Part shown: in pieces, positions 1-64,000 of the stretch
Numbering within the stretch: the first letter of the stretch is position 1
Layout: the number at the start of each line of letters is the position of its first letter
Assembly (NCBI RefSeq): GCF_022559585.1
Contig: NZ_CP087114.1
Location: 39,094 to 103,093, forward strand
From: Bartonella machadoae
GTDB taxonomy: Bacteria; Pseudomonadota; Alphaproteobacteria; Rhizobiales; Rhizobiaceae
DNA: 64,000 nt
Direction: 5' to 3'
Translations under genes and position numbers: made by a program
The notes under the pieces: model-generated
What the model saw: the letters and a program-made list of their open reading frames with translations, nothing else
Databases searched by the model: none
What the model was told of the DNA's origin: nothing

Positions 1-1
1 A

Positions 2-529
2 GAACTTCCAGATTTTTATCACAACTTAGAGGATAATATCCTTTCAAATTTAGCACTAAAATTACTAATTTTGACAGGTGCTCGATCATATCCATTGCGC
101 TATTTGCGTCTTGAGCAGATTGATAAAAATATATGGACCATACCCAAAGAAAATATGAAAGGTATTGTAGGAAAAGTTTCAGACTTTCGTGTGCCACTGA
201 GTAGTGAAGCTATGAAAGTGATTGAAAAAACTCTGCCTTTTGAAAAAAAGGGCTTTCTATTTGCGGGGCTTAAAGGAAAACCAATTTCTGATGCAACGCT
301 TTCTAAATTCATGAAAGACAAAGGCTTTGATTATAGACCTCATGGTTTTAGATCGAGTCTTCGTGACTGGATAGCGGAGACAACATCAACACCATTTGAA
401 ATTGCAGAATCTGTTCTTGCGCATTCAGTTGGTAATTCAGTGACAAAAGCTTACATGCGAACAGACTTCTTAGAGCAACGGCGTGTTCTTTTGGAGCAAT
501 GGGCATCTTTTGTATCAAGAAGTGCTTGA
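2..529 (+). CDS. P4-type tyrosine integrase, C-terminal part (cut by window start)
   Basis: Catalytic half of a tyrosine recombinase that would integrate or excise the prophage. Visible are the first catalytic Arg in the TGAR motif, the His/Arg pair in PHGFRSSLRDW, a second His in LAHSVGNS and the Tyr in KAYMRTDF. The 5' half lies outside the window; the sequence equals residues 211-385 of the full gene at 51263-52420. Its TGA stop lies inside the TTGACA -35 box of the following antirepressor leader, so integrase and cassette are fused end to end. Confidence 0.93.
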   Translation, partial: ELPDFYHNLEDNILSNLALKLLILTGARSYPLRYLRLEQIDKNIWTIPKENMKGIVGKVSDFRVPLSSEAMKVIEKTLPFEKKGFLFAGLKGKPISDATLSKFMKDKGFDYRPHGFRSSLRDWIAETTSTPFEIAESVLAHSVGNSVTKAYMRTDFLEQRRVLLEQWASFVSRSA

Positions 530-555
530 CAATATAGACCCAATGTGTCTATTGT
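526..555 (+). promoter_or_regulatory. Outer promoter of antirepressor cassette I
   Basis: TTGACA (526-531), an 18-nt spacer and TATTGT (550-555). TTGACA and the following motif cgaatcagg recur at the same distance before every cassette leader in the window. A start about 7 nt downstream would place repeat A near the 5' end of the transcript. Confidence 0.6.
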
Positions 556-567
556 CGAATCAGGTGC

Positions 568-591
568 CTAACAAACACCTTAAATGCATAG
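568..591 (+). promoter_or_regulatory. Repeat A of the C4-like leader
   Basis: Two-part sequence (taacaaacac ... tgcatag) complementary to element B (724-743) and similar to A' over the ribosome binding site. It lies downstream of the outer promoter but upstream of the inner one, so only long transcripts carry it. Its role is unknown; it could sequester B in the long transcript. Confidence 0.7.
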
Positions 592-634
592 CGGATTGGT
601 TGCCGAAACAATCTTTTTCCGCCAATTAAAAGCT

Positions 635-664
635 TTGACTCATTATATGTTACACGCATATAAT
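635..664 (+). promoter_or_regulatory. Inner sigma70 promoter driving the C4-like RNA
   Basis: TTGACT (635-640), 18-nt spacer, perfect TATAAT (659-664); predicted start about 671, at the 5' edge of the conserved structured segment. The same spacing is kept in the other cassettes, including the divergent one at 10637-10666 (TTGTCT/TATAAC). Confidence 0.75.
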
Positions 665-670
665 GATCCC

Positions 671-766
671 GTCGGGTGTAGTTATGCTATACAATACCCT
701 TATGGGGAAAGCATAACGACGGACTATGCACCGTGTTTGTTAGCGCCCGGCACTCTTTTTGAGTGT
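671..766 (+). ncRNA. C4-like antisense RNA, cassette I
   Basis: Conserved structured segment upstream of the antirepressor. Stems visible: CCGTCG/CGACGG and GTTATGC/GCATAAC enclosing a CCC-GGG hairpin, then the exposed element B (724-743), then a hairpin CACTC-TTTTT-GAGTG (751-765). B is complementary to A (568-591) and to A' (770-791), which overlaps the AGGAG of the antirepressor. This matches the logic of phage P1/P7 C4 RNA, an antisense RNA made upstream of ant that blocks its ribosome binding site. Covariation across five cassettes supports both the stems and the B:A/A' pairing. Exact ends are inferred. Confidence 0.8.
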
Positions 767-769
767 CAT

Positions 770-795
770 TAACAAACGTCTAACTGCATAGGAGC
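770..795 (+). promoter_or_regulatory. Antisense target A' and ribosome binding site of the antirepressor
   Basis: taacaaac (770-777) and tgcatag (785-791) can pair with B; the second half runs into the Shine-Dalgarno AGGAG (790-794) seven nt before ATG 802. Pairing with the C4-like RNA would hide the ribosome binding site. Confidence 0.75.
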
Positions 796-801
796 CGAAT
801 T

Positions 802-1542
802 ATGGCGCAATATTTAATTAATATAAATCAAACTGAAATTGATGGTGAATTAGTTCAAACCGTTAACGCACGTGAGTTACATGCATTTTTGGAAGTAAAA
901 CGAGATTTTTCCAATTGGATTAAAGATCGCATAAACAAATACGATTTAAAAGAGGGAAGAGATTATATTTTAACGCTCGCCAAAATTGGCGAACGTCAAA
1001 ATGTAGTATTAAAAGAATATTACCTCATACTAAATGTCGCCAAAGAACTTTCTATGCTTGAGAACAATCAGAAAGGCAGAGAAGCTCGTTTGTACTTTAT
1101 CGAATGCGAAAAACTTGCAAAGCAGGCAGTCTTACCGAAGATTGATTATTCAAGTCCACAAGCTATGATTGGTTTCTTGAACCACTTACAAAGCCAAATC
1201 GAGCAGAAAGATCATGTAATTGCTGAGCTAGAGCCTAAGGCAAAGGCGCTTGATGGTTTAAAACGTTCTGATGGCTTGTTTGGTCTTATTGAATCTGCAA
1301 AAATGTTAGAAGTACGACCAAAAGATCTAACCGATTATTTGCGTAAACATGATTGGGTCTATCGACGGGCTCCGGGTGCTCCTTTGTTACCCTATCAGGA
1401 TAAAATCAAAAAAGGTCTCATGGATTGCCCTGCTATCACAATTCAAAGACCGGATGGTACAGAAAAAGTGCTCCCTTCAACAAAAATCACATCTAGAGGA
1501 TTGGCTTGCTTGAGAGAACAAATCCATGGAGGTGTGCAATGA
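802..1542 (+). CDS. AntA-KilAC phage antirepressor (cassette I)
   Basis: 246 aa. Residues ~12-75 form an AntA domain (VNARELHAFLEV, FSNWIKDRI), as in P1 Ant. From about residue 110 to the end is a KilAC-type domain (SPQAMIGFLNHL ... LRKHDWVYRR ... ITSRGLACLREQ). Such proteins antagonise phage repressors and trigger induction or superinfection responses. Translation is probably gated by the C4-like leader. The KilAC half is almost identical to those at 21543, 31748 and 46950, whereas the N-terminal half is locus-specific. The stop overlaps the next gene's start (ATGA). Confidence 0.9.
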   Translation: MAQYLININQTEIDGELVQTVNARELHAFLEVKRDFSNWIKDRINKYDLKEGRDYILTLAKIGERQNVVLKEYYLILNVAKELSMLENNQKGREARLYFIECEKLAKQAVLPKIDYSSPQAMIGFLNHLQSQIEQKDHVIAELEPKAKALDGLKRSDGLFGLIESAKMLEVRPKDLTDYLRKHDWVYRRAPGAPLLPYQDKIKKGLMDCPAITIQRPDGTEKVLPSTKITSRGLACLREQIHGGVQ

Positions 1543-1817
1543 AGGTAGATACCAATTTTTTATGTGATTTGTGGATGGATTTGTTTCAGTTTGTCAATTG
1601 TGAAGATATTAAAGATAAAGACTGTAGCGCACTGGTTGAAGTCATGGGCATTGTAGAAAAAGCTTTGATTTTAAAACTTCAGGATGACGTGCCAAATATT
1701 ACAAAAATTTTAGCAGTCCTTACAGGTTTTGGAACTTCAGAATTACCGCATATCATGAATCCATTATTGCAAGCTTATGCTCCAAGTTTAGAAAATCCTA
1801 TTGTGAAAGCTGCTTAA
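1539..1817 (+). CDS. Conserved 92-aa partner of the antirepressor
   Basis: Starts at ATG 1539 inside the antirepressor stop (ATGA), with GGAGG just upstream; the overlap indicates translational coupling. Soluble, helical and mildly acidic, with a conserved core (ALVEVMGIVEKALILKLQDD) and no recognised domain. Homologues follow the KilAC antirepressors at 21543, 31748 and 46950 in the same overlap, but not the antirepressor at 41475 or the Rha-only gene at 10804. Function unknown; the linkage suggests it acts with KilAC or modulates the antirepressor. Confidence 0.85.
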   Translation: MKVDTNFLCDLWMDLFQFVNCEDIKDKDCSALVEVMGIVEKALILKLQDDVPNITKILAVLTGFGTSELPHIMNPLLQAYAPSLENPIVKAA

Positions 1818-1825
1818 GTAAAACA

Positions 1826-1859
1826 TATCCCTTCCCACTTCAAAAGTGGGGAGGGGATA
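1826..1859. terminator. Bidirectional terminator between cassette I and lysis genes
   Basis: Inverted repeat CCTTCCCACTT / AAGTGGGGAGG with a 2-3 nt loop, 9 bp after the 92-aa gene and 7 bp before the end of the convergent lysis operon. Close relatives end the other cassettes (21229, 31436, 47967). Confidence 0.8.
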
Positions 1860-1865
1860 AGGCTT

Positions 1866-2084
1866 TTAGTTCTTTGAAAACCACTGTTTTAAGTGTGCAA
1901 AAACATTGTCTATTGCATCCATAATCCGAGCAAAGTCAAGGATGAGTAAAAAGAGAAAGAAGGCTATCCACTTCATAAAACGAGACATCATTTTTACATT
2001 TTGATAGGTGATGATCATTTCTTGAAGCATTTCTTTTTCTGCTTCTGTAAGCGCGGCAGTTTTTTTAGTGTTTTTTCTAGCCAT
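1866..2084 (-). CDS. Small membrane protein of the lysis cassette
   Basis: 72 aa from ATG 2084, chosen over an upstream GTG because GGTGG lies four nt before it. Lys/Thr-rich N-terminus, acidic helix (TEAEKEMLQEM), then one hydrophobic segment (WIAFFLFLLILDF, residues ~42-55) and a short amphipathic tail. Position after the spanins and the single membrane segment fit a holin or holin-regulator role, but no family is recognised. Protein sequence is identical in all three copies. Confidence 0.6.
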   Translation of the reverse strand: MARKNTKKTAALTEAEKEMLQEMIITYQNVKMMSRFMKWIAFFLFLLILDFARIMDAIDNVFAHLKQWFSKN

Positions 2085-2283
2085 GTTTCCACCCACACAA
2101 ATATTCACCTTGCTTGTTATGCTTTAAGATCTCTCTTGCTAAGTTTGAACTGATGGCGTTTAAATCTTGGCGCTGCAAATATATCGGCAACCAACCCACA
2201 CAAGAAGAAGCAACTTTATTTGTCGCGCAACCAGTGAGAGAGATCAGTACGCACATCAGCATCACTTTTTTGATTAATTTCAT
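2077..2283 (-). CDS. Outer-membrane spanin lipoprotein (Rz1-like)
   Basis: 68 aa. Signal peptide with lipobox LTGC (Cys ~18), then a short periplasmic domain with CVGW and CGW cysteine motifs typical of Rz1-like lipoproteins of alphaproteobacterial phages. Start at ATG 2283 follows GAGGTGG; a TTG 12 nt upstream is less likely. Overlaps both neighbours slightly. Would join outer and inner membranes with the upstream Rz-like protein in the last step of lysis. Confidence 0.75.
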   Translation of the reverse strand: MKLIKKVMLMCVLISLTGCATNKVASSCVGWLPIYLQRQDLNAISSNLAREILKHNKQGEYLCGWKHG

Positions 2284-2443
2284 TTTCCACCTCAAGCCGT
2301 GTTGTTGCAGTCTTTAAAGCCTTCTCTGTTTGCTTTTGCTGTTCAGTTTTTTTGCCAAGAACAAAAGCTTTTGCTACAATCATAAAAAAAGCGGCTAAAG
2401 CCGCACCTGTTAGCATCAGATTTTTTTTCATCCATAAGATCAT
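2216..2443 (-). CDS. Inner-membrane spanin (Rz-like)
   Basis: 75 aa; ATG at 2443 overlaps the endolysin stop (ATGA). One N-terminal membrane segment (LMLTGAALAAFFMIVAKAFVLG), then a charged coiled-coil-like stretch (KKTEQQKQTEKALKTATTRLEVENEI) and a C-terminal DLSHWLRDK end seen in Rz-like proteins. Its 3' part overlaps the Rz1-like lipoprotein gene out of frame, as i-spanin and o-spanin genes commonly do. Confidence 0.75.
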   Translation of the reverse strand: MILWMKKNLMLTGAALAAFFMIVAKAFVLGKKTEQQKQTEKALKTATTRLEVENEINQKSDADVRTDLSHWLRDK

Positions 2444-3102
2444 AATTTGTGCTCCTGAAAGCGTTTGGCGACACAGAAAAGACCGGCACAGGCGGCTAAG
2501 ACCATAATGGTTGCTAATGCCCATTGGATAGGACCATTGCCCGCTAACAAGCCTCCAAGTCCTGAGAAAGAACCAATGATTGGGGCAAGGGCTTCTGCTT
2601 TGAAAATCCCCATTGGCTGTTTGGTTTCTACTGGTTGATAATTGGAGGAAACATAAGCTCCTTTTGCCCATAAGCCTGCTTCTGCTGTACGCCGATGTAC
2701 AAGACCTTGAAGGCGCTTTCCACCCGCTTTGGTCCATTTCTGTAATTCAGAGGGCACTGCTTCATATTCACCTTGATTGAGTTTTTTTAACAGTGTTGAA
2801 TTGCAAAAGGCTGTTGTTCCTACATTATAACAAAAGGATACGAGTGCCGCGAATTGTTCGTCTGTTAAGGAAACTTGAACAGCGTGTTCAACAGCATTCT
2901 CAAATTGTTGCAAATCATGGCAAAGAAACTCTTCTGCTTGTTCTTCAGTGATTATCATGCCCTTATGAACAAAGGGTTTTCCAGCAGAATTTGTATGCCC
3001 ATAACCAATGGTCCATATACCAATGGCATCTTTATAGGCGTTTAGACGCAAGCCTTCCCATTGTTTAATCAGTGCTAATCCTTCTGATGATATTTTTCTC
3101 AT
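2440..3102 (-). CDS. Endolysin, GH24 lysozyme with C-terminal membrane segment
   Basis: 220 aa. Muramidase of the T4 lysozyme class: catalytic triad E16 (QWEGLRL), D25 (AYKDAIG) and T31 (GIWTIGYGHT) with T4-like spacing. Start at ATG 3102 has GGAG six nt upstream; earlier ATGs lack this. After the catalytic domain (~residue 150) comes a Gly/Ala-rich stretch and one hydrophobic helix (WALATIMVLAACAGLFCVA, ~192-210). The tail could anchor the enzyme or carry holin-like activity. First gene of the lysis cassette. Confidence 0.9.
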   Translation of the reverse strand: MRKISSEGLALIKQWEGLRLNAYKDAIGIWTIGYGHTNSAGKPFVHKGMIITEEQAEEFLCHDLQQFENAVEHAVQVSLTDEQFAALVSFCYNVGTTAFCNSTLLKKLNQGEYEAVPSELQKWTKAGGKRLQGLVHRRTAEAGLWAKGAYVSSNYQPVETKQPMGIFKAEALAPIIGSFSGLGGLLAGNGPIQWALATIMVLAACAGLFCVAKRFQEHKL

Positions 3103-3112
3103 AGGTTTCTCC

Positions 3113-3141
3113 ATAAAAAAAGCTCCGCACAAGGCAGAGCT
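3113..3141 (-). terminator. Rho-independent terminator upstream of the endolysin
   Basis: On the minus strand AGCTCTGC-loop-GCGGAGCT is followed by a run of seven T, ending about 10 nt before the endolysin start. It would stop late transcription entering from gpD and so may lower or delay lysis-gene expression. Confidence 0.7.
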
Positions 3142-3226
3142 GGATTTAAAAGTGAATCTCTTTCCCCTTCGAAAAGACGGCTTATTAAAAGTTATGTAGT
3201 TTTTTCACTGGAACATAAGAATATAT

Positions 3227-3255
3227 TTGACATTGTCTGTTGTGTATCTTATAAG
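3227..3255 (+). promoter_or_regulatory. Promoter of the HI1419/HI1420-type TA operon
   Basis: TTGACA (3227-3232), 17-nt spacer, TATAAG (3250-3255). The -10 ends six nt before ATG 3262 and no Shine-Dalgarno is present, so the mRNA should be leaderless or nearly so. Confidence 0.7.
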
Positions 3256-3261
3256 TTACAA

Positions 3262-3570
3262 ATGTTTACAGTGCATAAAACAAAATACTTTATGAAATGG
3301 TTAGATTCTTTAAAAGACGAGATTGCGCAGGCACATGTTGTTACACGGATTGCAAGAATAGAAACAGGGTTTCTTGGTAATGCAAAATTTTTCCGTGGGA
3401 TTGGAGAATTAAAAATAAATCACGGACCAGGCTATCGTGTTTATTTTTTCAAACAAGGAAAAGAGATCATTTTATTACTTAATGGTGGCGATAAATCTAC
3501 TCAGCAAAAAGATATTGAAAAAGCTCTTCAATTAGTAAAGGAAATAAAAAATGGAAATCACCAAATTTGA
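3262..3570 (+). CDS. RelE/ParE-family toxin, HI1419 type (phage Gp49-like)
   Basis: 102 aa. Compact RelE-fold toxin of the putative addiction-module killer group: WLDSLKDEIAQAHVVTRIARIETG, then GIGELKINHGPGYRVYFFKQG and a C-terminal LLLNGGDKSTQQKDI. Members of this superfamily are typically ribosome-dependent mRNA endonucleases. Overlaps its antitoxin gene by 20 nt. Inserted on the plus strand between gpD and the endolysin, both on the minus strand. Confidence 0.85.
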   Translation: MFTVHKTKYFMKWLDSLKDEIAQAHVVTRIARIETGFLGNAKFFRGIGELKINHGPGYRVYFFKQGKEIILLLNGGDKSTQQKDIEKALQLVKEIKNGNHQI

Positions 3571-3871
3571 TACAAGCGAATATTTCAAAACGCCTGAAAC
3601 GCAGAAAATTCTTTTACAAGATGCTCTTGAAAGCAAAGATAGTAAATATCTTGCACATGCTCTTGGCATAATAGCAAAAAACCAAGGGATGAGTAAAATT
3701 GCTCAAAATACAGGGCTATCAAGAGAGTCCCTTTATCGTTCTCTAAGTGATAAAGGTGACCCACGGCTTTCTACTTTTCTCAGTGTTTTGAGTGCTTTAG
3801 ATTTGCAAATCAGTTTAACTCCTGTTCAAAATAATTCTGAGAAACAAACAGTGTTAGAAGAAGCATCTTAA
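3551..3871 (+). CDS. Antitoxin, HI1420-type HTH protein
   Basis: 106 aa. XRE-like helix-turn-helix in the middle (MSKIAQNTGLSRESLYRSLS) and a LSTFLSVLSALDLQISL segment characteristic of the addiction-module antidote family paired with HI1419-type toxins. Overlaps the 3' end of the toxin gene, so toxin precedes antitoxin (reversed order, as in higBA). Expected to bind the toxin and repress the operon promoter at 3227-3255. Confidence 0.85.
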   Translation: MEITKFDTSEYFKTPETQKILLQDALESKDSKYLAHALGIIAKNQGMSKIAQNTGLSRESLYRSLSDKGDPRLSTFLSVLSALDLQISLTPVQNNSEKQTVLEEAS

Positions 3872-3909
3872 TCTTTTCTTCACTTTTTTAATATTTTTGC
3901 TAATTTGAC

Positions 3910-5220
3910 TTATATATCTCCCTCATCCATATGGATGACGCCTTCACCTTCCTCATATGCATTTTGTGGAGCGTTTGGATCAAGAGTATCATCCTTGTCT
4001 GGCGTTGTGTTTGCAACATTTCCAGCTGCATCTTCTTGTCCTTCATCAAAAAGTTCGCACTCTATTTTTGTGGTGTAACCACCCATTTTATCAAGCTTGT
4101 GCTTGACGCTTTTGATGCGCCATTCTGCTGGTATATAAGGACGGAAAGGGGGCTCTTGAACAAGCTTTGCCTCTGCTTGCACAAAGGGATCACCACCAAT
4201 ATCACAGGAGAAAGAAGATTTGCCCCGTGATGATTTGTTACGATAAGCGGCAATGGCTGCAACAGCCTCTGATTGATTATGATAGGTATATTTGAGTTCA
4301 TGAAACGGTGGATGACCGGATTTGACTTCTTTCTTTTCACCACTGCGTAGATCATAATAGGTTGCGATAACGCCGCCTTTTTTCTCTTGTTCTTGCTTCT
4401 CCGCTTCTTTTTCTGTTTTTTCTCCTTTCTCTGGTTCAGATGGTTCTGGTAGATCATTTTCATCCATATGGATGGCGTTTTCATCCTCCTCTATCTCTTC
4501 TGGTGCACGAGCATCCGCTGCGGCTTTTTGGTCCTCACCACCATCCATTTCTAGACCATTGGCTGCACCTGCTTCATCCCGTGCGCTGTATTTAAAATCC
4601 CAAGAGGTGCAATGTTTCTCATGAAGAACCACTACGGGGAGTGTCTCGCCGGTGATGGCTTTACCTTCCCCCCGTTTGGCAAGGACTAGCTTACCATCAA
4701 CAGGCTTTGCTACCGCGTCATATTCCTCTGCAAGGCGGGCGGCAAAAGCCATATCACTTTCAGATGTTTGATCAATATGACGCACAACAATTTTCGCAAG
4801 AGAAGGGTCAACCTTTGCGGTATAACCATTACGCTGTGCGATCTCTTGAACAATATGGCCAAGTGTTTGCTGGTGATAAGATTGGCTTTTTGGTGTTCTA
4901 TAAGACGTGTTCATCGCCGCAGCACGTCCTGTAACAGTTAAGCTTTGTGGTGGACTGCTTACAGAGATTTCATCTATCAGATAGGCTCCCATATCGCGTA
5001 TTTTGTCGCCCTCATAGCCAAGTGTTACGGAAAGAACTGTTCCGATGAGGGGTATATCAAGAAAGCCATTATCACTGTTGCGTGCACGGTCATCAAGCTC
5101 TATGGTGATACGGTCGCTTTTGTCTTCTGCCTCATCGGTTATTTCAATTGATAAAACATAATCTATGAGAGTTTTGGTGATGTCTTGTCCATTTGCCATA
5201 ACCATGCAAAAAGGTTTCAT
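3910..5220 (-). CDS. D: P2 gpD-like late control / tail hub protein
   Basis: 436 aa (COG3500 family). Forms the hub at the tail tip onto which baseplate and tape measure assemble. Start ATG 5220 overlaps the gpX stop (ATGA). The N-terminal hub domain is followed by an acidic, lysine/glutamate-rich low-complexity linker (about residues 220-285, EPEKGEKTEKEAEKQEQEKK) and a C-terminal domain (HELKYTYHNQSEAVAAIAA). Two copies of the motif HMDE occur in the linker and extreme C-terminus. Last gene of the tail operon. Confidence 0.9.
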   Translation of the reverse strand: MKPFCMVMANGQDITKTLIDYVLSIEITDEAEDKSDRITIELDDRARNSDNGFLDIPLIGTVLSVTLGYEGDKIRDMGAYLIDEISVSSPPQSLTVTGRAAAMNTSYRTPKSQSYHQQTLGHIVQEIAQRNGYTAKVDPSLAKIVVRHIDQTSESDMAFAARLAEEYDAVAKPVDGKLVLAKRGEGKAITGETLPVVVLHEKHCTSWDFKYSARDEAGAANGLEMDGGEDQKAAADARAPEEIEEDENAIHMDENDLPEPSEPEKGEKTEKEAEKQEQEKKGGVIATYYDLRSGEKKEVKSGHPPFHELKYTYHNQSEAVAAIAAYRNKSSRGKSSFSCDIGGDPFVQAEAKLVQEPPFRPYIPAEWRIKSVKHKLDKMGGYTTKIECELFDEGQEDAAGNVANTTPDKDDTLDPNAPQNAYEEGEGVIHMDEGDI

Positions 5221-5441
5221 GATTTGCTGCCCCAAATTCTAATCACCGGTGTGGCTTTGGGATAGGGGAGGGAGGGCAAAATGATTGTGATGCCTGCTGT
5301 CAAAATGGGTCCATAGTCTGCAAGCCCTAAATTTGCTGCATAGACACGTTCGACAGCAAGCGATTGTTGACCTTTAGCATAATATTTCCAACAAATGGCA
5401 TCAACCATATCGCCTTCTTTGGTCCTATAAAGATCACTCAT
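5217..5441 (-). CDS. X: P2 gpX-like tail protein (LysM-type)
   Basis: 74 aa, usual length for the Phage_tail_X family. Contains the LysM-like pattern EGDMVDAICWKYYAKG...VYAANLGLADYGPILTAGITIILP. Overlaps gpU and gpD by a few bases on either side. Needed for tail completion in P2; likely sits at the tail tip. Confidence 0.9.
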   Translation of the reverse strand: MSDLYRTKEGDMVDAICWKYYAKGQQSLAVERVYAANLGLADYGPILTAGITIILPSLPYPKATPVIRIWGSKS

Positions 5442-5818
5442 AGGTCTCCACCATACTCTCTCAGTTTTACTGTAAATTCTTGTTTTTTGGGGGCACCGTT
5501 ATAATGAAAAACGCTTTGCTTTTCTTCTACAGAAAGGATGACAAACTTCCCTAAAATTTTGCCTTGCCCTGTTACAAGAATGTGAGGTCCCTGATGGGCA
5601 ATTTGCCGCAAATATTCGAGTTGTCCATGCCCACCTTTGAAGTCTGGATAGATCACACCCGTTAAGGAAAATTCCGCATTTGCAACAGCAGGCAATTGAA
5701 GAGCGGCTTTTCGTCCCAATCGTCCTTGCTCGACCCATGGTATACCATAAGACAGATCAAGAGTTTGATAGGCTGCTGTTTCAATCGAAAAAATAAAACT
5801 ACCCAAAGCAAGCATCAT
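5438..5818 (-). CDS. U: P2 gpU-like tail protein
   Basis: 126 aa, matching the P2 GpU family (MLALGSFIFSIETAAYQTL ... HGQLEYLRQIAHQG...LREYGGDL). Tail-tip/tail completion protein, between tape measure and gpX as in P2. Confidence 0.9.
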   Translation of the reverse strand: MMLALGSFIFSIETAAYQTLDLSYGIPWVEQGRLGRKAALQLPAVANAEFSLTGVIYPDFKGGHGQLEYLRQIAHQGPHILVTGQGKILGKFVILSVEEKQSVFHYNGAPKKQEFTVKLREYGGDL

Positions 5819-5823
5819 GGTCT

Positions 5824-7958
5824 TTAATCCGAAAGGCTAGAGGCTATCGCCAAACGTTGCTGTTTGGCATAGCGTTCAAGAGCTTGATTGACAGCGTCTC
5901 TGATTTCGTCTTTGAGACCATTTGGCACTGAAATATTTAAATTTGTAATGGTTACACGGGCATCTACTTCAACATCTTTATGAACCGTAATTGGTTTGGG
6001 AGCTTTGAAGGCATCTGCTTTTGCATTGGGAGTTTCTATATGCCTTGTTTCAAGTGACCCTAGATTAAAACCACTGTTGCTTTTTCCAAAGGGGGACTTG
6101 GTGACAACAGCGGTATCCATTATTCTTTTTGCACGTGCATTGGTTTCATCGGTAAAGGTTTTAATCGTTTCTGTTGAAGTTTTATTGATTGAAACATTGA
6201 AACCAAGTTTTTCTTTCATCCAGTTAGGCATCCAACTGGTTAATTTGCTTATCATGCCGCTAAACCAATTGCATAGAGCGGTCCATTGGCTTTTGATGCC
6301 GTCCCACAAGCTGCCAATGAGATTAGCCCCTGCATCCATTAAATTGACGCCAAACAACCAATCAATCAATGCGTTGATTTTTTTGCTATCCAGTAGAGTG
6401 GTGAAAACTTTTTAAAGAGAGTAAAGAGTTTACTGAAAGTGTTACTGAACAAACTGGCAAAAGAATCCCATAACTTGCTTATGAAATTTACGACTGTATT
6501 CCAGTTTTTGTAGAGCAGATATCCAGCTGTGACAAGCGCCGCAATGCCTCCGATTATCCAACCGATAGGAGTGGTCATGATTGCGACACCAAGTGATATA
6601 AAAGCAGAACCAACGGCAGTTATTGCTGGAATAAGTGAAGTGACAAGAGTTACAGCAAGACCGGCAACTGCATAAGCTGCTGGTGCCATTGCCGCAAGGA
6701 ATGCTCCGGTAAGAACTGCTCCAACTGCGGCTAAAGATGCTGCGACCCAACCATTGAGTTTGTCCCAATATTTATAGAGTGCAACAAGTGCCGCAATACC
6801 CCCAATGAGCCAACCAATAGGTGTTGTCATGATTGTATAGCCAAGCGTGACAAAAGATGCGCCCACGGCAGCTAATGCAGCAATGAGTGGACCAAAAATA
6901 AAGGAACCAAGCGCTATAAGACCTACTTTTAACAGGGTTATTTCACCAACAAGCGGTTTCATCCAGAAAAACCAGCCTTTAATCCTCTCGGTAAGATCGC
7001 TGATGCCTTTTCTCAAATCAGAGGTAGGATCAAGCAAATCATGAAAGACTTTTTTTAAGGTTTTAGCCCATCCAGAAACGGTTGTTTTTATGAGATCACG
7101 GTTTTCGTCAATCAGTTTTTCAAAAGCGTCAATCATATCGTTGAGAATGGGCATAAAGCGTGCGCCAATAAAGCTCGCGATACCGCCTATTTTTTTCTTA
7201 AAAGCACCAAGCTTATCACTTAAATCTGCGGCATAGCGTGCAACATCGGCACCAATTAACCATTTTCCTTTCCGTGCTTTTGCAAACAGCTCTTTGATGG
7301 GAGCCATCCCTTGCGCAAGCATGGCTGCCATTTCTTTGCCATCGCCACCAAACAGCAGAGCAGCAATATGCTGTCTTTGCGCTTGGTTGTTCATCTTACT
7401 CATCTTATCGGTAATTTCTTCTAACAAGGTAGAGTTTGATTTGAGTTTTCCAGAGGCATCTTTGACAGAAATGCCAAGCGCCTCAAACCCCATAATGCCT
7501 CTTTTTTGTCCGGCATATGCTTGTGCCGAACGCCTATTTAAAGTTGCTAAGGATTGTTGAAAAAGTTCAGAAGAGTATCCTGAATTGTCTGCCGCATCAC
7601 CCCATAACTGAAGCGCTGTGACACTCATTCCCAAATGCCGTGATGCGTGATGAAGACTATCCTCAAGATGCATGGTTTTCATGGTGACGGCGGTGACACT
7701 TGCGATAAGACCTCCACCGGCAAGCCCTAAAGCACCGGTAAAGAGCGAAGCACGGCTTGCCGCTGTACCAAGAGCACTTTGAACGCCTTGCAAACGTGAT
7801 GTCATATTTTTTACCGCAGCAGAAAAGCGAGGGATACTCAATCTATGGGAGAGTGTCTTTGACAATGTATCAAATCTTTTTTGAAGATGTTTAAGAGGTG
7901 CGGTAAGTTTGTCTTCAAGAGACAATTTTACCTTTGCATCAGCAACTTTTTCACTCAT
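5824..7958 (-). pseudogene. T: Tape-measure protein (gpT-like), frameshifted in this copy
   Basis: The tape measure sets tail length. The intact version at 57715-59850 has 711 codons. Here an A-tract on the coding strand near 6378-6384 has seven A instead of eight, so the 5' reading frame ends at 6366 after IAKKSTH (530 aa) and the rest (6369-5824, 181 aa) is in another frame. Features: coiled-coil N-terminus, several membrane-like Gly/Ala-rich helices each followed by PIGW(L/I)IGGIAALV, and a C-terminal charged helix. Either a real disabling mutation, a phase-variable tract or a sequencing error. Confidence 0.85.
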
Positions 7959-8146
7959 TTTGATTTATACCTTTCCGCTGCTTGTTTTCGCCAGAAGATT
8001 AATTCTTGCGGTTCCATTTCCATCATGTCTGCAAGGGACCAATGAAAAACGATGGCAATATCCGCTATCAGTTGAGCGGCGGTTTCCCAGTCGAGGTATC
8101 CCGCCGCTTGATAAAAGACTCTAAAATTTCTCCAATGCTCGATAAG
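7955..8146 (-). CDS. P2 GpE-family tail chaperone extension, expressed by -1 frameshift
   Basis: Open frame without its own start codon (63 codons after a stop at 8147-8149), in the -1 frame of the gene ending at 8068. It encodes the GpE signature IADIAIVFHWSLADMMEMEPQELIFWRKQAAER. In P2, E and E+E' are made by a programmed -1 frameshift and act as tape-measure chaperones. The two frames overlap from 8146 to 8068; a T-rich stretch in the codons for ESFIK may be the slip site, but no perfect heptamer is visible. Stop overlaps the tape-measure ATG. Confidence 0.8.
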   Translation of the reverse strand, partial: LIEHWRNFRVFYQAAGYLDWETAAQLIADIAIVFHWSLADMMEMEPQELIFWRKQAAERYKSK

Positions 8147-8352
8147 TCACTAATATCGAGTTCTCCAACAGCTTCATGGGGCCATCCAGAAAGGCGGGCA
8201 ACCATAGCAATTGTTTGTTCAACACCTTCCTTTTTGTCGATTGCTTGCACATCTTTTGTTTTGGGGCGCTGTAAGGTAATTGTAGTATGCTCTTTTCCTT
8301 CAAAGGTCACAGGGATAAGCAATTGATGCGTCATGCTTGATTGTACGGTCAT
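8068..8352 (-). CDS. E: Tail assembly chaperone (P2 gpE-like)
   Basis: 94 aa, between tail tube and tape measure, the conserved place for the chaperone. Pattern LLIPVTFEGKEHTTITLQRPKTKDVQAIDKK...VARLSGWPHEAVGELDISDLSSIGEILESF is typical of the tail-assembly (TAC) family. The alternative -1 product would continue into the GpE-like frame at 8146-7955. Confidence 0.85.
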   Translation of the reverse strand: MTVQSSMTHQLLIPVTFEGKEHTTITLQRPKTKDVQAIDKKEGVEQTIAMVARLSGWPHEAVGELDISDLSSIGEILESFIKRRDTSTGKPPLN

Positions 8353-8354
8353 TT

Positions 8355-8861
8355 TTATATTCCTAAAAAGTTTTTATGTTCTGCTAATTGATTAACACCA
8401 TTGAATTTTCTGATTAAGTTGAGGACATCTATCTCAACAATTTCAACATCCTTCTGAACATATTTGAAATACTGTAATGTAAATGTAGCAGTAGATGTTG
8501 CTTTGCTTCCCGGTTGCCATTCTGCCATTTCAAAGCCTTTGCAAAGCCCCCTCATGGTAATGACAACACCTTCTGCTGGTGTGCCTTGTGCTTGCATTGA
8601 ACTTCGCAATGAAATGTTTACATCAGAGCGCCCTAACAGTGCCATCAGTTCTGGAGAGCAATCAGAAATGGTCATAGTGAGGATGAGTGTTTCAAGCCCA
8701 AGATCAATCTCAAGAGAGCTATCCATGCCACCACCGCGATAGCCTTCAACAACCAAACTTAAATTTGGCAGCGTCACGCTTTCGCATTTTGCCTGATAGG
8801 GAATACCATCAACAAAAATGTTAAAATATTTTAGAACTCTCGGTAAAACGGGTACAGTCAT
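8355..8861 (-). CDS. FII: Tail tube protein (P2 gpFII-like)
   Basis: 168 aa, normal length for the Phage_tube family: LPRVLKYFNIFVDGIPYQAKCESVTLPNL...GYRGGGMDSSLEIDLGLE...LQYFKYVQKDVEIVEIDVLN. Polymerises into the inner tube of the contractile tail. The GTG/ATG region overlaps the sheath stop by one base. Confidence 0.95.
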   Translation of the reverse strand: MTVPVLPRVLKYFNIFVDGIPYQAKCESVTLPNLSLVVEGYRGGGMDSSLEIDLGLETLILTMTISDCSPELMALLGRSDVNISLRSSMQAQGTPAEGVVITMRGLCKGFEMAEWQPGSKATSTATFTLQYFKYVQKDVEIVEIDVLNLIRKFNGVNQLAEHKNFLGI

Positions 8862-10252
8862 TAAAAGATCTCCTCTAGGTAGTCATTGATGATGCGTGAA
8901 CGGAATGTGATATGTTCTGCTGGTGTTGTTGGTGTAAATTCAACATTGAAATAGACTCTGCCGCTCTCAATAGCGCTTGCTGTATTCAACTCTGGATCAG
9001 GCGTGCACTGCCCACCGAGAATGGCACCTTGCGCTTTTAAATCACGCAAATAGGCATTGACGCTTTCACTCACATCACTCATGTAGGTTTTTTTGATATT
9101 GCGGTCGACCGCCCACATATGCCCACGCAAGATGGCGTCATTAATCATATCCGCGGTTCTCACAACGGATAAGAAAGCGAATTTTGTATCGCTTGAAAGG
9201 GTACGATTGCCCCAAAGACGATAACCATTCTCACGAATAATTGTTGTGATGTTTTGTTCATTGAGAAGGTTGGCACGGCTTGATCTGTCACCAATGGAAA
9301 AATCAATCGGGCGGGTAATTCCTACAATGCCATTGATCACTTTGTTTGAAGGGGAATGCCAAAAACCATGTGTGAAATCTGTTTTGGCAATGACACCAGC
9401 AACTGCTGCACTTGCCGGCTGTTCTAGGATTTCTCCATTACGATTTACCTTTACAAAAGGATCAACAATAAGCGCGCGTTTTGAATCAAAATCCTTTGCT
9501 GCATCAAGAGCTGCTTCATCGGTTGTGTTTGGTGCGTCAATGATCACAATAGCGCGTAGCCGCTCGGCAATACCAATCAACTCTGCTGCTACAGGATTAG
9601 AGGTTACACTGATTTCGGCTTTTGCTGTTGCACCAATGCCATCACCTTCAATCGTTACATTGGGGGCGGTTTGATAATCAAAACCATTGTCCTTGAGAAT
9701 AATCGAGGTTACTTGTCCATTATCTAGGATTGCTTCTGCTTTTGCACCACCGGCAATTTTAACAGTTGCTTGAGTATAACCACTCCCTTTGTTGGTAACC
9801 TCAATCTTGCTAAGGCTAATAGGGCGTTTATGGGTAAAGCCTGGAGCAATCAGAATGCGTGGTGTTTGTCCAAGAAGGGATTGCGCTCCAATCAAAGCAT
9901 GCACACCTTCATAAGCACCATTTGTATTCACACCGCCTAAAACATTGGTCAATGTTGCACTTTCATTGTCGCCTTCTTGCACACGCACGACAACAACAAT
10001 AGCACCCACTTGCTTGAAAATGAGATCAAGAGCATTGGGTAGGGTACCTTGACGTTTTCCTGTTTTATCCAGTTTTGCTGCTTGTGAAAGTGAACCGGTA
10101 ACCAACACCGGCGTATTGAGGGGAAAAGCCTGTTCATCGGCATCGGGTGCTGTGCCGACAATGCCGATAACTGCCGATTGAACTGCACGAAGGGGACGCG
10201 TTCCATCGTCCACCTCGACAACTTCAACACCGTGTAAAAAACCTGTTGTCAT
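8861..10252 (-). CDS. FI: Contractile tail sheath protein (P2 gpFI-like) with an inserted surface domain
   Basis: 463 aa from ATG 10252 (GGAG seven nt upstream; six extra codons precede it). Core sheath features: FLHGVEVVEVDDGTRPLRAVQSAVIGIVGTAP near the N-terminus and a C-terminal FNVEFTPTTPAEHITFRSRI. Residues ~145-218 are an insertion relative to P2 FI, with two GxGYTxAxVxI-like repeats (KGSGYTQATVKI and NGFDYQTAPNVTI), probably a beta-rich decoration on the sheath exterior. Confidence 0.93.
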   Translation of the reverse strand: MTTGFLHGVEVVEVDDGTRPLRAVQSAVIGIVGTAPDADEQAFPLNTPVLVTGSLSQAAKLDKTGKRQGTLPNALDLIFKQVGAIVVVVRVQEGDNESATLTNVLGGVNTNGAYEGVHALIGAQSLLGQTPRILIAPGFTHKRPISLSKIEVTNKGSGYTQATVKIAGGAKAEAILDNGQVTSIILKDNGFDYQTAPNVTIEGDGIGATAKAEISVTSNPVAAELIGIAERLRAIVIIDAPNTTDEAALDAAKDFDSKRALIVDPFVKVNRNGEILEQPASAAVAGVIAKTDFTHGFWHSPSNKVINGIVGITRPIDFSIGDRSSRANLLNEQNITTIIRENGYRLWGNRTLSSDTKFAFLSVVRTADMINDAILRGHMWAVDRNIKKTYMSDVSESVNAYLRDLKAQGAILGGQCTPDPELNTASAIESGRVYFNVEFTPTTPAEHITFRSRIINDYLEEIF

Positions 10253-10289
10253 TATGATGCTCCTTTGCATGGTTGGTGAATAAAAATGA

Positions 10290-10475
10290 ATGGAAAAAAT
10301 GAGAGATAAAAAACCGTTTTTGAGAACGAATATTGCTGTTACAACCTCTTTGAAAATTGCAGAGGGGGTGAGGCATACTCATAAAACAGTTATGCAGCTG
10401 GTTCGTCAAAATATTAAAGACTTTGAAGAATTTGGTTCACTCGCATTTGAAATGCGAGTGAGTAGAAAAGGGTAG
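10290..10475 (+). pseudogene. Truncated Rha-family fragment
   Basis: 61 codons; residues from ~14 on (TNIAVTTSLKIAEGVRHTHKTVMQLVRQNIKDF) closely parallel residues 11-60 of the Rha protein at 10804, then a stop comes at RKG where the intact gene continues RDGKGGQ. Remnant of a tandem Rha duplication, still possibly translated. Sits immediately upstream of leader II. Confidence 0.7.
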
Positions 10476-10532
10476 CATTTCAAATGCGACCCTTTGGAAT
10501 AGCAGTATGTGAAATAATTTTTTAAAAGCATA

Positions 10533-10803
10533 TTGACACTAATAAACCCTCATGTTATTCGAATCACAAGTGCTAGAAACACTAAACCATTAGCGGATAG
10601 GTCACGTAAGATCTCTCCCATGCATTTAAATACTGATTGTCTTTTATGCTATTATTGGCATATAACGATTTTGTCGGGTGTAGCTATGCTATACAATACC
10701 TTCTCACGAGGGGAAGGCATAGCGACGGACTAATGGCCGTGTTTCTAACGCCCGGCACCCTTAGGGGTGTCAATAGAGACATTAAAACCATTAGGAGTTA
10801 ATC
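10533..10803 (+). ncRNA. C4-like antisense leader, cassette II (Rha)
   Basis: Most divergent leader. Outer promoter TTGACA (10533-10538); A = ctagaaacac...ccattag (10573-10593); inner promoter TTGTCT/TATAAC with 18-nt spacer (10637-10666); B = ctaatggccgtgtttctaac (10730-10749); hairpin CACCC-TTA-GGGGTG; A' = tagagac...ccattag (10774-10794) touching AGGAG before ATG 10804. The hairpin CACCC/GGGTG replaces CACTC/GAGTG of cassette I, a compensatory change. Code: ccattag. Confidence 0.75.
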
Positions 10804-11325
10804 ATGAACAATTTAGTAACCATCGACAGTGCTGGTGTTGCCGTCACAACCTCTTTGAAAATTGCAGAGGGTGTGGGGAATAGCCATGCGACTGTCATCA
10901 AACTTGTACGCAATAATCGTAAGGATTTTGAAGAATTTGGTTCACTTGGATTTGAAATCCAAGTGAGTAAAAGAGACGGTAAAGGCGGTCAAAAAAGAGA
11001 AGTTGCAATCCTCAACGAACCACAAGCAACTTTACTCATGACCTATATGCGTAACAATGATATGGTGCGTGCATTTAAAAAAGCACTTGTTAAAGCTTTT
11101 TATGATTTAAAAAACCAGTTAATTGATAATGACCGTGATACACGATTTGCTTTTCCAAGCAACTGGGATGAAATGGGACCTACTGAAAAGGCTGTTTACA
11201 TTTACGGACCTCTCCACATGCATCTTGTTAAAGCCTTCACATTAGCAGAAGAGAGTAAACATTATAAAACGCTTATTGAAGAAGCCAAACGTGTTTTAGC
11301 AAATCCTGTTGCAAAAGTAGTTTAG
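10804..11325 (+). CDS. rha: Rha-family phage regulatory protein (cassette II)
   Basis: 173 aa. N-terminal Rha domain (VAVTTSLKIAEGVGNSHATVIKLVRNNRKDFEEFG...KREVAILNEPQATLLMTYMRNNDMVRAFKKALVKAFYDLKNQL). The C-terminal part is unique and no KilAC domain or 92-aa partner follows. Rha proteins interfere with phage growth or repressor control. Antisense control by the C4-like leader is likely. Plus-strand insertion between sheath and fibre genes. Confidence 0.9.
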   Translation: MNNLVTIDSAGVAVTTSLKIAEGVGNSHATVIKLVRNNRKDFEEFGSLGFEIQVSKRDGKGGQKREVAILNEPQATLLMTYMRNNDMVRAFKKALVKAFYDLKNQLIDNDRDTRFAFPSNWDEMGPTEKAVYIYGPLHMHLVKAFTLAEESKHYKTLIEEAKRVLANPVAKVV

Positions 11326-11338
11326 ATTAAAACATAAT

Positions 11339-11372
11339 ATCATCTCCTCGTCTTTAAAGGCGGGGAGATGAT
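11339..11372. terminator. Bidirectional terminator between rha and higBA
   Basis: ATCATCTCC / GGGGAGATGAT inverted repeat between convergent operons, in the same relative place as the CCTCCCC-type terminators of the other cassettes. Confidence 0.75.
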
Positions 11373-11391
11373 AAAAGCTCTAGCTATTTTA

Positions 11392-11733
11392 TTAACAACT
11401 ATGGTCCATTTGTACATTGACTTTTTTACTAGCTTCTAGTGTTGGAATAGAAGAAACATCAATATCACGCTCGGCATGCCAAGCGTCATAATTGGCTTGC
11501 ATACGTAACCATATGGAAGCTCCATCACCAAACATTTTGCCAAGACAAGCAGAAATAGAAGGAGAGACAGGCTTTTTTGTATTCAGGATATCATAGAGAT
11601 GTTGGCGTGATATACCGAGCATCTGTGCAATTTCTGACTTTGTTTTGCCAGTCTCTGGAATAATTTCCGCTAAAATTTCTCCTGGATGAGTAGGACAACG
11701 GTTTTTGTCTCTTTGCGCAGGAATGTCATTCAT
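11392..11733 (-). CDS. higA: HigA-type antitoxin
   Basis: 113 aa from ATG 11733 (AAGGA eight nt upstream). HigA/VapI-like XRE protein: HPGEILAEIIPETGKTKSEIAQMLGISRQHLYDILNTKKPVSPSISACLGKMFGDGASIWLRMQANYDAW. Lies 10 nt after higB, toxin first. Expected to neutralise HigB and autoregulate the promoter at 12028-12056. Confidence 0.92.
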   Translation of the reverse strand: MNDIPAQRDKNRCPTHPGEILAEIIPETGKTKSEIAQMLGISRQHLYDILNTKKPVSPSISACLGKMFGDGASIWLRMQANYDAWHAERDIDVSSIPTLEASKKVNVQMDHSC

Positions 11734-11743
11734 AACTGTATCC

Positions 11744-12022
11744 TTAGTGGTATTGTTCAAGATCAACACGGTAAGCATTACACGAGTCAAATTCAAAAGT
11801 GATACACCATGGTCCATTAACGTGAACAGTGTAACGGGTAGGTGAATATCCGATTAAAGAATGAAAGTTAAACCCTGGAAGATTCATATCTTCTGGTCTT
11901 TCACAAATATCTAAACGATCAAGACGAATAATGATACGTTTTATAAGTCTTTTATCAATCTTAGATGATTTTCCCGTTTTGAATAATTCTGCTAGTGTTT
12001 TGCTTTTAAACGTTTTAATCAT
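11744..12022 (-). CDS. higB: HigB-type toxin
   Basis: 92 aa, RelE-superfamily HigB (pfam05015 type): MIKTFKSKTLAELFKTG...RLDRLDICERPEDMNLPGFNFHSLIG...YTVHVNGPWCITFEF. Family members cleave translated mRNA on the ribosome. ATG begins five nt after the -10 box. Confidence 0.92.
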   Translation of the reverse strand: MIKTFKSKTLAELFKTGKSSKIDKRLIKRIIIRLDRLDICERPEDMNLPGFNFHSLIGYSPTRYTVHVNGPWCITFEFDSCNAYRVDLEQYH

Positions 12023-12027
12023 TACCT

Positions 12028-12056
12028 TATATAGCGTAAAAAACCACTTGTGTCAA
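12028..12056 (-). promoter_or_regulatory. Promoter of higBA
   Basis: On the minus strand TTGACA (12056-12051), 17-nt spacer, TATATA (12033-12028); the ATG is at 12022, so the transcript should be leaderless. Confidence 0.7.
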
Positions 12057-12123
12057 CAAATAGCTTACAATATAAATATTAAAATGGAAAAAACATAAAT
12101 ATCCTATTGGAAAGCCTGATAGA

Positions 12124-12372
12124 TTAGACTTGTTCATCTTTCTCTTGCGGTTCTTTCATAGATTCTACCGCTGCGTCTGTCTCAACCCTTTCAGAAGACA
12201 AAGAATTATTTTCTTCATCAATAATGGGAGGAGAGAACACCCCATCTTTATAAGTCCAACCAATTTGCGCTTCACTTGAGGCGATTGCCTCTCCATCAAA
12301 AGCATGGACATAATCTTCTGGCGCCACAATAATATTTGTTACCACACCCTTTTCAACAACTGCGTATTCCAT
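12124..12372 (-). CDS. Small tail-fibre accessory protein
   Basis: 82 aa. Begins MEYAVVEKGVVTNIIVAPEDY and has GWTYKDGVFSPP, a pattern common in short proteins encoded directly after phage fibres (fibre assembly or cap proteins), then an acidic tail. Eight nt after the fibre gene. Exact role unknown. Confidence 0.6.
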   Translation of the reverse strand: MEYAVVEKGVVTNIIVAPEDYVHAFDGEAIASSEAQIGWTYKDGVFSPPIIDEENNSLSSERVETDAAVESMKEPQEKDEQV

Positions 12373-12380
12373 AAAAACTC

Positions 12381-13697
12381 CTATATAAAAAATCTAAACA
12401 AGATTGCTCCATCTCCACCATCACCGCTGTTGTAGTTCTCTCCATCTTTTCCAGAAAAATAGCCACCGCCACCACCGCCAGCATCAGCTTGGTTTTTACC
12501 GCCTCTGCCACCTTTCCCACCTTTATCACTTTCACCACCAGAACCACCGCCGCCATTACTAGATCCGCCACCACCACCAGCACCACCAAAAATAGAGCTT
12601 CCACCGTTATAGCTTCCGCCATCTCCACCATCACCGCCAGAAAAAATAAAGTTTTTAATACTTGAGTAACCTCCTCTTCCTCCGCTCCCTACTGTTTTGG
12701 TAACTCCGCTACCGTCAGAGCCTCTATTTCCACCATTTGCAACGAGAAGATCTTTAATAATCGTTGCCCCACCATTACCATTTTTACCACCACAACCAAT
12801 TTGAATATTTCTTGATTTTCTAAGTTGAGATCCTTTAATTTGAATGCGTACACATTCTCCCCCACCGCCTCCACCGCCACCGTAGTAGGTATACGTGGCA
12901 CGACCGTTATAAGTATTTTTTAACCAGCCTCCAGTCCCTCCACTACCACCAGCACCCCATGCCCATATTTCGATTTCTGTGTTATCGGTCATACCTTCAG
13001 GAAACGGAATAGTGCCGCTTTCTGTCATGAGGATTTCGACAGGTTTTTTGGTTAATGAAGCCACCAATTTATCTATTTCACTTTTCGTATAAACAGCTTC
13101 ACCATCAACTTTTAGTGGTCCTTTAAGCGTGCTTCCTGTTGCAGTTAAATTTGTTACCACTTCACCATTGTGGATGAGGTTCAGGGATGAGTTGCCTAAA
13201 AGCTCTAAGCTATCACCAATGGTGACTTTGCTGGTAAACTTATTGTAATTTTGCCATTCATTGGCTTGTGCTAAGTGCCCATAGCTTGTCAGATCTTCGT
13301 TAATCTTGGCTCTAAACGCATCAAGACCGACAATATCTTCAATTTTGTGTTGGTGTGCTCCAAGAAGCGAGACAGCACTGCCAAAGGTAAAATGATTGTT
13401 GCTAGCTTTGTAGAGAACATAATTGTTGGCGGCATCCTTAGCGCCCTCGATATCGCCCAAATCAGCAAAGGTGAAGGTTTTGTCTGCTGCCATTTTGCCT
13501 TTAAGGGCTGTTTCAAGATCTGCAACATCCCCTATGCTATGTGTGTGTTTTGCAGGGGCTTTTTCGTCTAGCTTTTCCTCAACTTCCATTATGGCTTGAT
13601 CAAGTTTTGTCAAGTTCTCACGCAAAATAGGGAATTCAGAACTGATAAAACGCCCTTCTTTAGGCAATTCCATTGCAAGCTTTTTGGTTTTTGTCAT
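12381..13697 (-). CDS. Tail fibre with glycine-rich C-terminal receptor-binding domain
   Basis: 438 aa from ATG 13697 (GGAGA six nt upstream). N-terminal segment with KHTHSIGDVADLETALKGK, a fibre repeat motif, then LLGAHQHKIEDIVGLD. From about residue 220 it becomes a glycine-rich domain (IEIWAWGAGGSGGTGG, runs of eight Gly, GGDGGDGGSYNGG) ending GDGAILFRFFI. Such domains, as in phage S16 gp38, fold as stacked polyglycine-II helices and present host-range loops. Probably the adhesin. Confidence 0.85.
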   Translation of the reverse strand: MTKTKKLAMELPKEGRFISSEFPILRENLTKLDQAIMEVEEKLDEKAPAKHTHSIGDVADLETALKGKMAADKTFTFADLGDIEGAKDAANNYVLYKASNNHFTFGSAVSLLGAHQHKIEDIVGLDAFRAKINEDLTSYGHLAQANEWQNYNKFTSKVTIGDSLELLGNSSLNLIHNGEVVTNLTATGSTLKGPLKVDGEAVYTKSEIDKLVASLTKKPVEILMTESGTIPFPEGMTDNTEIEIWAWGAGGSGGTGGWLKNTYNGRATYTYYGGGGGGGGECVRIQIKGSQLRKSRNIQIGCGGKNGNGGATIIKDLLVANGGNRGSDGSGVTKTVGSGGRGGYSSIKNFIFSGGDGGDGGSYNGGSSIFGGAGGGGGSSNGGGGSGGESDKGGKGGRGGKNQADAGGGGGGYFSGKDGENYNSGDGGDGAILFRFFI

Positions 13698-13773
13698 TTC
13701 CATTCTCCAAGTCTCTAAAGCGGTCCAACATCCCATCTTTCCCCCAAATTCCATCTTTCAAAGCGAGGAGGGA

Positions 13774-16700
13774 TCACAAAATACCGGCACCAAAATCACG
13801 CAGCATTGAACGTGCCGAAGGTCCACCGGTGAGTGTGAGTTTCAAGCGCGCTTGCTTTGCTGTTTGGTCGTGACTGATAAATTTTCGCTCTGTCCAAAGC
13901 GGTTCCGTAAGTTGTTCTGTTTCCTCTAAGGTGAGGGGGGTAAAAGCACCATCATCCAGTTGCATCTCGAGGGTGAATGTGGAGCCGCCTGGTAAAAAGG
14001 TCTTGATATAGCTGGTCAATCTTGCCTTCTCACCAAAGGCAAAAGCACGGGTAATATAGGTTGCTGTGTTATGGATCTTGCCGGCAATCAACTGAACAGG
14101 AGCAAACAGAACCGGTGAGAGTTTCTCCGTGCCTTTAAGAATGGCACGTAATTGAACTGTCTCACTGATATATTCGGTAAGGCTTAACAATTGAAAGGGT
14201 AAGAGTTGATAAATTGTGCCATTGTTTCTTTCAATTTCAAAGATCACCGAACAATCACTAGAAGGCAATTCAACCGCGGCACGGATTTGCAAATCAGAAC
14301 AATCAACAAGGTCAAAGGTGCCAAGATCAATGGTTTTTGTTGTTTGTCTGTAGCGTGCTGCCAAGACACGAAAAGCTAAAGCTTCATCTTGATGAGCACT
14401 CCATGTTTGCGCATTGACAGAGGAAAAACGAGGACCGGTCACATAGGGGTGGCTTGAGACAAATCTTTGCTGTTCTTCATCAAACCCCCCAAGCTTTGCC
14501 AAGGAGAGAGAATGATCGGCATCATCGGTCTTAATGACAAAAGCCGTTAAGCGGTCATTGGGCACGAGGAGTGGGACATCATAGCGTGCCTGTGCCCATC
14601 CGGTTTTTGCCCCCTTCATGGAATAAAAGCTTTGGGCTTGGATATCGGCGGTGGGATAGCCGTTTTCGGTTGTGACCAAATCAATGACCAGATCATGATT
14701 GGGATTGCCGATTTTGCAAAGATGAAAGTCAATACCGGTGATTTGTCGTGTTTCTTCCGGTGTAAAGACTTGCGCTTGCGGGTCCACTTGCGTCCAGATC
14801 TTGACTGTTGTGGTGTGTCGCATCACTTTCACATCAATAACACCTTGCCCGGTAAAGAGACCTGTCGCCACTGTTCCCCCTTTGCCTCGTGCTACAACAT
14901 TTTTGGTGCCGGCAGGAATATTTTCAGGGATTTTGAAAGTGCCTTCCAAAATGCCAGTGCTATTGGCAGCAAGGCGGTTCGCTGGCATGACACTTACACC
15001 ATCAAAGGTGAGACTGTCTAAAATTTCTCCCTTGCCAAAACCTTCAATTTTAAAGCCAAGGGTAATTTGTCTTAAGAAATCGATTTGTTCTTGATGCGTA
15101 TTGATGAGATCATCACGCACTTCTGTGTTACGGATAGTGCTACCACGGTTCCATCCCATGTTTAGTTGATTGGTGACACTTGAGAGCCAATCGGTGCGCT
15201 GGACATGCCAAAAATCTGTTGCGGGTGTGAGAGTTACTCTACCAGTCAGAGGAGCAAAGTTTTGATAGGGGTTGATTTTTTCGCAAGCGGTTGTCAATTC
15301 TTGGGCAATGATCACTTCATTGGTCCAGTCAAGGGTGACAGGAGCCTTTAAAGGGGCGGTGTAAAAGGTTGGATCAATAGCCAGCTGTAAAATGCCATTG
15401 CCGACAGCCCCTGTTTGCGTGAACCCTTCATCTCTGTAAGTATCATCAAGGAACGGGTCAGCAAACATGCCTTTTTTGGCAACGGGCTCTTTAGAGTCAA
15501 CATTGCTTTTAATGCGCTCTAATTGCATCAAGCGATCAAGGGAGAGCACCCGTTGAAAATAACGCCACATCTCATCATAGGGGGCAACACGCGTGCCATC
15601 ATTGACCACAAGCGGGGTATCCAACCAACTGTTGGTGATGGTGGCAAGGGACAACACATCCTCAGGAACGCTGGGCGCCATGGGATGATCAGCGGAGATT
15701 CCTTTGATATAGACAACCGTGCCTTGTGTATTAAGCCCTATACGGTCAATACGGGGCAATTTGTAGGTGTAACTGACAATGATATCCCCTCCTTGCGCAC
15801 CCCCTGAGACAGTGATTTCCTGTGCCGTGACCTTATCGGCGGTCACTTGTGCACGATAGCGATAGGTTACCGTGTAACTGCTGCCAGGACGCGGTTCATC
15901 TCCCACCGGTGCCCAGTCAATGGTATCACCGGTCTTTTTAAAATCCGTTCCTTCTTTGAATTCCTTGTTGCCTTGTGTGACTTTGAGAAAAGAGGTGATG
16001 CTTTTATCGGGAACACCATCACGCCCAGCAACGACCGCACCGCGGGTGACAGTGACGGTTTTTTCTTTTGTCAACAAAAGAGAGTGAATATCGGCAATGG
16101 GAGCATAATAGCTTTTAAAGGTAAAGCTTGTTTTGCCTTTTTGAGGGGCAAAAATATGGGTTTCACTAGGCACAACGCTTGTCGAAAACTCTTCTTTCTC
16201 TTCATGGCGCAAAGCAGCAAGGCGCTTGCGCTTAAAGCCATTGATATTGGCTTCTCCTTCTTGAATGCTAAACACTTGGCAACCATTGTTTGGTCCCAGA
16301 GCTGTCACCCTGCATCCACTCACGATATAATGACCATGGGCACGGTCATAAGTCGCAATGGCTTGCATGGCGGGTTCCAGCAGTGAGGGGGACTTTTGAT
16401 CAATCAAAATGCCATCTTGTAAGATATAAACGGGAAAGAACGTGCCTTGCTGCCCATCCTCTTTGAGTGCCCAAACAAGCTTTGCCGTTTCGCGTGCCGC
16501 ACCGGGCTCTCCTTGTGCCAAGGTACCGGGAACTTGTCCCAACAGTTCTGGATCATCCTCATGGGTAATCCATGTTTTTTGCAACTTTACACCGATTTCA
16601 AGGCGCCCAACCATAGAAACAGCATTCAGAACCGCTTGTGAGACCGGAAAGATATCGCCTGCGATATAGATTTTTCCTTCCGTTAAAGTAACGGTCTTTG

Positions 16701-16917
16701 TGTCTTTATTGACAAAGGCATCGGCTCGTTCAACACGGTCTCCTTCTTTGGCGACCAAGCGCCCCAAACGGTCATGGCGCCCCCTGATGATGGTTTGCAT
16801 CTCATTGAGTTCACCACTTTGGATAAAGGGACGTTGCCCATAAAAGACAACGCTTTGTTGTTCGTCTTTGCCGCAAGATCTGTCAATTGCAAAGGGTAAA
16901 CCACTTTCATGCTTCAT
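13774..16917 (-). CDS. Large DUF4815-type tail/baseplate protein
   Basis: 1047 aa. N-terminal DUF4815 pattern (GLPFAIDRSCGKDEQQSVVFYGQRPFIQSGELNEMQTIIRG ... VEREGDRV-like core), found in contractile phage baseplates next to fibres. The rest is beta-rich, including RYRAQVTADKVTAQEITVSGG. Placed between gpI and the fibre, so it probably connects baseplate and fibre. Coding strand is richer in G than its neighbours but shows no break. Confidence 0.8.
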   Translation of the reverse strand: MKHESGLPFAIDRSCGKDEQQSVVFYGQRPFIQSGELNEMQTIIRGRHDRLGRLVAKEGDRVERADAFVNKDTKTVTLTEGKIYIAGDIFPVSQAVLNAVSMVGRLEIGVKLQKTWITHEDDPELLGQVPGTLAQGEPGAARETAKLVWALKEDGQQGTFFPVYILQDGILIDQKSPSLLEPAMQAIATYDRAHGHYIVSGCRVTALGPNNGCQVFSIQEGEANINGFKRKRLAALRHEEKEEFSTSVVPSETHIFAPQKGKTSFTFKSYYAPIADIHSLLLTKEKTVTVTRGAVVAGRDGVPDKSITSFLKVTQGNKEFKEGTDFKKTGDTIDWAPVGDEPRPGSSYTVTYRYRAQVTADKVTAQEITVSGGAQGGDIIVSYTYKLPRIDRIGLNTQGTVVYIKGISADHPMAPSVPEDVLSLATITNSWLDTPLVVNDGTRVAPYDEMWRYFQRVLSLDRLMQLERIKSNVDSKEPVAKKGMFADPFLDDTYRDEGFTQTGAVGNGILQLAIDPTFYTAPLKAPVTLDWTNEVIIAQELTTACEKINPYQNFAPLTGRVTLTPATDFWHVQRTDWLSSVTNQLNMGWNRGSTIRNTEVRDDLINTHQEQIDFLRQITLGFKIEGFGKGEILDSLTFDGVSVMPANRLAANSTGILEGTFKIPENIPAGTKNVVARGKGGTVATGLFTGQGVIDVKVMRHTTTVKIWTQVDPQAQVFTPEETRQITGIDFHLCKIGNPNHDLVIDLVTTENGYPTADIQAQSFYSMKGAKTGWAQARYDVPLLVPNDRLTAFVIKTDDADHSLSLAKLGGFDEEQQRFVSSHPYVTGPRFSSVNAQTWSAHQDEALAFRVLAARYRQTTKTIDLGTFDLVDCSDLQIRAAVELPSSDCSVIFEIERNNGTIYQLLPFQLLSLTEYISETVQLRAILKGTEKLSPVLFAPVQLIAGKIHNTATYITRAFAFGEKARLTSYIKTFLPGGSTFTLEMQLDDGAFTPLTLEETEQLTEPLWTERKFISHDQTAKQARLKLTLTGGPSARSMLRDFGAGIL

Positions 16918-16918
16918 G

Positions 16919-18025
16919 TTAAAACCTCAATAAAATCTTGAATTGCTCGCGAACATCACCGCGCAAAGGAATAGTAACGGGTGTTTTGATGATCTCCACC
17001 CCGCCAATCAGTTCATTGCACTCACACCAAAGTTTACCCAAAGGAACGTGTTGTTTGGGGGTTGCATGAACCAAAACAGCAATAGAAGCAGCTTTTCTAC
17101 CGTCAACATCTTGAAAATCCGTGCGTGCTGCAATAAGAACTGCTGTGCCCCTCGAGGAGGGGTGATAACAATCGCCCAAATGGTGATACACACCCGCTAA
17201 ATTCTGTTCTACCGGCTGGACAATATTGCATCTGCGATACCCAATGACATCATCCTCACTGTCTTTTAACACGAGATAAAGGGTACGGTTGCAAAACCAC
17301 TCTGCCATCAAAATATCGCGTTCATGTTTTTTAACAGAACACCAAGGGAAATTTGCCATATCCCATGGATAATCAATCTGCTCCCAACTTAATTCCCCAT
17401 CCCCGTCATCCATCCAATTGCCAATTAGTGTGCCTTCTTCTTTTGTCAGCCTGTGCTTGATTTCTGTTGTGCGACCAAAGGAAAACAGTGTGTCCCTCGC
17501 TGTTAAGCGCACACCGCTCTCATAGTCCAGCAGACTGTCATCAAGGCGTGACATATTGCCTTCCATAGCTTGCACGTCATAACCATTGACACCGCGGCGA
17601 AAATCAGAGCGCAAACTTTTGGAAAGTTCTGTAATGGCTTCAATGGCTTCAAGAGCACTTTGTTCAGGCAATTGATCAAAGTAAAGTTGAAAGGAATTCC
17701 ACCACGCACGCCCTGACCATGCTGGTGTAAATCGTGCTGTAATCTGAAGCCATGCAAGCCCTCTATCAATGGCCGCTAAAGAACCACGCAAACGCTGCCA
17801 TTGGAGCCCTTGATCAATCAAATCATAGAGGTTTGGAACATAAGGTGTAAGCTCTCCAAGCCCATATTCTTCAATCAACCATGGTAAGAAGCGAGGAGGG
17901 CGGGTGATAAGCTTAGAGCGTGAAATCCCCAAAACAGCGCCATCAACATCTTGATGAAAGTCGCAAGCATCGGCAAGGCGCCTTTCAAATTCTGTTGCAT
18001 TGTTTGGGAGAAGCGCGCCAACCAT
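16919..18025 (-). CDS. I: P2 gpI-like baseplate/tail protein, extended
   Basis: 368 aa, about twice P2 gpI. N-terminal Tail_P2_I pattern (LLPNNATEFERRLADACDF...PPRFLPWLIEEYGLGELTPY...RGSLAAIDRGLAWLQI...WWNSFQLYF); the C-terminal half has no recognised family. Start overlaps the stop of the gpJ gene by one base. Confidence 0.85.
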   Translation of the reverse strand: MVGALLPNNATEFERRLADACDFHQDVDGAVLGISRSKLITRPPRFLPWLIEEYGLGELTPYVPNLYDLIDQGLQWQRLRGSLAAIDRGLAWLQITARFTPAWSGRAWWNSFQLYFDQLPEQSALEAIEAITELSKSLRSDFRRGVNGYDVQAMEGNMSRLDDSLLDYESGVRLTARDTLFSFGRTTEIKHRLTKEEGTLIGNWMDDGDGELSWEQIDYPWDMANFPWCSVKKHERDILMAEWFCNRTLYLVLKDSEDDVIGYRRCNIVQPVEQNLAGVYHHLGDCYHPSSRGTAVLIAARTDFQDVDGRKAASIAVLVHATPKQHVPLGKLWCECNELIGGVEIIKTPVTIPLRGDVREQFKILLRF

Positions 18026-18852
18026 TAGCGTGCCCGTCCTTTGAAGTTTAAGGTTACCTTACCAATCGCTAAAACCTCTTCATCACCGACGGCTCTGTCT
18101 TGTGTTGGTGTAATGGCAATCACTTTCTGGACACCCGCAATCATCAGTTTAGAAACCCACCATGAAAGGCTTAATTCACGACCAATGGCTTGTTCTTTTC
18201 GCCATGCTGCTCTTAAATTGGTTTCCATTGTCGTGAGAATTTTCAAGGATGTTTCGGGTAACAGCCAAACATCGGCTTGTAAATCCACCACTTTTTTAAC
18301 AGCAGCGTGCACAATGATTGTATCATTGGTCATGATGATATTCTTTCTGTGAAGGGCTTGTGAGACTGTTTGTATGAGATCTTCAGATGCTGTGCCTTCT
18401 TCATTATTGCCAAAAAGCGCAACATAGATGGTTGGATTTTTGCCTTTACGGTAAATAATGGCATCCTTAACACGGCTATCTGCGGACATGGCTATAAGTT
18501 TGTAATAGGGTTCTGTTCCGCTGCCCTTGCCACCACGGGCATGAAGTCTTATGCGTTCGCGATATCTCTCATCACTTTCACCCTCCATGCGGGCAATTCC
18601 ATGCCAGTTACCCAAAGCGTCAAGAGATTCACCGGTTGCAAAATCAAGAATATTGTTGCGAGCGGCTTCGTTAATACGTTGCCTTAAAAGCAGTTCTCGA
18701 TAGCTAAAGGCTTCAATGACTTTGACGGCTGGATCACTTTCAAGAACACTATATCCAGGCAACAGTTCTTTTAAACGGTCAAGAGCTGCTGCTCGTATTT
18801 CTTCAAAGGAAATTTCTGTAATGATTTCTGGTTTTGCAAGTGCTCCATTCAT
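18025..18852 (-). CDS. J: P2 gpJ-like baseplate assembly protein
   Basis: 275 aa. Baseplate_J family: DPAVKVIEAFSYRELLLRQRINEAARNNILDFATGESLDALGNWHGIARMEGESDERYRERIRL is the classic signature. Wedge component of the baseplate. Overlaps gpW and gpI genes by a few bases. Confidence 0.95.
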   Translation of the reverse strand: MNGALAKPEIITEISFEEIRAAALDRLKELLPGYSVLESDPAVKVIEAFSYRELLLRQRINEAARNNILDFATGESLDALGNWHGIARMEGESDERYRERIRLHARGGKGSGTEPYYKLIAMSADSRVKDAIIYRKGKNPTIYVALFGNNEEGTASEDLIQTVSQALHRKNIIMTNDTIIVHAAVKKVVDLQADVWLLPETSLKILTTMETNLRAAWRKEQAIGRELSLSWWVSKLMIAGVQKVIAITPTQDRAVGDEEVLAIGKVTLNFKGRAR

Positions 18853-19190
18853 TTTATCAGCAATCCTTCCATGGTGATGGGCTTGCCTGAGGGCAAATAA
18901 AGACCTTCAAAGGACAAGGAAACTTGCCCATTCTCATTCCATTTACAATCAATCTTGTTCAGTTTAAAACGTGGTTCCCACTTGTCTAAAGCCTCGGCAA
19001 TAGCGGCATAAATACGAACAGCGAAGGCGTCATTGACCGGTACATCAATAATATCCGCAACGTGTGAACCATAATCACGACGCATTACACGCGTACCAAT
19101 GCGTGTTGATAAAATATCAAGGATTGATTGGCGCAAATGTTCAATGCCGGTCAAGGGCTTTCCTGTGCTACGGTCCATTCCTGTGTTCAA
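18849..19190 (-). CDS. W: P2 gpW-like baseplate wedge (T4 gp25 family)
   Basis: 113 aa: GIEHLRQSILDILSTRIGTRVMRRDYGSHVADIIDVPVNDAFAVRIYAAIAEALDKWEPRFKL matches the gp25/gpW lysozyme-like wedge family. Starts within the end of the spike gene. Confidence 0.93.
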   Translation of the reverse strand: MNTGMDRSTGKPLTGIEHLRQSILDILSTRIGTRVMRRDYGSHVADIIDVPVNDAFAVRIYAAIAEALDKWEPRFKLNKIDCKWNENGQVSLSFEGLYLPSGKPITMEGLLIK

Positions 19191-19876
19191 TTGGGACCTC
19201 CTGTCATGGAGCCACCAGGAACAACACCCCCGTGAACATGGGTTGCTCCTACATTGGTGCCGTTATGGGTCAAACCACTTGAATTCACGGCAACATTGTT
19301 AGCAGAATGAAGAGAGAGACTCTCATTGGAATGAAGTGAAACACCACCACCAGCCTGTAAAGAAATATTGCCCTTTGCATTGAAAGTGATATCGCTTTGT
19401 GAAACAATTTTTATGCCTTCTGGTGCGGTAAGTTCTAGCTTGCCACCATCACCTTTAAGAGACACGCCATCCGCAATTGTGAGAATGAACTTTCCGCCTG
19501 ATGTGATCTGAATGCTATAGCTGTTTTGTTCATCATCATATTCAAGGATGGTGCCATCGGGATAAATTGTTCTGTGAATACTGCCTTTATCGGCTGCTTG
19601 ATTAGCATCGGTATGGATGGAACCAACAATCACCCCTTGCGCTAAATCCCCTGATGATGCCACCACCACCACTTGTTCTCCAACATCCCGTCCTTCATAA
19701 GAGCATGTTTTACCGGCGCGGGCTTGGGTATCTGGAATCCAGTCACTGATAAGATTGCCACTTTTTACCCGATAGCGTGCATTTTTATGGTCGATATGGC
19801 TAATTGTGCCTACCATAACCATATTTGCGAGACGTCTTTTTAAATCGGTGATGTCTTTATCGCGCCGCTCTAACAT
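19187..19876 (-). CDS. V: P2 gpV-like baseplate spike
   Basis: 229 aa from ATG 19876 (GAGG six nt upstream, overlapping the preceding gene). OB-fold region near residues 20-90 (VGTISHIDHKNARYRVKSGNLISDWIPD), a repetitive beta-helix stalk (ISLQAGGGVSLHSNESLSLHSANNVAVNSSG) and a tip with HVHGGV (H213/H215), similar to the metal-binding HxH tip of the P2 spike. Membrane-piercing needle of the tail. Confidence 0.92.
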   Translation of the reverse strand: MLERRDKDITDLKRRLANMVMVGTISHIDHKNARYRVKSGNLISDWIPDTQARAGKTCSYEGRDVGEQVVVVASSGDLAQGVIVGSIHTDANQAADKGSIHRTIYPDGTILEYDDEQNSYSIQITSGGKFILTIADGVSLKGDGGKLELTAPEGIKIVSQSDITFNAKGNISLQAGGGVSLHSNESLSLHSANNVAVNSSGLTHNGTNVGATHVHGGVVPGGSMTGGPN

Positions 19877-20405
19877 GGGGGACCTCGATTTTATGATATT
19901 TGTCTTCATTGCCCACACCTGTTTGTGGTGTAAAACCTAGGAAAGGTTCAACAAGTTTTGCGCTTGCACCATCTTCTTGTGTTTCAGGGGAGGGGATATT
20001 GGTCACATAAGTGACCTCAAAGGTTAAAATTGCCCCATGGAGTGCTAGAGCACCATTATCGCCAAAGGCAAAAGCGATATTTTGCAGGTGGCATGTTTCT
20101 ACGGTGTTATTGAGATTGGGATTGGCGTAGAAGATCTCTTCAACTTCCCATGCTAATTGGTCGACAAAACGCGCACCATCTTCTTGTGTCGCATAACATT
20201 CAACATCTACGGTTAAGACACGCCGCCTTACTGCATTATCATAGCCATCTTCAATTGTTTCGCTTTGTGTTGAGATATTAATTGCCGGTGTGTTCTCAGC
20301 GGAAAAGTTGAAATCACGCATATTAAACACATTGTCACCAGCCGTTGTCTTTGCTGCTTTGATCAATGCAACAAAGCTTTCTCTTATCGTCTCTCTCGGA
20401 TGCAT
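19857..20405 (-). CDS. Putative tail terminator / minor tail protein
   Basis: 182 aa, first gene of the tail block after the insertion at 20.4-22.8 kb. Contains RRRVLTVDVECYATQEDGARFVDQLAWEVEEIFYANPN and HGAILTFEVTYVTNIP, a pattern of small head-tail or tail-terminator proteins. AGGAA five nt before ATG. Family assignment tentative. Confidence 0.6.
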   Translation of the reverse strand: MHPRETIRESFVALIKAAKTTAGDNVFNMRDFNFSAENTPAINISTQSETIEDGYDNAVRRRVLTVDVECYATQEDGARFVDQLAWEVEEIFYANPNLNNTVETCHLQNIAFAFGDNGALALHGAILTFEVTYVTNIPSPETQEDGASAKLVEPFLGFTPQTGVGNEDKYHKIEVPHVRAAR

Positions 20406-20448
20406 AAAAGTTCCTGTTTAATTGATGCCATTTTTATTTTAAAAATGG

Positions 20449-20477
20449 TTGACTAGGATTAATAATGATACTATTAT
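20449..20477 (+). promoter_or_regulatory. Promoter of hicAB
   Basis: TTGACT (20449-20454), 17-nt spacer, TATTAT (20472-20477); ATG 20483 lies five nt after the -10, with no ribosome binding site. Confidence 0.7.
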
Positions 20478-20482
20478 CGGTT

Positions 20483-20737
20483 ATGAACAATAAAGTTGAA
20501 AAAATAATCAGCTTGATGAAAGCCTCACCAAAGAACATCAAGTTTTCAGATTTGTTAGCTGTGTGTGTGCATTTTTTTGGAGAACCGCGGAACAATGGTA
20601 CAAGTCACTTTGTTTTTAAAACGCCGTGGCTTGGGGACCCCCGTGTGAATATTCAAAAAGATACTGGCAACAAAGCAAAAGCTTATCAGGTCAAGCAAGT
20701 CTTACAAGCGATAGAAAGGATAAAACATGAACAATAA
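20483..20737 (+). CDS. hicA: HicA-type toxin
   Basis: 84 aa; ATG 20483 chosen because an upstream ATG (20465) lies before the -10 box. HicA fold with FSDLLAVCVHFFGEPRNNGTSHFVFKTPWLGDPRVNIQ, including the catalytic His of the SHFVF segment. Presumed mRNA interferase. Overlaps hicB by 11 nt. Plus-strand insertion in the minus-strand late operon. Confidence 0.88.
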   Translation: MNNKVEKIISLMKASPKNIKFSDLLAVCVHFFGEPRNNGTSHFVFKTPWLGDPRVNIQKDTGNKAKAYQVKQVLQAIERIKHEQ

Positions 20738-21044
20738 TCATTATACATATCGTGTTTTGTGGTCGCAAGAAGATAAGGAATATGTTGGTTTGTGTGCAGA
20801 ATTCCCATCCCTTTCATGGTTAGATGTTCAAGCAGAGAAAGCTTTAAAAGGTATTATGGATCTCGTTTCAGAAGTTATTGAGGACATGCAACACAATGGA
20901 GAAGAAATTCCTGTGCCTTTGTCACATGGTAAATACAGTGGTAAGTTCCAATTAAGAATACCACCAGAACTCCATAGGAAGCTTGCAATTCAAGCTGCTG
21001 AAAATGGTGTGAGTTTAAACAGATATATTTCTTCTAAACTTTGA
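20727..21044 (+). CDS. hicB: HicB-type antitoxin
   Basis: 105 aa. HicB N-terminal fold (YRVLWSQEDKEYVGLCAEFPSLSWLDVQAEKALKGI) and a C-terminal ribbon-helix-helix (FQLRIPPELHRKLAIQAAENGVSLNRYISSKL) that would bind the operon promoter. Confidence 0.9.
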   Translation: MNNNHYTYRVLWSQEDKEYVGLCAEFPSLSWLDVQAEKALKGIMDLVSEVIEDMQHNGEEIPVPLSHGKYSGKFQLRIPPELHRKLAIQAAENGVSLNRYISSKL

Positions 21045-21078
21045 AAAATTTATACGTACTAAAAGAAAAATAATTTTT

Positions 21079-21225
21079 ATGAAAACCTCTCAATTAAAAC
21101 AAATGCCTGTTTTTAAAACAGATGAAGAAGCAGAAAACTTTGTTGATACTGCTGATCTCACGGATTATGACTTAACTGATTTTAAGCCCGTTCATTTTGA
21201 ATCCTTCCCTAAAAAAGCCTCTTAA
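21079..21225 (+). CDS. Short CopG/BrnA-like antitoxin fragment
   Basis: 48 aa, 34 nt after hicB. MPVFKTDEEAENFVDTADLTDYDLTDFKPVHFE matches the N-terminal region of CopG-type antitoxins, but the DNA-binding C-terminus is missing and no cognate toxin is adjacent. Probably a remnant or an orphan anti-addiction peptide. Confidence 0.6.
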   Translation: MKTSQLKQMPVFKTDEEAENFVDTADLTDYDLTDFKPVHFESFPKKAS

Positions 21226-21228
21226 CCA

Positions 21229-21254
21229 CCTCCCCATTTTTGAGAACGGGGAGG
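21229..21254. terminator. Bidirectional terminator between hicAB and cassette V
   Basis: CCTCCCC / GGGGAGG hairpin between convergent operons, of the cassette-type terminator family. Confidence 0.75.
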
Positions 21255-21267
21255 GGATATGTTTTAC

Positions 21268-21546
21268 TTAAGCAACCTTTTTAATAGGGTTTTCCCAATT
21301 CGGCTGGTAAGCTTTTAAAAAAGGATCTATCGTTGCGGGAAACTCTGAAGCTCCAAAATCTGTAAGAACTGCTAGAATCTTTGTAATATTTGGCACGTCA
21401 TCTTGAAGTTTCAAAATCAAAGCTTTTTCTACAATGCCCATAACCTCAACCAGTGCCTTACAATCTTTATCTCCAATGCCTTTATGGTTAGAAAATTGAG
21501 ACAACGCTATCCACAAATCACATAAAAAATTGGTATCTACTTTCAT
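21268..21546 (-). CDS. 92-aa antirepressor partner (cassette V)
   Basis: ATG 21546 overlaps the antirepressor stop as ATGA. Compared with the protein at 1539 the region around residues 13-25 reads ALSQFSNHKGIGDKDCK and the C-terminus EFPATIDPFLKAYQPNWENPIKKVA, while the central EVMGIVEKALILKLQDDVPNITKILAVLT is identical. It forms a subtype with the copy at 47678. Confidence 0.85.
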   Translation of the reverse strand: MKVDTNFLCDLWIALSQFSNHKGIGDKDCKALVEVMGIVEKALILKLQDDVPNITKILAVLTDFGASEFPATIDPFLKAYQPNWENPIKKVA

Positions 21547-22274
21547 TGTACACCTCCATGGATTTGTTCTCTTAAGCAAGCCAATCCTCTAGATGTGATT
21601 TTTGTTGAAGGGAGCACCTTTTCTGTACCATCCGGTCTTTGAATAGTAATAGCAGGGCAATCCATCAAACCTTTTTTGATTTTATCTTGATAAGGTAATA
21701 AAGGAGCACTCGGAGCCCGTCGATAGACCCAATCATGTTTACGCAAATAATCGGTTAAGTCCTTTGGTCGTATTTCTAACATTTTTGCAGATTCAATAAG
21801 ACCAAACAGACCATCAGAGCGTTTCAAGCCATCAAGTGCCTTGGCTTTAGGCTCTAACTCGGCAATCACATGGTCTTTCTGCTCGATTTGGCTTTGTAAG
21901 TGATTCAAGAAACCAATCATTGCTTGTGGACTTGAATAATCAATCTGTGGTGTTGCTACTTGCTTTGCAAGTTTTTCACATTCGATAAAATACTCTCTTG
22001 CTTGGTGCCCTTTGTCATTACGCTCGATCATCGAAAGATGTTTAGCCATGTCTAAAGTTAGGTAGTACTCTTTTACTTTTCCACCGTTTTCTAAATTTTT
22101 AGAAAGCGTTACAAAGTCTTTGTTTTCTCGAAACTTACATTCTTTTATGCGATTTTTAATCCAGTCTGCAAACTTTGATGTGATGTTTAAAAATGCATGC
22201 AACTCACGTGCGTTGACCGTTTGAACAGTTTCCTGATCAATGGTTTGTTCTTTAATCTCTATAAGTGTATTCAT
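21543..22274 (-). CDS. AntA-KilAC antirepressor (cassette V)
   Basis: 243 aa. AntA domain distinct from that of cassette I (TVQTVNARELHAFLNITSKFADWIKNRIKECKFRENKDF), then a nearly identical KilAC half. Same strand as the late genes but with its own promoters in leader V. Separates the head-tail joining gene from the tail genes. Confidence 0.9.
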   Translation of the reverse strand: MNTLIEIKEQTIDQETVQTVNARELHAFLNITSKFADWIKNRIKECKFRENKDFVTLSKNLENGGKVKEYYLTLDMAKHLSMIERNDKGHQAREYFIECEKLAKQVATPQIDYSSPQAMIGFLNHLQSQIEQKDHVIAELEPKAKALDGLKRSDGLFGLIESAKMLEIRPKDLTDYLRKHDWVYRRAPSAPLLPYQDKIKKGLMDCPAITIQRPDGTEKVLPSTKITSRGLACLREQIHGGVQ

Positions 22275-22548
22275 AATGAATTCCTTGATGTTAGACGTTT
22301 TTGATTGACACTCTAAAAGAGCGCCGGGTGCTCAAAAACACGGCATCAAGTCCGTCGTTATGCTTTCCCCCTAAGGGTATTGTATAGCATAACCACACCC
22401 GACAAAGCTATTATATGCGTGTAGCATATAATGAGTCAAAGCTTTTAAATTGCGGAAGACTGATTATTTCGGCAACCAATCCGCTTGATGTTTTAAGGTG
22501 TTTTTGAGGCACCTGATTCGAAAATATATATTACAGAAATAATGTCAA
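22275..22548 (-). ncRNA. C4-like antisense leader, cassette V
   Basis: Minus strand: outer -35 TTGACA at 22548-22543; A = ctcaaaaacac...catcaag (22508-22484); inner promoter TTGACT (22439-22434) and TATAAT (22415-22410), spacer 18; B 22350-22331; A' = tcaaaaac...catcaagg (22304-22283) before ATG 22274. Code catcaag, different from every other locus, with B, A and A' all changed in concert. Confidence 0.8.
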
Positions 22549-22589
22549 GTATCTTTCGATAATTTTTTAATATTTTTTGCTAATTTGAT

Positions 22590-22820
22590 CTTTGATGCCG
22601 GGCGCTCAAAAACACGGCGTACAGTCCGTCGTTATGCTTTCCCCGCAAGGGTATTGTATAGCATAACTACACCCGACAAGCCATTATATGCGTGCAACAT
22701 ATAACGAGTCAAAGCTTTTAATTGGCGGAGAAAAGATTGTTTCGGCAATCCATCCGCTGTGTATTTAAGGTGTTTGTTAGGCACCTGATTCGATTATTCA
22801 TATTCCCATAATCTTGTCAA
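22590..22820 (-). ncRNA. Orphan, decaying C4-like leader
   Basis: Second leader directly upstream of leader V. Keeps outer TTGACA (22820-22815), A (22780-22757), the inner promoter and the B segment (22623-22604), but B and A no longer match fully (gtacag versus tacacag; gctcaaaaac versus ctaacaaac) and A' and the antirepressor are gone, replaced by an AT-rich tract also found before the gpD terminus (ttttgctaatttga). A relic, or a free-standing trans-acting RNA. Confidence 0.65.
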
Positions 22821-22860
22821 GCAGTAATATAAGATTTTTTAAAAATGATAAGAGGGTTCT

Positions 22861-23211
22861 TTATTTTACCTCCCTTAAAATAAGCTTATACATACCGGAT
22901 TCAGAGGCTTGGACATCTGTGACAATGAAGCGCTCTTGAGTTGTCTCTTCAGTGTTTTCAGGGGCGAGCACCACGACATTATCCTCAGCTTTTGGTGGCA
23001 ATCCGCCAATATCATTGATACAAAGATCAAGTTCTTTTCTTGGAATTGTTGTTGGTATTCTGCCACCAGCATCCGATTCAGAATGTTTGATGCCGTAAAT
23101 CGCTGTAATCCGAAAAGATTGCTGGTTATCCTTTCGCGTATAGATGACGGGCTGCCCAAAGGTGTTGCGTACCTCTTTTACCATTTTGTTAAGCAGCCCG
23201 TGCCATCGCAT
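22861..23211 (-). CDS. Head-tail joining protein (lambda FII-like)
   Basis: 116 aa; ATG 23211 with GGAGG eight nt upstream, just after the capsid stop. Short beta-rich protein (VIYTRKDNQQSFRITAIYG...DAGGRIPTTIPRKELDLCINDIGGLPPKAEDNVVV...YKLILREVK) in the position of lambda FII/phage attachment proteins. Last head gene before the 20.4-22.8 kb insertion. Confidence 0.7.
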   Translation of the reverse strand: MRWHGLLNKMVKEVRNTFGQPVIYTRKDNQQSFRITAIYGIKHSESDAGGRIPTTIPRKELDLCINDIGGLPPKAEDNVVVLAPENTEETTQERFIVTDVQASESGMYKLILREVK

Positions 23212-23212
23212 G

Positions 23213-24289
23213 TTATTTCCCTCCAATGACGGCTTTGAACAGCATTTCAGGACGTGTGCAAATGTAAAGCGGATAGCTGTAAACTTCAGGCTTTACCCAT
23301 GCATTACGGTCATGATCGACGATTAGCATCGTGTAGAGAGGTTTTCCCACCGTGTTGGCAAAATCTAAGCTTTCACCAGGTGCAAAGGTTTTCTGGAATA
23401 CACCAGGCGCATTAACAGGAAAGAATTGACATTCATCAGGCTTAATTCCTATCGCACGCTTTGTTCCAGCCTTTGCACTCACATTATAGTTATGAATACT
23501 GCGATAATTGATAAAGGTCACACCCGCAAAGTCAAAACTACCAAAGCTCCCTGAGCCAAGAGCACTTGGTGTTGCAACGCCTCCTGCGCTATTGAGTGTC
23601 TGAGCTAAGGCTGTGTTTAAATAGGTTTCACGAATGGTTTTATGGTTTTTTAGTTTGGAAAAGAATTCATTCCCACAAAGTCCAATAATCCGTGAACGGT
23701 CAGAGAATGCTCCTTTTGAAGCTTCAATCATTCGCATAATGACCTGATCAACATTATCAGCAACATTGGTTGTTTCATTCTCCAGTTTAAAGTCAATTGG
23801 CTTTGGTGGGGTAATTTCCCATTCCTTATACCAATCGACAATCACCGAACCATCAGCATCAAGGACAACACCTTGAACAGCACCAAGCTGCATGTTTTCC
23901 CATGTCAATTCGATTTCAGAAATCAGTTTCTTTTGTTTTCTGGCAATATATTTCATTGCCGTCTCTAACTGATCTTCTGTGCCAAATTCACGCCGGTTTT
24001 GGATTTCTTCTGATTTCACAGTATCACTTTTGGCAATACGGGTTGTTTTGAAAAACCGAAGATTACGACTGTCTCTGTCACCTTCTGCTAAAGGGGCTCC
24101 GCGTTCGCTGGTTTGAATAAGCGAAAATGTATTATCACGCCGTTCAATACCAACCACTGTGGTGCTGGTTTCAACTTCTTCAAAAAGATTGAGAGAGCTT
24201 ACAAGACCCGGTTGAAACTCATAGTTTTCAATGGCTTTCATCATTGTAATGCTTGAGAAAGCATCATGTTTAAAAAAATTCATATCCAT
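23213..24289 (-). CDS. Major capsid protein (lambda gpE-like)
   Basis: 358 aa, typical for Phage_cap_E. Signature stretches: ISEIELTWENMQLGAVQGVVLDADGSVIVDWYKEWEI, RSRIIGLCGNEFFSKLKNHKTIRETYLN and the C-terminal GEYPLYI-like VYSYPLYICTRPEMLFKAVIG. Follows the decoration gene as in lambda (D then E). Confidence 0.93.
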   Translation of the reverse strand: MDMNFFKHDAFSSITMMKAIENYEFQPGLVSSLNLFEEVETSTTVVGIERRDNTFSLIQTSERGAPLAEGDRDSRNLRFFKTTRIAKSDTVKSEEIQNRREFGTEDQLETAMKYIARKQKKLISEIELTWENMQLGAVQGVVLDADGSVIVDWYKEWEITPPKPIDFKLENETTNVADNVDQVIMRMIEASKGAFSDRSRIIGLCGNEFFSKLKNHKTIRETYLNTALAQTLNSAGGVATPSALGSGSFGSFDFAGVTFINYRSIHNYNVSAKAGTKRAIGIKPDECQFFPVNAPGVFQKTFAPGESLDFANTVGKPLYTMLIVDHDRNAWVKPEVYSYPLYICTRPEMLFKAVIGGK

Positions 24290-24301
24290 GTGCGTATTCT
24301 C

Positions 24302-24670
24302 CTATCGCAACAGAATTTTATTGTTGTCTTCTAAAGACTGGATAGCTGCCATTTTTTCTTGCTCCAGTATTGCATCGGGCCATATCAGTTCCGAAGCTTT
24401 TACAGTACTCAAACGCGCTGTAATGACGGCACGTTGTTCTTCACCTGTTGCATCAACAGTGGCATAAGAAATCCCTGCGGGCACCGCACTGCCATCAGAT
24501 GCTGCCGGATTAAGAGGGACATATTTTCCCGTTTTTGTTATCTTTCCCATGACAGTCCCAGCCTCAATGAAGGCTCCTGATGCAAACACCACTTGTTCAT
24601 TTGACATGTCAGGGTCGTAGCGCCCAAGATAAGCGCCATTGCGAACATCTTCATAAATAATATGACTCAT
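24302..24670 (-). CDS. Head decoration protein (lambda gpD-like)
   Basis: 122 aa from ATG 24670, overlapping the preceding stop (ATGA). HDPD-family pattern: YDPDMSNEQVVFASGAFIEAGTVMGKIT...DGSAVPAGISYATVDATGEEQRAVITARLSTVKASELIWPD. Trimers stabilise the expanded capsid. Confidence 0.9.
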   Translation of the reverse strand: MSHIIYEDVRNGAYLGRYDPDMSNEQVVFASGAFIEAGTVMGKITKTGKYVPLNPAASDGSAVPAGISYATVDATGEEQRAVITARLSTVKASELIWPDAILEQEKMAAIQSLEDNNKILLR

Positions 24671-25101
24671 TTCATTGCCTTCCAAATTGATTGCCATTTT
24701 GCATGAATTTTTGCCTTGCTTTCTCCATCAGTATGAGGAACATAAGGCGATAGTTTTAAAGAGGCGCTTTGCGAGCTAGCCTCCGTCAAGACGCACTGGC
24801 GTGCTTTCTCGATACTCATACCGTTTTGAATAGCCTTTGCGGCATCAAAAGAAACCCCTAAGCGCTTTGCTTGCCTTTCAAGGGTTGTCAGTGCTTGAGC
24901 GCGCTTTCTTTCTTGTTCAAGGATGGCTTTTAGGTTTTCGCGTTTGTCCTCATTGTCTTCATCCTCCTCTTCGTCTTCGTTGTCGTCAAAGATTTCGGCG
25001 TTTTTATCGATGTCGTGATCATTTTCATCCTCTTCTTCATCGCGGATGTCGACAATCTCTTCATCTTCTTCTTGTTGGGCGCGGTATTGTGTGCGTGCCA
25101 T
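24667..25101 (-). CDS. Acidic scaffold-like protein
   Basis: 144 aa. Very acidic N-terminal half (EEDEEIVDIRDEEEDENDHDIDKNAEIF...DEEEDEDNEDK), then a coiled-coil segment (LKAILEQERKRAQALTTLERQAKRLGVSFDAAKAIQ). Located between protease and decoration protein, where lambda encodes the Nu3 scaffold, but here in the -1 frame relative to the protease, with its own AAGG ribosome binding site. Probably scaffolds capsid assembly. Confidence 0.65.
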   Translation of the reverse strand: MARTQYRAQQEEDEEIVDIRDEEEDENDHDIDKNAEIFDDNEDEEEDEDNEDKRENLKAILEQERKRAQALTTLERQAKRLGVSFDAAKAIQNGMSIEKARQCVLTEASSQSASLKLSPYVPHTDGESKAKIHAKWQSIWKAMK

Positions 25102-25997
25102 GTGTTTTGTCCTTCTTTTGCTGTTACAGTTGGGGTTTGTGAGATGAAATCCGTTAAGGATTCCAAAGCTTGCGCAAGCGTGCCTTGCGCATCTGCTAAT
25201 CCAAGCGTGATAGCTTGGGTGCCTATAAAAGTTTCTGCCTTTGTGTCACGGATTGCATCAGTATTCAGGGGTCTGTTTTGTGCTACCCAATCGACAAACA
25301 TCTCGTAGAGCAGGGCGCAATCTGCTTGCATTTTGTTAAGCGCAGTATCAGCCAATGGCTCGTGAGGATTACCATGAACCTTGTGGTCACCTTCAAAGAC
25401 AAAGGTCCATTTAAACCCCTGTTTTTCATCCGCGCTTGATTGGTCAAGATGCGCACAAACCACCCCAATTGAACCGACAACGCCTGTGCGAGCTACCCAT
25501 ATTTGTGAAGCGGAACAGGCAATGGCATAAGCAGCAGAGCAGGCAAATTCATTGGCATGCGCCCAAATTGGTTTCTGATGGTGTTTTGAGAGTGCTTGGA
25601 ATTCTTCAACCAAATCAAACACCCCACCGGCTTCTCCACCACCACTGTCAATATCGAGTAAAACAGCTCGGACATCAGGCTGTTTAATGGCTTCACGAAA
25701 AGAGGCGCTTAAGCCTTCATAAGAGGTTAATCCTGAGAGCGCACCAAGCCATGCACCGCGGCGCACCAGTGTGCCATGAACCGGTAGGATGGCAACATTA
25801 TTGCGCACCATGTAACTCTCAGGTGGTTTGAAAGATGCGCTATCCCCTTGCAAGAAAGCCTGAGGGGCAAACTTTTCTCCTGCAAAAAGACGCGGTGCAA
25901 GAGCATTAAGAATGACATCAAGCTTTGTCGAGGCAAGCATATGTGGAACACCAAAAAGCCGTGATACTAAAAACGGCATGTCAAGATTATTAGTCAT
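24930..25997 (-). CDS. Prohead protease, S49 family (lambda gpC-like)
   Basis: 355 aa; ATG 25997 overlaps the portal stop. S49 core: VAILPVHGTLVRRGAW, AVLLDIDSGGGEAGG (~115-125) and the nucleophile region ANEFACSAAYAIACSAS (Ser154), then TGVVGSIGVV. The last ~57 residues, after NTWHAHNTAP, are Lys/Arg/Thr-rich because they are read from the same DNA that encodes the acidic scaffold-like N-terminus in another frame. Confidence 0.9.
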   Translation of the reverse strand: MTNNLDMPFLVSRLFGVPHMLASTKLDVILNALAPRLFAGEKFAPQAFLQGDSASFKPPESYMVRNNVAILPVHGTLVRRGAWLGALSGLTSYEGLSASFREAIKQPDVRAVLLDIDSGGGEAGGVFDLVEEFQALSKHHQKPIWAHANEFACSAAYAIACSASQIWVARTGVVGSIGVVCAHLDQSSADEKQGFKWTFVFEGDHKVHGNPHEPLADTALNKMQADCALLYEMFVDWVAQNRPLNTDAIRDTKAETFIGTQAITLGLADAQGTLAQALESLTDFISQTPTVTAKEGQNTWHAHNTAPNKKKMKRLSTSAMKKRMKMITTSIKTPKSLTTTKTKRRMKTMRTNAKT

Positions 25998-27543
25998 TTT
26001 TGTGCGCCTCACTGCCTTGGTTGCTTTCATAAGTCTCAGACGGATCTGAATCTGTGAAATTCGTCGTTTGGTTTTCACCAGAAGGTGCCGCCATATCGGT
26101 ATCAAAAGATAACCCCCGTGCACGAGCATCGGTGTGTTCTTCCTCAAGTTCGGCATGGATGCTGTCGATATCAAAACCCCGTTCGGCAAGTGCCATTCTT
26201 CGTGTTTTTAAACCGGCGCGAATTTCTTCTTTTTCCGCCGAGATATCTTTGTTTGGATCAATCATTTCAAGCGGGGGTGCAAAGCTTTCACATTGAAGCC
26301 ATGGCAAGGGATTTTCTTCCCATCCTGGTAATTCTACGCATCCAGCAAGGACAGCCATTTCCACAAAGCGCTCCCAGACAATGCGGTTGAATTGAAAGGC
26401 AATGATATGTTCGCGCCATTGTTTGACGTGACGTCTAAACTGAATAATGGAGGTGCGCACATTGGAAAAATTACCCCGCGTAACGTCTCCAGTGACAACG
26501 GCATAAGGCATATTGAGAGCCGAGCAAATTCTCATAATATTGCGAAATTGAAAGGCTTCATAGGAACCACCAACCTCAACAGGATTTGAAAATGTAATTT
26601 GTTTGTCGCCATCCACTATGTTAACCGAGCCAGGGTGAACTTCATGCTCCTCTGGTGCCTCTTCAATTTTCTTTTGCGGCTTCGTTTGTTCACGATTTTC
26701 CTCTAACTCCGCCTCATGAGATTTTTCGCCTGTAATAAACACCGCAAAAAGAGCTGCTGTTCTTTTTCGATCAAGTTCCGCATCATCATAGGATTCCAAT
26801 TGAAAGATCTTTGTCATACAGCGTGTTATTTTAGGAGAACCGCGCAATTGTCCGGCAATACGGCGCTCTTTGATATGCAGAACCATTCTTGCGGGTACAC
26901 GCACGCGCTCTTGGCTCTCAAATACTGTATTTGAAGGGCAATTGTCATAAGGATGGTGTTGCCAAAAATGGTAAGCAACACGCTTGCCACTGGCATCAAA
27001 TTCAATACCCATACGAATGTAATTGCCTTCAATTTCCGCAGGTCCATTGTAAGTGAGGTCCAGCATTTCGGTTGGATAGATTTGTAATTGAAGAGGCACC
27101 CCAGAGCGTCCATAAAGGTCAACATAATGCAGTCTTACAAAACATTCACCGGTTAAAAAGACTTCTCGTGCAATTGTTGCTTGCAGACCATAAAAGCTCG
27201 CATCTTCATCATAATCTGCCTCATCAACCCATTGCCACCATAAGTCTAAAAGCTTTTTCTTTTGTTCTTGAAAGCCTTCAATACGAGGATAGGGTTTAAT
27301 CCCATCACTCACAGCTGCGGAAACCCATTCTTCTGTTGCCGAGCCATAAAGAGATTCATTGTCATAAAGCCATCTTGAACGAGCAGTAATGGTATCACCG
27401 CATTCTTCAATTGCTTTATTGATGTGTTTTTTTGCGGGGTCAAATCCACCCATGCGACGGCTTTTGCTTGCAGCCTCAAAAGGCGGATTGTGTTGACGAG
27501 AAATTTTAAAAAAGTCCGCAACTTTATTGATAAAGCCAGCCAT
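25990..27543 (-). CDS. Portal protein (lambda gpB-like)
   Basis: 517 aa, usual length for the lambda portal family. DFFKISRQHNPPFEAASKSRRMGGFDPAKKHINKAIEECGDTITARSRWLYDNES at the N-terminus and EAFQFRNIMRICSALNMPYAVVTGDVTRGNFSNVRTSIIQFRRH in the core. Dodecameric ring for DNA entry and exit. Start overlaps the gpW-like stop. Confidence 0.94.
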   Translation of the reverse strand: MAGFINKVADFFKISRQHNPPFEAASKSRRMGGFDPAKKHINKAIEECGDTITARSRWLYDNESLYGSATEEWVSAAVSDGIKPYPRIEGFQEQKKKLLDLWWQWVDEADYDEDASFYGLQATIAREVFLTGECFVRLHYVDLYGRSGVPLQLQIYPTEMLDLTYNGPAEIEGNYIRMGIEFDASGKRVAYHFWQHHPYDNCPSNTVFESQERVRVPARMVLHIKERRIAGQLRGSPKITRCMTKIFQLESYDDAELDRKRTAALFAVFITGEKSHEAELEENREQTKPQKKIEEAPEEHEVHPGSVNIVDGDKQITFSNPVEVGGSYEAFQFRNIMRICSALNMPYAVVTGDVTRGNFSNVRTSIIQFRRHVKQWREHIIAFQFNRIVWERFVEMAVLAGCVELPGWEENPLPWLQCESFAPPLEMIDPNKDISAEKEEIRAGLKTRRMALAERGFDIDSIHAELEEEHTDARARGLSFDTDMAAPSGENQTTNFTDSDPSETYESNQGSEAHKND

Positions 27544-27791
27544 TAATAGCCTCGTGATATATTAAAATAGAAAACACGTGAACGCTTGCGTCCTTCAAGG
27601 TTTTCTATTTGTGTGTTCAGCATCTCAAGTGCTCTGCGAAGTTCCTCAACAGAACGGTTGCTTACTTGCTTATCGCCATGGCGCACGGATTGCGCTCCCG
27701 AATAAAGAGCCTCTTCAATTTGTTCGCGTCGCCTTTTTAAACTTTCAAGTCTCTCAGTTTTGCTGTTTATTTGCTTCAATTCTTCATCCAC
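27543..27791 (-). CDS. Head-tail connector (lambda gpW-like)
   Basis: 82 aa, similar to lambda gpW in length and position. Helical, with ELKQINSKTERLESLKRRREQIEEALYSGAQSVRHGDKQVSNRSVEELRRALEML. Between terminase and portal. Confidence 0.85.
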   Translation of the reverse strand: MDEELKQINSKTERLESLKRRREQIEEALYSGAQSVRHGDKQVSNRSVEELRRALEMLNTQIENLEGRKRSRVFYFNISRGY

Positions 27792-27794
27792 AAA

Positions 27795-29723
27795 TTACCT
27801 CCAATCTCCTCGCATATAAGGATTTATTATCGTTCTGAATTGCTTCCTTTGAGGTTGTGCTGTCTGCGTTCTTTTGGGAGAAGTGGATGAAGAAATCCCT
27901 GATGTTGGCTGCTCTAAAGAAGCGTCAACTTTAAGTTTTTCCAAACGCTCTTCTAAGATATCGACTTCCAGGTTAAGGTTTATTCCTGCCGAAATTAGCC
28001 CCTGTAAAGCGGCATAAGCATAAACCCTACAATCCAAAGCCTCGTTTCTTGCTTTCTCACTTTTTTGCCATTCAATGCGCTTGAAGCCTTTAAAATATTT
28101 GATGACTTTTCTTTCAGCCGTGAGCTGGTCAAAATATTCTCGATCAAGGCTTTTATGAAAGTGTGTTGCACCAGCCCCCGATGCTTCAGGACCGGATTTT
28201 TTTAATCGTGCCGTGATAATATCTTTTGCCGCATCAACACCAACAATATAGAGATTAATCTGTCCTTTATTGTTTCTGCTTGGACGGCGTGGCCATACCG
28301 CACGCCATCCCGCCTGTCCCTTAATCCCCCAGATGCGTCGTCCTTCACGGGGGCGTACATAATTGTAAACGGCTTGTGTATGTCCACCACCGGTATCAAT
28401 ACAAGCCGCTGTTATTCTGATGCCATCTTTGTAACCAGGGTGTGACCAACGTCTTGCCAGATATTCATCCAGTTGGTCCCAGACTTCAAAAGAAGACGGA
28501 TCACCAGGAATGATGTGATAATCAATGTGCCAGCTTTCTTCACCACGCCCCCATCCAACCACTTCAAGCTCTAAGCGGTCGTTTTGCACATCGATGCCGG
28601 CGGTCAATAACACGGCTTGCGGCGGTGCAATGGGATAATCTTCGCGTTTTGCATAGAGGCTATCAGGATCAACAACTTCACCTGTTCTGTCCTCCCATGG
28701 CTCTCCAAGCACTGTATTAACAAAAGGTTGCAAAAGCGCTGGATCATCTTTCGCTTCTAAAAACTCTCTTGCGCATTCTCCCCACGTTAGCCAAGGTGAA
28801 TAGAGTGCCGAAATATGATAAGAGCGTAAATTCGGTCTCGTTGATTCACTCGTAGGAACCCAGCACGCGCCTCTTTCCTCACTCATAAGATCGGTTTTTC
28901 TGTGCTCGGCATGTTCATGACCACAATGGGCACAAACAAAAACAGCTTTTTCGGGGGCTCCTTTCGGCCACTTGATTTGCGACCAAACAATGGGCTGTAG
29001 AACCCCACACTTATCACAAGGGACATTGTAATATCTTTGATCACCAAGCACGAAATCTTTGGCAATACGGCTTGTGTCACGGTGTGTTGGCGTGGACAAT
29101 TTAAAAATCTTTCTCTGCACAAAGGTTGAGGTACGCTTTTCGGCAATCATCACAGGATCACCTTCGTTATCCACACTGAGAGGATAGGCATCAACTTCAT
29201 CCAAAATCAGATAACGAATAGGCATGGAACGCAAACCAGCAGCACTGTTTGCTCCTGTAAGCATCAATGCTCCCCCATCAAATTCTTTCGAAAACATTGT
29301 ATTTCCGCTGTCACGTGCACGGGCAGGGGCAATGCGTTCACTTAAAACAGGGCTTGCCATAATCATTGGATCAAGACGCGTTTTTGACAGTTTCTTCGCG
29401 GTCTCGACAGTAGGCATTACATAAAGAGCGGGTCCCGGACTATAGTGAATAGCATAACCGCAGAAGTTCAATCCTGCTTCAGACATTCCAATTTGCGCTC
29501 CTTTCATGACAATTGTTGTTTCAATTGGCATGTAAGAGGAAAGGTTATCCATGATTTCGCGCAAATAAGGGGTACGCTTTGTCCTCCATAATCCAGGCTC
29601 TGCACTTGCTACGGTGCTAAGGTATCTATTCTTATCCGCCCATTGCGAAACCGTGTATGGTGGATCTGGTTGTCGTGCGTCATTGGCATTGGCGAAAAAT
29701 TCTTCGATTGCATTTTCATCCAT
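27795..29723 (-). CDS. Terminase large subunit (lambda gpA-like)
   Basis: 642 aa. ATPase with Walker A-like MKGAQIGMSE (73-82) and Walker B LILDEVD (172-178), a CDKC...CAHC zinc-finger-like insertion, and a C-terminal nuclease region around ITAACIDTGGGHTQAVYNYV. Cuts and packages DNA, so cos-type ends are expected. Start overlaps the small-subunit stop. Confidence 0.95.
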   Translation of the reverse strand: MDENAIEEFFANANDARQPDPPYTVSQWADKNRYLSTVASAEPGLWRTKRTPYLREIMDNLSSYMPIETTIVMKGAQIGMSEAGLNFCGYAIHYSPGPALYVMPTVETAKKLSKTRLDPMIMASPVLSERIAPARARDSGNTMFSKEFDGGALMLTGANSAAGLRSMPIRYLILDEVDAYPLSVDNEGDPVMIAEKRTSTFVQRKIFKLSTPTHRDTSRIAKDFVLGDQRYYNVPCDKCGVLQPIVWSQIKWPKGAPEKAVFVCAHCGHEHAEHRKTDLMSEERGACWVPTSESTRPNLRSYHISALYSPWLTWGECAREFLEAKDDPALLQPFVNTVLGEPWEDRTGEVVDPDSLYAKREDYPIAPPQAVLLTAGIDVQNDRLELEVVGWGRGEESWHIDYHIIPGDPSSFEVWDQLDEYLARRWSHPGYKDGIRITAACIDTGGGHTQAVYNYVRPREGRRIWGIKGQAGWRAVWPRRPSRNNKGQINLYIVGVDAAKDIITARLKKSGPEASGAGATHFHKSLDREYFDQLTAERKVIKYFKGFKRIEWQKSEKARNEALDCRVYAYAALQGLISAGINLNLEVDILEERLEKLKVDASLEQPTSGISSSTSPKRTQTAQPQRKQFRTIINPYMRGDWR

Positions 29724-30276
29724 TATTCGTTTCTTGCAAGTTTTCTAACTCAGGAGAATGAGGATCATGAAAAGGCACTGGAATGTTAACTGCTTCAAGC
29801 AAAGCTGTTCTCATGTAATAATCAATGGCACCAATAAGGCTAGCCGCATCACATCCAATTTGTGCTGCAATGCTTGCACCGAAACGGTGAGAAAACTTCA
29901 ACATGGCATCACGGTGTGCTCTTCCAAATTCACGTGCCGCCTTTTTCATTTCTTCACGGTCAACCGTTGTTTCGCGTAACTTTTCTAGAGCAATCTTCTC
30001 TCTTTCAAGCGCAACTTGCATTCGCTCCAATTTGATCTCAAATTCATTGGCTGCTTTTGCGGAATCCTGTTTAATTCGTGTAGATTTCTGATGAGTTTTC
30101 TTAGTAGGATTCTCATTCCATATCGCTGTTGCAAGAGCTTCATTGACAGAACCATCTTCAAAAAGAGCAGCATCAAATTTGCCTGTTTTTATTCGAGAAA
30201 CCACCGCATTATGCGACACGCCCATCTTCTTGGCAAAAGCGCGAACCGAGAGACCCTCACGATGCTTTTTGTTCAT
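29716..30276 (-). CDS. Terminase small subunit (Nu1-like)
   Basis: 186 aa. N-terminal winged helix-turn-helix (SVRAFAKKMGVSHNAVVSRIKTGKF), central coiled coil (FEIKLERMQVALEREKIALEKLRETTVDREEM) and a C-terminal interaction region. Recognises the packaging site. Divergent from fic, with a 93-bp intergenic gap. Confidence 0.85.
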   Translation of the reverse strand: MNKKHREGLSVRAFAKKMGVSHNAVVSRIKTGKFDAALFEDGSVNEALATAIWNENPTKKTHQKSTRIKQDSAKAANEFEIKLERMQVALEREKIALEKLRETTVDREEMKKAAREFGRAHRDAMLKFSHRFGASIAAQIGCDAASLIGAIDYYMRTALLEAVNIPVPFHDPHSPELENLQETNNG

Positions 30277-30334
30277 TCAAAATTTCTCCTTGCCTTCTTC
30301 TATGCCCTAAGAAGTAAGACGGCGTTATGAGTAA

Positions 30335-30364
30335 TTGACAATCAGGTATAATCGGGTATATATT
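30335..30364 (+). promoter_or_regulatory. Promoter of fic
   Basis: TTGACA (30335-30340) and TATATT (30359-30364, spacer 18; a shifted ATATAT gives 17). ATG 30370 lies five nt downstream with no ribosome binding site. Contains a repeated ggtata. Confidence 0.65.
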
Positions 30365-30369
30365 CCGGT

Positions 30370-31416
30370 ATGCAAACAGACACACTTCAAATTACACAAG
30401 AATTATTGAATCTCATTACTGAGATTGATGAATTTAAAGGTGCATGGCGCGCTCTTGGTACTCTTGCACCTGAGCGATTGAACGCTCTTCGTCATATTGC
30501 TACTGTTGAAAGTATTGGATCTTCTACGCGCATTGAAGGCAGCAAATTAACAGACCGTGAAATTGAACAGCTTTTGGTAAATTTAGAAATTCAACACTTT
30601 AAGAGTCGCGATGAACAAGAAGTTATAGGCTATGCCAAGGTTATGGAGACAATCTTCCAATCTTGGAATGATATTCCTATTACAGAAAATCATATAAAAC
30701 AACTTCATCGTGATCTTTTATGCCATAGCGATAAAGATGAACGACATCGAGGTGAATATAAGGTTTTGCGCAATGATGTAGCAGCATTTAATTCTCAAGG
30801 AAAAATGGTTGGTATTGTTTTTGAAACAGCCACACCATTTGATACGCCATATCGAATGCAAGAGCTTATTGCTTGGTTTAATAAAACCAATGAATTGAAA
30901 AATCTTCACCCTTTACTTACGATTGGTATTTTTAATGTCACTTTTTTAGCTATCCATCCTTTTCAGGACGGAAACGGACGTTTAAGTCGTATCTTAACCA
31001 CTCTACTTTTGTTACAAAAAGGTTATGTTTATGTACCATATTCGTCACTTGAAAGTATTATTGAGAATAATAAAGAAAATTATTACTTAGCTTTGAATCA
31101 AACTCAAAAAACAATTTATACTAAAACACCTAATTGGCAGCCTTGGATACTCTTTTTTTTACGTGCTTTACAACAACAAAAACGCCAATTAGCTATGAAA
31201 ATAGAAAGTGAAAAAAATGCTCTTTTTTCCTTATCTGAATTGGCTCTTAATATTCTTGATTATGTCCGTGATCATGGACGCGTTACAACCCGTGATATGG
31301 TGCGTGAAATTGGTGCAAGCCCAAACACACTTAAAGCAACCTTTACATCACTAGTTGAAAAAGGTCTTTTGATACGTCATGGTGGTGGACGATCAACTTG
31401 GTATAGCTTACCTTAA
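30370..31416 (+). CDS. fic: Fic-domain AMP transferase with N-terminal inhibitory motif
   Basis: 348 aa. Catalytic motif HPFQDGNGRLSR at 196-207 fits HxFxxGNGRxxR of AMPylators. The autoinhibitory motif [S/T]xxxE[G/N] is present as STRIEG (52-57), making it a self-inhibited class II Fic. The C-terminus (~285-345) is a winged helix (DYVRDHGRVTTRDMVREIGASPNTLKATFTSLVEKGLLIRHGGGRSTWY). AMPylates an unknown target, or acts as a regulator. Stand-alone plus-strand insertion next to terminase, facing cassette IV. Confidence 0.93.
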   Translation: MQTDTLQITQELLNLITEIDEFKGAWRALGTLAPERLNALRHIATVESIGSSTRIEGSKLTDREIEQLLVNLEIQHFKSRDEQEVIGYAKVMETIFQSWNDIPITENHIKQLHRDLLCHSDKDERHRGEYKVLRNDVAAFNSQGKMVGIVFETATPFDTPYRMQELIAWFNKTNELKNLHPLLTIGIFNVTFLAIHPFQDGNGRLSRILTTLLLLQKGYVYVPYSSLESIIENNKENYYLALNQTQKTIYTKTPNWQPWILFFLRALQQQKRQLAMKIESEKNALFSLSELALNILDYVRDHGRVTTRDMVREIGASPNTLKATFTSLVEKGLLIRHGGGRSTWYSLP

Positions 31417-31435
31417 TTTTATTACCTTATTGATA

Positions 31436-31460
31436 CCTCCCCACTTTTGAAGTGGGAAGG
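31436..31460. terminator. Bidirectional terminator between fic and cassette IV
   Basis: CCTCCCCACTT / AAGTGGGAAGG hairpin between convergent genes; almost the same sequence as at 1826-1859. Confidence 0.78.
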
Positions 31461-31472
31461 GATATGTTTTAC

Positions 31473-31751
31473 TTAAGCAGCTTTCACAACAGGATTTTCT
31501 AAACTTGGAGCATAAGCTTGCAATAATGGATTCATGATATGCGGTAATTCTGAAGTTCCAAAACCTGTAAGGACTGCTAAAATTTTTGTAATATTTGGCA
31601 CGTCATCCTGAAGTTTTAAAATCAAAGCTTTTTCTACAATGCCCATGACTTCAACCAGTGCGCTACAGTCTTTATCTTTAATGTCTTCACAATTGACAAA
31701 CTGAAACAAATCCATCCACAAATCACATAAAAAATTGGTATCTACCTTCAT
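31473..31751 (-). CDS. 92-aa antirepressor partner (cassette IV)
   Basis: ATG 31751 overlaps the antirepressor stop. Differs from the protein at 1539 by a single residue (NPVVKAA for NPIVKAA), although it follows a Rha-type rather than AntA-type antirepressor, so the partner moves with the KilAC half. Confidence 0.85.
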   Translation of the reverse strand: MKVDTNFLCDLWMDLFQFVNCEDIKDKDCSALVEVMGIVEKALILKLQDDVPNITKILAVLTGFGTSELPHIMNPLLQAYAPSLENPVVKAA

Positions 31752-32467
31752 TGCACACCTCCATGGATTTGTTCTCTCAAGCAAGCCAATCCTCTAGATG
31801 TGATTTTTGTTGAAGGAAGCACCTTTTCTGTACCATCCGGTCTTTGAATAGTGATAGCAGGGCAATCCATCAAACCTTTCTTGATCTTATCCTGATAGGG
31901 TAACAAAGGAGCACCTGGAGCCCTTCGATAGACCCAATCATGTTTACGCAAGTAATCAGTTAAGTCCTTTGGTCGTATTTCTAACATCTTTGCAGATTCA
32001 ATCAAACCAAACAGACCATCAGAGCGTTTTAAACCATCAAGTGCTTTTGCCTTGGGTTTTAACTCTGCGATTATGATGTCTTTACGTTCATTTTCGTTTT
32101 TTAGATGTGTTAAGACACCTAACATCACTTGTGGACTTGAATAATCAATCTTCGGTGAGACTGCCTGTGCTTCCAATGCTTGCCAACGATCTATGATTTT
32201 AGCTCGTAACGCTGTGCTGTAACCTGAGACGAGAATTAAACATTCGCGTTTGGGCAGGTGGTAACAAGGACGGTTTTCACCTTTTGCATCAACGTAAGTA
32301 CCGATAAAATCAACCGGCTCAAATTTGAGCTCGTTAAATATTTGCTTAATATCCCTCATTACATTCTTATGCTTTTTACCACATAACTCAGCAATCTCAT
32401 GACTAGACATAGTCTGAGTGGTAGCACTATTAACAGTGCTTTCTTTAATTTCTATAAGAGTGTTCAT
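31748..32467 (-). CDS. Rha-KilAC antirepressor (cassette IV)
   Basis: 239 aa. N-terminal Rha domain ([30 protein letters not shown]...[33 protein letters not shown]), then the common KilAC half from ~residue 110. Compared with cassette I the N-terminal module is replaced while the C-terminal nucleotide sequence is nearly the same, an evident domain swap. Confidence 0.9.
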   Translation of the reverse strand: MNTLIEIKESTVNSATTQTMSSHEIAELCGKKHKNVMRDIKQIFNELKFEPVDFIGTYVDAKGENRPCYHLPKRECLILVSGYSTALRAKIIDRWQALEAQAVSPKIDYSSPQVMLGVLTHLKNENERKDIIIAELKPKAKALDGLKRSDGLFGLIESAKMLEIRPKDLTDYLRKHDWVYRRAPGAPLLPYQDKIKKGLMDCPAITIQRPDGTEKVLPSTKITSRGLACLREQIHGGVQ

Positions 32468-32739
32468 ATGAACTCCGTACGATTAGATGTTTCTTAATGA
32501 CGCTCTCAAAGAGTGCCGGGTGCTAAGAAACACGGCGTACAGTCCGTCGTTATGCTTTCCCCGCGAGGGTATTGTATAGCATAACCACACCCGACGAGGT
32601 CATTATATGCGTGTAACATATAATGAGTCAAAGCTTTTAATTGGCGGAGAAGAGACTGTTTCGGCAATCTATCCGCTGTACATTTAAGGTGTTTCTTAGG
32701 CACCTGATTCGAAGATATATGTTACAGAAATAATGTCAA
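32468..32739 (-). ncRNA. C4-like antisense leader, cassette IV
   Basis: Minus strand: outer TTGACA 32739-32734; A = ctaagaaacac...tgtacag (32699-32676); inner TTGACT (32631-32626)/TATAAT (32607-32602), spacer 18; B 32542-32523; A' = taagaaac...gtacgg (32496-32475) before ATG 32467. Code aagaaac/gtac. B is complementary to both A and A' despite differing from all other loci. Confidence 0.8.
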
Positions 32740-33023
32740 GTCTCTTTCGATAATTTTTGTCTTTAAATAATCATATATTGTACAGTGTACATATTGAAAT
32801 CGTTATTTATCAATGTGTTATGTGTACAATGTACAGTCAATTTGAAAAGTTCTAACGCTAGCGATAGTTCGCGCTGTCCTGCCCCGCAACACTCCCAACC
32901 CGCTGGAAAGTACCTTTTGCATTGATTTTATTGTATTTTTTCTGGAAAAACCAAAATATAAGTGATAATTTGCTTTAAAAATTACAATTAAAGTGAGTAG
33001 TGTGTTTACATAGCTTAAGAACA
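32740..33023. other. Intergenic stretch with paired TGTACA palindromes
   Basis: No convincing gene. Two perfect palindromes TGTACAnTGTACA at 32779-32791 and 32823-32835, centres 44 bp (about four helical turns) apart, look like a dimer-binding operator pair. A more GC-rich segment (about 32860-32915) may be an unrelated remnant. Confidence 0.45.
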
Positions 33024-33605
33024 TTATTTCTTTTTCTTATTAGCGGCATATTCTTGACGGTCAAGTTGTCTCTGGATATTTTTGATTAACCTCTCATTCG
33101 CATATTGTGTAATAGTATTTGCAATTTCTGGCTTGGACATTACTCTAGCAATTGAGGGTCCTTCTTGTTTTGCAATGGGGAATTGATCACCATCGGCTCT
33201 TTGAAAAACATTATTGCCCATTTTTAATTCAACACGCTTTGGAAAACTCCCACCTCGAATAAAAGCATGAGGTAAGATTTCTTTTTTGCCAAACATTGTG
33301 TAGGTCACACCATGTTTTGTTTCTCTTGCTTTAAAAAATTTAAGAGGTATCGGTGTTCCAGAGCCAATGATATCTGTCTCGAGAAGCTGTGCTGTAGCCT
33401 TGCCTTTAATATAAATACCTTTCTTGATACGCTTTGATTTTGCTGATGTAAGTTCAGAAACTTTCTTTTCGGCAAAGCGCTCCACTTGTTTTGCTGCGGT
33501 ATTTACAGCATTACGCAAAGCCCAATTAAGGCGTGGTGCTTGAAGACTTGTAAAGGTATCCTTTGCTTGTTGAAGATACCATTTTTGGTGAATAATTAAT
33601 TTCAA
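33024..33605 (-). CDS. Minor tail protein (P2 gpZ / HK97 gp10-like)
   Basis: 193 aa. LNWALRNAVNTAAKQVERFAEKKVSEL...RIKKGIYIKGKATAQLLETDIIGSGTPIPL...HAFIRGG resembles the prophage minor tail protein Z family involved in tail completion. Ends in a Lys-rich tail. Lies upstream of terminase, far from the other tail genes and separated by fic and cassette IV. Confidence 0.75.
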   Translation of the reverse strand: MKLIIHQKWYLQQAKDTFTSLQAPRLNWALRNAVNTAAKQVERFAEKKVSELTSAKSKRIKKGIYIKGKATAQLLETDIIGSGTPIPLKFFKARETKHGVTYTMFGKKEILPHAFIRGGSFPKRVELKMGNNVFQRADGDQFPIAKQEGPSIARVMSKPEIANTITQYANERLIKNIQRQLDRQEYAANKKKK

Positions 33606-33608
33606 CTT

Positions 33609-33929
33609 CTAAGCCTTTTTTGGAGTAGATGTTGCTGTCTTAGAAACTTTAGATGTTTTGGTTTGTTTGGGTGTGGTTTCCTCTACCACTGGTTCAGTTG
33701 ATGTTTGGACATTTTCATTTTCTTCTTTCTCAACCTTTTCACTTGTCTTATCAGGCTTTGCATTTGTTTTGCTTTCAACAAAAGGTTTTGCAGCATTGGC
33801 ACGCTTAAGACGAGCATAGACCTGATTAGAAATTTCAACAAAAGGGGTATTTTGTGTAGAAGGTTCAAAACGAACGGTGCTTTTATTGTCGCCAACGACA
33901 CAGATTGGTTTAGTGATGACAGCTTTCAT
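33609..33929 (-). CDS. Low-complexity T/K/E-rich phage protein
   Basis: 106 aa from ATG 33929 (AGGAG five nt upstream). N-terminal half MKAVITKPICVVGDNKSTVRFEPSTQNTPFVEISNQVYARLKRANAAKPF is compact; the C-terminal half is a repetitive Thr/Lys/Glu tail. Three nt before the gpZ-like gene, so probably a structural accessory. No family recognised. Confidence 0.6.
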   Translation of the reverse strand: MKAVITKPICVVGDNKSTVRFEPSTQNTPFVEISNQVYARLKRANAAKPFVESKTNAKPDKTSEKVEKEENENVQTSTEPVVEETTPKQTKTSKVSKTATSTPKKA

Positions 33930-34118
33930 TATTGCTCCTTTTGAGGAATGATTTAATGACATCATGCGTCAAATATTGATGTTTACACTGTGAAAAATGG
34001 ACAAGCCAGAATTACCAAGAAAACCGGGCTCTTTAGCCATGTTTCAGGTATATATTTTACTAACTTTTTGGGGAATATTTTTGAATTTTAGACGCAATAC
34101 GACTAGTGCAGTATTGTC

Positions 34119-34147
34119 ATTAAATAGGATTTTTTACACGATGTCAA
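34119..34147 (-). promoter_or_regulatory. Candidate promoter for the 106-aa/gpZ-like pair
   Basis: Minus strand TTGACA (34147-34142), 17-nt spacer, TTTAAT (34124-34119), about 190 nt upstream of ATG 33929. The 33930-34278 gap otherwise shows no gene. Confidence 0.5.
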
Positions 34148-34243
34148 CAGAAAAAATCATCATCTAGTATTTTTTTATTTTTTTGATCAAAATCTGGTGT
34201 TTTTAGAAAGCGTTATTTATTTTCCTTAAATACAACATTTGTG

Positions 34244-34272
34244 TTGTGTTAAAACATTTTAGATGTTATATT
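34244..34272 (+). promoter_or_regulatory. Promoter of the second hicAB
   Basis: TTGTGT (34244-34249), 17-nt spacer, TATATT (34267-34272); ATG 34279 is six nt after the -10, again without a Shine-Dalgarno. Confidence 0.6.
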
Positions 34273-34278
34273 ATTATA

Positions 34279-34461
34279 ATGAACAGTCAAGAATTGAAAA
34301 GATATCTTACAAAGCATGGTTGTAGTTTTACTGCAGGGAAGGGTGGACATTTGCTTGTAAAGCGCGGTTCTAAAAAGTCTGTTTTACCTATGCATGGTAC
34401 ACGTAAAGAATTAGGAACAGGATTAGTTCAGAAGATTCTTAAAGATCTTGGTCTAAAATAA
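34279..34461 (+). CDS. hicA: HicA-type toxin (second locus)
   Basis: 60 aa, usual HicA length. NSQELKRYLTKHGCSFTAGKGGHLLVKRGSKKSVLPMHGTRKELGTGLVQKILKDLGL holds the double-stranded-RNA-binding-like fold and the catalytic His in GGHLLV. Start at 34279, because the earlier ATG lies upstream of the -10. Confidence 0.92.
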   Translation: MNSQELKRYLTKHGCSFTAGKGGHLLVKRGSKKSVLPMHGTRKELGTGLVQKILKDLGLK

Positions 34462-34481
34462 GCTTGAATATGGAGGTGCAA

Positions 34482-34904
34482 ATGAAATATGCAATAAAAT
34501 TTATCAAAGATGACAATGATACTCTTCTTGTCATCTCTAAAGATTTTCAGGAATTTATTACCTACGGTAACGACGAAAAAGAAGCTTTAGAACAGGCTAA
34601 AAATGCCCTTTTAACAGTTATTATGGGGCGTTTCCAAGATCGTGAAGTTGTTCCTTTGGGAGCGTATGATGCTATCTATCCTTTTGTTGAAGTCTCTTCA
34701 TTAGTGACTTTAAAAATTGCAATACATAACGCTATGATTGAAAAAAACTTACGTAAAGCTGATCTTGTACGTCTTTTAGAACTTCACCCAATACAAATTG
34801 ATCGATTGTTGGATTTAAATCACGCAACAAAGTTAGACGCTTTAGAATCCACTCTTCTTACTCTTGGAAAAGAAGTTACCATTCATATTCAAGATGCCGC
34901 TTGA
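34482..34904 (+). CDS. hicB: HicB-type antitoxin with XRE-like domain (second locus)
   Basis: 140 aa; ATG 34482 preceded by GGAGG. HicB fold (MKYAIKFIKDDNDTLLVISKDFQEFITYGNDEKEALEQAKNALL), then a C-terminal helix-turn-helix (MIEKNLRKADLVRLLELHPIQIDRLLDL) instead of the ribbon-helix-helix of the HicB at 20727, so the two loci are of different lineages. Confidence 0.9.
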   Translation: MKYAIKFIKDDNDTLLVISKDFQEFITYGNDEKEALEQAKNALLTVIMGRFQDREVVPLGAYDAIYPFVEVSSLVTLKIAIHNAMIEKNLRKADLVRLLELHPIQIDRLLDLNHATKLDALESTLLTLGKEVTIHIQDAA

Positions 34905-34907
34905 CAA

Positions 34908-35450
34908 CTACCGGTTTTGCACAAAATGTTTGTGAAGTGCATCAAGTACAATACAGAGTGAATTAACAAGATGCGGTAGCATTTGATCTTCTATAACAAG
35001 ATATTGTAATGCGGCATAAAAATTGTGTTGGCGATATAGATATTGTGCTTCTTTTATTGCCTCTTGCATATTTAAAAACCGCTCTGTAGTAAGTTTTACC
35101 CATTTTTCTCTTGCACCATCATCAGAAGTTGTAGGCATTTCATCATAAACAGCATTAGGTAACGCTTTTGCACAGAGGTAATTGTTTTTCACTTCAAGAT
35201 ATTTTTGTGCAGCCTCATACTGATCTTGAGTAAGTTGACCTTGTAAATAAAGCCGCCCGATATAGGTACCAGCAAGTGGATTTTTGGCATCTTCTATGGA
35301 CAAACCAAAGCGTTTAGCACGCATTTCTATTGCCAATTGATCAACAGGTTCACGCGGTGTTTTTGCTCTTGAGATGCGTCCATTTGGTTCTCTTACACAT
35401 CCCTTAATTCGGGGACGCCCACGTTTTGCTCGTTTCTTTTTCTTTGTCAT
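34908..35450 (-). CDS. Conserved phage protein of unknown function
   Basis: 180 aa from ATG 35450. Very basic N-terminus (MTKKKKRAKRGRPRIKGCVREPNGRISR) with a GRPR AT-hook-like motif, then a helical region (AGTYIGRLYLQGQLTQDQYEAAQKYLEVKNNYLCAKALP). Follows ssb in the replication operon, suggesting a DNA-associated role. Ends 3 bp from the convergent hicB. Confidence 0.6.
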   Translation of the reverse strand: MTKKKKRAKRGRPRIKGCVREPNGRISRAKTPREPVDQLAIEMRAKRFGLSIEDAKNPLAGTYIGRLYLQGQLTQDQYEAAQKYLEVKNNYLCAKALPNAVYDEMPTTSDDGAREKWVKLTTERFLNMQEAIKEAQYLYRQHNFYAALQYLVIEDQMLPHLVNSLCIVLDALHKHFVQNR

Positions 35451-35459
35451 ATTTTTCAA

Positions 35460-35912
35460 TCAGAATGGAATAGCATCATTGACAGGTTTTCCATAATCAG
35501 CAGCTCCTGAAGTAGCAGCATAACTTTGAGCAGTGACCGGTAAAGGGGTAGGGGATGCAGGTTGGTCTTTCTTTGCATCAAGTAAATACAATTCACCTTT
35601 GAATTGTGGCAAGACAATCTCTGTTGCAAGATGTTCACCACCATTTCTATCTTTCCATTTGCGGGTTTGTAATTTACCTTCTACATAGACCTTTGAACCT
35701 TTATTGAGATATTGAAGAGCAATTTTTGCCAGATGTGGATTAAAAACCACAACAGAATGCCATTCCGTTTTGTCGACTCTTTTATTGGTTGCCTTATCAG
35801 TATAGCTCTCAGAAGTAGCCATACGAAAATTGACCACCTCAGTACCATTATTCATTGTTTTGCTTTCGGGATCAGCCCCCAAATGCCCAATTAAGATCAC
35901 TTTATTCAGCAT
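35460..35912 (-). CDS. ssb: Single-stranded DNA-binding protein
   Basis: 150 aa. OB-fold of bacterial SSB (MLNKVILIGHLGADPESKTMNNGTEVVNFRMATSESY...DKTEWHSVVVFN...GSKVYVEGKLQTRKW) and a short disordered tail ending NDAIPF, close to the canonical DDDIPF tip that recruits partners. Phage-encoded replication/recombination factor. Confidence 0.95.
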   Translation of the reverse strand: MLNKVILIGHLGADPESKTMNNGTEVVNFRMATSESYTDKATNKRVDKTEWHSVVVFNPHLAKIALQYLNKGSKVYVEGKLQTRKWKDRNGGEHLATEIVLPQFKGELYLLDAKKDQPASPTPLPVTAQSYAATSGAADYGKPVNDAIPF

Positions 35913-36135
35913 GTTTTTTTACCTTAAATTTGCACCTTTTTTATACATATAAAATTTTAACATGATTTGTATATTTTTTTTCAATCAATTCAAAAGGATA
36001 TTATTGTTTTTTAACATATTAAATTATGTTTTATAGCACTCTTTAAAATAAAGATCGATTGATACAGGTGCATGGTGTATAGTATCAAGTTCTAAGAGTT
36101 AATATCTACTCTGTCCTAAACCCCACTTAGCTTCT
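35913..36135. other. AT-rich intergenic region
   Basis: 223 bp with no coding signal. Contains runs of T/A and an imperfect gatac...gtatc repeat near 36059-36090 that could be an operator; nothing else is supported. Confidence 0.35.
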
Positions 36136-36402
36136 CTAGTTTTTAAGCTTTTCAAAAGACAAAACTTCTATATAGGTTTTGTAGTTCTTATGGTAACCAA
36201 AATATCGCATACCATCGTTTGTTTTAGTTAAATCCAAAAACCTGCAAGATCTTCTCATACTTTCAGTTAAATCGCAGACAATATAGCAAAATCCAGGAAC
36301 ATTTTGAGATGGTGGTATTGGACATCCATCCACTGTGAAAGCCTCACCTTTACGAACTTTTTCTAAATAATCAAAAACATGCGTAACTGGGCTTTTATCC
36401 AT
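36136..36402 (-). CDS. Hypothetical phage protein, 88 aa
   Basis: MDKSPVTHVFDYLEKVRKGEAFTVDGCPIPPSQNVPGFCYIVCDLTESMRRSC... no recognised family. Four Cys and no membrane segment. Set apart from neighbours by ~150-220 bp on each side, so it may have its own promoter. Confidence 0.5.
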   Translation of the reverse strand: MDKSPVTHVFDYLEKVRKGEAFTVDGCPIPPSQNVPGFCYIVCDLTESMRRSCRFLDLTKTNDGMRYFGYHKNYKTYIEVLSFEKLKN

Positions 36403-36552
36403 TGGGTCTATTTCATTTTCTGTTGGTTGTTCGATATTTACGATTATAATGGATTCAATCAGTTTTTATAAAACCATTATTTTTTTTCAGATGGACATCA
36501 AACATATCAAGGAGAAAGTTAGTATTTCCACCCGATTGAGGTGTTAATTTGT

Positions 36553-37029
36553 TCACTGAATGCTCCTGTTAATTTCATCTATGAGGGGCTCAATGTTGAG
36601 AACGCTTCTAGGCACAGCACCACCATATAGCCATGCTTTCACTTGCGCTTTGGTACTGTAATCTGCGTTTTCTGGTATTTCATGATATTGCCCACCATCA
36701 AATTCCTCATATTCTCTTGCGCCATCTTCGTATTCATAAAGGTTATAAAAATACTCTGTAACCCCTAATCCCCATGGGGCATGCCCTCTTGCTGTTGCAA
36801 CAAACTTTTTTTGCGGTTGTTTACGCCTTGTTAAGAACAAATCTCTAAAAATTCCCATGCTTTTAGTCCATAATTTTACCACTTGGTCTATTTGCCTCAA
36901 AAATGACCGTACAGAGCGTTTTTTAATTTTTATGCGGTTGTTTATCAAAAAATCTTTAAATCGTTTTGTACGGTCTCTTTTTGTCGATTTAAACACATAT
37001 CTAATCGCAAAATGATCAGCACTTTTCAC
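36553..37029 (-). CDS. Hypothetical phage protein, 158 aa
   Basis: GTG start at 37029 overlapping the upstream stop (TAGTG). Basic N-terminal half (FKSTKRDRTKRFKDFLINNRIKIKKRSVRSFLRQI) and acidic aromatic C-terminal half (YFYNLYEYEDGAREYEEFDGGQYHEIPENADY). Unrecognised; within the replication operon. Confidence 0.5.
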   Translation of the reverse strand: MKSADHFAIRYVFKSTKRDRTKRFKDFLINNRIKIKKRSVRSFLRQIDQVVKLWTKSMGIFRDLFLTRRKQPQKKFVATARGHAPWGLGVTEYFYNLYEYEDGAREYEEFDGGQYHEIPENADYSTKAQVKAWLYGGAVPRSVLNIEPLIDEINRSIQ

Positions 37030-37652
37030 TATTTTGCTATATCATCAACCTTTTTCATAACATCCCCTATGCCACTAAAAGCTCTTTCAAGCTCTTGCTT
37101 GTGAACAAGAGTTAGGGGTCTAAAATAATCTCTCGCTGTTTTTTCTTTCGCTGCTTTTTCACGTGTATTTTCAATCGCTCTACGTACACTGCCGGCTTTT
37201 GAAAGAAGGGTGTTTTCTATGCTTTGGCAATAAGCTAATAGCTCTCCGCAAGTTGGCATAAATGTTTTTGATACCCCATTTGCTTGACCAATTACGATAT
37301 CTTCAACGCCCTTTTTCAGGGCATATGACGAAATGCGGTCCAGCAACATGCCATAGGATAGAACGACGGCTTTGGCATCTGTATTCGCAGGTACCCGCAT
37401 ACTTGAAAGCAGAAAAGAAGCTTTTTCAATCTGTTCAACCGAAGCTTTCACAGAGAGCAAGGTTTCTAGACGATTGCAAGCATCTAAGGTTTTTTCCTCC
37501 TCCTGTTTCGTCAATGTATTCCCAGCTTTCAGCATCAATGGATACCCCGGATTGATCATTTCGATAATCTTCTCTAGATGAGAGATGATTTCTGAGTTCG
37601 CTAAAGCCTTCTGCAAGTTGTTTTGTGAAAGTTTTCGGAGTGAATTTTCCAT
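37029..37652 (-). CDS. Hypothetical helical protein, 207 aa
   Basis: ATG 37652 with GGTGG just upstream. Helix-rich (LRKLSQNNLQKALANSEIISHLEKIIEMINPGYPLMLKAG...KTLDACNRLETLLSVKASVEQIEKASFLLSSMR). Its first ~72 codons overlap the end of the replication gene in another frame. No family recognised; may work with the initiator. Confidence 0.55.
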   Translation of the reverse strand: MENSLRKLSQNNLQKALANSEIISHLEKIIEMINPGYPLMLKAGNTLTKQEEEKTLDACNRLETLLSVKASVEQIEKASFLLSSMRVPANTDAKAVVLSYGMLLDRISSYALKKGVEDIVIGQANGVSKTFMPTCGELLAYCQSIENTLLSKAGSVRRAIENTREKAAKEKTARDYFRPLTLVHKQELERAFSGIGDVMKKVDDIAK

Positions 37653-38568
37653 AATTACCACCTATTTGATTAATTTTATGATCTTTTGAGTTTCTAATCC
37701 AATTGCGCCACGTTGCTTGCCAATCGATTTTGGTTGCATCCTTGCCTGTCTTGGCTTTCCAATAATCTCGAAACTTTGCAATTTCGATTTTCACACGCTC
37801 TGGAGGCAAGCCCTCTGTAATTGCGAAATCGTAATCCGGCTCGAAATCGTCTGGTAATCGACAGCCTCGATTGGCTTTAGAGCGCTTGGCTTTTTTGGGA
37901 ACGTTTTCTTGCTCGTGAACAGCAGGTTTATCCTCTGCCACCGTTTCGATTGCATCTGCTTGCTTTTCGCAATCATGGTCTTCTGAAGGCTCGTCAACCT
38001 GTTCGTTTGTTTCTAAATCTTCAAAATCAATTTCTTTTTTTGCTAACACGATAGTGTTAGTTTTTTTATTATAACTGTTATTGTTATTGTTAATGTGTTG
38101 TCGTGATGAGGTCATGATGATGTCATCATGATCTCGTGATGAACTCGTCATGACTTCATGATGATCTTGTGATGATGTCATGATAGACGCATCATATTCT
38201 TTTGATGCATTATCTTTCTGCTTATTTTTCCTAGTGTTTGCAGCTTTGATAGCTTTTTCCGAAAGCCTGTTTAAATTCTCATTACAATTTTTTAACTCTT
38301 CTTCGACTTGTGTACTCCACAAATTTCCATCTTCTAATTGAAGAATTAATTTTTTTCGAATGAGTTTTTCTAATGATTTTTTAAACGTTTGCACTGAACA
38401 ACCAACAATGCGTGCTAAAGCAGAAGTGTCATCATAAATCGGTTCACAGGCTCGATACATGAGAGCAGTGAGTGTACTATAAGTAGCTTTCTCTGCTGCA
38501 TCAGTACCAGCAAAGTCCATAATCCAATCTTGATAAAAATTACGGACCCAAGGTAATTGATTAGCCAT
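37435..38568 (-). CDS. Replication initiator-like protein (lambda O / DnaT-like)
   Basis: 377 aa. N-terminal winged-helix region (PWVRNFYQDWIMDFAGTDAAEKATYSTLTALMYRACEPIYDDTSALARIVGCSVQTFKKSLEKLIRKKLI), a low-complexity middle containing IMTSSQDHHEVMTSSSRDHDDIIMTSS, and a DnaT-like motif YWKAKTGKDATKIDWQATWRNWIRNSKDH (~270-300). The repeated middle reflects DNA repeats that may be the origin. The last ~73 residues overlap the 207-aa gene. Confidence 0.75.
   Translation of the reverse strand: MANQLPWVRNFYQDWIMDFAGTDAAEKATYSTLTALMYRACEPIYDDTSALARIVGCSVQTFKKSLEKLIRKKLILQLEDGNLWSTQVEEELKNCNENLNRLSEKAIKAANTRKNKQKDNASKEYDASIMTSSQDHHEVMTSSSRDHDDIIMTSSRQHINNNNNSYNKKTNTIVLAKKEIDFEDLETNEQVDEPSEDHDCEKQADAIETVAEDKPAVHEQENVPKKAKRSKANRGCRLPDDFEPDYDFAITEGLPPERVKIEIAKFRDYWKAKTGKDATKIDWQATWRNWIRNSKDHKINQIGGNYGKFTPKTFTKQLAEGFSELRNHLSSREDYRNDQSGVSIDAESWEYIDETGGGKNLRCLQSSRNLALCESFG
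38060..38195. other. Candidate replication origin (iterons plus AT-rich tract)
   Basis: Inside the initiator gene. On the coding strand ATGAC...TCATCAC(A/G)AGATCAT recurs about three times in ~95 bp (38195 to ~38100), rich in ATCATGA palindromes, followed by an AT-rich (AAC/AAT)n tract (38100-38060). Iterons beside an AT-rich segment inside the initiator gene is the lambda ori/O arrangement. Confidence 0.55.
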
Positions 38569-38608
38569 TCTCTTGTTCTTTCTTGTGCTTATGCCATATG
38601 GCTTCTGA

Positions 38609-38902
38609 TTATTGCGTGTTATTTTTTAGCTCTTCTTCAACATCTACACTCCAGATATGTTCGTCATCCAAAAGGAAGATGTGTCCAGTTTCAGATAAGA
38701 GATCAAATGCATCATTAAGCTCGTCAATTGAACAGCGTGCTAATGAAGCCAATGCTCGTAAATTGTTCGTAAGAGGTTTGCCAGTATGTAGCATTCTTAA
38801 TCGCAACCTCATGTAAATATTGCCTTCAGTAGGGGGTAAAGCAGCGAGATCAAGAAGCCATTTTTCTACATTAATTTTTATCCAAGATGTTTTTTCAGAC
38901 AT
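38609..38902 (-). CDS. Replication-associated winged-helix protein (DUF1376-like)
   Basis: 97 aa: WIKINVEKWLLDLAALPPTEGNIYMRLRLRMLHTGKPLTNNLRALASLARCSIDELNDAFDLLSETGHIFLLDDEHIWSVDVEEELKN. Corresponds to the N-terminal domain of the next protein, including the shared WS(V/T)(D/Q)VEEELKN end, so the two arose by duplication. Possibly a loader or regulator of the initiator. Confidence 0.65.
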   Translation of the reverse strand: MSEKTSWIKINVEKWLLDLAALPPTEGNIYMRLRLRMLHTGKPLTNNLRALASLARCSIDELNDAFDLLSETGHIFLLDDEHIWSVDVEEELKNNTQ

Positions 38903-38905
38903 TAC

Positions 38906-39373
38906 TTATTCCCCTTCTTTCATTAAATATAAAATTGCTAAAGCATCTGCTTCATTATCATCCTTAGGCTTGTGTCCCTTTGCACATATCGCCTGTATTA
39001 TCTCTTCTTTTGAGGCATTTCCTTTTCCTGTCGTTGCCTTCTTAATTGTGCCAACAGGGATGCCTTCATAAGGTATCTGATGATGTTCACACCAAGCTGT
39101 TAAATGACCTAGAAAACCACCGTAAACATGCGCCGCATCAGTACCAACATGACGGCGCACCTCTTCAAAATACACGGCATCAATACCACCGGCTGTTGCC
39201 TTCATTTCTGTAAGCCATTGTTTAAAGCGCAAATAACGCATCCCCCCACCTTCAAAACGGCGTGGTTGAAAATTGACCGTGCCACTGAATATGTGACCAT
39301 CAGCACCACGTATCGCCCATCCCGTTGTGGTACCTAGATCAAGACAAAGAATGGTTGGTGTGTTAGTGATCAT
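38906..39373 (-). CDS. RuvC-fold Holliday junction resolvase
   Basis: 155 aa. RNase H/RuvC fold with acidic residues D12 (CLDLGTTTGWA), E70 (VYFEEV) and D139-D143 (KDDNEADALA), plus a KKATTGKGNASKEE basic segment. Phage crossover junction endonuclease for resolving replication or recombination intermediates. Confidence 0.88.
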   Translation of the reverse strand: MITNTPTILCLDLGTTTGWAIRGADGHIFSGTVNFQPRRFEGGGMRYLRFKQWLTEMKATAGGIDAVYFEEVRRHVGTDAAHVYGGFLGHLTAWCEHHQIPYEGIPVGTIKKATTGKGNASKEEIIQAICAKGHKPKDDNEADALAILYLMKEGE

Positions 39374-39464
39374 ATTCCCCCCCTTAAGGCTGTTGTGTAT
39401 TATATATTTGCCATGACAGAGCGCGTAATGAGTGGATTAACTCACTTAGGCAAACGTTTTTATG

Positions 39465-39887
39465 CTACGATTTATTGATTTGATTTCTTTTTTTGATGAC
39501 TTCATCCCTTAAAAGATCAAGCTTTAAGATATCAAGCTTATCTTTGACTAAGATCATAAACAAGATCAGATCATTTAAGCGATAAAAAGATAACAACTCT
39601 TGAGAAAAATAATTATCAAACCAAGTTGTAAAAGCTTGCATAAAAACAGATGAAAACCATTGATTAAAATCATTGTATGGCAATAACGGAAAATAATTTC
39701 TATCATCACGCGCAAAGATACTATACAGCATATAGACAAAATAACCTGTTGATGAGGGATCTATTCTTGTTTCAAAACGTGCATCTTGAGGCGAACGGAC
39801 ACCATAATATATGGTTGCCTCTCCAATATTATTAACAAGATCAATCAACTGGACTTTACTTATAGTGATATGTGGTTCATCTATCAT
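39465..39887 (-). CDS. Hypothetical phage protein, 140 aa
   Basis: MIDEPHITISKVQLIDLVNNIGEATIYYGVRSPQDARFETRIDPSSTGYFVYMLYS... aromatic-rich and helical, no recognised domain. Follows the Cro-like gene by 17 bp, so it is a leftward early gene. Confidence 0.5.
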   Translation of the reverse strand: MIDEPHITISKVQLIDLVNNIGEATIYYGVRSPQDARFETRIDPSSTGYFVYMLYSIFARDDRNYFPLLPYNDFNQWFSSVFMQAFTTWFDNYFSQELLSFYRLNDLILFMILVKDKLDILKLDLLRDEVIKKRNQINKS

Positions 39888-39904
39888 CTCTTAATCTTTC
39901 TTCT

Positions 39905-40150
39905 TTAAGAGTGTGAATTGGGCTGGTGGTGTTTGTTGTCAGATAAAGGAGCGGCAATAAAAGCAGAACTAGAAACAGAGCTGTCTTTCAATTGTTGCAA
40001 TTTTAAATAACTCTTTAAAGATAGTCCTTTGCCTTGTTCCCAACGACAAACAGAAGCTTGCTTAACACCTAAAATATCTGCTAATTCCTTTTGTGTTAGC
40101 GATAAACACTTTCGGATAGATTTAACCTTAAATTTTCCCTCTGTGTCCAT
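39905..40150 (-). CDS. Cro-like XRE regulator
   Basis: 81 aa from ATG 40150 (AGGA nine nt upstream); a second in-frame ATG at 40177 lies inside the operator and is less likely. HTH: KSIRKCLSLTQKELADILGVKQASVCRWEQGKGLSLKSYLKL. Ser/Ala-rich tail. Divergent from the S24 repressor, as cro is from cI; heads the leftward replication operon. Confidence 0.8.
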   Translation of the reverse strand: MDTEGKFKVKSIRKCLSLTQKELADILGVKQASVCRWEQGKGLSLKSYLKLQQLKDSSVSSSAFIAAPLSDNKHHQPNSHS

Positions 40151-40176
40151 TTGAGTTAAGTCCTTTATTTTAACCA

Positions 40177-40192
40177 TATACGCAATTGTATA
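40177..40192. promoter_or_regulatory. Putative repressor operator 1
   Basis: Palindrome TATACGCAATTGTATA between the cro-like and repressor genes. In reverse complement (TATACAATTGCGTATA) it differs at one position from the site at 40950-40965. Confidence 0.7.
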
Positions 40193-40249
40193 GTATATAA
40201 TAAAAAAAACAATAGATTTTTTTAATTTAAAAATCATAAGTAACTAATT

Positions 40250-40852
40250 ATGACGAAAAATATCATTGCGACATTGCAAGTATTGCAATCTGAGTTTGGT
40301 CTTAATCAGAAAGATCTTGCTGATAGACTAAATGTAACCCAAGCAACTGTATCAAGATGGTTAGGAAGCGAATCTGATCCCAGAGGTTCACACAGAGACG
40401 CAATTTTAGAACTTTATAAGAGCTTAAAGGGTTATAATCAAGTTACTACACTTGTTCCTATTATGGGGTATGTAGGAGCGGGGTTAGAGATTGACACTGA
40501 TGTTGAGCAAATCCCAGAAGATGGGCTTGAAACAATCGAAATACCATTTGATTTGCCTTTTGAAACAATAGGATTCATGGTTCGTGGAGATTCTATGTAT
40601 CCTGTATATAAAGATGGTGATTTAATCGTAGTTAAACATTTGCAAACAAAACCAGTGAGTGATTATTACGGTGATGAAGTTGTTGTGCTAACAGAAGATA
40701 ATAGACGATTTATCAAACAAATTACCCGTTCTTCAGAGGGCATTGTACTTAAATCATGGAATGCGCTACCTATTAAAAATGTTAAGATAAAATGGGTTGG
40801 AGAAATAGTTGCAATACTACCTCGCAAATCCTATCGTCCACTTATGAAATAA
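40250..40852 (+). CDS. LexA/CI-type phage repressor with S24 peptidase domain
   Basis: 200 aa. N-terminal HTH (GLNQKDLADRLNVTQATVSRWLG), autocleavage site A77-G78 in GYVGAG, Ser115 (RGDSMYP) and Lys156 (RRFIKQI) as catalytic dyad. RecA-stimulated self-cleavage would induce the prophage. Presumably binds the TATAC...GTATA operators; the antirepressors in the window are its likely antagonists, though different ones may target different repressors. Confidence 0.93.
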   Translation: MTKNIIATLQVLQSEFGLNQKDLADRLNVTQATVSRWLGSESDPRGSHRDAILELYKSLKGYNQVTTLVPIMGYVGAGLEIDTDVEQIPEDGLETIEIPFDLPFETIGFMVRGDSMYPVYKDGDLIVVKHLQTKPVSDYYGDEVVVLTEDNRRFIKQITRSSEGIVLKSWNALPIKNVKIKWVGEIVAILPRKSYRPLMK

Positions 40853-40949
40853 TCCCAGTAAAGCTTTTGATTCTATTGTTTTTGAAGATAGCATTTAAGT
40901 GAAAATGCAAAAAAAATGAAATATATGTAATTTTTTGCTTGCTTATATT

Positions 40950-40965
40950 TATACATTTGCGTATA
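40950..40965. promoter_or_regulatory. Putative repressor operator 2
   Basis: TATACATTTGCGTATA, 58 bp upstream of the acidic-protein start. Shares 15 of 16 bases with operator 1 read in the opposite direction, so the rightward recombination operon is probably under the same repressor. Confidence 0.7.
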
Positions 40966-41022
40966 AGTAATTATATAAACCAAACACAAGAGATTGCCAA
41001 GAGGCATCAGGGAGGGGAAATT

Positions 41023-41412
41023 ATGGATAAGCCAATTCTTATTAATTCCAATGAAATTTTATTAGTTGTATGTGATGATGAACACATTGGGCATTCGGGT
41101 CCACTTGATGAAAGTCAAGTTTTAGAAATGATTGACGAGGCAGATAATGCCATAAAAATCTTTCGCATAAATCCTTCTGAAAACAGTTGTGAAGATATTT
41201 CTGAAGAAATTGCAGAAATATACATAAAAGAAAACAGAGAATTTCTCGATGAGGACAGTAAAGTTCATTATTATGTAGGTGAAAGCGCTGCCTACGATAG
41301 TCTTTTAGAAGAAATTGCAGACGAAAAATATAATGATGAAGTCTACGGTACTTATGAAGAGCAGCACCGCCTGACTTTTTGGGATGTTATTCCAAATTAT
41401 CCAAACTATTAA
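41023..41412 (+). CDS. Highly acidic early protein (possible DNA mimic)
   Basis: 129 aa from ATG 41023 (GGAGGGG upstream). By count 33 Asp/Glu against 8 Lys/Arg. No recognised family; stretches such as [24 protein letters not shown]. Directly behind operator 2, so expressed on induction. The charge pattern allows a DNA-mimic or anti-defence role, an inference only. Confidence 0.65.
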
Positions 41413-41413
41413 G

Positions 41414-41446
41414 GGCGTTTTTAAAAACGCCTCCTTTTCTTTCTTT
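41414..41446 (+). terminator. Terminator after the acidic protein gene
   Basis: GGCGTTTTTAAAAACGCC followed by a pyrimidine tract (tccttttctttctttc), directly after the stop. Confidence 0.75.
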
Positions 41447-41474
41447 CAAATATTATCACAAATGGAATACAGGC

Positions 41475-42203
41475 ATGCATAATCTTGTCACAACAGCAGA
41501 AAGTACTTTTAAGAACGAAGCTATTCAAACCATGTCGAGTCGTGAAATTGCAGAATTGTGTGGTAAACAGCATGCACATATTATGCGTGATATTCGACAA
41601 ATGTTAGGAGAATTGTACCCTGAAGGGGGTCAATCCAAATTTGGATCGACCTATTTAGACACGCAAGGTAGACCTCAAAATTGTTATAATCTTCCCAAGC
41701 GCGAATGTTTAATCCTCGTCTCAGGTTACAGCACAGCATTACGAGCAAAGATCATAGATCGTTGGCAACAATTAGAACAGCAAGTAATGGCACCGCAAAT
41801 CGATTACTCTAGTCCACAAGTCATGTTAGGGGTTTTAAATTATCTCAAAAATGAGAATGAACAAAAAGACAATATGATTGCAGAATTAAAACCAAAGGCA
41901 ATGGCTCTTGAAAGTTTACAGCGCCATGATGGGCTCTTTGGTCTTACCGAGACTGCTAAAATACTCGAAATGCAACCAAAACAGTTCATTCTCTTCTTAC
42001 AGCAAAAAGGTTGGGTCTATCGACGCATGGCAAATGGGCATCTGTTGCCTTATCAAGACAAAATCCAAAAAGGTCTGATGGATTGTCCTACCATCACGAT
42101 TCAAACTTCTGGCGGAATAAATAAAGTCATTCCTTCGGCAAAAATCACAACAAAAGGCATTGGTGTGCTTTCTCAAGAAATCAAAAGACAAAGCATGCAT
42201 TAA
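41475..42203 (+). CDS. Rha-KilAC antirepressor without C4-like leader
   Basis: 242 aa. Rha N-terminus ([31 protein letters not shown]) and a KilAC C-terminus that diverges from the cassette versions ([29 protein letters not shown]). Unlike the others it has no leader, no 92-aa partner and no cassette terminator; it sits in the repressor-controlled operon. Probably the phage's original antirepressor gene. Confidence 0.88.
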
Positions 42204-42215
42204 GGGGTGACCATC

Positions 42216-42887
42216 ATGGAAAAGAAATACGAATTCACTGATGCAATCGATATAGTTTATAGGCGTAAGGTTCGCCGTATTCGTGCATTGAAAAACTTTG
42301 GTGATATTAAAGCTGGTGATTTAGGCGGTTTTATAGAGCATGAAGGCAATTTAAGCCATGAGGGGGATTGTTGGGTTGGGGACAATGCTTGTGTTTCTCA
42401 TAGTGCTAAAGTTTGCGGTAATGCAAGAGTATTTGAAAAAGCACGCATTGCAGACAGAGCATATATTAGTGACAATGCAAATGTTTTTGGAAATGCTTGT
42501 ATTGAATCTGAAGCGTGTATTTTAAATAAAGCAAAAGTTTACGGAAAAGCAGAAGTCTTTGATAATGCTATGGTTTGCGATAATGCACAAGTTTTCGGTA
42601 ATGCGGTAGTTTGTGGCAAGTCTCATATTTATGGTTATGCACAAGTTTACAACAAAGCACGCGTTCACGACCAAGCTAAGATTTATGGCAAAGCACGTGT
42701 TTACGGTCAAGCCAAGGTTTATGAGAAAGCACGTGTCTATAATAATGCAGAAGTTTATGAAAATGCAAAAGTTAAGGGTAGGGCAGAGGTTTACGCTCTT
42801 GGAAAGATTTATGGAGATGCATGTGTTTGTTGGAACGCATGTATTGGCGGCAATCAGTCCATCTCAACTGGAGAAAAAACCATATGA
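42216..42887 (+). CDS. Hexapeptide-repeat (left-handed beta-helix) protein 1
   Basis: 223 aa. N-terminal module YEFTDAIDIVYRRKVRRIRALKNFGDIKAGDLGGFIEHEGNLSHEG, then ~25 hexapeptides of type (V/I)-(Y/F/C)-(G/D/E)-(N/K)-A-(K/R/Q), e.g. VYGKAEVFDNAMVCDNAQVFGNA. Predicts a long parallel beta-helix, similar in style to YdcK-like proteins. No catalytic motif seen. Overlaps the next gene (ATGA). Confidence 0.75.
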   Translation: MEKKYEFTDAIDIVYRRKVRRIRALKNFGDIKAGDLGGFIEHEGNLSHEGDCWVGDNACVSHSAKVCGNARVFEKARIADRAYISDNANVFGNACIESEACILNKAKVYGKAEVFDNAMVCDNAQVFGNAVVCGKSHIYGYAQVYNKARVHDQAKIYGKARVYGQAKVYEKARVYNNAEVYENAKVKGRAEVYALGKIYGDACVCWNACIGGNQSISTGEKTI

Positions 42888-43363
42888 AAAAATACGAATT
42901 TACTGGTGAAACAATAGAGGTTTCTAGTAGAACTCTTCGCCGTGTCCGTGCATTGCAAGACTTTGGTGATGTAAAAAAAGGAGATTTAGGCGGTTGGATA
43001 GAAAAGGAAAAGAACCTCAGTCACGAAGGTAATTGTTGGGTTGGAGGCGATGCTAAGGTTTATGGTGATGCTCAGATTTATGGTGATGCCGATGTTAGCG
43101 GCGATACCTATGTTTATGGCAATGCCAAGGTTTATGGTAGTGCAAAAGTTACAGGGAGTGCGCACATTTATCAAAATGCACAAGTTTATGATCATGCTAC
43201 TGTAGCAGGCGCTTTTTTGAAAAGTGTTGAGATTTTTGGAGATGCACAAGTTTATGATAGTGCTTGCATTTATGACGAAGTCAAGATTTTTAGAAATGCT
43301 AAGGTTTGTGGATTGGCTCTCATTTGCGGAAACACGAGAATTCCTCAAGACATAAAAATTTAG
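42884..43363 (+). CDS. Hexapeptide-repeat (left-handed beta-helix) protein 2
   Basis: 159 aa, paralogue of the previous protein with the same N-terminal module (KKYEFTGETIEVSSRTLRRVRALQDFGDVKKGDLGGWIEKEKNLSHEG) and fewer repeats. Tandem translationally coupled pair between antirepressor and recombination genes; they might co-assemble. Confidence 0.75.
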   Translation: MKKYEFTGETIEVSSRTLRRVRALQDFGDVKKGDLGGWIEKEKNLSHEGNCWVGGDAKVYGDAQIYGDADVSGDTYVYGNAKVYGSAKVTGSAHIYQNAQVYDHATVAGAFLKSVEIFGDAQVYDSACIYDEVKIFRNAKVCGLALICGNTRIPQDIKI

Positions 43364-43435
43364 CAACAAACAACCCTTTTAACACAAGCGTGATTCACGC
43401 AACGGGTGAGTTGCACGCTAATGGAGGAAAACAAG

Positions 43436-44191
43436 ATGAATGAACAAAATACGAGCTTAACAGAAGTTGAAAAAACGCAACATTTAGACGTCGAACAAAC
43501 TGCTATGGAACGCATTTTAAATAAAGCATTAGAAAGTGACGTCGACATGGACCGCTTAGAACGTCTTCTTGATTTAAGAGAAAAAGAAATAAAAAGACAG
43601 AACCATCAGAGCTTTATTCATGATCTTTCGGCTATGCAAATCGAATATCAAACAATCACCAAAAATGCTAAAAACAACCATACTAAGAGTGCATATGCAA
43701 CCCTTGATCAGTATATTGACGCTGTAAAGGACACTCTTGCAAAACACCGCTTCGCTTTGTTTTCTCATATTAAAAATCAAACAGAAAAAAACATTACCAT
43801 AGAAATAACTCTGTCTCATCCTTCAGGAAATCAAATCTCAACAGAAGGAACATTTCCAATTGATGGACAAGGAAGCAAAAATAATATTCAATCTCTTGGT
43901 TCTACGATTACCTATGCACGCAGATATCTGTTAGGCATGCTTCTTAATGTCGCAAGCAAAGAAGACGATAAAGATGGGAATATGCCTGAAAAACCGGCTT
44001 TTCCGGAGCAGATCAATGAAATCAGAAGACTGATGATACAAACAAAGGCAGAAGAAAAAAAGATACTTTCTTATGCAAATGTCGAAAAGCTTGACGATAT
44101 CTCTGATCAGAGCGCGCAAACCATTTTGCACCTTTTAAAAGATAAACAAAATAAGCAAATGGCATCAACACAACAACAAACGGCGGTGTGA
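43436..44191 (+). CDS. erf: ERF-family single-strand annealing protein
   Basis: 251 aa from ATG 43436 (GGAGG eight nt upstream). ERF core: FIHDLSAMQIEYQTITKNAKNNHTKSAYATLDQYIDAVKDTLAKHRFALFSHI...IQSLGSTITYARRYLLGMLLNVASKEDDKDGN. Anneals complementary strands in phage recombination; pairs with the exonuclease directly downstream (1-nt gap). Confidence 0.93.
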   Translation: MNEQNTSLTEVEKTQHLDVEQTAMERILNKALESDVDMDRLERLLDLREKEIKRQNHQSFIHDLSAMQIEYQTITKNAKNNHTKSAYATLDQYIDAVKDTLAKHRFALFSHIKNQTEKNITIEITLSHPSGNQISTEGTFPIDGQGSKNNIQSLGSTITYARRYLLGMLLNVASKEDDKDGNMPEKPAFPEQINEIRRLMIQTKAEEKKILSYANVEKLDDISDQSAQTILHLLKDKQNKQMASTQQQTAV

Positions 44192-44192
44192 T

Positions 44193-44816
44193 ATGGAACA
44201 AAGAACAGCAGAATGGTTTCAAGCAAGATTAGGAAAAGTCACCGCTTCTAATGTTTACAACATCCTCAGTAAAACAGCTAAAGGATTGCCGACAAGCAAA
44301 TATGAAGACTACAAAATCAAACTCATGACAGAACGCTTAACAGGGGAAATAAGCCAATCTTATATAACCCCATCTATGCAATGGGGGATTGAACATGAAG
44401 AGGACGCCCTGAAAGAATATGAATTCATTTATGATGCCGATGTCATAAAATGCGGTTTTATACCACATCCTACCATAGAAATGGCGGGGGCTAGTCCTGA
44501 TGGCTTGATTGGTGAAGACGGTTTAGTTGAAGTCAAATGTCCACAGTCAACGACGCATCTTCGTTTTTTTATGTATGACGAGATTAAACCTGAATATATA
44601 GCGCAGATGCAATTCCAAATGGCTTGTACAGGGCGCAAATGGTGTCATTTCATTAGCTATAATCCACAATTTGTAGGCAGATCTACTGGTTTGAGGATGA
44701 AAGTCAAACGCATCCACCGTGATGATGAACAAATTGAACAGCTTACTAAAGCAGTCGAGGTCTTTTTAGCAGAAATAGAGCAAGACATGGAGCAGATCTT
44801 GACAAAAGCTGCATAA
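44193..44816 (+). CDS. YqaJ/lambda-exo-type exonuclease
   Basis: 207 aa. PD-(D/E)XK nuclease: AGASPDGLIGEDGLVEVKCP supplies D103, E113 and K115; N-terminal RTAEWFQARLGKVTASNVYNIL is the usual YqaJ opening. Supplies 3' single strands for the ERF annealase. Confidence 0.93.
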   Translation: MEQRTAEWFQARLGKVTASNVYNILSKTAKGLPTSKYEDYKIKLMTERLTGEISQSYITPSMQWGIEHEEDALKEYEFIYDADVIKCGFIPHPTIEMAGASPDGLIGEDGLVEVKCPQSTTHLRFFMYDEIKPEYIAQMQFQMACTGRKWCHFISYNPQFVGRSTGLRMKVKRIHRDDEQIEQLTKAVEVFLAEIEQDMEQILTKAA

Positions 44817-44822
44817 CCCTAT

Positions 44823-44850
44823 GGGGGTGCTCTCTCCTCCCAGCACCCCC
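44823..44850 (+). terminator. GC-rich hairpin after the exonuclease gene
   Basis: GGGGGTGCT / AGCACCCCC with a 10-nt loop, no following T-run. May be an attenuator or mRNA-stabilising hairpin. Confidence 0.45.
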
Positions 44851-44926
44851 GCCCTCTCACAACAACTTTCAAGAAATGCGTGCTTCACGCCACAGGCAAA
44901 TTGTACCTAAATTAAGGGGAATAAAC

Positions 44927-45169
44927 ATGGGACACCGTCCACCTACTATAACACAACCTGCTATTGCGCGTGCTTTAAGAGAAGCAAAAAAACAAGGAGC
45001 AGAGATCGTAGAAATAAAACCTACCGGTGAAGTGCTTATTCATATCAATAAAATCACACCTCCAACAAACATGGATAATGCTTATAGCATTGATGATTTT
45101 CCTCCGCTTGAAAATGAAGAAGCTAGTACTAAGAAAATTTGTCGCCCTGTCGACGATATAAAGTTTTAG
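44927..45169 (+). CDS. Small phage protein upstream of the integrase
   Basis: 80 aa from ATG 44927 (AGGGG upstream). GHRPPTITQPAIARALREAKKQGAEIVEIKPTGEVLIHI is a pattern I associate with small genes next to rhizobial-type phage integrases; possibly an excision factor. The leader (44877-44900) repeats the GCGTG.TTCACGC motif found before erf (43389-43401). Confidence 0.6.
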   Translation: MGHRPPTITQPAIARALREAKKQGAEIVEIKPTGEVLIHINKITPPTNMDNAYSIDDFPPLENEEASTKKICRPVDDIKF

Positions 45170-45171
45170 CC

Positions 45172-46215
45172 ATGCCAAAACGTCGTCCACCACATCTTGT
45201 TCGTGAACGAACGCGCCATGGTAAAATCATATGGTATGTTCGGATTGGTCATGGACCACGGTTTCGCATTGAAGGAACCTACGGAACGCAAGAGTTTGTT
45301 GACAATTATACAGTTGCTATTAAACAAGCACAAAGCGGCTCGTCAAAAACTATGAAGCGCACTAGACTCACAGAAGGCTCTTTTGATTGGTTGTTGCATC
45401 AATATTTACAAAGCATGCAATGGCATAATCAATCAGAATCAACCAAAAAAGTTAAGTATAGAATTCTGAAAAATGTTTCTAAATATATTGGCGACCGTTC
45501 TTATAAAAGTATAGCAAAACAACATATCCTTGATGCCGTAGACAGAAGACGAGAGACCCCAGCCGCGGCTAAGCATTTTTTAACGGCTCTAAATGGTCTT
45601 TTTAATTGGGCGGTTGATAATGCTCTTTTAAATATAAATCCTGCCTTGAGTGTTAAAGCACCAAAAGCTTTTAATACAGAGGGATTAGCGCCATGGTTAG
45701 AAGAAGATATTGAGAAATACTATCATCGCTGGAAATTAGGAACGCATGAACGTGTTTGGATTGACGTTCTTCTGTACACCGGCTTGCGTCGTGGTGATGC
45801 TGTTCGCATTGGTTGGAAAGATGTTAAAGAGAATATCATTCACTTAAAAACAGAAAAGAGCCAATTTAAAACAGATGTTTTTCTACCCATTTTGCCTGAA
45901 TTAGCAGAAACTCTTAAAATTGGTCCTATTGGAAATGAAACGTTTATTTGCGGAAAAAGCGGAAATAAGCTTGTCAAAGAAAGTTTTGGTAACCTGTTTC
46001 GTGAGGCATGTAACGCTGCAGGAATTAAAAAATCAGCCCATGGCTTAAGAAAGTTAGCAGCAACACGCGCTGCTAATGCTGGTGCTACAGTTTCACAAAT
46101 GAAAGCGCTTTTTGGCTGGACAGAAGATAAAATGGCATCACTCTATACGAAAACGGCGGATAGAAAACGACTAGCAATAGAAGCCATCAAAAAGCTTCAA
46201 AAAGGTTCGGGATAG
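45172..46215 (+). CDS. int: Tyrosine integrase (second, lambda-type)
   Basis: 347 aa. Arm-binding-like N-terminus (PKRRPPHLVRERTRHGKIIWYVRIGHGPRFRI), core-binding domain, and catalytic R206 (YTGLRRGD), H290/R293 (SAHGLRKLAATRAA) and Y325 (SLYTKTADR); the third His is Trp316 (FGWTED), a known variation. Unrelated in its N-terminal domain to the integrase at 51263. Three nt after the 80-aa gene and 85 bp before a possible attachment core. Confidence 0.92.
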   Translation: MPKRRPPHLVRERTRHGKIIWYVRIGHGPRFRIEGTYGTQEFVDNYTVAIKQAQSGSSKTMKRTRLTEGSFDWLLHQYLQSMQWHNQSESTKKVKYRILKNVSKYIGDRSYKSIAKQHILDAVDRRRETPAAAKHFLTALNGLFNWAVDNALLNINPALSVKAPKAFNTEGLAPWLEEDIEKYYHRWKLGTHERVWIDVLLYTGLRRGDAVRIGWKDVKENIIHLKTEKSQFKTDVFLPILPELAETLKIGPIGNETFICGKSGNKLVKESFGNLFREACNAAGIKKSAHGLRKLAATRAANAGATVSQMKALFGWTEDKMASLYTKTADRKRLAIEAIKKLQKGSG

Positions 46216-46299
46216 ATAGGAAAATAAGTTAAAAGAATCAAAGGATTCAAAATTCCCTAATTTCTCTATAACACCTTGATTTTATTAATATATGGCGCA

Positions 46300-46315
46300 C
46301 CCTCTCTCTCCGCCA
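46300..46315 (+). other. Candidate attachment-site core (tRNA-Ser 3' end-like)
   Basis: CCCTCTCTCTCCGCCA equals the 3' end of many alphaproteobacterial tRNA-Ser genes including CCA, but the preceding bases are not a tRNA arm. It lies 85 bp after the integrase, where an att core is expected. No second copy was found in the window. Confidence 0.5.
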
Positions 46316-46405
46316 TTCAATCTTTAAGTATACATAACTTATTGATTTTCCATATGTTTTTTTAAGGTGCGGGATACGTGAATAAAGGTTAGGGAATAGG
46401 ATTTT

Positions 46406-46618
46406 CTAACATTCCTCCGCAACACGAATATTTTTTTGGCTTTTCTTCTCTATAATCGCTTCTAACATTTCTTTGAATACTTCTAAATCCTGTTGTGAAA
46501 AAACCTTTAAAAGTCTCGTAAACATACCAACAGTTTCACCACACAACGGATTAGAAGATTTGATGATAAAACTACCGCGACAAACATCCGCTTCTCTCCT
46601 TAAATGAGCGGCTACTGA
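46406..46618 (-). pseudogene. Unrecognised gene remnant
   Basis: Open frame of 70 codons without a good start: AAHLRREADVCRGSFIIKSSNPLCGETVGMFTRLLKVFSQQDLEVFKEMLEAIIEKK. The amphipathic helix at the end looks protein-like; an in-frame TAA lies just upstream. Only an internal ATG could start it (about 39 aa). Possibly a piece of an ancestral gene next to the att region. Confidence 0.35.
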
Positions 46619-46660
46619 TTACAGAACTAAAGCCCAAGGCAACAGATTATTTGCGTAATT
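46617..46660 (+). pseudogene. KilAC scar with internal deletion
   Basis: Reads ITELKPKA directly fused to TDYLRNL; in intact antirepressors these segments are separated by about 30 residues. A deletion remnant of an earlier cassette copy lying just before leader III. Confidence 0.55.
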
Positions 46661-46675
46661 TATTTATTTTGTTGC

Positions 46676-46949
46676 TTGACAATATGGCATCAATGTGTCT
46701 AGTATCGAATCAGGTGCCTGAAAAACGCCTTAAATCGATAGCGGACAGATTGCCGAAACAATCTTTTTCCGCCAATTAAAAGCTTTGACTCATTATATGT
46801 TACACGCATATAATGCTCTCGTCGGGTGTGGTTGCGCTATACAATACTCTTACGGGGAAAGCGTAACGACGGACTATCGACCGTGTTTTTCAGCACCCGG
46901 CGCTCTTTATAGAGTGTCAATGAAAAACCTTTAATCGATAGGAGTTATC
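46676..46949 (+). ncRNA. C4-like antisense leader, cassette III
   Basis: Outer TTGACA/TAGTAT (46676-46705); A = ctgaaaaacg...atcgatag (46718-46741); inner TTGACT (46785-46790)/TATAAT (46809-46814); stem GTTGCGC/GCGTAAC, which carries a compensatory C-G in place of the T-A of GTTATGC/GCATAAC; B = ctatcgaccgtgtttttcag (46874-46893); A' = tgaaaaac...atcgatag (46921-46941) ending in AGGAG before ATG 46950. Code gaaaaac/tcgatag. Confidence 0.8.
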
Positions 46950-47681
46950 ATGAATACTTTTATAGAAACTGTGGGAAACACTGCTAATAGTAGTGCAGCG
47001 GTTCAGACTATGTCTAGTCGTGAAATCGCCGAATTATGTAACAAAAGACATGATCATGTTATGCGCGATATTAAGCAAATGCTTGAAGAAATTAACGCCC
47101 CCAAATTTGGGGTGGTTGATTTTATCGGTAGTTACGTTGATGCAAAAGGTGAAAGTCGTCCTTGCTACCATCTCCCCAAGCGTGAGTGTTTAATCCTCGT
47201 CTCAGGTTACAGCACTGCTTTACGAGCAAAAATTATTGACCGTTGGCAAGAATTGGAAAAGCAGATTACAACATCTCAGATTGACTACTCAAGTCCTCAA
47301 GCAATGATTGGTTTCTTGAATCACTTACAAAGTCAAATCGAGCAGAAAGATCATGTAATTGCTAAGTTAGAACCCAAAGCAAAGGCGCTTGATGGTTTAA
47401 AACGCTCTGATGGTCTGTTTGGTTTGATTGAAGCCGCAAAGATGCTTGAAGTACGACCTAAGGACTTAACCGATTACTTGCGTAAACATGATTGGGTCTA
47501 TCGAAGAGCTCCAAGTGGTCCTTTGTTACCCTATCAGGATAAGATCAAGAAAGGTTTGATGGATTGCCCTGCTATTACTATTCAAAGACCCGATGGCACA
47601 GAAAAGGTGCTTCCTTCAACCAAAATCACATCCAGAGGATTGGCTTGCTTGAGAGAACAAATCCATGGAGATGTGCAATGA
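46950..47681 (+). CDS. Rha-KilAC antirepressor (cassette III)
   Basis: 243 aa. Rha N-terminus ([63 protein letters not shown]) on the common KilAC half. It occupies the place held by the AntA-KilAC gene in the two other copies of this block (802 and 52693), showing replacement of the N-terminal module in an otherwise syntenic region. Confidence 0.9.
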   Translation: MNTFIETVGNTANSSAAVQTMSSREIAELCNKRHDHVMRDIKQMLEEINAPKFGVVDFIGSYVDAKGESRPCYHLPKRECLILVSGYSTALRAKIIDRWQELEKQITTSQIDYSSPQAMIGFLNHLQSQIEQKDHVIAKLEPKAKALDGLKRSDGLFGLIEAAKMLEVRPKDLTDYLRKHDWVYRRAPSGPLLPYQDKIKKGLMDCPAITIQRPDGTEKVLPSTKITSRGLACLREQIHGDVQ

Positions 47682-47956
47682 ATACCAGTATCGATTTTTT
47701 ATGTGATTTGTGGATGGCGCTATCTCAATTTTCTAACCATCAAGGCATTGGAGATAAAGACTGTAAGGCATTGGTTGAAGTCATGGGCATTGTAGAAAAA
47801 GCTTTGATTTTGAAACTTCAAGATGACGTGCCAAATATTACAAAGATTCTAGCAGTTCTTACAGACTTTGGAGCTTCAGAGTTTCCTACGGCTATAGATC
47901 CTTTTTTAAAAGCTTATGCTCCAAATTTAGAAAATCCTATTGTGAAAGCCGCTTAA
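47678..47956 (+). CDS. 92-aa antirepressor partner (cassette III)
   Basis: MNTSIDFLCDLWMALSQFSNHQGIGDKDCKALVEVMG... ; ATG overlaps the antirepressor stop. The N-terminal third resembles the cassette V version, the last residues (ENPIVKAA) the cassette I version, so it looks recombinant. Confidence 0.85.
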   Translation: MNTSIDFLCDLWMALSQFSNHQGIGDKDCKALVEVMGIVEKALILKLQDDVPNITKILAVLTDFGASEFPTAIDPFLKAYAPNLENPIVKAA

Positions 47957-47966
47957 ACAAAAACAT

Positions 47967-47999
47967 ATCCCTTCCCACTTCCAAAAATGGGGAGGGAAT
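47967..47999. terminator. Bidirectional terminator between cassette III and lysis genes
   Basis: TCCCTTCCCACTT / AATGGGGAGGGA hairpin with one mismatch, equivalent of 1826-1859. Confidence 0.72.
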
Positions 48000-48006
48000 A
48001 AAGCTT

Positions 48007-48225
48007 TTAGTTTTTCGAAAACCACTGTTTTAAGTGTGCAAAAACATTGTCTATTGCATCCATAATCCGAGCAAAGTCAAGGATGAGTAAAAAGAGAAAG
48101 AAGGCTATCCACTTCATAAAACGAGACATCATTTTTACATTTTGATAGGTGATGATCATTTCTTGAAGCATTTCTTTTTCTGCTTCTGTAAGCGCGGCAG
48201 TTTTTTTAGTGTTTTTTCTAGCCAT
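48007..48225 (-). CDS. Small membrane protein of the lysis cassette (third copy)
   Basis: Protein identical to that at 1866-2084 although flanking DNA carries substitutions, so it appears to be under selection or recently converted. Same GGTGG-preceded start. Confidence 0.6.
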   Translation of the reverse strand: MARKNTKKTAALTEAEKEMLQEMIITYQNVKMMSRFMKWIAFFLFLLILDFARIMDAIDNVFAHLKQWFSKN

Positions 48226-48424
48226 GTTTCCACCCACACAAATATTCACCTTGCTTGTTATGCTTTAAGATCTCTCTTGCTAAGTTTGAACTGATGGCGT
48301 TTAAATCTTGGCGCTGCAAATATATCGGCAACCAACCCACACAAGAAGAAGCAACTTTATTTGTCGCGCAACCAGTGAGAGAGATCAGTACGCACATCAG
48401 CATCACTTTTTTGATTAATTTCAT
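48218..48424 (-). CDS. Rz1-like spanin lipoprotein (third copy)
   Basis: Identical in protein sequence to 2077-2283, lipobox LTGC included. Confidence 0.75.
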   Translation of the reverse strand: MKLIKKVMLMCVLISLTGCATNKVASSCVGWLPIYLQRQDLNAISSNLAREILKHNKQGEYLCGWKHG

Positions 48425-48584
48425 TTTCCACCTCAAGCCGTGTTGTTGCAGTCTTTAAAGCCTTCTCTGTTTGCTTTTGCTGTTCAGTTTTTTTGCCAAG
48501 AACAAAAGCTTTTGCTACAATCATAAAAAAAGCGGCTAAAGCCGCACCTGTTAGCATCAGATTTTTTTTCATCCATAAGATCAT
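48357..48584 (-). CDS. Rz-like inner spanin (third copy)
   Basis: Identical protein to 2216-2443; start overlaps the endolysin stop. Confidence 0.75.
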   Translation of the reverse strand: MILWMKKNLMLTGAALAAFFMIVAKAFVLGKKTEQQKQTEKALKTATTRLEVENEINQKSDADVRTDLSHWLRDK

Positions 48585-49243
48585 AATTTGTGCTCCTGAA
48601 AGCGTTTGGCGACACAGAAAAGACCGGCACAGGCGGCTAAGACCATAATGGTTGCTAATGCCCATTGGATAGGACCATTGCCCGCTAACAAGCCTCCAAG
48701 TCCTGAGAAAGAACCAATGATTGGGGCAAGGGCTTCTGCTTTGAAAATCCCCATTGGCTGTTTGGTTTCTACTGGTTGATAATTGGAGGAAACATAAGCG
48801 CCTTTTGCCCATAAGCCTGCTTCTGCTGTACGTCGGTGTACGAGACCTTGAAGGCGCTTTCCACCCGCTTTGGTCCATTTTTGTAATTCAAAGGGCACTG
48901 CTTCATATTCACCTTGATTGAGTTTTTTTAACAGTGTCGAATTGCAAAAGGCTGCTGTTCCTACATTATAACAAAAGGACACGAGTGCCGCGAATTGTTC
49001 GTCTGTTAAGGAAACTTGAACGACTCGTTCAACAGTATTCTCAAATTGTTGCAAATCATGGCAAAGAAACTCTTCTGCTTGCTCTTCAGTGATTGTCATG
49101 CCCTTATGAACAAAGGGTTTTCCAGCAGAATTTGTATGTCCATAACCAATGGTCCATATACCAATGGCATCTTTATAGGCGTTTAGACGCAAGCCTTCCC
49201 ATTGTTTAATCAGTGCTAATCCTTCTGATGATATTTTTCTCAT
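48581..49243 (-). CDS. GH24 endolysin (third copy)
   Basis: Same length and catalytic residues as 2440-3102. A handful of differences lie in the middle (KGMTITEEQ for KGMIITEEQ, ENTVERVVQV for ENAVEHAVQV, GTAAF for GTTAF, VPFELQ for VPSELQ). All catalytic positions are kept, so it should be active. The upstream minus-strand terminator is conserved at about 49254-49282. Confidence 0.9.
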   Translation of the reverse strand: MRKISSEGLALIKQWEGLRLNAYKDAIGIWTIGYGHTNSAGKPFVHKGMTITEEQAEEFLCHDLQQFENTVERVVQVSLTDEQFAALVSFCYNVGTAAFCNSTLLKKLNQGEYEAVPFELQKWTKAGGKRLQGLVHRRTAEAGLWAKGAYVSSNYQPVETKQPMGIFKAEALAPIIGSFSGLGGLLAGNGPIQWALATIMVLAACAGLFCVAKRFQEHKL

Positions 49244-49402
49244 AGGTTTCTCCATAAAAAAAGCTCCGCACAAGGCAGAGCTGGATTAAAAAGTGAATCT
49301 TTTTCCTCTTCGAAAAGACGGCTTATTAAAACTTATGTAGCTTTTTCACTGGAACATAAGAATATATTTGACATTGTCTGTTATGTATCTTATAAGTTAC
49401 AA

Positions 49403-49711
49403 ATGTTTACAGTGCATAAAACAAAATACTTTATGAAATGGCTAGATTCTTTAAAAGACAAGATTGCGCAGGCACATGTTGTTACACGGATTGCAAGAAT
49501 AGAAACAGGGTTTCTTGGTAATGCAAAATTTTTCCGTGGGATTGGAGAATTAAAAATAAATCACGGACCAGGCTATCGTGTTTATTTTTTCAAACAAGGA
49601 AAAGAGATCATTTTATTACTTAATGGTGGCGATAAATCTACTCAGCAAAAAGATATTGAAAAAGCTCTTCAATTAGTAAAGGAAATAAAAAATGGAAATC
49701 ACCAAATTTGA
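49403..49711 (+). CDS. HI1419-type RelE/ParE toxin (third copy)
   Basis: One substitution (KDKIAQ for KDEIAQ) relative to 3262. Promoter TTGACA/TATAAG and the six-nt distance to ATG are conserved (about 49368-49396). Confidence 0.85.
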   Translation: MFTVHKTKYFMKWLDSLKDKIAQAHVVTRIARIETGFLGNAKFFRGIGELKINHGPGYRVYFFKQGKEIILLLNGGDKSTQQKDIEKALQLVKEIKNGNHQI

Positions 49712-50012
49712 TACAAGCGAATATTTCAAAACGCCTGAAACGCAGAAAATTCTTTTACAAGATGCTCTTGAAAGCAAGGATAGTAAATATCTTGCACATG
49801 CTCTTGGCATAATAGCAAAAAACCAAGGGATGAGTAAAATTGCTCAAAATACAGGGCTATCAAGAGAGTCCCTTTATCGTTCTTTAAGTGACAAAGGTGA
49901 CCCACGGCTTTCTACTTTTCTCAGTGTTTTGAGTGCTTTAGATTTGCAAATCAGTTTAACTCCTGTTCAAAATGATTCTGAGAAACAAACAGTGTTAGAA
50001 GAAGCATCTTGA
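49692..50012 (+). CDS. HI1420-type antitoxin (third copy)
   Basis: One substitution (VQNDSEK for VQNNSEK) relative to 3551. Likely cross-reactive with the other two copies, so three near-identical TA operons coexist in the window. Confidence 0.85.
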   Translation: MEITKFDTSEYFKTPETQKILLQDALESKDSKYLAHALGIIAKNQGMSKIAQNTGLSRESLYRSLSDKGDPRLSTFLSVLSALDLQISLTPVQNDSEKQTVLEEAS

Positions 50013-50050
50013 TCTTCTCCTCACTTTTTTAATATTTTTGCTAATTTGAC

Positions 50051-51065
50051 TTATATATCTCCTTCATCCATATGGATGACGCCTTCGCCTTCATCATATG
50101 TATTTTGTGGAGCATTTGGATCAAGAGTATCATCCTTATCTGGCGTTGTGTTTGCAACATTTCCAGCGGCGTCTTCTTGTCCTTCATCAAAAAGTTCGCA
50201 CTCTATTTTTGTGGTGTAACCACCCGTTTTATCAAGCTTGTGCTTGACGCTTTTGATACGCCATTCTGCTGGTATATAAGGACGGAAAGGGGGCTCTTGA
50301 ACAAGCTTTGCCTCTGCTTGCACAAAGGGATCACCACCAATATCACAGGAGAAAGAAGATTTACCCCGTGACGATTTGTTACGATAAGCAGCAATAGCTG
50401 CAACAGCCTCTGATTGATTATGGTAGGTATATTTGAGTTCATGAAACGGTGAATGACCGGATTTGACTTCTTTCTTTTCACCACTGCGGATATCATAATA
50501 GGTTGCGATAACGCCGCCTTTTTTCTCTTGTTTTTGCTTCTCCGCTTCTTTTTCTGTTTTTTCTCCTCTCTCTGCTTCAGATGGTTCTGGTAGATCATTT
50601 TCATCCATATGGATGGTATTTTCATCCTCCTCTATCTCTTCTGGTGCACGTGCATCTGCTGCGGCTTTTTGGTCCTCACCACCATCGGTTTCTAGACCAT
50701 TGGCTGCACCTGCTTCATCCCGTGCGCTGTATTTAAAATCCCAAGATGTGCACTGTTTCTCATGAAGAACCACTACGGGAAGTGTCTCGCCGGTGATGGC
50801 TTTGCCTTCCCCCCGTTTGGCAAGGACAAGCTTACCATCAACAGGCTTTGCTACCGCATCATATTCCTCTGCAAGGCGGGCGGCAAAAGCCATATCACTT
50901 TCAGCTGTTTGATCAATATGACGCACAACAATTTTCGCAAGAGAAGGGTCAACCTTTGCGGTATAACCATTACGCTGTGCGATTTCTTGAACAATATTGC
51001 CAAGTGTTTGCTGGTGATAAGATTGGCTTTTGGGTGTTCTATAAGATGTGTTCATTGCCGCGGCA
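50051..51065 (-). pseudogene. gpD-like protein, N-terminally truncated
   Basis: Corresponds to gpD from about residue 100 to the end; homology starts at AAMNTSYRTPKSQSYHQ. A frame continues upstream to 51145 with an unrelated N-terminus (ends ILANKACSA), but the hub domain is lost. Several substitutions (EAERGEKTEKEAEKQKQEKK in the linker). Marks the broken end of the older prophage copy. Confidence 0.85.
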
Positions 51066-51262
51066 GAGCAGGCTTTATTAGCAAGAATCAAATAGTATAA
51101 AGATGTGCAAGACCATATTGATGTATATAATTTTTTATGTTCCAATAAAAAAAATAAGTATTAAAGAAAAAATCTCAAATCAGAAATTAAAGGTGGTCTA
51201 AAAGGTGGACCAAAAAAGGTGGAGGGGCAATGCCTGAAAAGGTGGACGAGAGGGGGTGTTAA
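51066..51262. other. Junction region with four AAAGGTGG repeats, upstream of the integrase
   Basis: After an AT-rich stretch, AAAGGTGG occurs at 51189-51196, 51201-51208, 51215-51222 and 51238-51245, just before the GTG start of the P4-type integrase. Probable attachment junction of the right-hand unit; the repeats may bind integrase or an excision factor. No tRNA end recognised. Confidence 0.5.
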
Positions 51263-52420
51263 GTGAGGGCGATTCACCGGTTATCAGCATCATTCGTAAA
51301 GACGTCTCCACAGGGTAAGTATTGTGATGGGGCGGGGCTATGGTTAAATGTTCGAAAAGACAATACGCGTTCTTGGTTTTTTCGCTATACGCACCACAAT
51401 AAGCGCCGTGAAATGGGGCTTGGTCCTGTTACAAAGCTTTCTTTAAAAGAAGCGCGCGAACTTGCTAGGCATTATAGTGATATTCTTAAAGAAGGTAATG
51501 ATCCTATTGTTTTTAGAGAACAGACTATTTTAAAACAGCAAAGCAATATCTTTCAAGAAGTTGCGCAAGCGGCTTTTGAAAGCAAAAAAGCAGAGTTGAA
51601 AAATGAAGGGAAAAATGGTCGTTGGTTTTCTCCATTAGAGTTGCACGTTATTCCACACATAGGCAAATTATCTATAGAAAAATTGACAGCCAATATCATT
51701 CGCAATGTTCTTGCTCCACTTTGGCATGAAAAAGCAGATACAGCGCGAAAAGCACTGAATCGTATCAATATTTGCTTGAAATATGCTGCTGCTCTTGGCT
51801 TAGATGTTGACCTACAGGCTTGTATGAAAGCACGAGCTCTTTTAGGAAAATCACGTGCGACATCGACGAATATTCCTGCTATGCCTTGGCAAGAACTTCC
51901 AGATTTTTATCACAACTTAGAGGATAATATCCTTTCAAATTTAGCACTAAAATTACTAATTTTGACAGGTGCTCGATCATATCCATTGCGCTATTTGCGT
52001 CTTGAGCAGATTGATAAAAATATATGGACCATACCCAAAGAAAATATGAAAGGTATTGTAGGAAAAGTTTCAGACTTTCGTGTGCCACTGAGTAGTGAAG
52101 CTATGAAAGTGATTGAAAAAACTCTGCCTTTTGAAAAAAAGGGCTTTCTATTTGCGGGGCTTAAAGGAAAACCAATTTCTGATGCAACGCTTTCTAAATT
52201 CATGAAAGACAAAGGCTTTGATTATAGACCTCATGGTTTTAGATCGAGTCTTCGTGACTGGATAGCGGAGACAACATCAACACCATTTGAAATTGCAGAA
52301 TCTGTTCTTGCGCATTCAGTTGGTAATTCAGTGACAAAAGCTTACATGCGAACAGACTTCTTAGAGCAACGGCGTGTTCTTTTGGAGCAATGGGCATCTT
52401 TTGTATCAAGAAGTGCTTGA
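51263..52420 (+). CDS. int: P4-type tyrosine integrase (complete)
   Basis: 385 aa with GTG start (AGGGGG upstream). N-terminal DUF4102 module (LSASFVKTSPQGKYCDGAGLWLNVRKDNTRSWFFRYTHHNKRREMGLG), core-binding domain, and catalytic R238 (LTGARSYPLR), H324/R327 (PHGFRSS), H351 (LAHSVGN), Y361 (KAYMR). Integrases of this type usually use tRNA 3' ends. Its 3' part is duplicated at 2-529. The stop lies in the -35 box of the next leader. Confidence 0.95.
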   Translation: MRAIHRLSASFVKTSPQGKYCDGAGLWLNVRKDNTRSWFFRYTHHNKRREMGLGPVTKLSLKEARELARHYSDILKEGNDPIVFREQTILKQQSNIFQEVAQAAFESKKAELKNEGKNGRWFSPLELHVIPHIGKLSIEKLTANIIRNVLAPLWHEKADTARKALNRINICLKYAAALGLDVDLQACMKARALLGKSRATSTNIPAMPWQELPDFYHNLEDNILSNLALKLLILTGARSYPLRYLRLEQIDKNIWTIPKENMKGIVGKVSDFRVPLSSEAMKVIEKTLPFEKKGFLFAGLKGKPISDATLSKFMKDKGFDYRPHGFRSSLRDWIAETTSTPFEIAESVLAHSVGNSVTKAYMRTDFLEQRRVLLEQWASFVSRSA

Positions 52421-52692
52421 CAATATAGACCCAATGTGTCTATTGTCGAATCAGGTGCCTAACAAACACCTTAAATGCATAGCGGATTGGTTGCCGAAAC
52501 AATCTTTTTCCGCCAATTAAAAGCTTTGACTCATTATATGTTACACGCATATAATGATCCCGTCGGGTGTAGTTATGCTATACAATACCCTTATGGGGAA
52601 AGCATAACGACGGACTATGCACCGTGTTTGTTAGCGCCCGGCACTCTTTTTGAGTGTCATTAACAAACGTCTAACTGCATAGGAGCCGAATT
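52417..52692 (+). ncRNA. C4-like antisense leader, cassette I (second copy)
   Basis: Identical to 526-801: A 52459-52482, B 52615-52634, A' 52661-52682, code aacaaac/tgcatag. Because both copies share a code, each RNA can act on both antirepressors. Confidence 0.8.
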
Positions 52693-53433
52693 ATGGCGCA
52701 ATATTTAATTAATATAAATCAAACTGAAATTGATGGTGAATTAGTTCAAACCGTTAACGCACGTGAGTTACATGCATTTTTGGAAGTAAAACGAGATTTT
52801 TCCAATTGGATTAAAGATCGCATAAACAAATACGATTTAAAAGAGGGAAGAGATTATATTTTAACGCTCGCCAAAATTGGCGAACGTCAAAATGTAGTAT
52901 TAAAAGAATATTACCTCATACTAAATGTCGCCAAAGAACTTTCTATGCTTGAGAACAATCAGAAAGGCAGAGAAGCTCGTTTGTACTTTATCGAATGCGA
53001 AAAACTTGCAAAGCAGGCAGTCTTACCGAAGATTGATTATTCAAGTCCACAAGCTATGATTGGTTTCTTGAACCACTTACAAAGCCAAATCGAGCAGAAA
53101 GATCATGTAATTGCTGAGCTAGAGCCTAAGGCAAAGGCGCTTGATGGTTTAAAACGTTCTGATGGCTTGTTTGGTCTTATTGAATCTGCAAAAATGTTAG
53201 AAGTACGACCAAAAGATCTAACCGATTATTTGCGTAAACATGATTGGGTCTATCGACGGGCTCCGGGTGCTCCTTTGTTACCCTATCAGGATAAAATCAA
53301 AAAAGGTCTCATGGATTGCCCTGCTATCACAATTCAAAGACCGGATGGTACAGAAAAAGTGCTCCCTTCAACAAAAATCACATCTAGAGGATTGGCTTGC
53401 TTGAGAGAACAAATCCATGGAGGTGTGCAATGA
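52693..53433 (+). CDS. AntA-KilAC antirepressor (cassette I, second copy)
   Basis: Identical to 802-1542. Confidence 0.9.
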   Translation: MAQYLININQTEIDGELVQTVNARELHAFLEVKRDFSNWIKDRINKYDLKEGRDYILTLAKIGERQNVVLKEYYLILNVAKELSMLENNQKGREARLYFIECEKLAKQAVLPKIDYSSPQAMIGFLNHLQSQIEQKDHVIAELEPKAKALDGLKRSDGLFGLIESAKMLEVRPKDLTDYLRKHDWVYRRAPGAPLLPYQDKIKKGLMDCPAITIQRPDGTEKVLPSTKITSRGLACLREQIHGGVQ

Positions 53434-53708
53434 AGGTAGATACCAATTTTTTATGTGATTTGTGGATGGATTTGTTTCAGTTTGTCAATTGTGAAGATAT
53501 TAAAGATAAAGACTGTAGCGCACTGGTTGAAGTCATGGGCATTGTAGAAAAAGCTTTGATTTTAAAACTTCAGGATGACGTGCCAAATATTACAAAAATT
53601 TTAGCAGTCCTTACAGGTTTTGGAACTTCAGAATTACCGCATATCATGAATCCATTATTGCAAGCTTATGCTCCAAGTTTAGAAAATCCTATTGTGAAAG
53701 CTGCTTAA
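53430..53708 (+). CDS. 92-aa antirepressor partner (cassette I, second copy)
   Basis: Identical to 1539-1817, same ATGA overlap. Confidence 0.85.
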   Translation: MKVDTNFLCDLWMDLFQFVNCEDIKDKDCSALVEVMGIVEKALILKLQDDVPNITKILAVLTGFGTSELPHIMNPLLQAYAPSLENPIVKAA

Positions 53709-53716
53709 GTAAAACA

Positions 53717-53750
53717 TATCCCTTCCCACTTCAAAAGTGGGGAGGGGATA
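53717..53750. terminator. Bidirectional terminator (second copy)
   Basis: Identical hairpin to 1826-1859. Confidence 0.8.
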
Positions 53751-53756
53751 AGGCTT

Positions 53757-53975
53757 TTAGTTCTTTGAAAACCACTGTTTTAAGTGTGCAAAAACATTGT
53801 CTATTGCATCCATAATCCGAGCAAAGTCAAGGATGAGTAAAAAGAGAAAGAAGGCTATCCACTTCATAAAACGAGACATCATTTTTACATTTTGATAGGT
53901 GATGATCATTTCTTGAAGCATTTCTTTTTCTGCTTCTGTAAGCGCGGCAGTTTTTTTAGTGTTTTTTCTAGCCAT
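53757..53975 (-). CDS. Small membrane protein of the lysis cassette (second copy)
   Basis: Identical to 1866-2084. Confidence 0.6.
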   Translation of the reverse strand: MARKNTKKTAALTEAEKEMLQEMIITYQNVKMMSRFMKWIAFFLFLLILDFARIMDAIDNVFAHLKQWFSKN

Positions 53976-54174
53976 GTTTCCACCCACACAAATATTCACC
54001 TTGCTTGTTATGCTTTAAGATCTCTCTTGCTAAGTTTGAACTGATGGCGTTTAAATCTTGGCGCTGCAAATATATCGGCAACCAACCCACACAAGAAGAA
54101 GCAACTTTATTTGTCGCGCAACCAGTGAGAGAGATCAGTACGCACATCAGCATCACTTTTTTGATTAATTTCAT
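53968..54174 (-). CDS. Rz1-like spanin lipoprotein (second copy)
   Basis: Identical to 2077-2283. Confidence 0.75.
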   Translation of the reverse strand: MKLIKKVMLMCVLISLTGCATNKVASSCVGWLPIYLQRQDLNAISSNLAREILKHNKQGEYLCGWKHG

Positions 54175-54334
54175 TTTCCACCTCAAGCCGTGTTGTTGCA
54201 GTCTTTAAAGCCTTCTCTGTTTGCTTTTGCTGTTCAGTTTTTTTGCCAAGAACAAAAGCTTTTGCTACAATCATAAAAAAAGCGGCTAAAGCCGCACCTG
54301 TTAGCATCAGATTTTTTTTCATCCATAAGATCAT
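54107..54334 (-). CDS. Rz-like inner spanin (second copy)
   Basis: Identical to 2216-2443. Confidence 0.75.
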   Translation of the reverse strand: MILWMKKNLMLTGAALAAFFMIVAKAFVLGKKTEQQKQTEKALKTATTRLEVENEINQKSDADVRTDLSHWLRDK

Positions 54335-54993
54335 AATTTGTGCTCCTGAAAGCGTTTGGCGACACAGAAAAGACCGGCACAGGCGGCTAAGACCATAATG
54401 GTTGCTAATGCCCATTGGATAGGACCATTGCCCGCTAACAAGCCTCCAAGTCCTGAGAAAGAACCAATGATTGGGGCAAGGGCTTCTGCTTTGAAAATCC
54501 CCATTGGCTGTTTGGTTTCTACTGGTTGATAATTGGAGGAAACATAAGCTCCTTTTGCCCATAAGCCTGCTTCTGCTGTACGCCGATGTACAAGACCTTG
54601 AAGGCGCTTTCCACCCGCTTTGGTCCATTTCTGTAATTCAGAGGGCACTGCTTCATATTCACCTTGATTGAGTTTTTTTAACAGTGTTGAATTGCAAAAG
54701 GCTGTTGTTCCTACATTATAACAAAAGGATACGAGTGCCGCGAATTGTTCGTCTGTTAAGGAAACTTGAACAGCGTGTTCAACAGCATTCTCAAATTGTT
54801 GCAAATCATGGCAAAGAAACTCTTCTGCTTGTTCTTCAGTGATTATCATGCCCTTATGAACAAAGGGTTTTCCAGCAGAATTTGTATGCCCATAACCAAT
54901 GGTCCATATACCAATGGCATCTTTATAGGCGTTTAGACGCAAGCCTTCCCATTGTTTAATCAGTGCTAATCCTTCTGATGATATTTTTCTCAT
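54331..54993 (-). CDS. GH24 endolysin (second copy)
   Basis: Identical to 2440-3102, including the C-terminal membrane helix; preceded by the same terminator (55004-55032). Confidence 0.9.
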   Translation of the reverse strand: MRKISSEGLALIKQWEGLRLNAYKDAIGIWTIGYGHTNSAGKPFVHKGMIITEEQAEEFLCHDLQQFENAVEHAVQVSLTDEQFAALVSFCYNVGTTAFCNSTLLKKLNQGEYEAVPSELQKWTKAGGKRLQGLVHRRTAEAGLWAKGAYVSSNYQPVETKQPMGIFKAEALAPIIGSFSGLGGLLAGNGPIQWALATIMVLAACAGLFCVAKRFQEHKL

Positions 54994-55152
54994 AGGTTTC
55001 TCCATAAAAAAAGCTCCGCACAAGGCAGAGCTGGATTTAAAAGTGAATCTCTTTCCCCTTCGAAAAGACGGCTTATTAAAAGTTATGTAGTTTTTTCACT
55101 GGAACATAAGAATATATTTGACATTGTCTGTTGTGTATCTTATAAGTTACAA

Positions 55153-55461
55153 ATGTTTACAGTGCATAAAACAAAATACTTTATGAAATGGTTAGATTCT
55201 TTAAAAGACGAGATTGCGCAGGCACATGTTGTTACACGGATTGCAAGAATAGAAACAGGGTTTCTTGGTAATGCAAAATTTTTCCGTGGGATTGGAGAAT
55301 TAAAAATAAATCACGGACCAGGCTATCGTGTTTATTTTTTCAAACAAGGAAAAGAGATCATTTTATTACTTAATGGTGGCGATAAATCTACTCAGCAAAA
55401 AGATATTGAAAAAGCTCTTCAATTAGTAAAGGAAATAAAAAATGGAAATCACCAAATTTGA
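55153..55461 (+). CDS. HI1419-type RelE/ParE toxin (second copy)
   Basis: Identical to 3262-3570; promoter at 55118-55146. Confidence 0.85.
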   Translation: MFTVHKTKYFMKWLDSLKDEIAQAHVVTRIARIETGFLGNAKFFRGIGELKINHGPGYRVYFFKQGKEIILLLNGGDKSTQQKDIEKALQLVKEIKNGNHQI

Positions 55462-55762
55462 TACAAGCGAATATTTCAAAACGCCTGAAACGCAGAAAAT
55501 TCTTTTACAAGATGCTCTTGAAAGCAAAGATAGTAAATATCTTGCACATGCTCTTGGCATAATAGCAAAAAACCAAGGGATGAGTAAAATTGCTCAAAAT
55601 ACAGGGCTATCAAGAGAGTCCCTTTATCGTTCTCTAAGTGATAAAGGTGACCCACGGCTTTCTACTTTTCTCAGTGTTTTGAGTGCTTTAGATTTGCAAA
55701 TCAGTTTAACTCCTGTTCAAAATAATTCTGAGAAACAAACAGTGTTAGAAGAAGCATCTTAA
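55442..55762 (+). CDS. HI1420-type antitoxin (second copy)
   Basis: Identical to 3551-3871. Confidence 0.85.
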   Translation: MEITKFDTSEYFKTPETQKILLQDALESKDSKYLAHALGIIAKNQGMSKIAQNTGLSRESLYRSLSDKGDPRLSTFLSVLSALDLQISLTPVQNNSEKQTVLEEAS

Positions 55763-55800
55763 TCTTTTCTTCACTTTTTTAATATTTTTGCTAATTTGAC

Positions 55801-57111
55801 TTATATATCTCCCTCATCCATATGGATGACGCCTTCACCTTCCTCATATGCATTTTGTGGAGCGTTTGGATCAAGAGTATCATCCTTGTCTGGCGTTGTG
55901 TTTGCAACATTTCCAGCTGCATCTTCTTGTCCTTCATCAAAAAGTTCGCACTCTATTTTTGTGGTGTAACCACCCATTTTATCAAGCTTGTGCTTGACGC
56001 TTTTGATGCGCCATTCTGCTGGTATATAAGGACGGAAAGGGGGCTCTTGAACAAGCTTTGCCTCTGCTTGCACAAAGGGATCACCACCAATATCACAGGA
56101 GAAAGAAGATTTGCCCCGTGATGATTTGTTACGATAAGCGGCAATGGCTGCAACAGCCTCTGATTGATTATGATAGGTATATTTGAGTTCATGAAACGGT
56201 GGATGACCGGATTTGACTTCTTTCTTTTCACCACTGCGTAGATCATAATAGGTTGCGATAACGCCGCCTTTTTTCTCTTGTTCTTGCTTCTCCGCTTCTT
56301 TTTCTGTTTTTTCTCCTTTCTCTGGTTCAGATGGTTCTGGTAGATCATTTTCATCCATATGGATGGCGTTTTCATCCTCCTCTATCTCTTCTGGTGCACG
56401 AGCATCCGCTGCGGCTTTTTGGTCCTCACCACCATCCATTTCTAGACCATTGGCTGCACCTGCTTCATCCCGTGCGCTGTATTTAAAATCCCAAGAGGTG
56501 CAATGTTTCTCATGAAGAACCACTACGGGGAGTGTCTCGCCGGTGATGGCTTTACCTTCCCCCCGTTTGGCAAGGACTAGCTTACCATCAACAGGCTTTG
56601 CTACCGCGTCATATTCCTCTGCAAGGCGGGCGGCAAAAGCCATATCACTTTCAGATGTTTGATCAATATGACGCACAACAATTTTCGCAAGAGAAGGGTC
56701 AACCTTTGCGGTATAACCATTACGCTGTGCGATCTCTTGAACAATATGGCCAAGTGTTTGCTGGTGATAAGATTGGCTTTTTGGTGTTCTATAAGACGTG
56801 TTCATCGCCGCAGCACGTCCTGTAACAGTTAAGCTTTGTGGTGGACTGCTTACAGAGATTTCATCTATCAGATAGGCTCCCATATCGCGTATTTTGTCGC
56901 CCTCATAGCCAAGTGTTACGGAAAGAACTGTTCCGATGAGGGGTATATCAAGAAAGCCATTATCACTGTTGCGTGCACGGTCATCAAGCTCTATGGTGAT
57001 ACGGTCGCTTTTGTCTTCTGCCTCATCGGTTATTTCAATTGATAAAACATAATCTATGAGAGTTTTGGTGATGTCTTGTCCATTTGCCATAACCATGCAA
57101 AAAGGTTTCAT
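55801..57111 (-). CDS. D: P2 gpD-like tail hub (second copy)
   Basis: Identical to 3910-5220; full length, unlike the third copy. Confidence 0.9.
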   Translation of the reverse strand: MKPFCMVMANGQDITKTLIDYVLSIEITDEAEDKSDRITIELDDRARNSDNGFLDIPLIGTVLSVTLGYEGDKIRDMGAYLIDEISVSSPPQSLTVTGRAAAMNTSYRTPKSQSYHQQTLGHIVQEIAQRNGYTAKVDPSLAKIVVRHIDQTSESDMAFAARLAEEYDAVAKPVDGKLVLAKRGEGKAITGETLPVVVLHEKHCTSWDFKYSARDEAGAANGLEMDGGEDQKAAADARAPEEIEEDENAIHMDENDLPEPSEPEKGEKTEKEAEKQEQEKKGGVIATYYDLRSGEKKEVKSGHPPFHELKYTYHNQSEAVAAIAAYRNKSSRGKSSFSCDIGGDPFVQAEAKLVQEPPFRPYIPAEWRIKSVKHKLDKMGGYTTKIECELFDEGQEDAAGNVANTTPDKDDTLDPNAPQNAYEEGEGVIHMDEGDI

Positions 57112-57332
57112 GATTTGCTGCCCCAAATTCTAATCACCGGTGTGGCTTTGGGATAGGGGAGGGAGGGCAAAATGATTGTGATGCCTGCTGTCAAAATGGG
57201 TCCATAGTCTGCAAGCCCTAAATTTGCTGCATAGACACGTTCGACAGCAAGCGATTGTTGACCTTTAGCATAATATTTCCAACAAATGGCATCAACCATA
57301 TCGCCTTCTTTGGTCCTATAAAGATCACTCAT
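57108..57332 (-). CDS. X: P2 gpX-like tail protein (second copy)
   Basis: Identical to 5217-5441. Confidence 0.9.
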   Translation of the reverse strand: MSDLYRTKEGDMVDAICWKYYAKGQQSLAVERVYAANLGLADYGPILTAGITIILPSLPYPKATPVIRIWGSKS

Positions 57333-57709
57333 AGGTCTCCACCATACTCTCTCAGTTTTACTGTAAATTCTTGTTTTTTGGGGGCACCGTTATAATGAAA
57401 AACGCTTTGCTTTTCTTCTACAGAAAGGATGACAAACTTCCCTAAAATTTTGCCTTGCCCTGTTACAAGAATGTGAGGTCCCTGATGGGCAATTTGCCGC
57501 AAATATTCGAGTTGTCCATGCCCACCTTTGAAGTCTGGATAGATCACACCCGTTAAGGAAAATTCCGCATTTGCAACAGCAGGCAATTGAAGAGCGGCTT
57601 TTCGTCCCAATCGTCCTTGCTCGACCCATGGTATACCATAAGACAGATCAAGAGTTTGATAGGCTGCTGTTTCAATCGAAAAAATAAAACTACCCAAAGC
57701 AAGCATCAT
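57329..57709 (-). CDS. U: P2 gpU-like tail protein (second copy)
   Basis: Identical to 5438-5818. Confidence 0.9.
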   Translation of the reverse strand: MMLALGSFIFSIETAAYQTLDLSYGIPWVEQGRLGRKAALQLPAVANAEFSLTGVIYPDFKGGHGQLEYLRQIAHQGPHILVTGQGKILGKFVILSVEEKQSVFHYNGAPKKQEFTVKLREYGGDL

Positions 57710-57714
57710 GGTCT

Positions 57715-59850
57715 TTAATCCGAAAGGCTAGAGGCTATCGCCAAACGTTGCTGTTTGGCATAGCGTTCAAGAGCTTGATTGACAGCGTCTCTGATTTCGT
57801 CTTTGAGACCATTTGGCACTGAAATATTTAAATTTGTAATGGTTACACGGGCATCTACTTCAACATCTTTATGAACCGTAATTGGTTTGGGAGCTTTGAA
57901 GGCATCTGCTTTTGCATTGGGAGTTTCTATATGCCTTGTTTCAAGTGACCCTAGATTAAAACCACTGTTGCTTTTTCCAAAGGGGGACTTGGTGACAACA
58001 GCGGTATCCATTATTCTTTTTGCACGTGCATTGGTTTCATCGGTAAAGGTTTTAATCGTTTCTGTTGAAGTTTTATTGATTGAAACATTGAAACCAAGTT
58101 TTTCTTTCATCCAGTTAGGCATCCAACTGGTTAATTTGCTTATCATGCCGCTAAACCAATTGCATAGAGCGGTCCATTGGCTTTTGATGCCGTCCCACAA
58201 GCTGCCAATGAGATTAGCCCCTGCATCCATTAAATTGACGCCAAACAACCAATCAATCAATGCGTTGATTTTTTTTGCTATCCAGTAGAGTGGTGAAAAC
58301 TTTTTAAAGAGAGTAAAGAGTTTACTGAAAGTGTTACTGAACAAACTGGCAAAAGAATCCCATAACTTGCTTATGAAATTTACGACTGTATTCCAGTTTT
58401 TGTAGAGCAGATATCCAGCTGTGACAAGCGCCGCAATGCCTCCGATTATCCAACCGATAGGAGTGGTCATGATTGCGACACCAAGTGATATAAAAGCAGA
58501 ACCAACGGCAGTTATTGCTGGAATAAGTGAAGTGACAAGAGTTACAGCAAGACCGGCAACTGCATAAGCTGCTGGTGCCATTGCCGCAAGGAATGCTCCG
58601 GTAAGAACTGCTCCAACTGCGGCTAAAGATGCTGCGACCCAACCATTGAGTTTGTCCCAATATTTATAGAGTGCAACAAGTGCCGCAATACCCCCAATGA
58701 GCCAACCAATAGGTGTTGTCATGATTGTATAGCCAAGCGTGACAAAAGATGCGCCCACGGCAGCTAATGCAGCAATGAGTGGACCAAAAATAAAGGAACC
58801 AAGCGCTATAAGACCTACTTTTAACAGGGTTATTTCACCAACAAGCGGTTTCATCCAGAAAAACCAGCCTTTAATCCTCTCGGTAAGATCGCTGATGCCT
58901 TTTCTCAAATCAGAGGTAGGATCAAGCAAATCATGAAAGACTTTTTTTAAGGTTTTAGCCCATCCAGAAACGGTTGTTTTTATGAGATCACGGTTTTCGT
59001 CAATCAGTTTTTCAAAAGCGTCAATCATATCGTTGAGAATGGGCATAAAGCGTGCGCCAATAAAGCTCGCGATACCGCCTATTTTTTTCTTAAAAGCACC
59101 AAGCTTATCACTTAAATCTGCGGCATAGCGTGCAACATCGGCACCAATTAACCATTTTCCTTTCCGTGCTTTTGCAAACAGCTCTTTGATGGGAGCCATC
59201 CCTTGCGCAAGCATGGCTGCCATTTCTTTGCCATCGCCACCAAACAGCAGAGCAGCAATATGCTGTCTTTGCGCTTGGTTGTTCATCTTACTCATCTTAT
59301 CGGTAATTTCTTCTAACAAGGTAGAGTTTGATTTGAGTTTTCCAGAGGCATCTTTGACAGAAATGCCAAGCGCCTCAAACCCCATAATGCCTCTTTTTTG
59401 TCCGGCATATGCTTGTGCCGAACGCCTATTTAAAGTTGCTAAGGATTGTTGAAAAAGTTCAGAAGAGTATCCTGAATTGTCTGCCGCATCACCCCATAAC
59501 TGAAGCGCTGTGACACTCATTCCCAAATGCCGTGATGCGTGATGAAGACTATCCTCAAGATGCATGGTTTTCATGGTGACGGCGGTGACACTTGCGATAA
59601 GACCTCCACCGGCAAGCCCTAAAGCACCGGTAAAGAGCGAAGCACGGCTTGCCGCTGTACCAAGAGCACTTTGAACGCCTTGCAAACGTGATGTCATATT
59701 TTTTACCGCAGCAGAAAAGCGAGGGATACTCAATCTATGGGAGAGTGTCTTTGACAATGTATCAAATCTTTTTTGAAGATGTTTAAGAGGTGCGGTAAGT
59801 TTGTCTTCAAGAGACAATTTTACCTTTGCATCAGCAACTTTTTCACTCAT
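57715..59850 (-). CDS. T: Tape-measure protein (gpT-like), intact copy
   Basis: 711 aa. N-terminal coiled coils (LEDKLTAPLKHLQKRFDTLSK), a QLWGDAADNSGYSSELFQQSLATLNRRSAQ region typical of tape measures, three membrane-like Gly/Ala segments around 340-480 with repeated TTPIGW(L/I)IGGIAALV, then LYWIAKKINALIDWLFGVNLMDAGANLIGSLWDGI and a charged C-terminus. Eight A in the tract encoding AKKI keep the frame that is lost at 6378. Confidence 0.93.
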   Translation of the reverse strand: MSEKVADAKVKLSLEDKLTAPLKHLQKRFDTLSKTLSHRLSIPRFSAAVKNMTSRLQGVQSALGTAASRASLFTGALGLAGGGLIASVTAVTMKTMHLEDSLHHASRHLGMSVTALQLWGDAADNSGYSSELFQQSLATLNRRSAQAYAGQKRGIMGFEALGISVKDASGKLKSNSTLLEEITDKMSKMNNQAQRQHIAALLFGGDGKEMAAMLAQGMAPIKELFAKARKGKWLIGADVARYAADLSDKLGAFKKKIGGIASFIGARFMPILNDMIDAFEKLIDENRDLIKTTVSGWAKTLKKVFHDLLDPTSDLRKGISDLTERIKGWFFWMKPLVGEITLLKVGLIALGSFIFGPLIAALAAVGASFVTLGYTIMTTPIGWLIGGIAALVALYKYWDKLNGWVAASLAAVGAVLTGAFLAAMAPAAYAVAGLAVTLVTSLIPAITAVGSAFISLGVAIMTTPIGWIIGGIAALVTAGYLLYKNWNTVVNFISKLWDSFASLFSNTFSKLFTLFKKFSPLYWIAKKINALIDWLFGVNLMDAGANLIGSLWDGIKSQWTALCNWFSGMISKLTSWMPNWMKEKLGFNVSINKTSTETIKTFTDETNARAKRIMDTAVVTKSPFGKSNSGFNLGSLETRHIETPNAKADAFKAPKPITVHKDVEVDARVTITNLNISVPNGLKDEIRDAVNQALERYAKQQRLAIASSLSD

Positions 59851-60038
59851 TTTGATTTATACCTTTCCGCTGCTTGTTTTCGCCAGAAGATTAATTCTTG
59901 CGGTTCCATTTCCATCATGTCTGCAAGGGACCAATGAAAAACGATGGCAATATCCGCTATCAGTTGAGCGGCGGTTTCCCAGTCGAGGTATCCCGCCGCT
60001 TGATAAAAGACTCTAAAATTTCTCCAATGCTCGATAAG
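59847..60038 (-). CDS. GpE-family frameshift extension (second copy)
   Basis: Identical to 7955-8146, in the -1 frame of the gene ending at 59960. Confidence 0.8.
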   Translation of the reverse strand, partial: LIEHWRNFRVFYQAAGYLDWETAAQLIADIAIVFHWSLADMMEMEPQELIFWRKQAAERYKSK

Positions 60039-60244
60039 TCACTAATATCGAGTTCTCCAACAGCTTCATGGGGCCATCCAGAAAGGCGGGCAACCATAGC
60101 AATTGTTTGTTCAACACCTTCCTTTTTGTCGATTGCTTGCACATCTTTTGTTTTGGGGCGCTGTAAGGTAATTGTAGTATGCTCTTTTCCTTCAAAGGTC
60201 ACAGGGATAAGCAATTGATGCGTCATGCTTGATTGTACGGTCAT
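59960..60244 (-). CDS. E: Tail assembly chaperone gpE-like (second copy)
   Basis: Identical to 8068-8352. Confidence 0.85.
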   Translation of the reverse strand: MTVQSSMTHQLLIPVTFEGKEHTTITLQRPKTKDVQAIDKKEGVEQTIAMVARLSGWPHEAVGELDISDLSSIGEILESFIKRRDTSTGKPPLN

Positions 60245-60246
60245 TT

Positions 60247-60753
60247 TTATATTCCTAAAAAGTTTTTATGTTCTGCTAATTGATTAACACCATTGAATTT
60301 TCTGATTAAGTTGAGGACATCTATCTCAACAATTTCAACATCCTTCTGAACATATTTGAAATACTGTAATGTAAATGTAGCAGTAGATGTTGCTTTGCTT
60401 CCCGGTTGCCATTCTGCCATTTCAAAGCCTTTGCAAAGCCCCCTCATGGTAATGACAACACCTTCTGCTGGTGTGCCTTGTGCTTGCATTGAACTTCGCA
60501 ATGAAATGTTTACATCAGAGCGCCCTAACAGTGCCATCAGTTCTGGAGAGCAATCAGAAATGGTCATAGTGAGGATGAGTGTTTCAAGCCCAAGATCAAT
60601 CTCAAGAGAGCTATCCATGCCACCACCGCGATAGCCTTCAACAACCAAACTTAAATTTGGCAGCGTCACGCTTTCGCATTTTGCCTGATAGGGAATACCA
60701 TCAACAAAAATGTTAAAATATTTTAGAACTCTCGGTAAAACGGGTACAGTCAT
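60247..60753 (-). CDS. FII: Tail tube protein FII (second copy)
   Basis: Identical to 8355-8861. Confidence 0.95.
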   Translation of the reverse strand: MTVPVLPRVLKYFNIFVDGIPYQAKCESVTLPNLSLVVEGYRGGGMDSSLEIDLGLETLILTMTISDCSPELMALLGRSDVNISLRSSMQAQGTPAEGVVITMRGLCKGFEMAEWQPGSKATSTATFTLQYFKYVQKDVEIVEIDVLNLIRKFNGVNQLAEHKNFLGI

Positions 60754-62144
60754 TAAAAGATCTCCTCTAGGTAGTCATTGATGATGCGTGAACGGAATGT
60801 GATATGTTCTGCTGGTGTTGTTGGTGTAAATTCAACATTGAAATAGACTCTGCCGCTCTCAATAGCGCTTGCTGTATTCAACTCTGGATCAGGCGTGCAC
60901 TGCCCACCGAGAATGGCACCTTGCGCTTTTAAATCACGCAAATAGGCATTGACGCTTTCACTCACATCACTCATGTAGGTTTTTTTGATATTGCGGTCGA
61001 CCGCCCACATATGCCCACGCAAGATGGCGTCATTAATCATATCCGCGGTTCTCACAACGGATAAGAAAGCGAATTTTGTATCGCTTGAAAGGGTACGATT
61101 GCCCCAAAGACGATAACCATTCTCACGAATAATTGTTGTGATGTTTTGTTCATTGAGAAGGTTGGCACGGCTTGATCTGTCACCAATGGAAAAATCAATC
61201 GGGCGGGTAATTCCTACAATGCCATTGATCACTTTGTTTGAAGGGGAATGCCAAAAACCATGTGTGAAATCTGTTTTGGCAATGACACCAGCAACTGCTG
61301 CACTTGCCGGCTGTTCTAGGATTTCTCCATTACGATTTACCTTTACAAAAGGATCAACAATAAGCGCGCGTTTTGAATCAAAATCCTTTGCTGCATCAAG
61401 AGCTGCTTCATCGGTTGTGTTTGGTGCGTCAATGATCACAATAGCGCGTAGCCGCTCGGCAATACCAATCAACTCTGCTGCTACAGGATTAGAGGTTACA
61501 CTGATTTCGGCTTTTGCTGTTGCACCAATGCCATCACCTTCAATCGTTACATTGGGGGCGGTTTGATAATCAAAACCATTGTCCTTGAGAATAATCGAGG
61601 TTACTTGTCCATTATCTAGGATTGCTTCTGCTTTTGCACCACCGGCAATTTTAACAGTTGCTTGAGTATAACCACTCCCTTTGTTGGTAACCTCAATCTT
61701 GCTAAGGCTAATAGGGCGTTTATGGGTAAAGCCTGGAGCAATCAGAATGCGTGGTGTTTGTCCAAGAAGGGATTGCGCTCCAATCAAAGCATGCACACCT
61801 TCATAAGCACCATTTGTATTCACACCGCCTAAAACATTGGTCAATGTTGCACTTTCATTGTCGCCTTCTTGCACACGCACGACAACAACAATAGCACCCA
61901 CTTGCTTGAAAATGAGATCAAGAGCATTGGGTAGGGTACCTTGACGTTTTCCTGTTTTATCCAGTTTTGCTGCTTGTGAAAGTGAACCGGTAACCAACAC
62001 CGGCGTATTGAGGGGAAAAGCCTGTTCATCGGCATCGGGTGCTGTGCCGACAATGCCGATAACTGCCGATTGAACTGCACGAAGGGGACGCGTTCCATCG
62101 TCCACCTCGACAACTTCAACACCGTGTAAAAAACCTGTTGTCAT
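60753..62144 (-). CDS. FI: Tail sheath protein FI (second copy)
   Basis: Identical to 8861-10252, with the same inserted domain. Confidence 0.93.
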   Translation of the reverse strand: MTTGFLHGVEVVEVDDGTRPLRAVQSAVIGIVGTAPDADEQAFPLNTPVLVTGSLSQAAKLDKTGKRQGTLPNALDLIFKQVGAIVVVVRVQEGDNESATLTNVLGGVNTNGAYEGVHALIGAQSLLGQTPRILIAPGFTHKRPISLSKIEVTNKGSGYTQATVKIAGGAKAEAILDNGQVTSIILKDNGFDYQTAPNVTIEGDGIGATAKAEISVTSNPVAAELIGIAERLRAIVIIDAPNTTDEAALDAAKDFDSKRALIVDPFVKVNRNGEILEQPASAAVAGVIAKTDFTHGFWHSPSNKVINGIVGITRPIDFSIGDRSSRANLLNEQNITTIIRENGYRLWGNRTLSSDTKFAFLSVVRTADMINDAILRGHMWAVDRNIKKTYMSDVSESVNAYLRDLKAQGAILGGQCTPDPELNTASAIESGRVYFNVEFTPTTPAEHITFRSRIINDYLEEIF

Positions 62145-62181
62145 TATGATGCTCCTTTGCATGGTTGGTGAATAAAAATGA

Positions 62182-62367
62182 ATGGAAAAAATGAGAGATA
62201 AAAAACCGTTTTTGAGAACGAATATTGCTGTTACAACCTCTTTGAAAATTGCAGAGGGGGTGAGGCATACTCATAAAACAGTTATGCAGCTGGTTCGTCA
62301 AAATATTAAAGACTTTGAAGAATTTGGTTCACTCGCATTTGAAATGCGAGTGAGTAGAAAAGGGTAG
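62182..62367 (+). pseudogene. Truncated Rha fragment (second copy)
   Basis: Identical to 10290-10475. Confidence 0.7.
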
Positions 62368-62424
62368 CATTTCAAATGCGACCCTTTGGAATAGCAGTAT
62401 GTGAAATAATTTTTTAAAAGCATA

Positions 62425-62695
62425 TTGACACTAATAAACCCTCATGTTATTCGAATCACAAGTGCTAGAAACACTAAACCATTAGCGGATAGGTCACGTA
62501 AGATCTCTCCCATGCATTTAAATACTGATTGTCTTTTATGCTATTATTGGCATATAACGATTTTGTCGGGTGTAGCTATGCTATACAATACCTTCTCACG
62601 AGGGGAAGGCATAGCGACGGACTAATGGCCGTGTTTCTAACGCCCGGCACCCTTAGGGGTGTCAATAGAGACATTAAAACCATTAGGAGTTAATC
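62425..62695 (+). ncRNA. C4-like antisense leader, cassette II (second copy)
   Basis: Identical to 10533-10803; A 62465-62485, B 62622-62641, A' 62666-62686. Confidence 0.75.
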
Positions 62696-63217
62696 ATGAA
62701 CAATTTAGTAACCATCGACAGTGCTGGTGTTGCCGTCACAACCTCTTTGAAAATTGCAGAGGGTGTGGGGAATAGCCATGCGACTGTCATCAAACTTGTA
62801 CGCAATAATCGTAAGGATTTTGAAGAATTTGGTTCACTTGGATTTGAAATCCAAGTGAGTAAAAGAGACGGTAAAGGCGGTCAAAAAAGAGAAGTTGCAA
62901 TCCTCAACGAACCACAAGCAACTTTACTCATGACCTATATGCGTAACAATGATATGGTGCGTGCATTTAAAAAAGCACTTGTTAAAGCTTTTTATGATTT
63001 AAAAAACCAGTTAATTGATAATGACCGTGATACACGATTTGCTTTTCCAAGCAACTGGGATGAAATGGGACCTACTGAAAAGGCTGTTTACATTTACGGA
63101 CCTCTCCACATGCATCTTGTTAAAGCCTTCACATTAGCAGAAGAGAGTAAACATTATAAAACGCTTATTGAAGAAGCCAAACGTGTTTTAGCAAATCCTG
63201 TTGCAAAAGTAGTTTAG
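62696..63217 (+). CDS. rha: Rha-family regulatory protein (second copy)
   Basis: Identical to 10804-11325. Confidence 0.9.
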   Translation: MNNLVTIDSAGVAVTTSLKIAEGVGNSHATVIKLVRNNRKDFEEFGSLGFEIQVSKRDGKGGQKREVAILNEPQATLLMTYMRNNDMVRAFKKALVKAFYDLKNQLIDNDRDTRFAFPSNWDEMGPTEKAVYIYGPLHMHLVKAFTLAEESKHYKTLIEEAKRVLANPVAKVV

Positions 63218-63230
63218 ATTAAAACATAAT

Positions 63231-63264
63231 ATCATCTCCTCGTCTTTAAAGGCGGGGAGATGAT
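63231..63264. terminator. Bidirectional terminator rha/higBA (second copy)
   Basis: Identical to 11339-11372. Confidence 0.75.
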
Positions 63265-63283
63265 AAAAGCTCTAGCTATTTTA

Positions 63284-63625
63284 TTAACAACTATGGTCCA
63301 TTTGTACATTGACTTTTTTACTAGCTTCTAGTGTTGGAATAGAAGAAACATCAATATCACGCTCGGCATGCCAAGCGTCATAATTGGCTTGCATACGTAA
63401 CCATATGGAAGCTCCATCACCAAACATTTTGCCAAGACAAGCAGAAATAGAAGGAGAGACAGGCTTTTTTGTATTCAGGATATCATAGAGATGTTGGCGT
63501 GATATACCGAGCATCTGTGCAATTTCTGACTTTGTTTTGCCAGTCTCTGGAATAATTTCCGCTAAAATTTCTCCTGGATGAGTAGGACAACGGTTTTTGT
63601 CTCTTTGCGCAGGAATGTCATTCAT
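63284..63625 (-). CDS. higA: HigA-type antitoxin (second copy)
   Basis: Identical to 11392-11733. Confidence 0.92.
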   Translation of the reverse strand: MNDIPAQRDKNRCPTHPGEILAEIIPETGKTKSEIAQMLGISRQHLYDILNTKKPVSPSISACLGKMFGDGASIWLRMQANYDAWHAERDIDVSSIPTLEASKKVNVQMDHSC

Positions 63626-63635
63626 AACTGTATCC

Positions 63636-63914
63636 TTAGTGGTATTGTTCAAGATCAACACGGTAAGCATTACACGAGTCAAATTCAAAAGTGATACACC
63701 ATGGTCCATTAACGTGAACAGTGTAACGGGTAGGTGAATATCCGATTAAAGAATGAAAGTTAAACCCTGGAAGATTCATATCTTCTGGTCTTTCACAAAT
63801 ATCTAAACGATCAAGACGAATAATGATACGTTTTATAAGTCTTTTATCAATCTTAGATGATTTTCCCGTTTTGAATAATTCTGCTAGTGTTTTGCTTTTA
63901 AACGTTTTAATCAT
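63636..63914 (-). CDS. higB: HigB-type toxin (second copy)
   Basis: Identical to 11744-12022; leaderless-type promoter at 63920-63948. The window ends 86 bp upstream. Confidence 0.92.
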   Translation of the reverse strand: MIKTFKSKTLAELFKTGKSSKIDKRLIKRIIIRLDRLDICERPEDMNLPGFNFHSLIGYSPTRYTVHVNGPWCITFEFDSCNAYRVDLEQYH

Positions 63915-64000
63915 TACCTTATATAGCGTAAAAAACCACTTGTGTCAACAAATAGCTTACAATATAAATATTAAAATGGAAAAAACATAAATATCCTATT

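Follow-up and report, generated by a model that had tools for sequence, protein, structure and literature searches.

An sRNA-Xcc1-type RNA with a matched two-part code in the leaders of antirepressor and other genes of Bartonella machadoae

The stretch of Bartonella machadoae DNA analysed here (64,000 nucleotides; referred to as the window) carries five leaders of about 270 bp in front of genes for antirepressors or Rha-domain proteins. At locus 1 (forward strand) the outer promoter (526..555; TTGACA, 18 nt, TATTGT) agrees with the consensus at 10 of 12 positions. Element A (568..591) consists of the reverse complements of two downstream segments, B2 and B1: the second-segment site (CTAACAAAC, 568-576) is flanked by GGTG and CACC and may form a hairpin loop, and the first-segment site reads TGCATAG (585-591). 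A terminator-like hairpin (594..618; GATTG..CAATC, then TTTTT) may mark the 3' terminus of a short A RNA. The inner promoter (635..664; TTGACT-18-TATAAT, 11 of 12 consensus positions) is followed by the B RNA (671..759; MFE z -3.5), a relative of sRNA-Xcc1 (RF02221) that scores 50.3 bits (E 5.5e-6), below the 53-bit cut-off. Antisense segment B1 (724..730, CTATGCA) lies in a loop of this RNA and segment B2 (735..743, GTTTGTTAG) in a joint. Element A' (770..791) contains TAACAAAC (770-777) and TGCATAG (785-791), which runs on into GGAG. The presumed target is an antirepressor gene with AntA and KilAC domains (802..1542, same strand; PF08346, 1.1e-22; PF03374, 1.3e-21).

A sequence-only reading of this DNA had described the order outer TTGACA promoter, A, inner promoter with an 18-nt spacer, stems, B, 3' hairpin and A' next to the Shine-Dalgarno sequence, and this order was recovered at all five leaders. 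Locus 2 (forward strand, 10533..10803; 43.3 bits, E 2.6e-4) has A at 10574-10593, an inner promoter with only 9 of 12 consensus positions (10637-10666), the B RNA at 10673-10764, B1 at 10730-10736, B2 at 10741-10748 and the A' site for B1 at 10788-10794. Between its B2 and A' no exact match of at least 5 nt was found, and 7 pairs form when G-U is allowed; the predicted target is a Rha-domain gene (10804..11325, forward; PF09669, 3.8e-17). Locus 3 (reverse strand, 22275..22548; 57 bits, E 1.4e-7) scores above the Rfam cut-off and comprises A (22484-22508), inner promoter (22410-22439), B RNA (22314-22404), B1 (22344-22350), B2 (22331-22339) and A' (22284-22304), ahead of an AntA/KilAC antirepressor gene as candidate target (21543..22274, reverse; PF08346, 3.1e-26). 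The corresponding parts of locus 4 (reverse strand, 32468..32739; 47.4 bits) are A at 32676-32699, inner promoter at 32602-32631, B RNA at 32507-32595, B1 at 32536-32542, B2 at 32523-32531 and A' at 32477-32496, and its likely target is a Rha/KilAC gene (31748..32467, reverse; PF03374, 8.3e-22; PF09669, 3.9e-18). At locus 5 (forward strand, 46676..46949; 49.1 bits), A (46718-46741), inner promoter (46785-46814), B RNA (46820-46910), B1 (46874-46880), B2 (46885-46893) and A' (46921-46941) precede a further putative Rha/KilAC target (46950..47681, forward; PF03374, 5.4e-22; PF09669, 6.2e-19).

All five leaders lie where they had been reported, and the window total rose to eight copies of the RNA. 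Two of these fall within a tandem repeat (1-12108 and 51892-64000, 99.99% identity), in which the copies at 52562 and 62565 repeat those at 671 and 10673; they belong to second versions of the locus 1 leader with its antirepressor gene (52417..53433, forward; B RNA 52562-52650) and of the locus 2 leader with its Rha gene (62425..63217, forward; B RNA 62565-62656). A solitary B RNA upstream of locus 3 (22588..22678, reverse; 48.3 bits) has neither A' nor a gene. It is chimeric, with B1 like that of locus 4 and B2 like that of locus 3, and its upstream A (in 22750-22820) carries a different code.

The RF02221 model matched all eight window copies (E 1.4e-7 to 2.6e-4), one above and seven below the curated cut-off of 53 bits. 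In the whole genome 46 copies were found, which represent 37 distinct leaders (weakest E 1.5e-4); six of the 46 exceed the cut-off and 40 stay below it, and at E<=1 sub-cut-off matches also occurred in 2 of 14 control genomes. Judged by these model scores, the leaders are diverged copies of the Rfam family sRNA-Xcc1. Against plasmids, BLAST with the RNA returned one weak match in Vogesella and five plasmids of Bartonella (E 4e-16 to 7e-13); against phages it returned seven records (E 2 to 8).

The leaders had been proposed as relatives of the C4 RNA of phage P1. Topology, target-site order and a target overlapping the Shine-Dalgarno sequence agree with P1 C4, but the RNAs belong to RF02221. 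Membership in C4 (RF01695) was rejected by covariance-model searches, with no match in the window at E<=10 or in the whole genome at E<=1. A model built from the leaders gave P1 C4 a score of 4.2 bits; a c4-2 model gave no match, but its controls gave none either. As no match to the C4 model was obtained, the likeness is one of layout, from which descent from C4 does not follow.

The B RNA has a closing stem and two hairpins, the first long and the second short with B1 in its loop, followed by a single-stranded B2. Claimed covariation of the stems proved real on the 37 distinct leaders, with 49 double-changed cells versus 13.8 in shuffled alignments (equalled in 0 of 500 shuffles), for a structure derived from the same alignment. 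Of the stem cells, 99.8% are paired, as against 34-57% in slid versions. One of five covariation measures, further pair types, did not rise above shuffles (21 versus 19.5; 91 of 500).

The A, B and A' words quoted earlier are real, and for either segment on either side no permutation out of 20,000 reached the difference between own and swapped complementarity. The gtac word matches over 6 nt at A; at A' the exact match spans 5 nt, and 7 pairs form with G-U. A second antisense segment, B2, had been overlooked; it pairs with a second site in both A and A'. A' runs into the Shine-Dalgarno sequence of the next gene, and A is an upstream copy of the same two sites. The longest complement of B1 averaged 6.62 for the own versus 4.10 for another code at A' and 6.70 versus 4.10 at A; for B2 the values were 7.30 versus 5.34 and 7.51 versus 5.15. 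With G-U allowed, at least 7 pairs were formed in 35 of 37 distinct leaders by B1-A' and by B2-A', in 33 of 37 by B1-A and by B2-A, and by all four pairings in 32 of 37. Duplex energy to A' was -15.2 kcal/mol for own and -8.0 kcal/mol for other targets, and the own target was best or tied in 34 of 37 leaders. The cross-recognition matrix predicted from these energies is close to diagonal, apart from near-cognate leaders such as L007, L020 and L036.

Codes vary among loci yet stay matched inside each locus, as nearest-neighbour comparisons of the aligned leaders indicate. Among disjoint nearest-neighbour pairs that differ in B1, all 16 lacked the partner's exact word in A', and the own word was exact in A' for 29 of 32 pair members, the other three having 5 nt plus G-U. 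These contrasts excluded leaders L021, L029 and L042 of the 37, and some codes recur between pairs. B2 alone is a weak discriminator: a non-cognate B2 reaches 7 pairs (G-U allowed) in 31% of cases at A and 43% at A'. Selection for unique codes was not supported, since the 37 leaders hold 36 distinct code pairs where the null mean is 35.6 and 59% of shuffles are as high; as code pairs are no more distinct than expected from random recombination of segments, selection against cross-talk is not indicated.

The inner promoter was confirmed at the leaders for which it had been described, but it is not general: at least 10 of 12 consensus positions were found in only 13 of 37 distinct leaders, of which 12 precede antirepressor/Rha genes and one is the solitary copy. 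Lax settings placed a terminator-like hairpin downstream of A in 21 of 37 distinct leaders versus 14% of shuffles, but in neither locus 2 nor locus 3. Dyads resembling operators across the outer promoter were also considered and dropped, their arms being just 5-7 nt and inconsistent.

Antirepressors can wake dormant viruses. Of the ORFs that follow the leaders in the genome, 35 were scanned, some of them cut at the stretch end; 16 encode AntA or Rha and 17 match a YdcK-type beta-solenoid. A separate alignment of ORFs took in 57 of 62. The original description of the leaders as silencers of antirepressors is too narrow as a title, given the YdcK genes and the SymE genes that accompany the Xanthomonas integron form.

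Further relatives of RF02221 were found in genomes of Xanthomonas, Haemophilus, Bartonella and others, among the matches listed. A set of 64 RNAs from other genomes was drawn from 117 matches (E<=1) after exclusion of 51 high-scoring rows, assigned to Bartonella by title or score, and two weak rows; one member (L166) comes from the window's own genus. In this set B1 and A' share at least 6 nt in 47 of 64 RNAs versus 9% when swapped (17 of 64 lack such a match), and among viral-contig RNAs (93 of 130 used, only exact duplicates removed) in 76 of 93 versus 10% (17 of 93 lacking it). Where found, the B1 site ends 1-14 nt ahead of ATG in 48 of 52 cases. Because the pattern used for the broad samples (at least 118 and at least 120 stretches) demanded the conserved core, these are biased and no censuses; likewise, zeros of the genome scan may include misses, as its filters were strict and only part of the candidates in large genomes was scored. 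With stricter settings, at which shuffles gave 4-5%, a terminator-like hairpin after A was called in 29 of the 64 RNAs and in 4 of 7 integron-type copies. When the broad set was collected, three near-duplicates were excluded and 43 of 47 loci from the genome search were located. In the seven distinct integron-type copies, matches of at least 6 nt were present for B1-A in six, B1-A' in five, B2-A in seven and B2-A' in six. Downstream proteins were of the SymE family (PF08845) in five of six scanned, and attC-like ends lie upstream of six of the seven copies; a 20-kb integron stretch contained one attC-end motif.

Duplex energies were also computed for 98 of 104 RNAs of the GC-rich broad set. 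Own pairs beat swapped ones on average; permutations as good numbered 4 of 5000 for Xanthomonadaceae downstream, a figure that pools seven integron-type copies with A' and 27 RNAs mostly without it, 0 upstream, and 0 and 0 for the others. The own target was seldom the best one: for Xanthomonadaceae it came first in 2 of 34 RNAs downstream and 10 of 34 upstream, for the others in 18 of 64 on each side. As energies were judged to be confounded by G+C, exact-match lengths were used for the broad set.

We propose with good confidence that each leader works as a three-part RNA lock, in which B blocks translation via A', the upstream A acts as a decoy and recognition is mostly of the own gene. The B RNA, an RF02221-type RNA of about 88 nt from the middle part of each leader, would pair through B1 and B2 with the two short A' sites that precede the next gene in its leader, and as the B1 site runs into the Shine-Dalgarno sequence, ribosome binding would be blocked. 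The A RNA, made from the outer promoter, would soak up B and so allow translation, as IsrK does in Salmonella Gifsy-1. Since both B1 and B2 vary by locus, each B RNA would mostly recognise its own gene only, and many locks could then operate side by side in one cell. The arrangement of these parts, together with the locus-specific complementarity, lends good support to silencing of a C4-like kind at the antirepressor start. In this reading the B RNA would be made in this genome, repress translation and act in trans, and A would serve as a decoy; the decoy step is weakened because a hairpin after A was called in only 21 of 37 leaders here and 29 of 64 elsewhere.

One subtype fits the proposed lock incompletely. 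Twenty-seven distinct Xanthomonadaceae RNAs match A over at least 6 nt (B1 in 25, B2 in 26), while downstream A' matches (4 of 27 and 2 of 27) do not exceed chance (659 and 1280 of 5000 permutations); by these counts the subtype retains A and B, mostly without A'. Moreover, 23 of the 27, which are of a type of about 83 nt, have a terminator-like hairpin after A with the stricter settings (shuffles 4-5%). Such RNAs would suit transcription attenuation, in which pairing of B with A matters, the RNA controls read-through of the terminator after A, and A' is secondary. In the window's genome, however, A' is retained a little more often than A (for B1, 35 versus 33 of 37), leaders L030 and L039 have a mismatched A and a kept A', L016 behaves likewise for B2 by exact match only, and the A' site sits on the Shine-Dalgarno sequence; one of the 27 Xanthomonadaceae RNAs (L221) also has both A' sites. 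We therefore consider attenuation unlikely, though it is the strongest competitor of the lock. When three genomes were searched for trans targets of a single Xanthomonadaceae code, one of them gave one match (control 0), which is probably due to chance.

The leader might also act solely in cis, the long transcript folding so that B sequesters A' or A and no free small RNA works in trans. A, B and A' do lie on one strand, in one run of DNA behind one outer promoter, and the inner promoter is strong in just 13 of 37 leaders. We consider this improbable, given that the fold of B closes on itself and presents B1 in a loop, and that family members were detected as RNAs in Xanthomonas and Xylella, as described in parts of two reports (PMC2996969, PMC12189769). 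That A, B and A' are mere duplication relics of a mobile repeat, with matches inherited and not selected, is hardly credible: copies of the leaders are numerous and apparently recombine (L014 and L030 have the upstream part in common and differ in B2 and A', and the solitary copy is chimeric), but matched words of 7-9 nt stand between dissimilar flanks and vary in concert in all 16 nearest-neighbour contrasts, and the rule also holds in other genomes and viral contigs.

The three-part lock resembles P1/P7 C4 in (i) a closing stem and two hairpins, with a loop segment directed at a site overlapping the Shine-Dalgarno sequence and a single-stranded segment directed just upstream; (ii) duplicated target sites, a1 b1 upstream (RF03163) and a2 b2 downstream, the last on the ribosome-binding site; and, for the 16 of 35 downstream ORFs with AntA or Rha domains, (iii) the putative guarding of an antirepressor operon. 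The present leaders differ in a longer second stem with a conserved AUACAAUACCC..GGGGAA-type core and in targets that reach beyond antirepressors. Whereas the two annotated c4 promoters of P1 lie upstream of a1, 12 of the 16 antirepressor/Rha leaders here have an extra one that separates A from B. C4 RNA is cut out of a longer transcript by RNase P; the inner promoter may provide an alternative to release by processing in 13 of 37 leaders.

The models RF01394 (isrK) and RF03163 (c4-a1b1) gave no match in the window at E<=10; the P1 upstream region matches isrK at 35 bits, with a cut-off of 50. According to the available text on IsrK, this short RNA of Gifsy-1 raises anrP translation about 140-fold, and it shares with A a position before an antirepressor and complementarity to the following sequence; it ends at a terminator, where A has a terminator-like hairpin in 21 of 37 leaders (PMC4825925); A, by comparison, has a predicted function. 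In excerpts of the respective reports, Acinetobacter baumannii group 1 sRNAs also occur in large number (21) in one genome with variable target loops, but were identified as C4 by Rfam, and their authors favoured host transcripts as partners of the loops, whereas the codes here match the adjacent gene (PMC5320573). The Brt RNAs of Bartonella henselae, from the same genus, are likewise multicopy RNAs upstream of a regulator gene; as described in part of the report, they are set apart by their length of 194-203 nt and their position before XRE-type HTH genes, not AntA, Rha or YdcK genes (PMC5387305).

sRNA-Xcc1 itself was detected as an 88-nt RNA in Xanthomonas, and the targets given in the available text are computed only (PMC2996969); it has been linked to virulence regulators (cited in PMC12189769). 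A 2025 survey of integrons, as far as its accessible passages go, names symE plus sRNA-Xcc1 as the most widespread cassette and only suggests divergent regulation as mechanism (PMC12444791). By covariance model, the RNA of the Xanthomonas integron cassettes belongs to the same family as the leaders; it lies upstream on the same strand, whereas SymR, in the passages concerned, is antisense to symE (PMC12444791).

If the proposed lock is real, a family previously without a mechanism would gain a concrete and testable one that ties it to the classic C4 of P1, and predictions of host or plant genes as targets of sRNA-Xcc1 homologues, such as those in the available part of a Xylella vesicle study (PMC12189769), would first need a check of the adjacent gene. 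With tens of antisense pairs whose cross-reaction is predicted to be small, the loci would form a natural library useful for work on prophage cross-talk and superinfection specificity. We lean, by a small degree, towards the view that RF02221 constitutes another class of C4-type silencers, unrelated to C4 in sequence. It would be a portable antisense lock with a two-part code that mobile elements fit onto genes dangerous to carry (antirepressors, phage beta-solenoids, SymE toxins and many unknown small genes), its codes varied enough for dozens to run in parallel per cell. This would explain the function of sRNA-Xcc1, so far read as a virulence RNA, and the Xanthomonadaceae lock-plus-decoy, having lost its cis target, may regulate elsewhere.

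Scanning the window with all Rfam models revealed eight relatives of sRNA-Xcc1 (RF02221; E 1.4e-7 to 2.6e-4), one of which exceeded the curated score. The five antirepressor/Rha leaders listed in the sequence-only reading (loci 1 to 5) are all RF02221 relatives, but the true number of copies is eight, the others being two tandem-repeat copies and a solitary one. Genome-wide (2.71 Mb, one contig, of which the window covers bases 39094-103093), 46 copies were found; six score above the curated value, and the weakest has E 1.5e-4. The same search, at E≤1, also gave sub-cut-off matches in 2 of 14 control genomes. The 46 copies collapse to 37 distinct leaders. Positions 1-12108 and 51892-64000 of the window are 99.99% identical (tandem repeat), and the RNA copies recur across the genome at an offset of 51,891-51,892 bp. 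Both would fit a prophage present twice, head to tail, and the part of it in the window includes genes for a GpA terminase (27795-29720), an S24-type repressor (40250-40849) and an integrase (45139-46212). Among 17 Bartonella stretches compared with the window, one contig showed 93% identity over 3.6 kb. Under strict filters, with misses possible, RF02221-type matches occurred in 26 of 37 genomes of the genus, including this one, and in none of 24 genomes from other families of the order.

The fold of the RNA (B RNA) comprises a closing stem and two hairpins, one long, with an inner stem, and one short; a single-stranded joint comes after the short one. What varies is the 7-nt loop of the short hairpin (B1) and this joint (B2), which in most cases has 7-9 nt. 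Complements of both stand once upstream, in the leader (A), and a second time directly before the gene (A'), each time in the order needed for antiparallel pairing, and the B1 site of A' runs into the Shine-Dalgarno sequence. The complementarity of B to A and A' proposed earlier holds for B1 but was incomplete, the second segment, B2, having been overlooked. The proposed stem covariation was borne out, with 49 double-changed cells versus 13.8 in shuffles (reached by 0 of 500), for a structure derived from the same alignment. Of the stem cells, 99.8% are paired, compared with 34-57% for slid structures; the count of further pair types was not above shuffles (91 of 500).

In the 37 distinct leaders, both segments were more complementary to their own A and A' sites than to those of other leaders (0 of 20,000 permutations as high). 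At least seven contiguous pairs, G-U allowed, were formed by B1-A' and B2-A' in 35 leaders each and by B1-A and B2-A in 33 each, and by all four in 32. As the corresponding non-cognate rates were 4% and 9% for B1 (A' and A) versus 43% and 31% for B2, B1 bears most of the specificity. Summed duplex energy to A' averaged -15.2 kcal/mol for own versus -8.0 for other targets, and in 34 of 37 leaders no other target did better than the own one. The objection of shared ancestry was addressed with disjoint nearest-neighbour pairs of leaders 72-91% identical and differing in B1 (L021, L029 and L042 omitted): the partner's exact B1 word was absent downstream in both members of all 16 pairs. Of the 32 members, 29 had their own word there exactly, and the remaining three matched it over 5 nt plus G-U. 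Exceptions to the matching rule are the solitary L021, the diverged L042 and L029, which has no upstream A. In leaders L030 and L039, A is mismatched yet A' is kept, and the same applies to B2 of L016 when only exact matches are counted; this gives the impression that constraint is stronger on A' than on A. The codes (B1/B2 words) are diverse, yet no more distinct than random combination of segments predicts. Each putative prophage copy would carry five antirepressor-type loci with different codes. The solitary B RNA (22588-22678, minus strand) has an intact inner promoter without A' or gene; it shares its B1 with locus 4 and its B2 with locus 3, both in the same prophage, and the A upstream of it has a third code.

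The sequence-only reading regarded the leaders as relatives of C4, the antisense RNA of phages P1 and P7. The layout is indeed C4-like: P1 C4 (48343-48419) pairs via a hairpin loop (b') and the joint (a'), and the P1 annotation places sites a1 and b1 upstream of it and a2 and b2 on the downstream side, b2 preceding icd. Relatedness found no support, however, since the C4 model (RF01695) matched nothing in the whole genome. P1 C4 scored 4.2 bits with a covariance model of the 37 leaders, and the c4-2 model matched neither genome nor controls. Rfam clan CL00128 holds C4 and c4-a1b1, whereas RF02221 is in no clan. The leaders thus appear to work like C4, yet are not C4 by model. Among the open-licence papers searched, none joining sRNA-Xcc1 with an antirepressor was found, nor was this mechanism proposed in the passages naming RF02221.

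By analogy with P1 C4, B RNA most likely pairs with A', which would block ribosome entry; the case as a whole rests on sequence analysis. The upstream copy A is probably a decoy: IsrK, a short upstream RNA of Salmonella Gifsy-1, acts in trans to increase translation of the antirepressor about 140-fold (PMC4825925). The outer promoter scores ≥9/12 in 36 of 37 leaders (shuffled mean 8.2; ≥10 in 3% of shuffles). Between A and B, the solitary copy and 12 of the 16 antirepressor/Rha leaders have a second promoter (≥10/12; 1% of shuffles), so the balance between A and B RNA could be set by the two.

Behind 35 of 37 leaders, an ORF of at least 60 aa starts at the first suitable ATG (some cut by the stretch end), with YdcK-type beta-solenoid repeats in 17, AntA in 11 and Rha in 5. 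Two YdcK-type proteins tested match phrog_5070, a phage family of unknown function (E 2.7e-84 and 1.1e-58). At two inspected loci (L356:2749-6589 and L357:9004-12745, both minus), the RNA-locked gene is the first of five in tandem whose N-termini resemble one another and are of YdcK type (Pfam run on a few of the genes). A 1663-aa type ISP restriction-modification enzyme adjoins one array (L356:8008-12996, minus).

Other genomes were explored by a pattern scan of named genomes and with the 37-leader model, which gave at least 117 matches at E≤1 among those listed for 127 loci searched, in samples biased to the conserved core; RF02221 matched 9 of 9 representative loci, eight over the curated score. 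Among the matches listed, 64 RNAs of neither Xanthomonadaceae nor high-scoring Bartonella type formed a broad set. Here pairings of ≥6 nt were found for B1-A' in 47 (9% when swapped), B1-A in 53 (10%), B2-A' in 42 (14%) and B2-A in 50 (15%), each reached by 0 of 5000 permutations. Among the distinct RNAs listed from viral contigs, the figures were 76 of 93 (10%), 78 (12%), 74 (25%) and 72 (21%), respectively. Among matches listed, the 83 viral-contig ORFs included AntA (16), KilA-N (13), P22_AR_N (10), Rha (9), Bro-N (9) and YdcK (3), and the 57 broad-set ORFs Bro-N (8), Rha, P22_AR_N and KilA-N (3 each), AntA and ORF6N (1 each), with at least 33 of the latter 57 lacking a Pfam family at 0.001. 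At loci L114, L083, L061, L158 and L149, three labelled Pseudovibrio, the guarded gene encodes a small protein with ..SLRNEVDQL.. and no Pfam match at 0.001.

RF02221 occurred in 22 of 79 genomes drawn from the family of Xanthomonas, and its copies there are of two kinds. The integron form (7 distinct copies, six with an attC-like end upstream) has A sites for B1 in 6 and B2 in 7, and A' sites in 5 and 6, respectively; five of six proteins scanned behind it are of the SymE family. In this and the broad set, the B1 site, where found, ends 1-14 nt before an ATG in 48 of 52. A survey reports symE plus sRNA-Xcc1 as the most widespread Xanthomonas integron cassette and leaves its regulation open (PMC12444791). 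The form of about 83 nt (27 distinct) keeps a matched A (B1 25, B2 26), accompanied in 23 by a terminator-like hairpin, while downstream matches are at chance (B1 4, B2 2; 659 and 1280 of 5000 permutations); L221, with both downstream sites, is a clear exception. Loci of this form, including L188, L189, L199, L211 and L228, show varying matched B/A codes and a strong terminator-like hairpin. Some genes following such Xanthomonadaceae loci share the motif GYFLPE(D/E)..RL.., and two products tested had no Pfam match over the cut-off. In Xylella fastidiosa Temecula1, five sRNA-Xcc1 homologues (sXF1-5), which the authors discuss as vesicle RNAs targeting plants, are reported at a spacing of 381-386 bp (PMC12189769), which would fit repeated leader modules.
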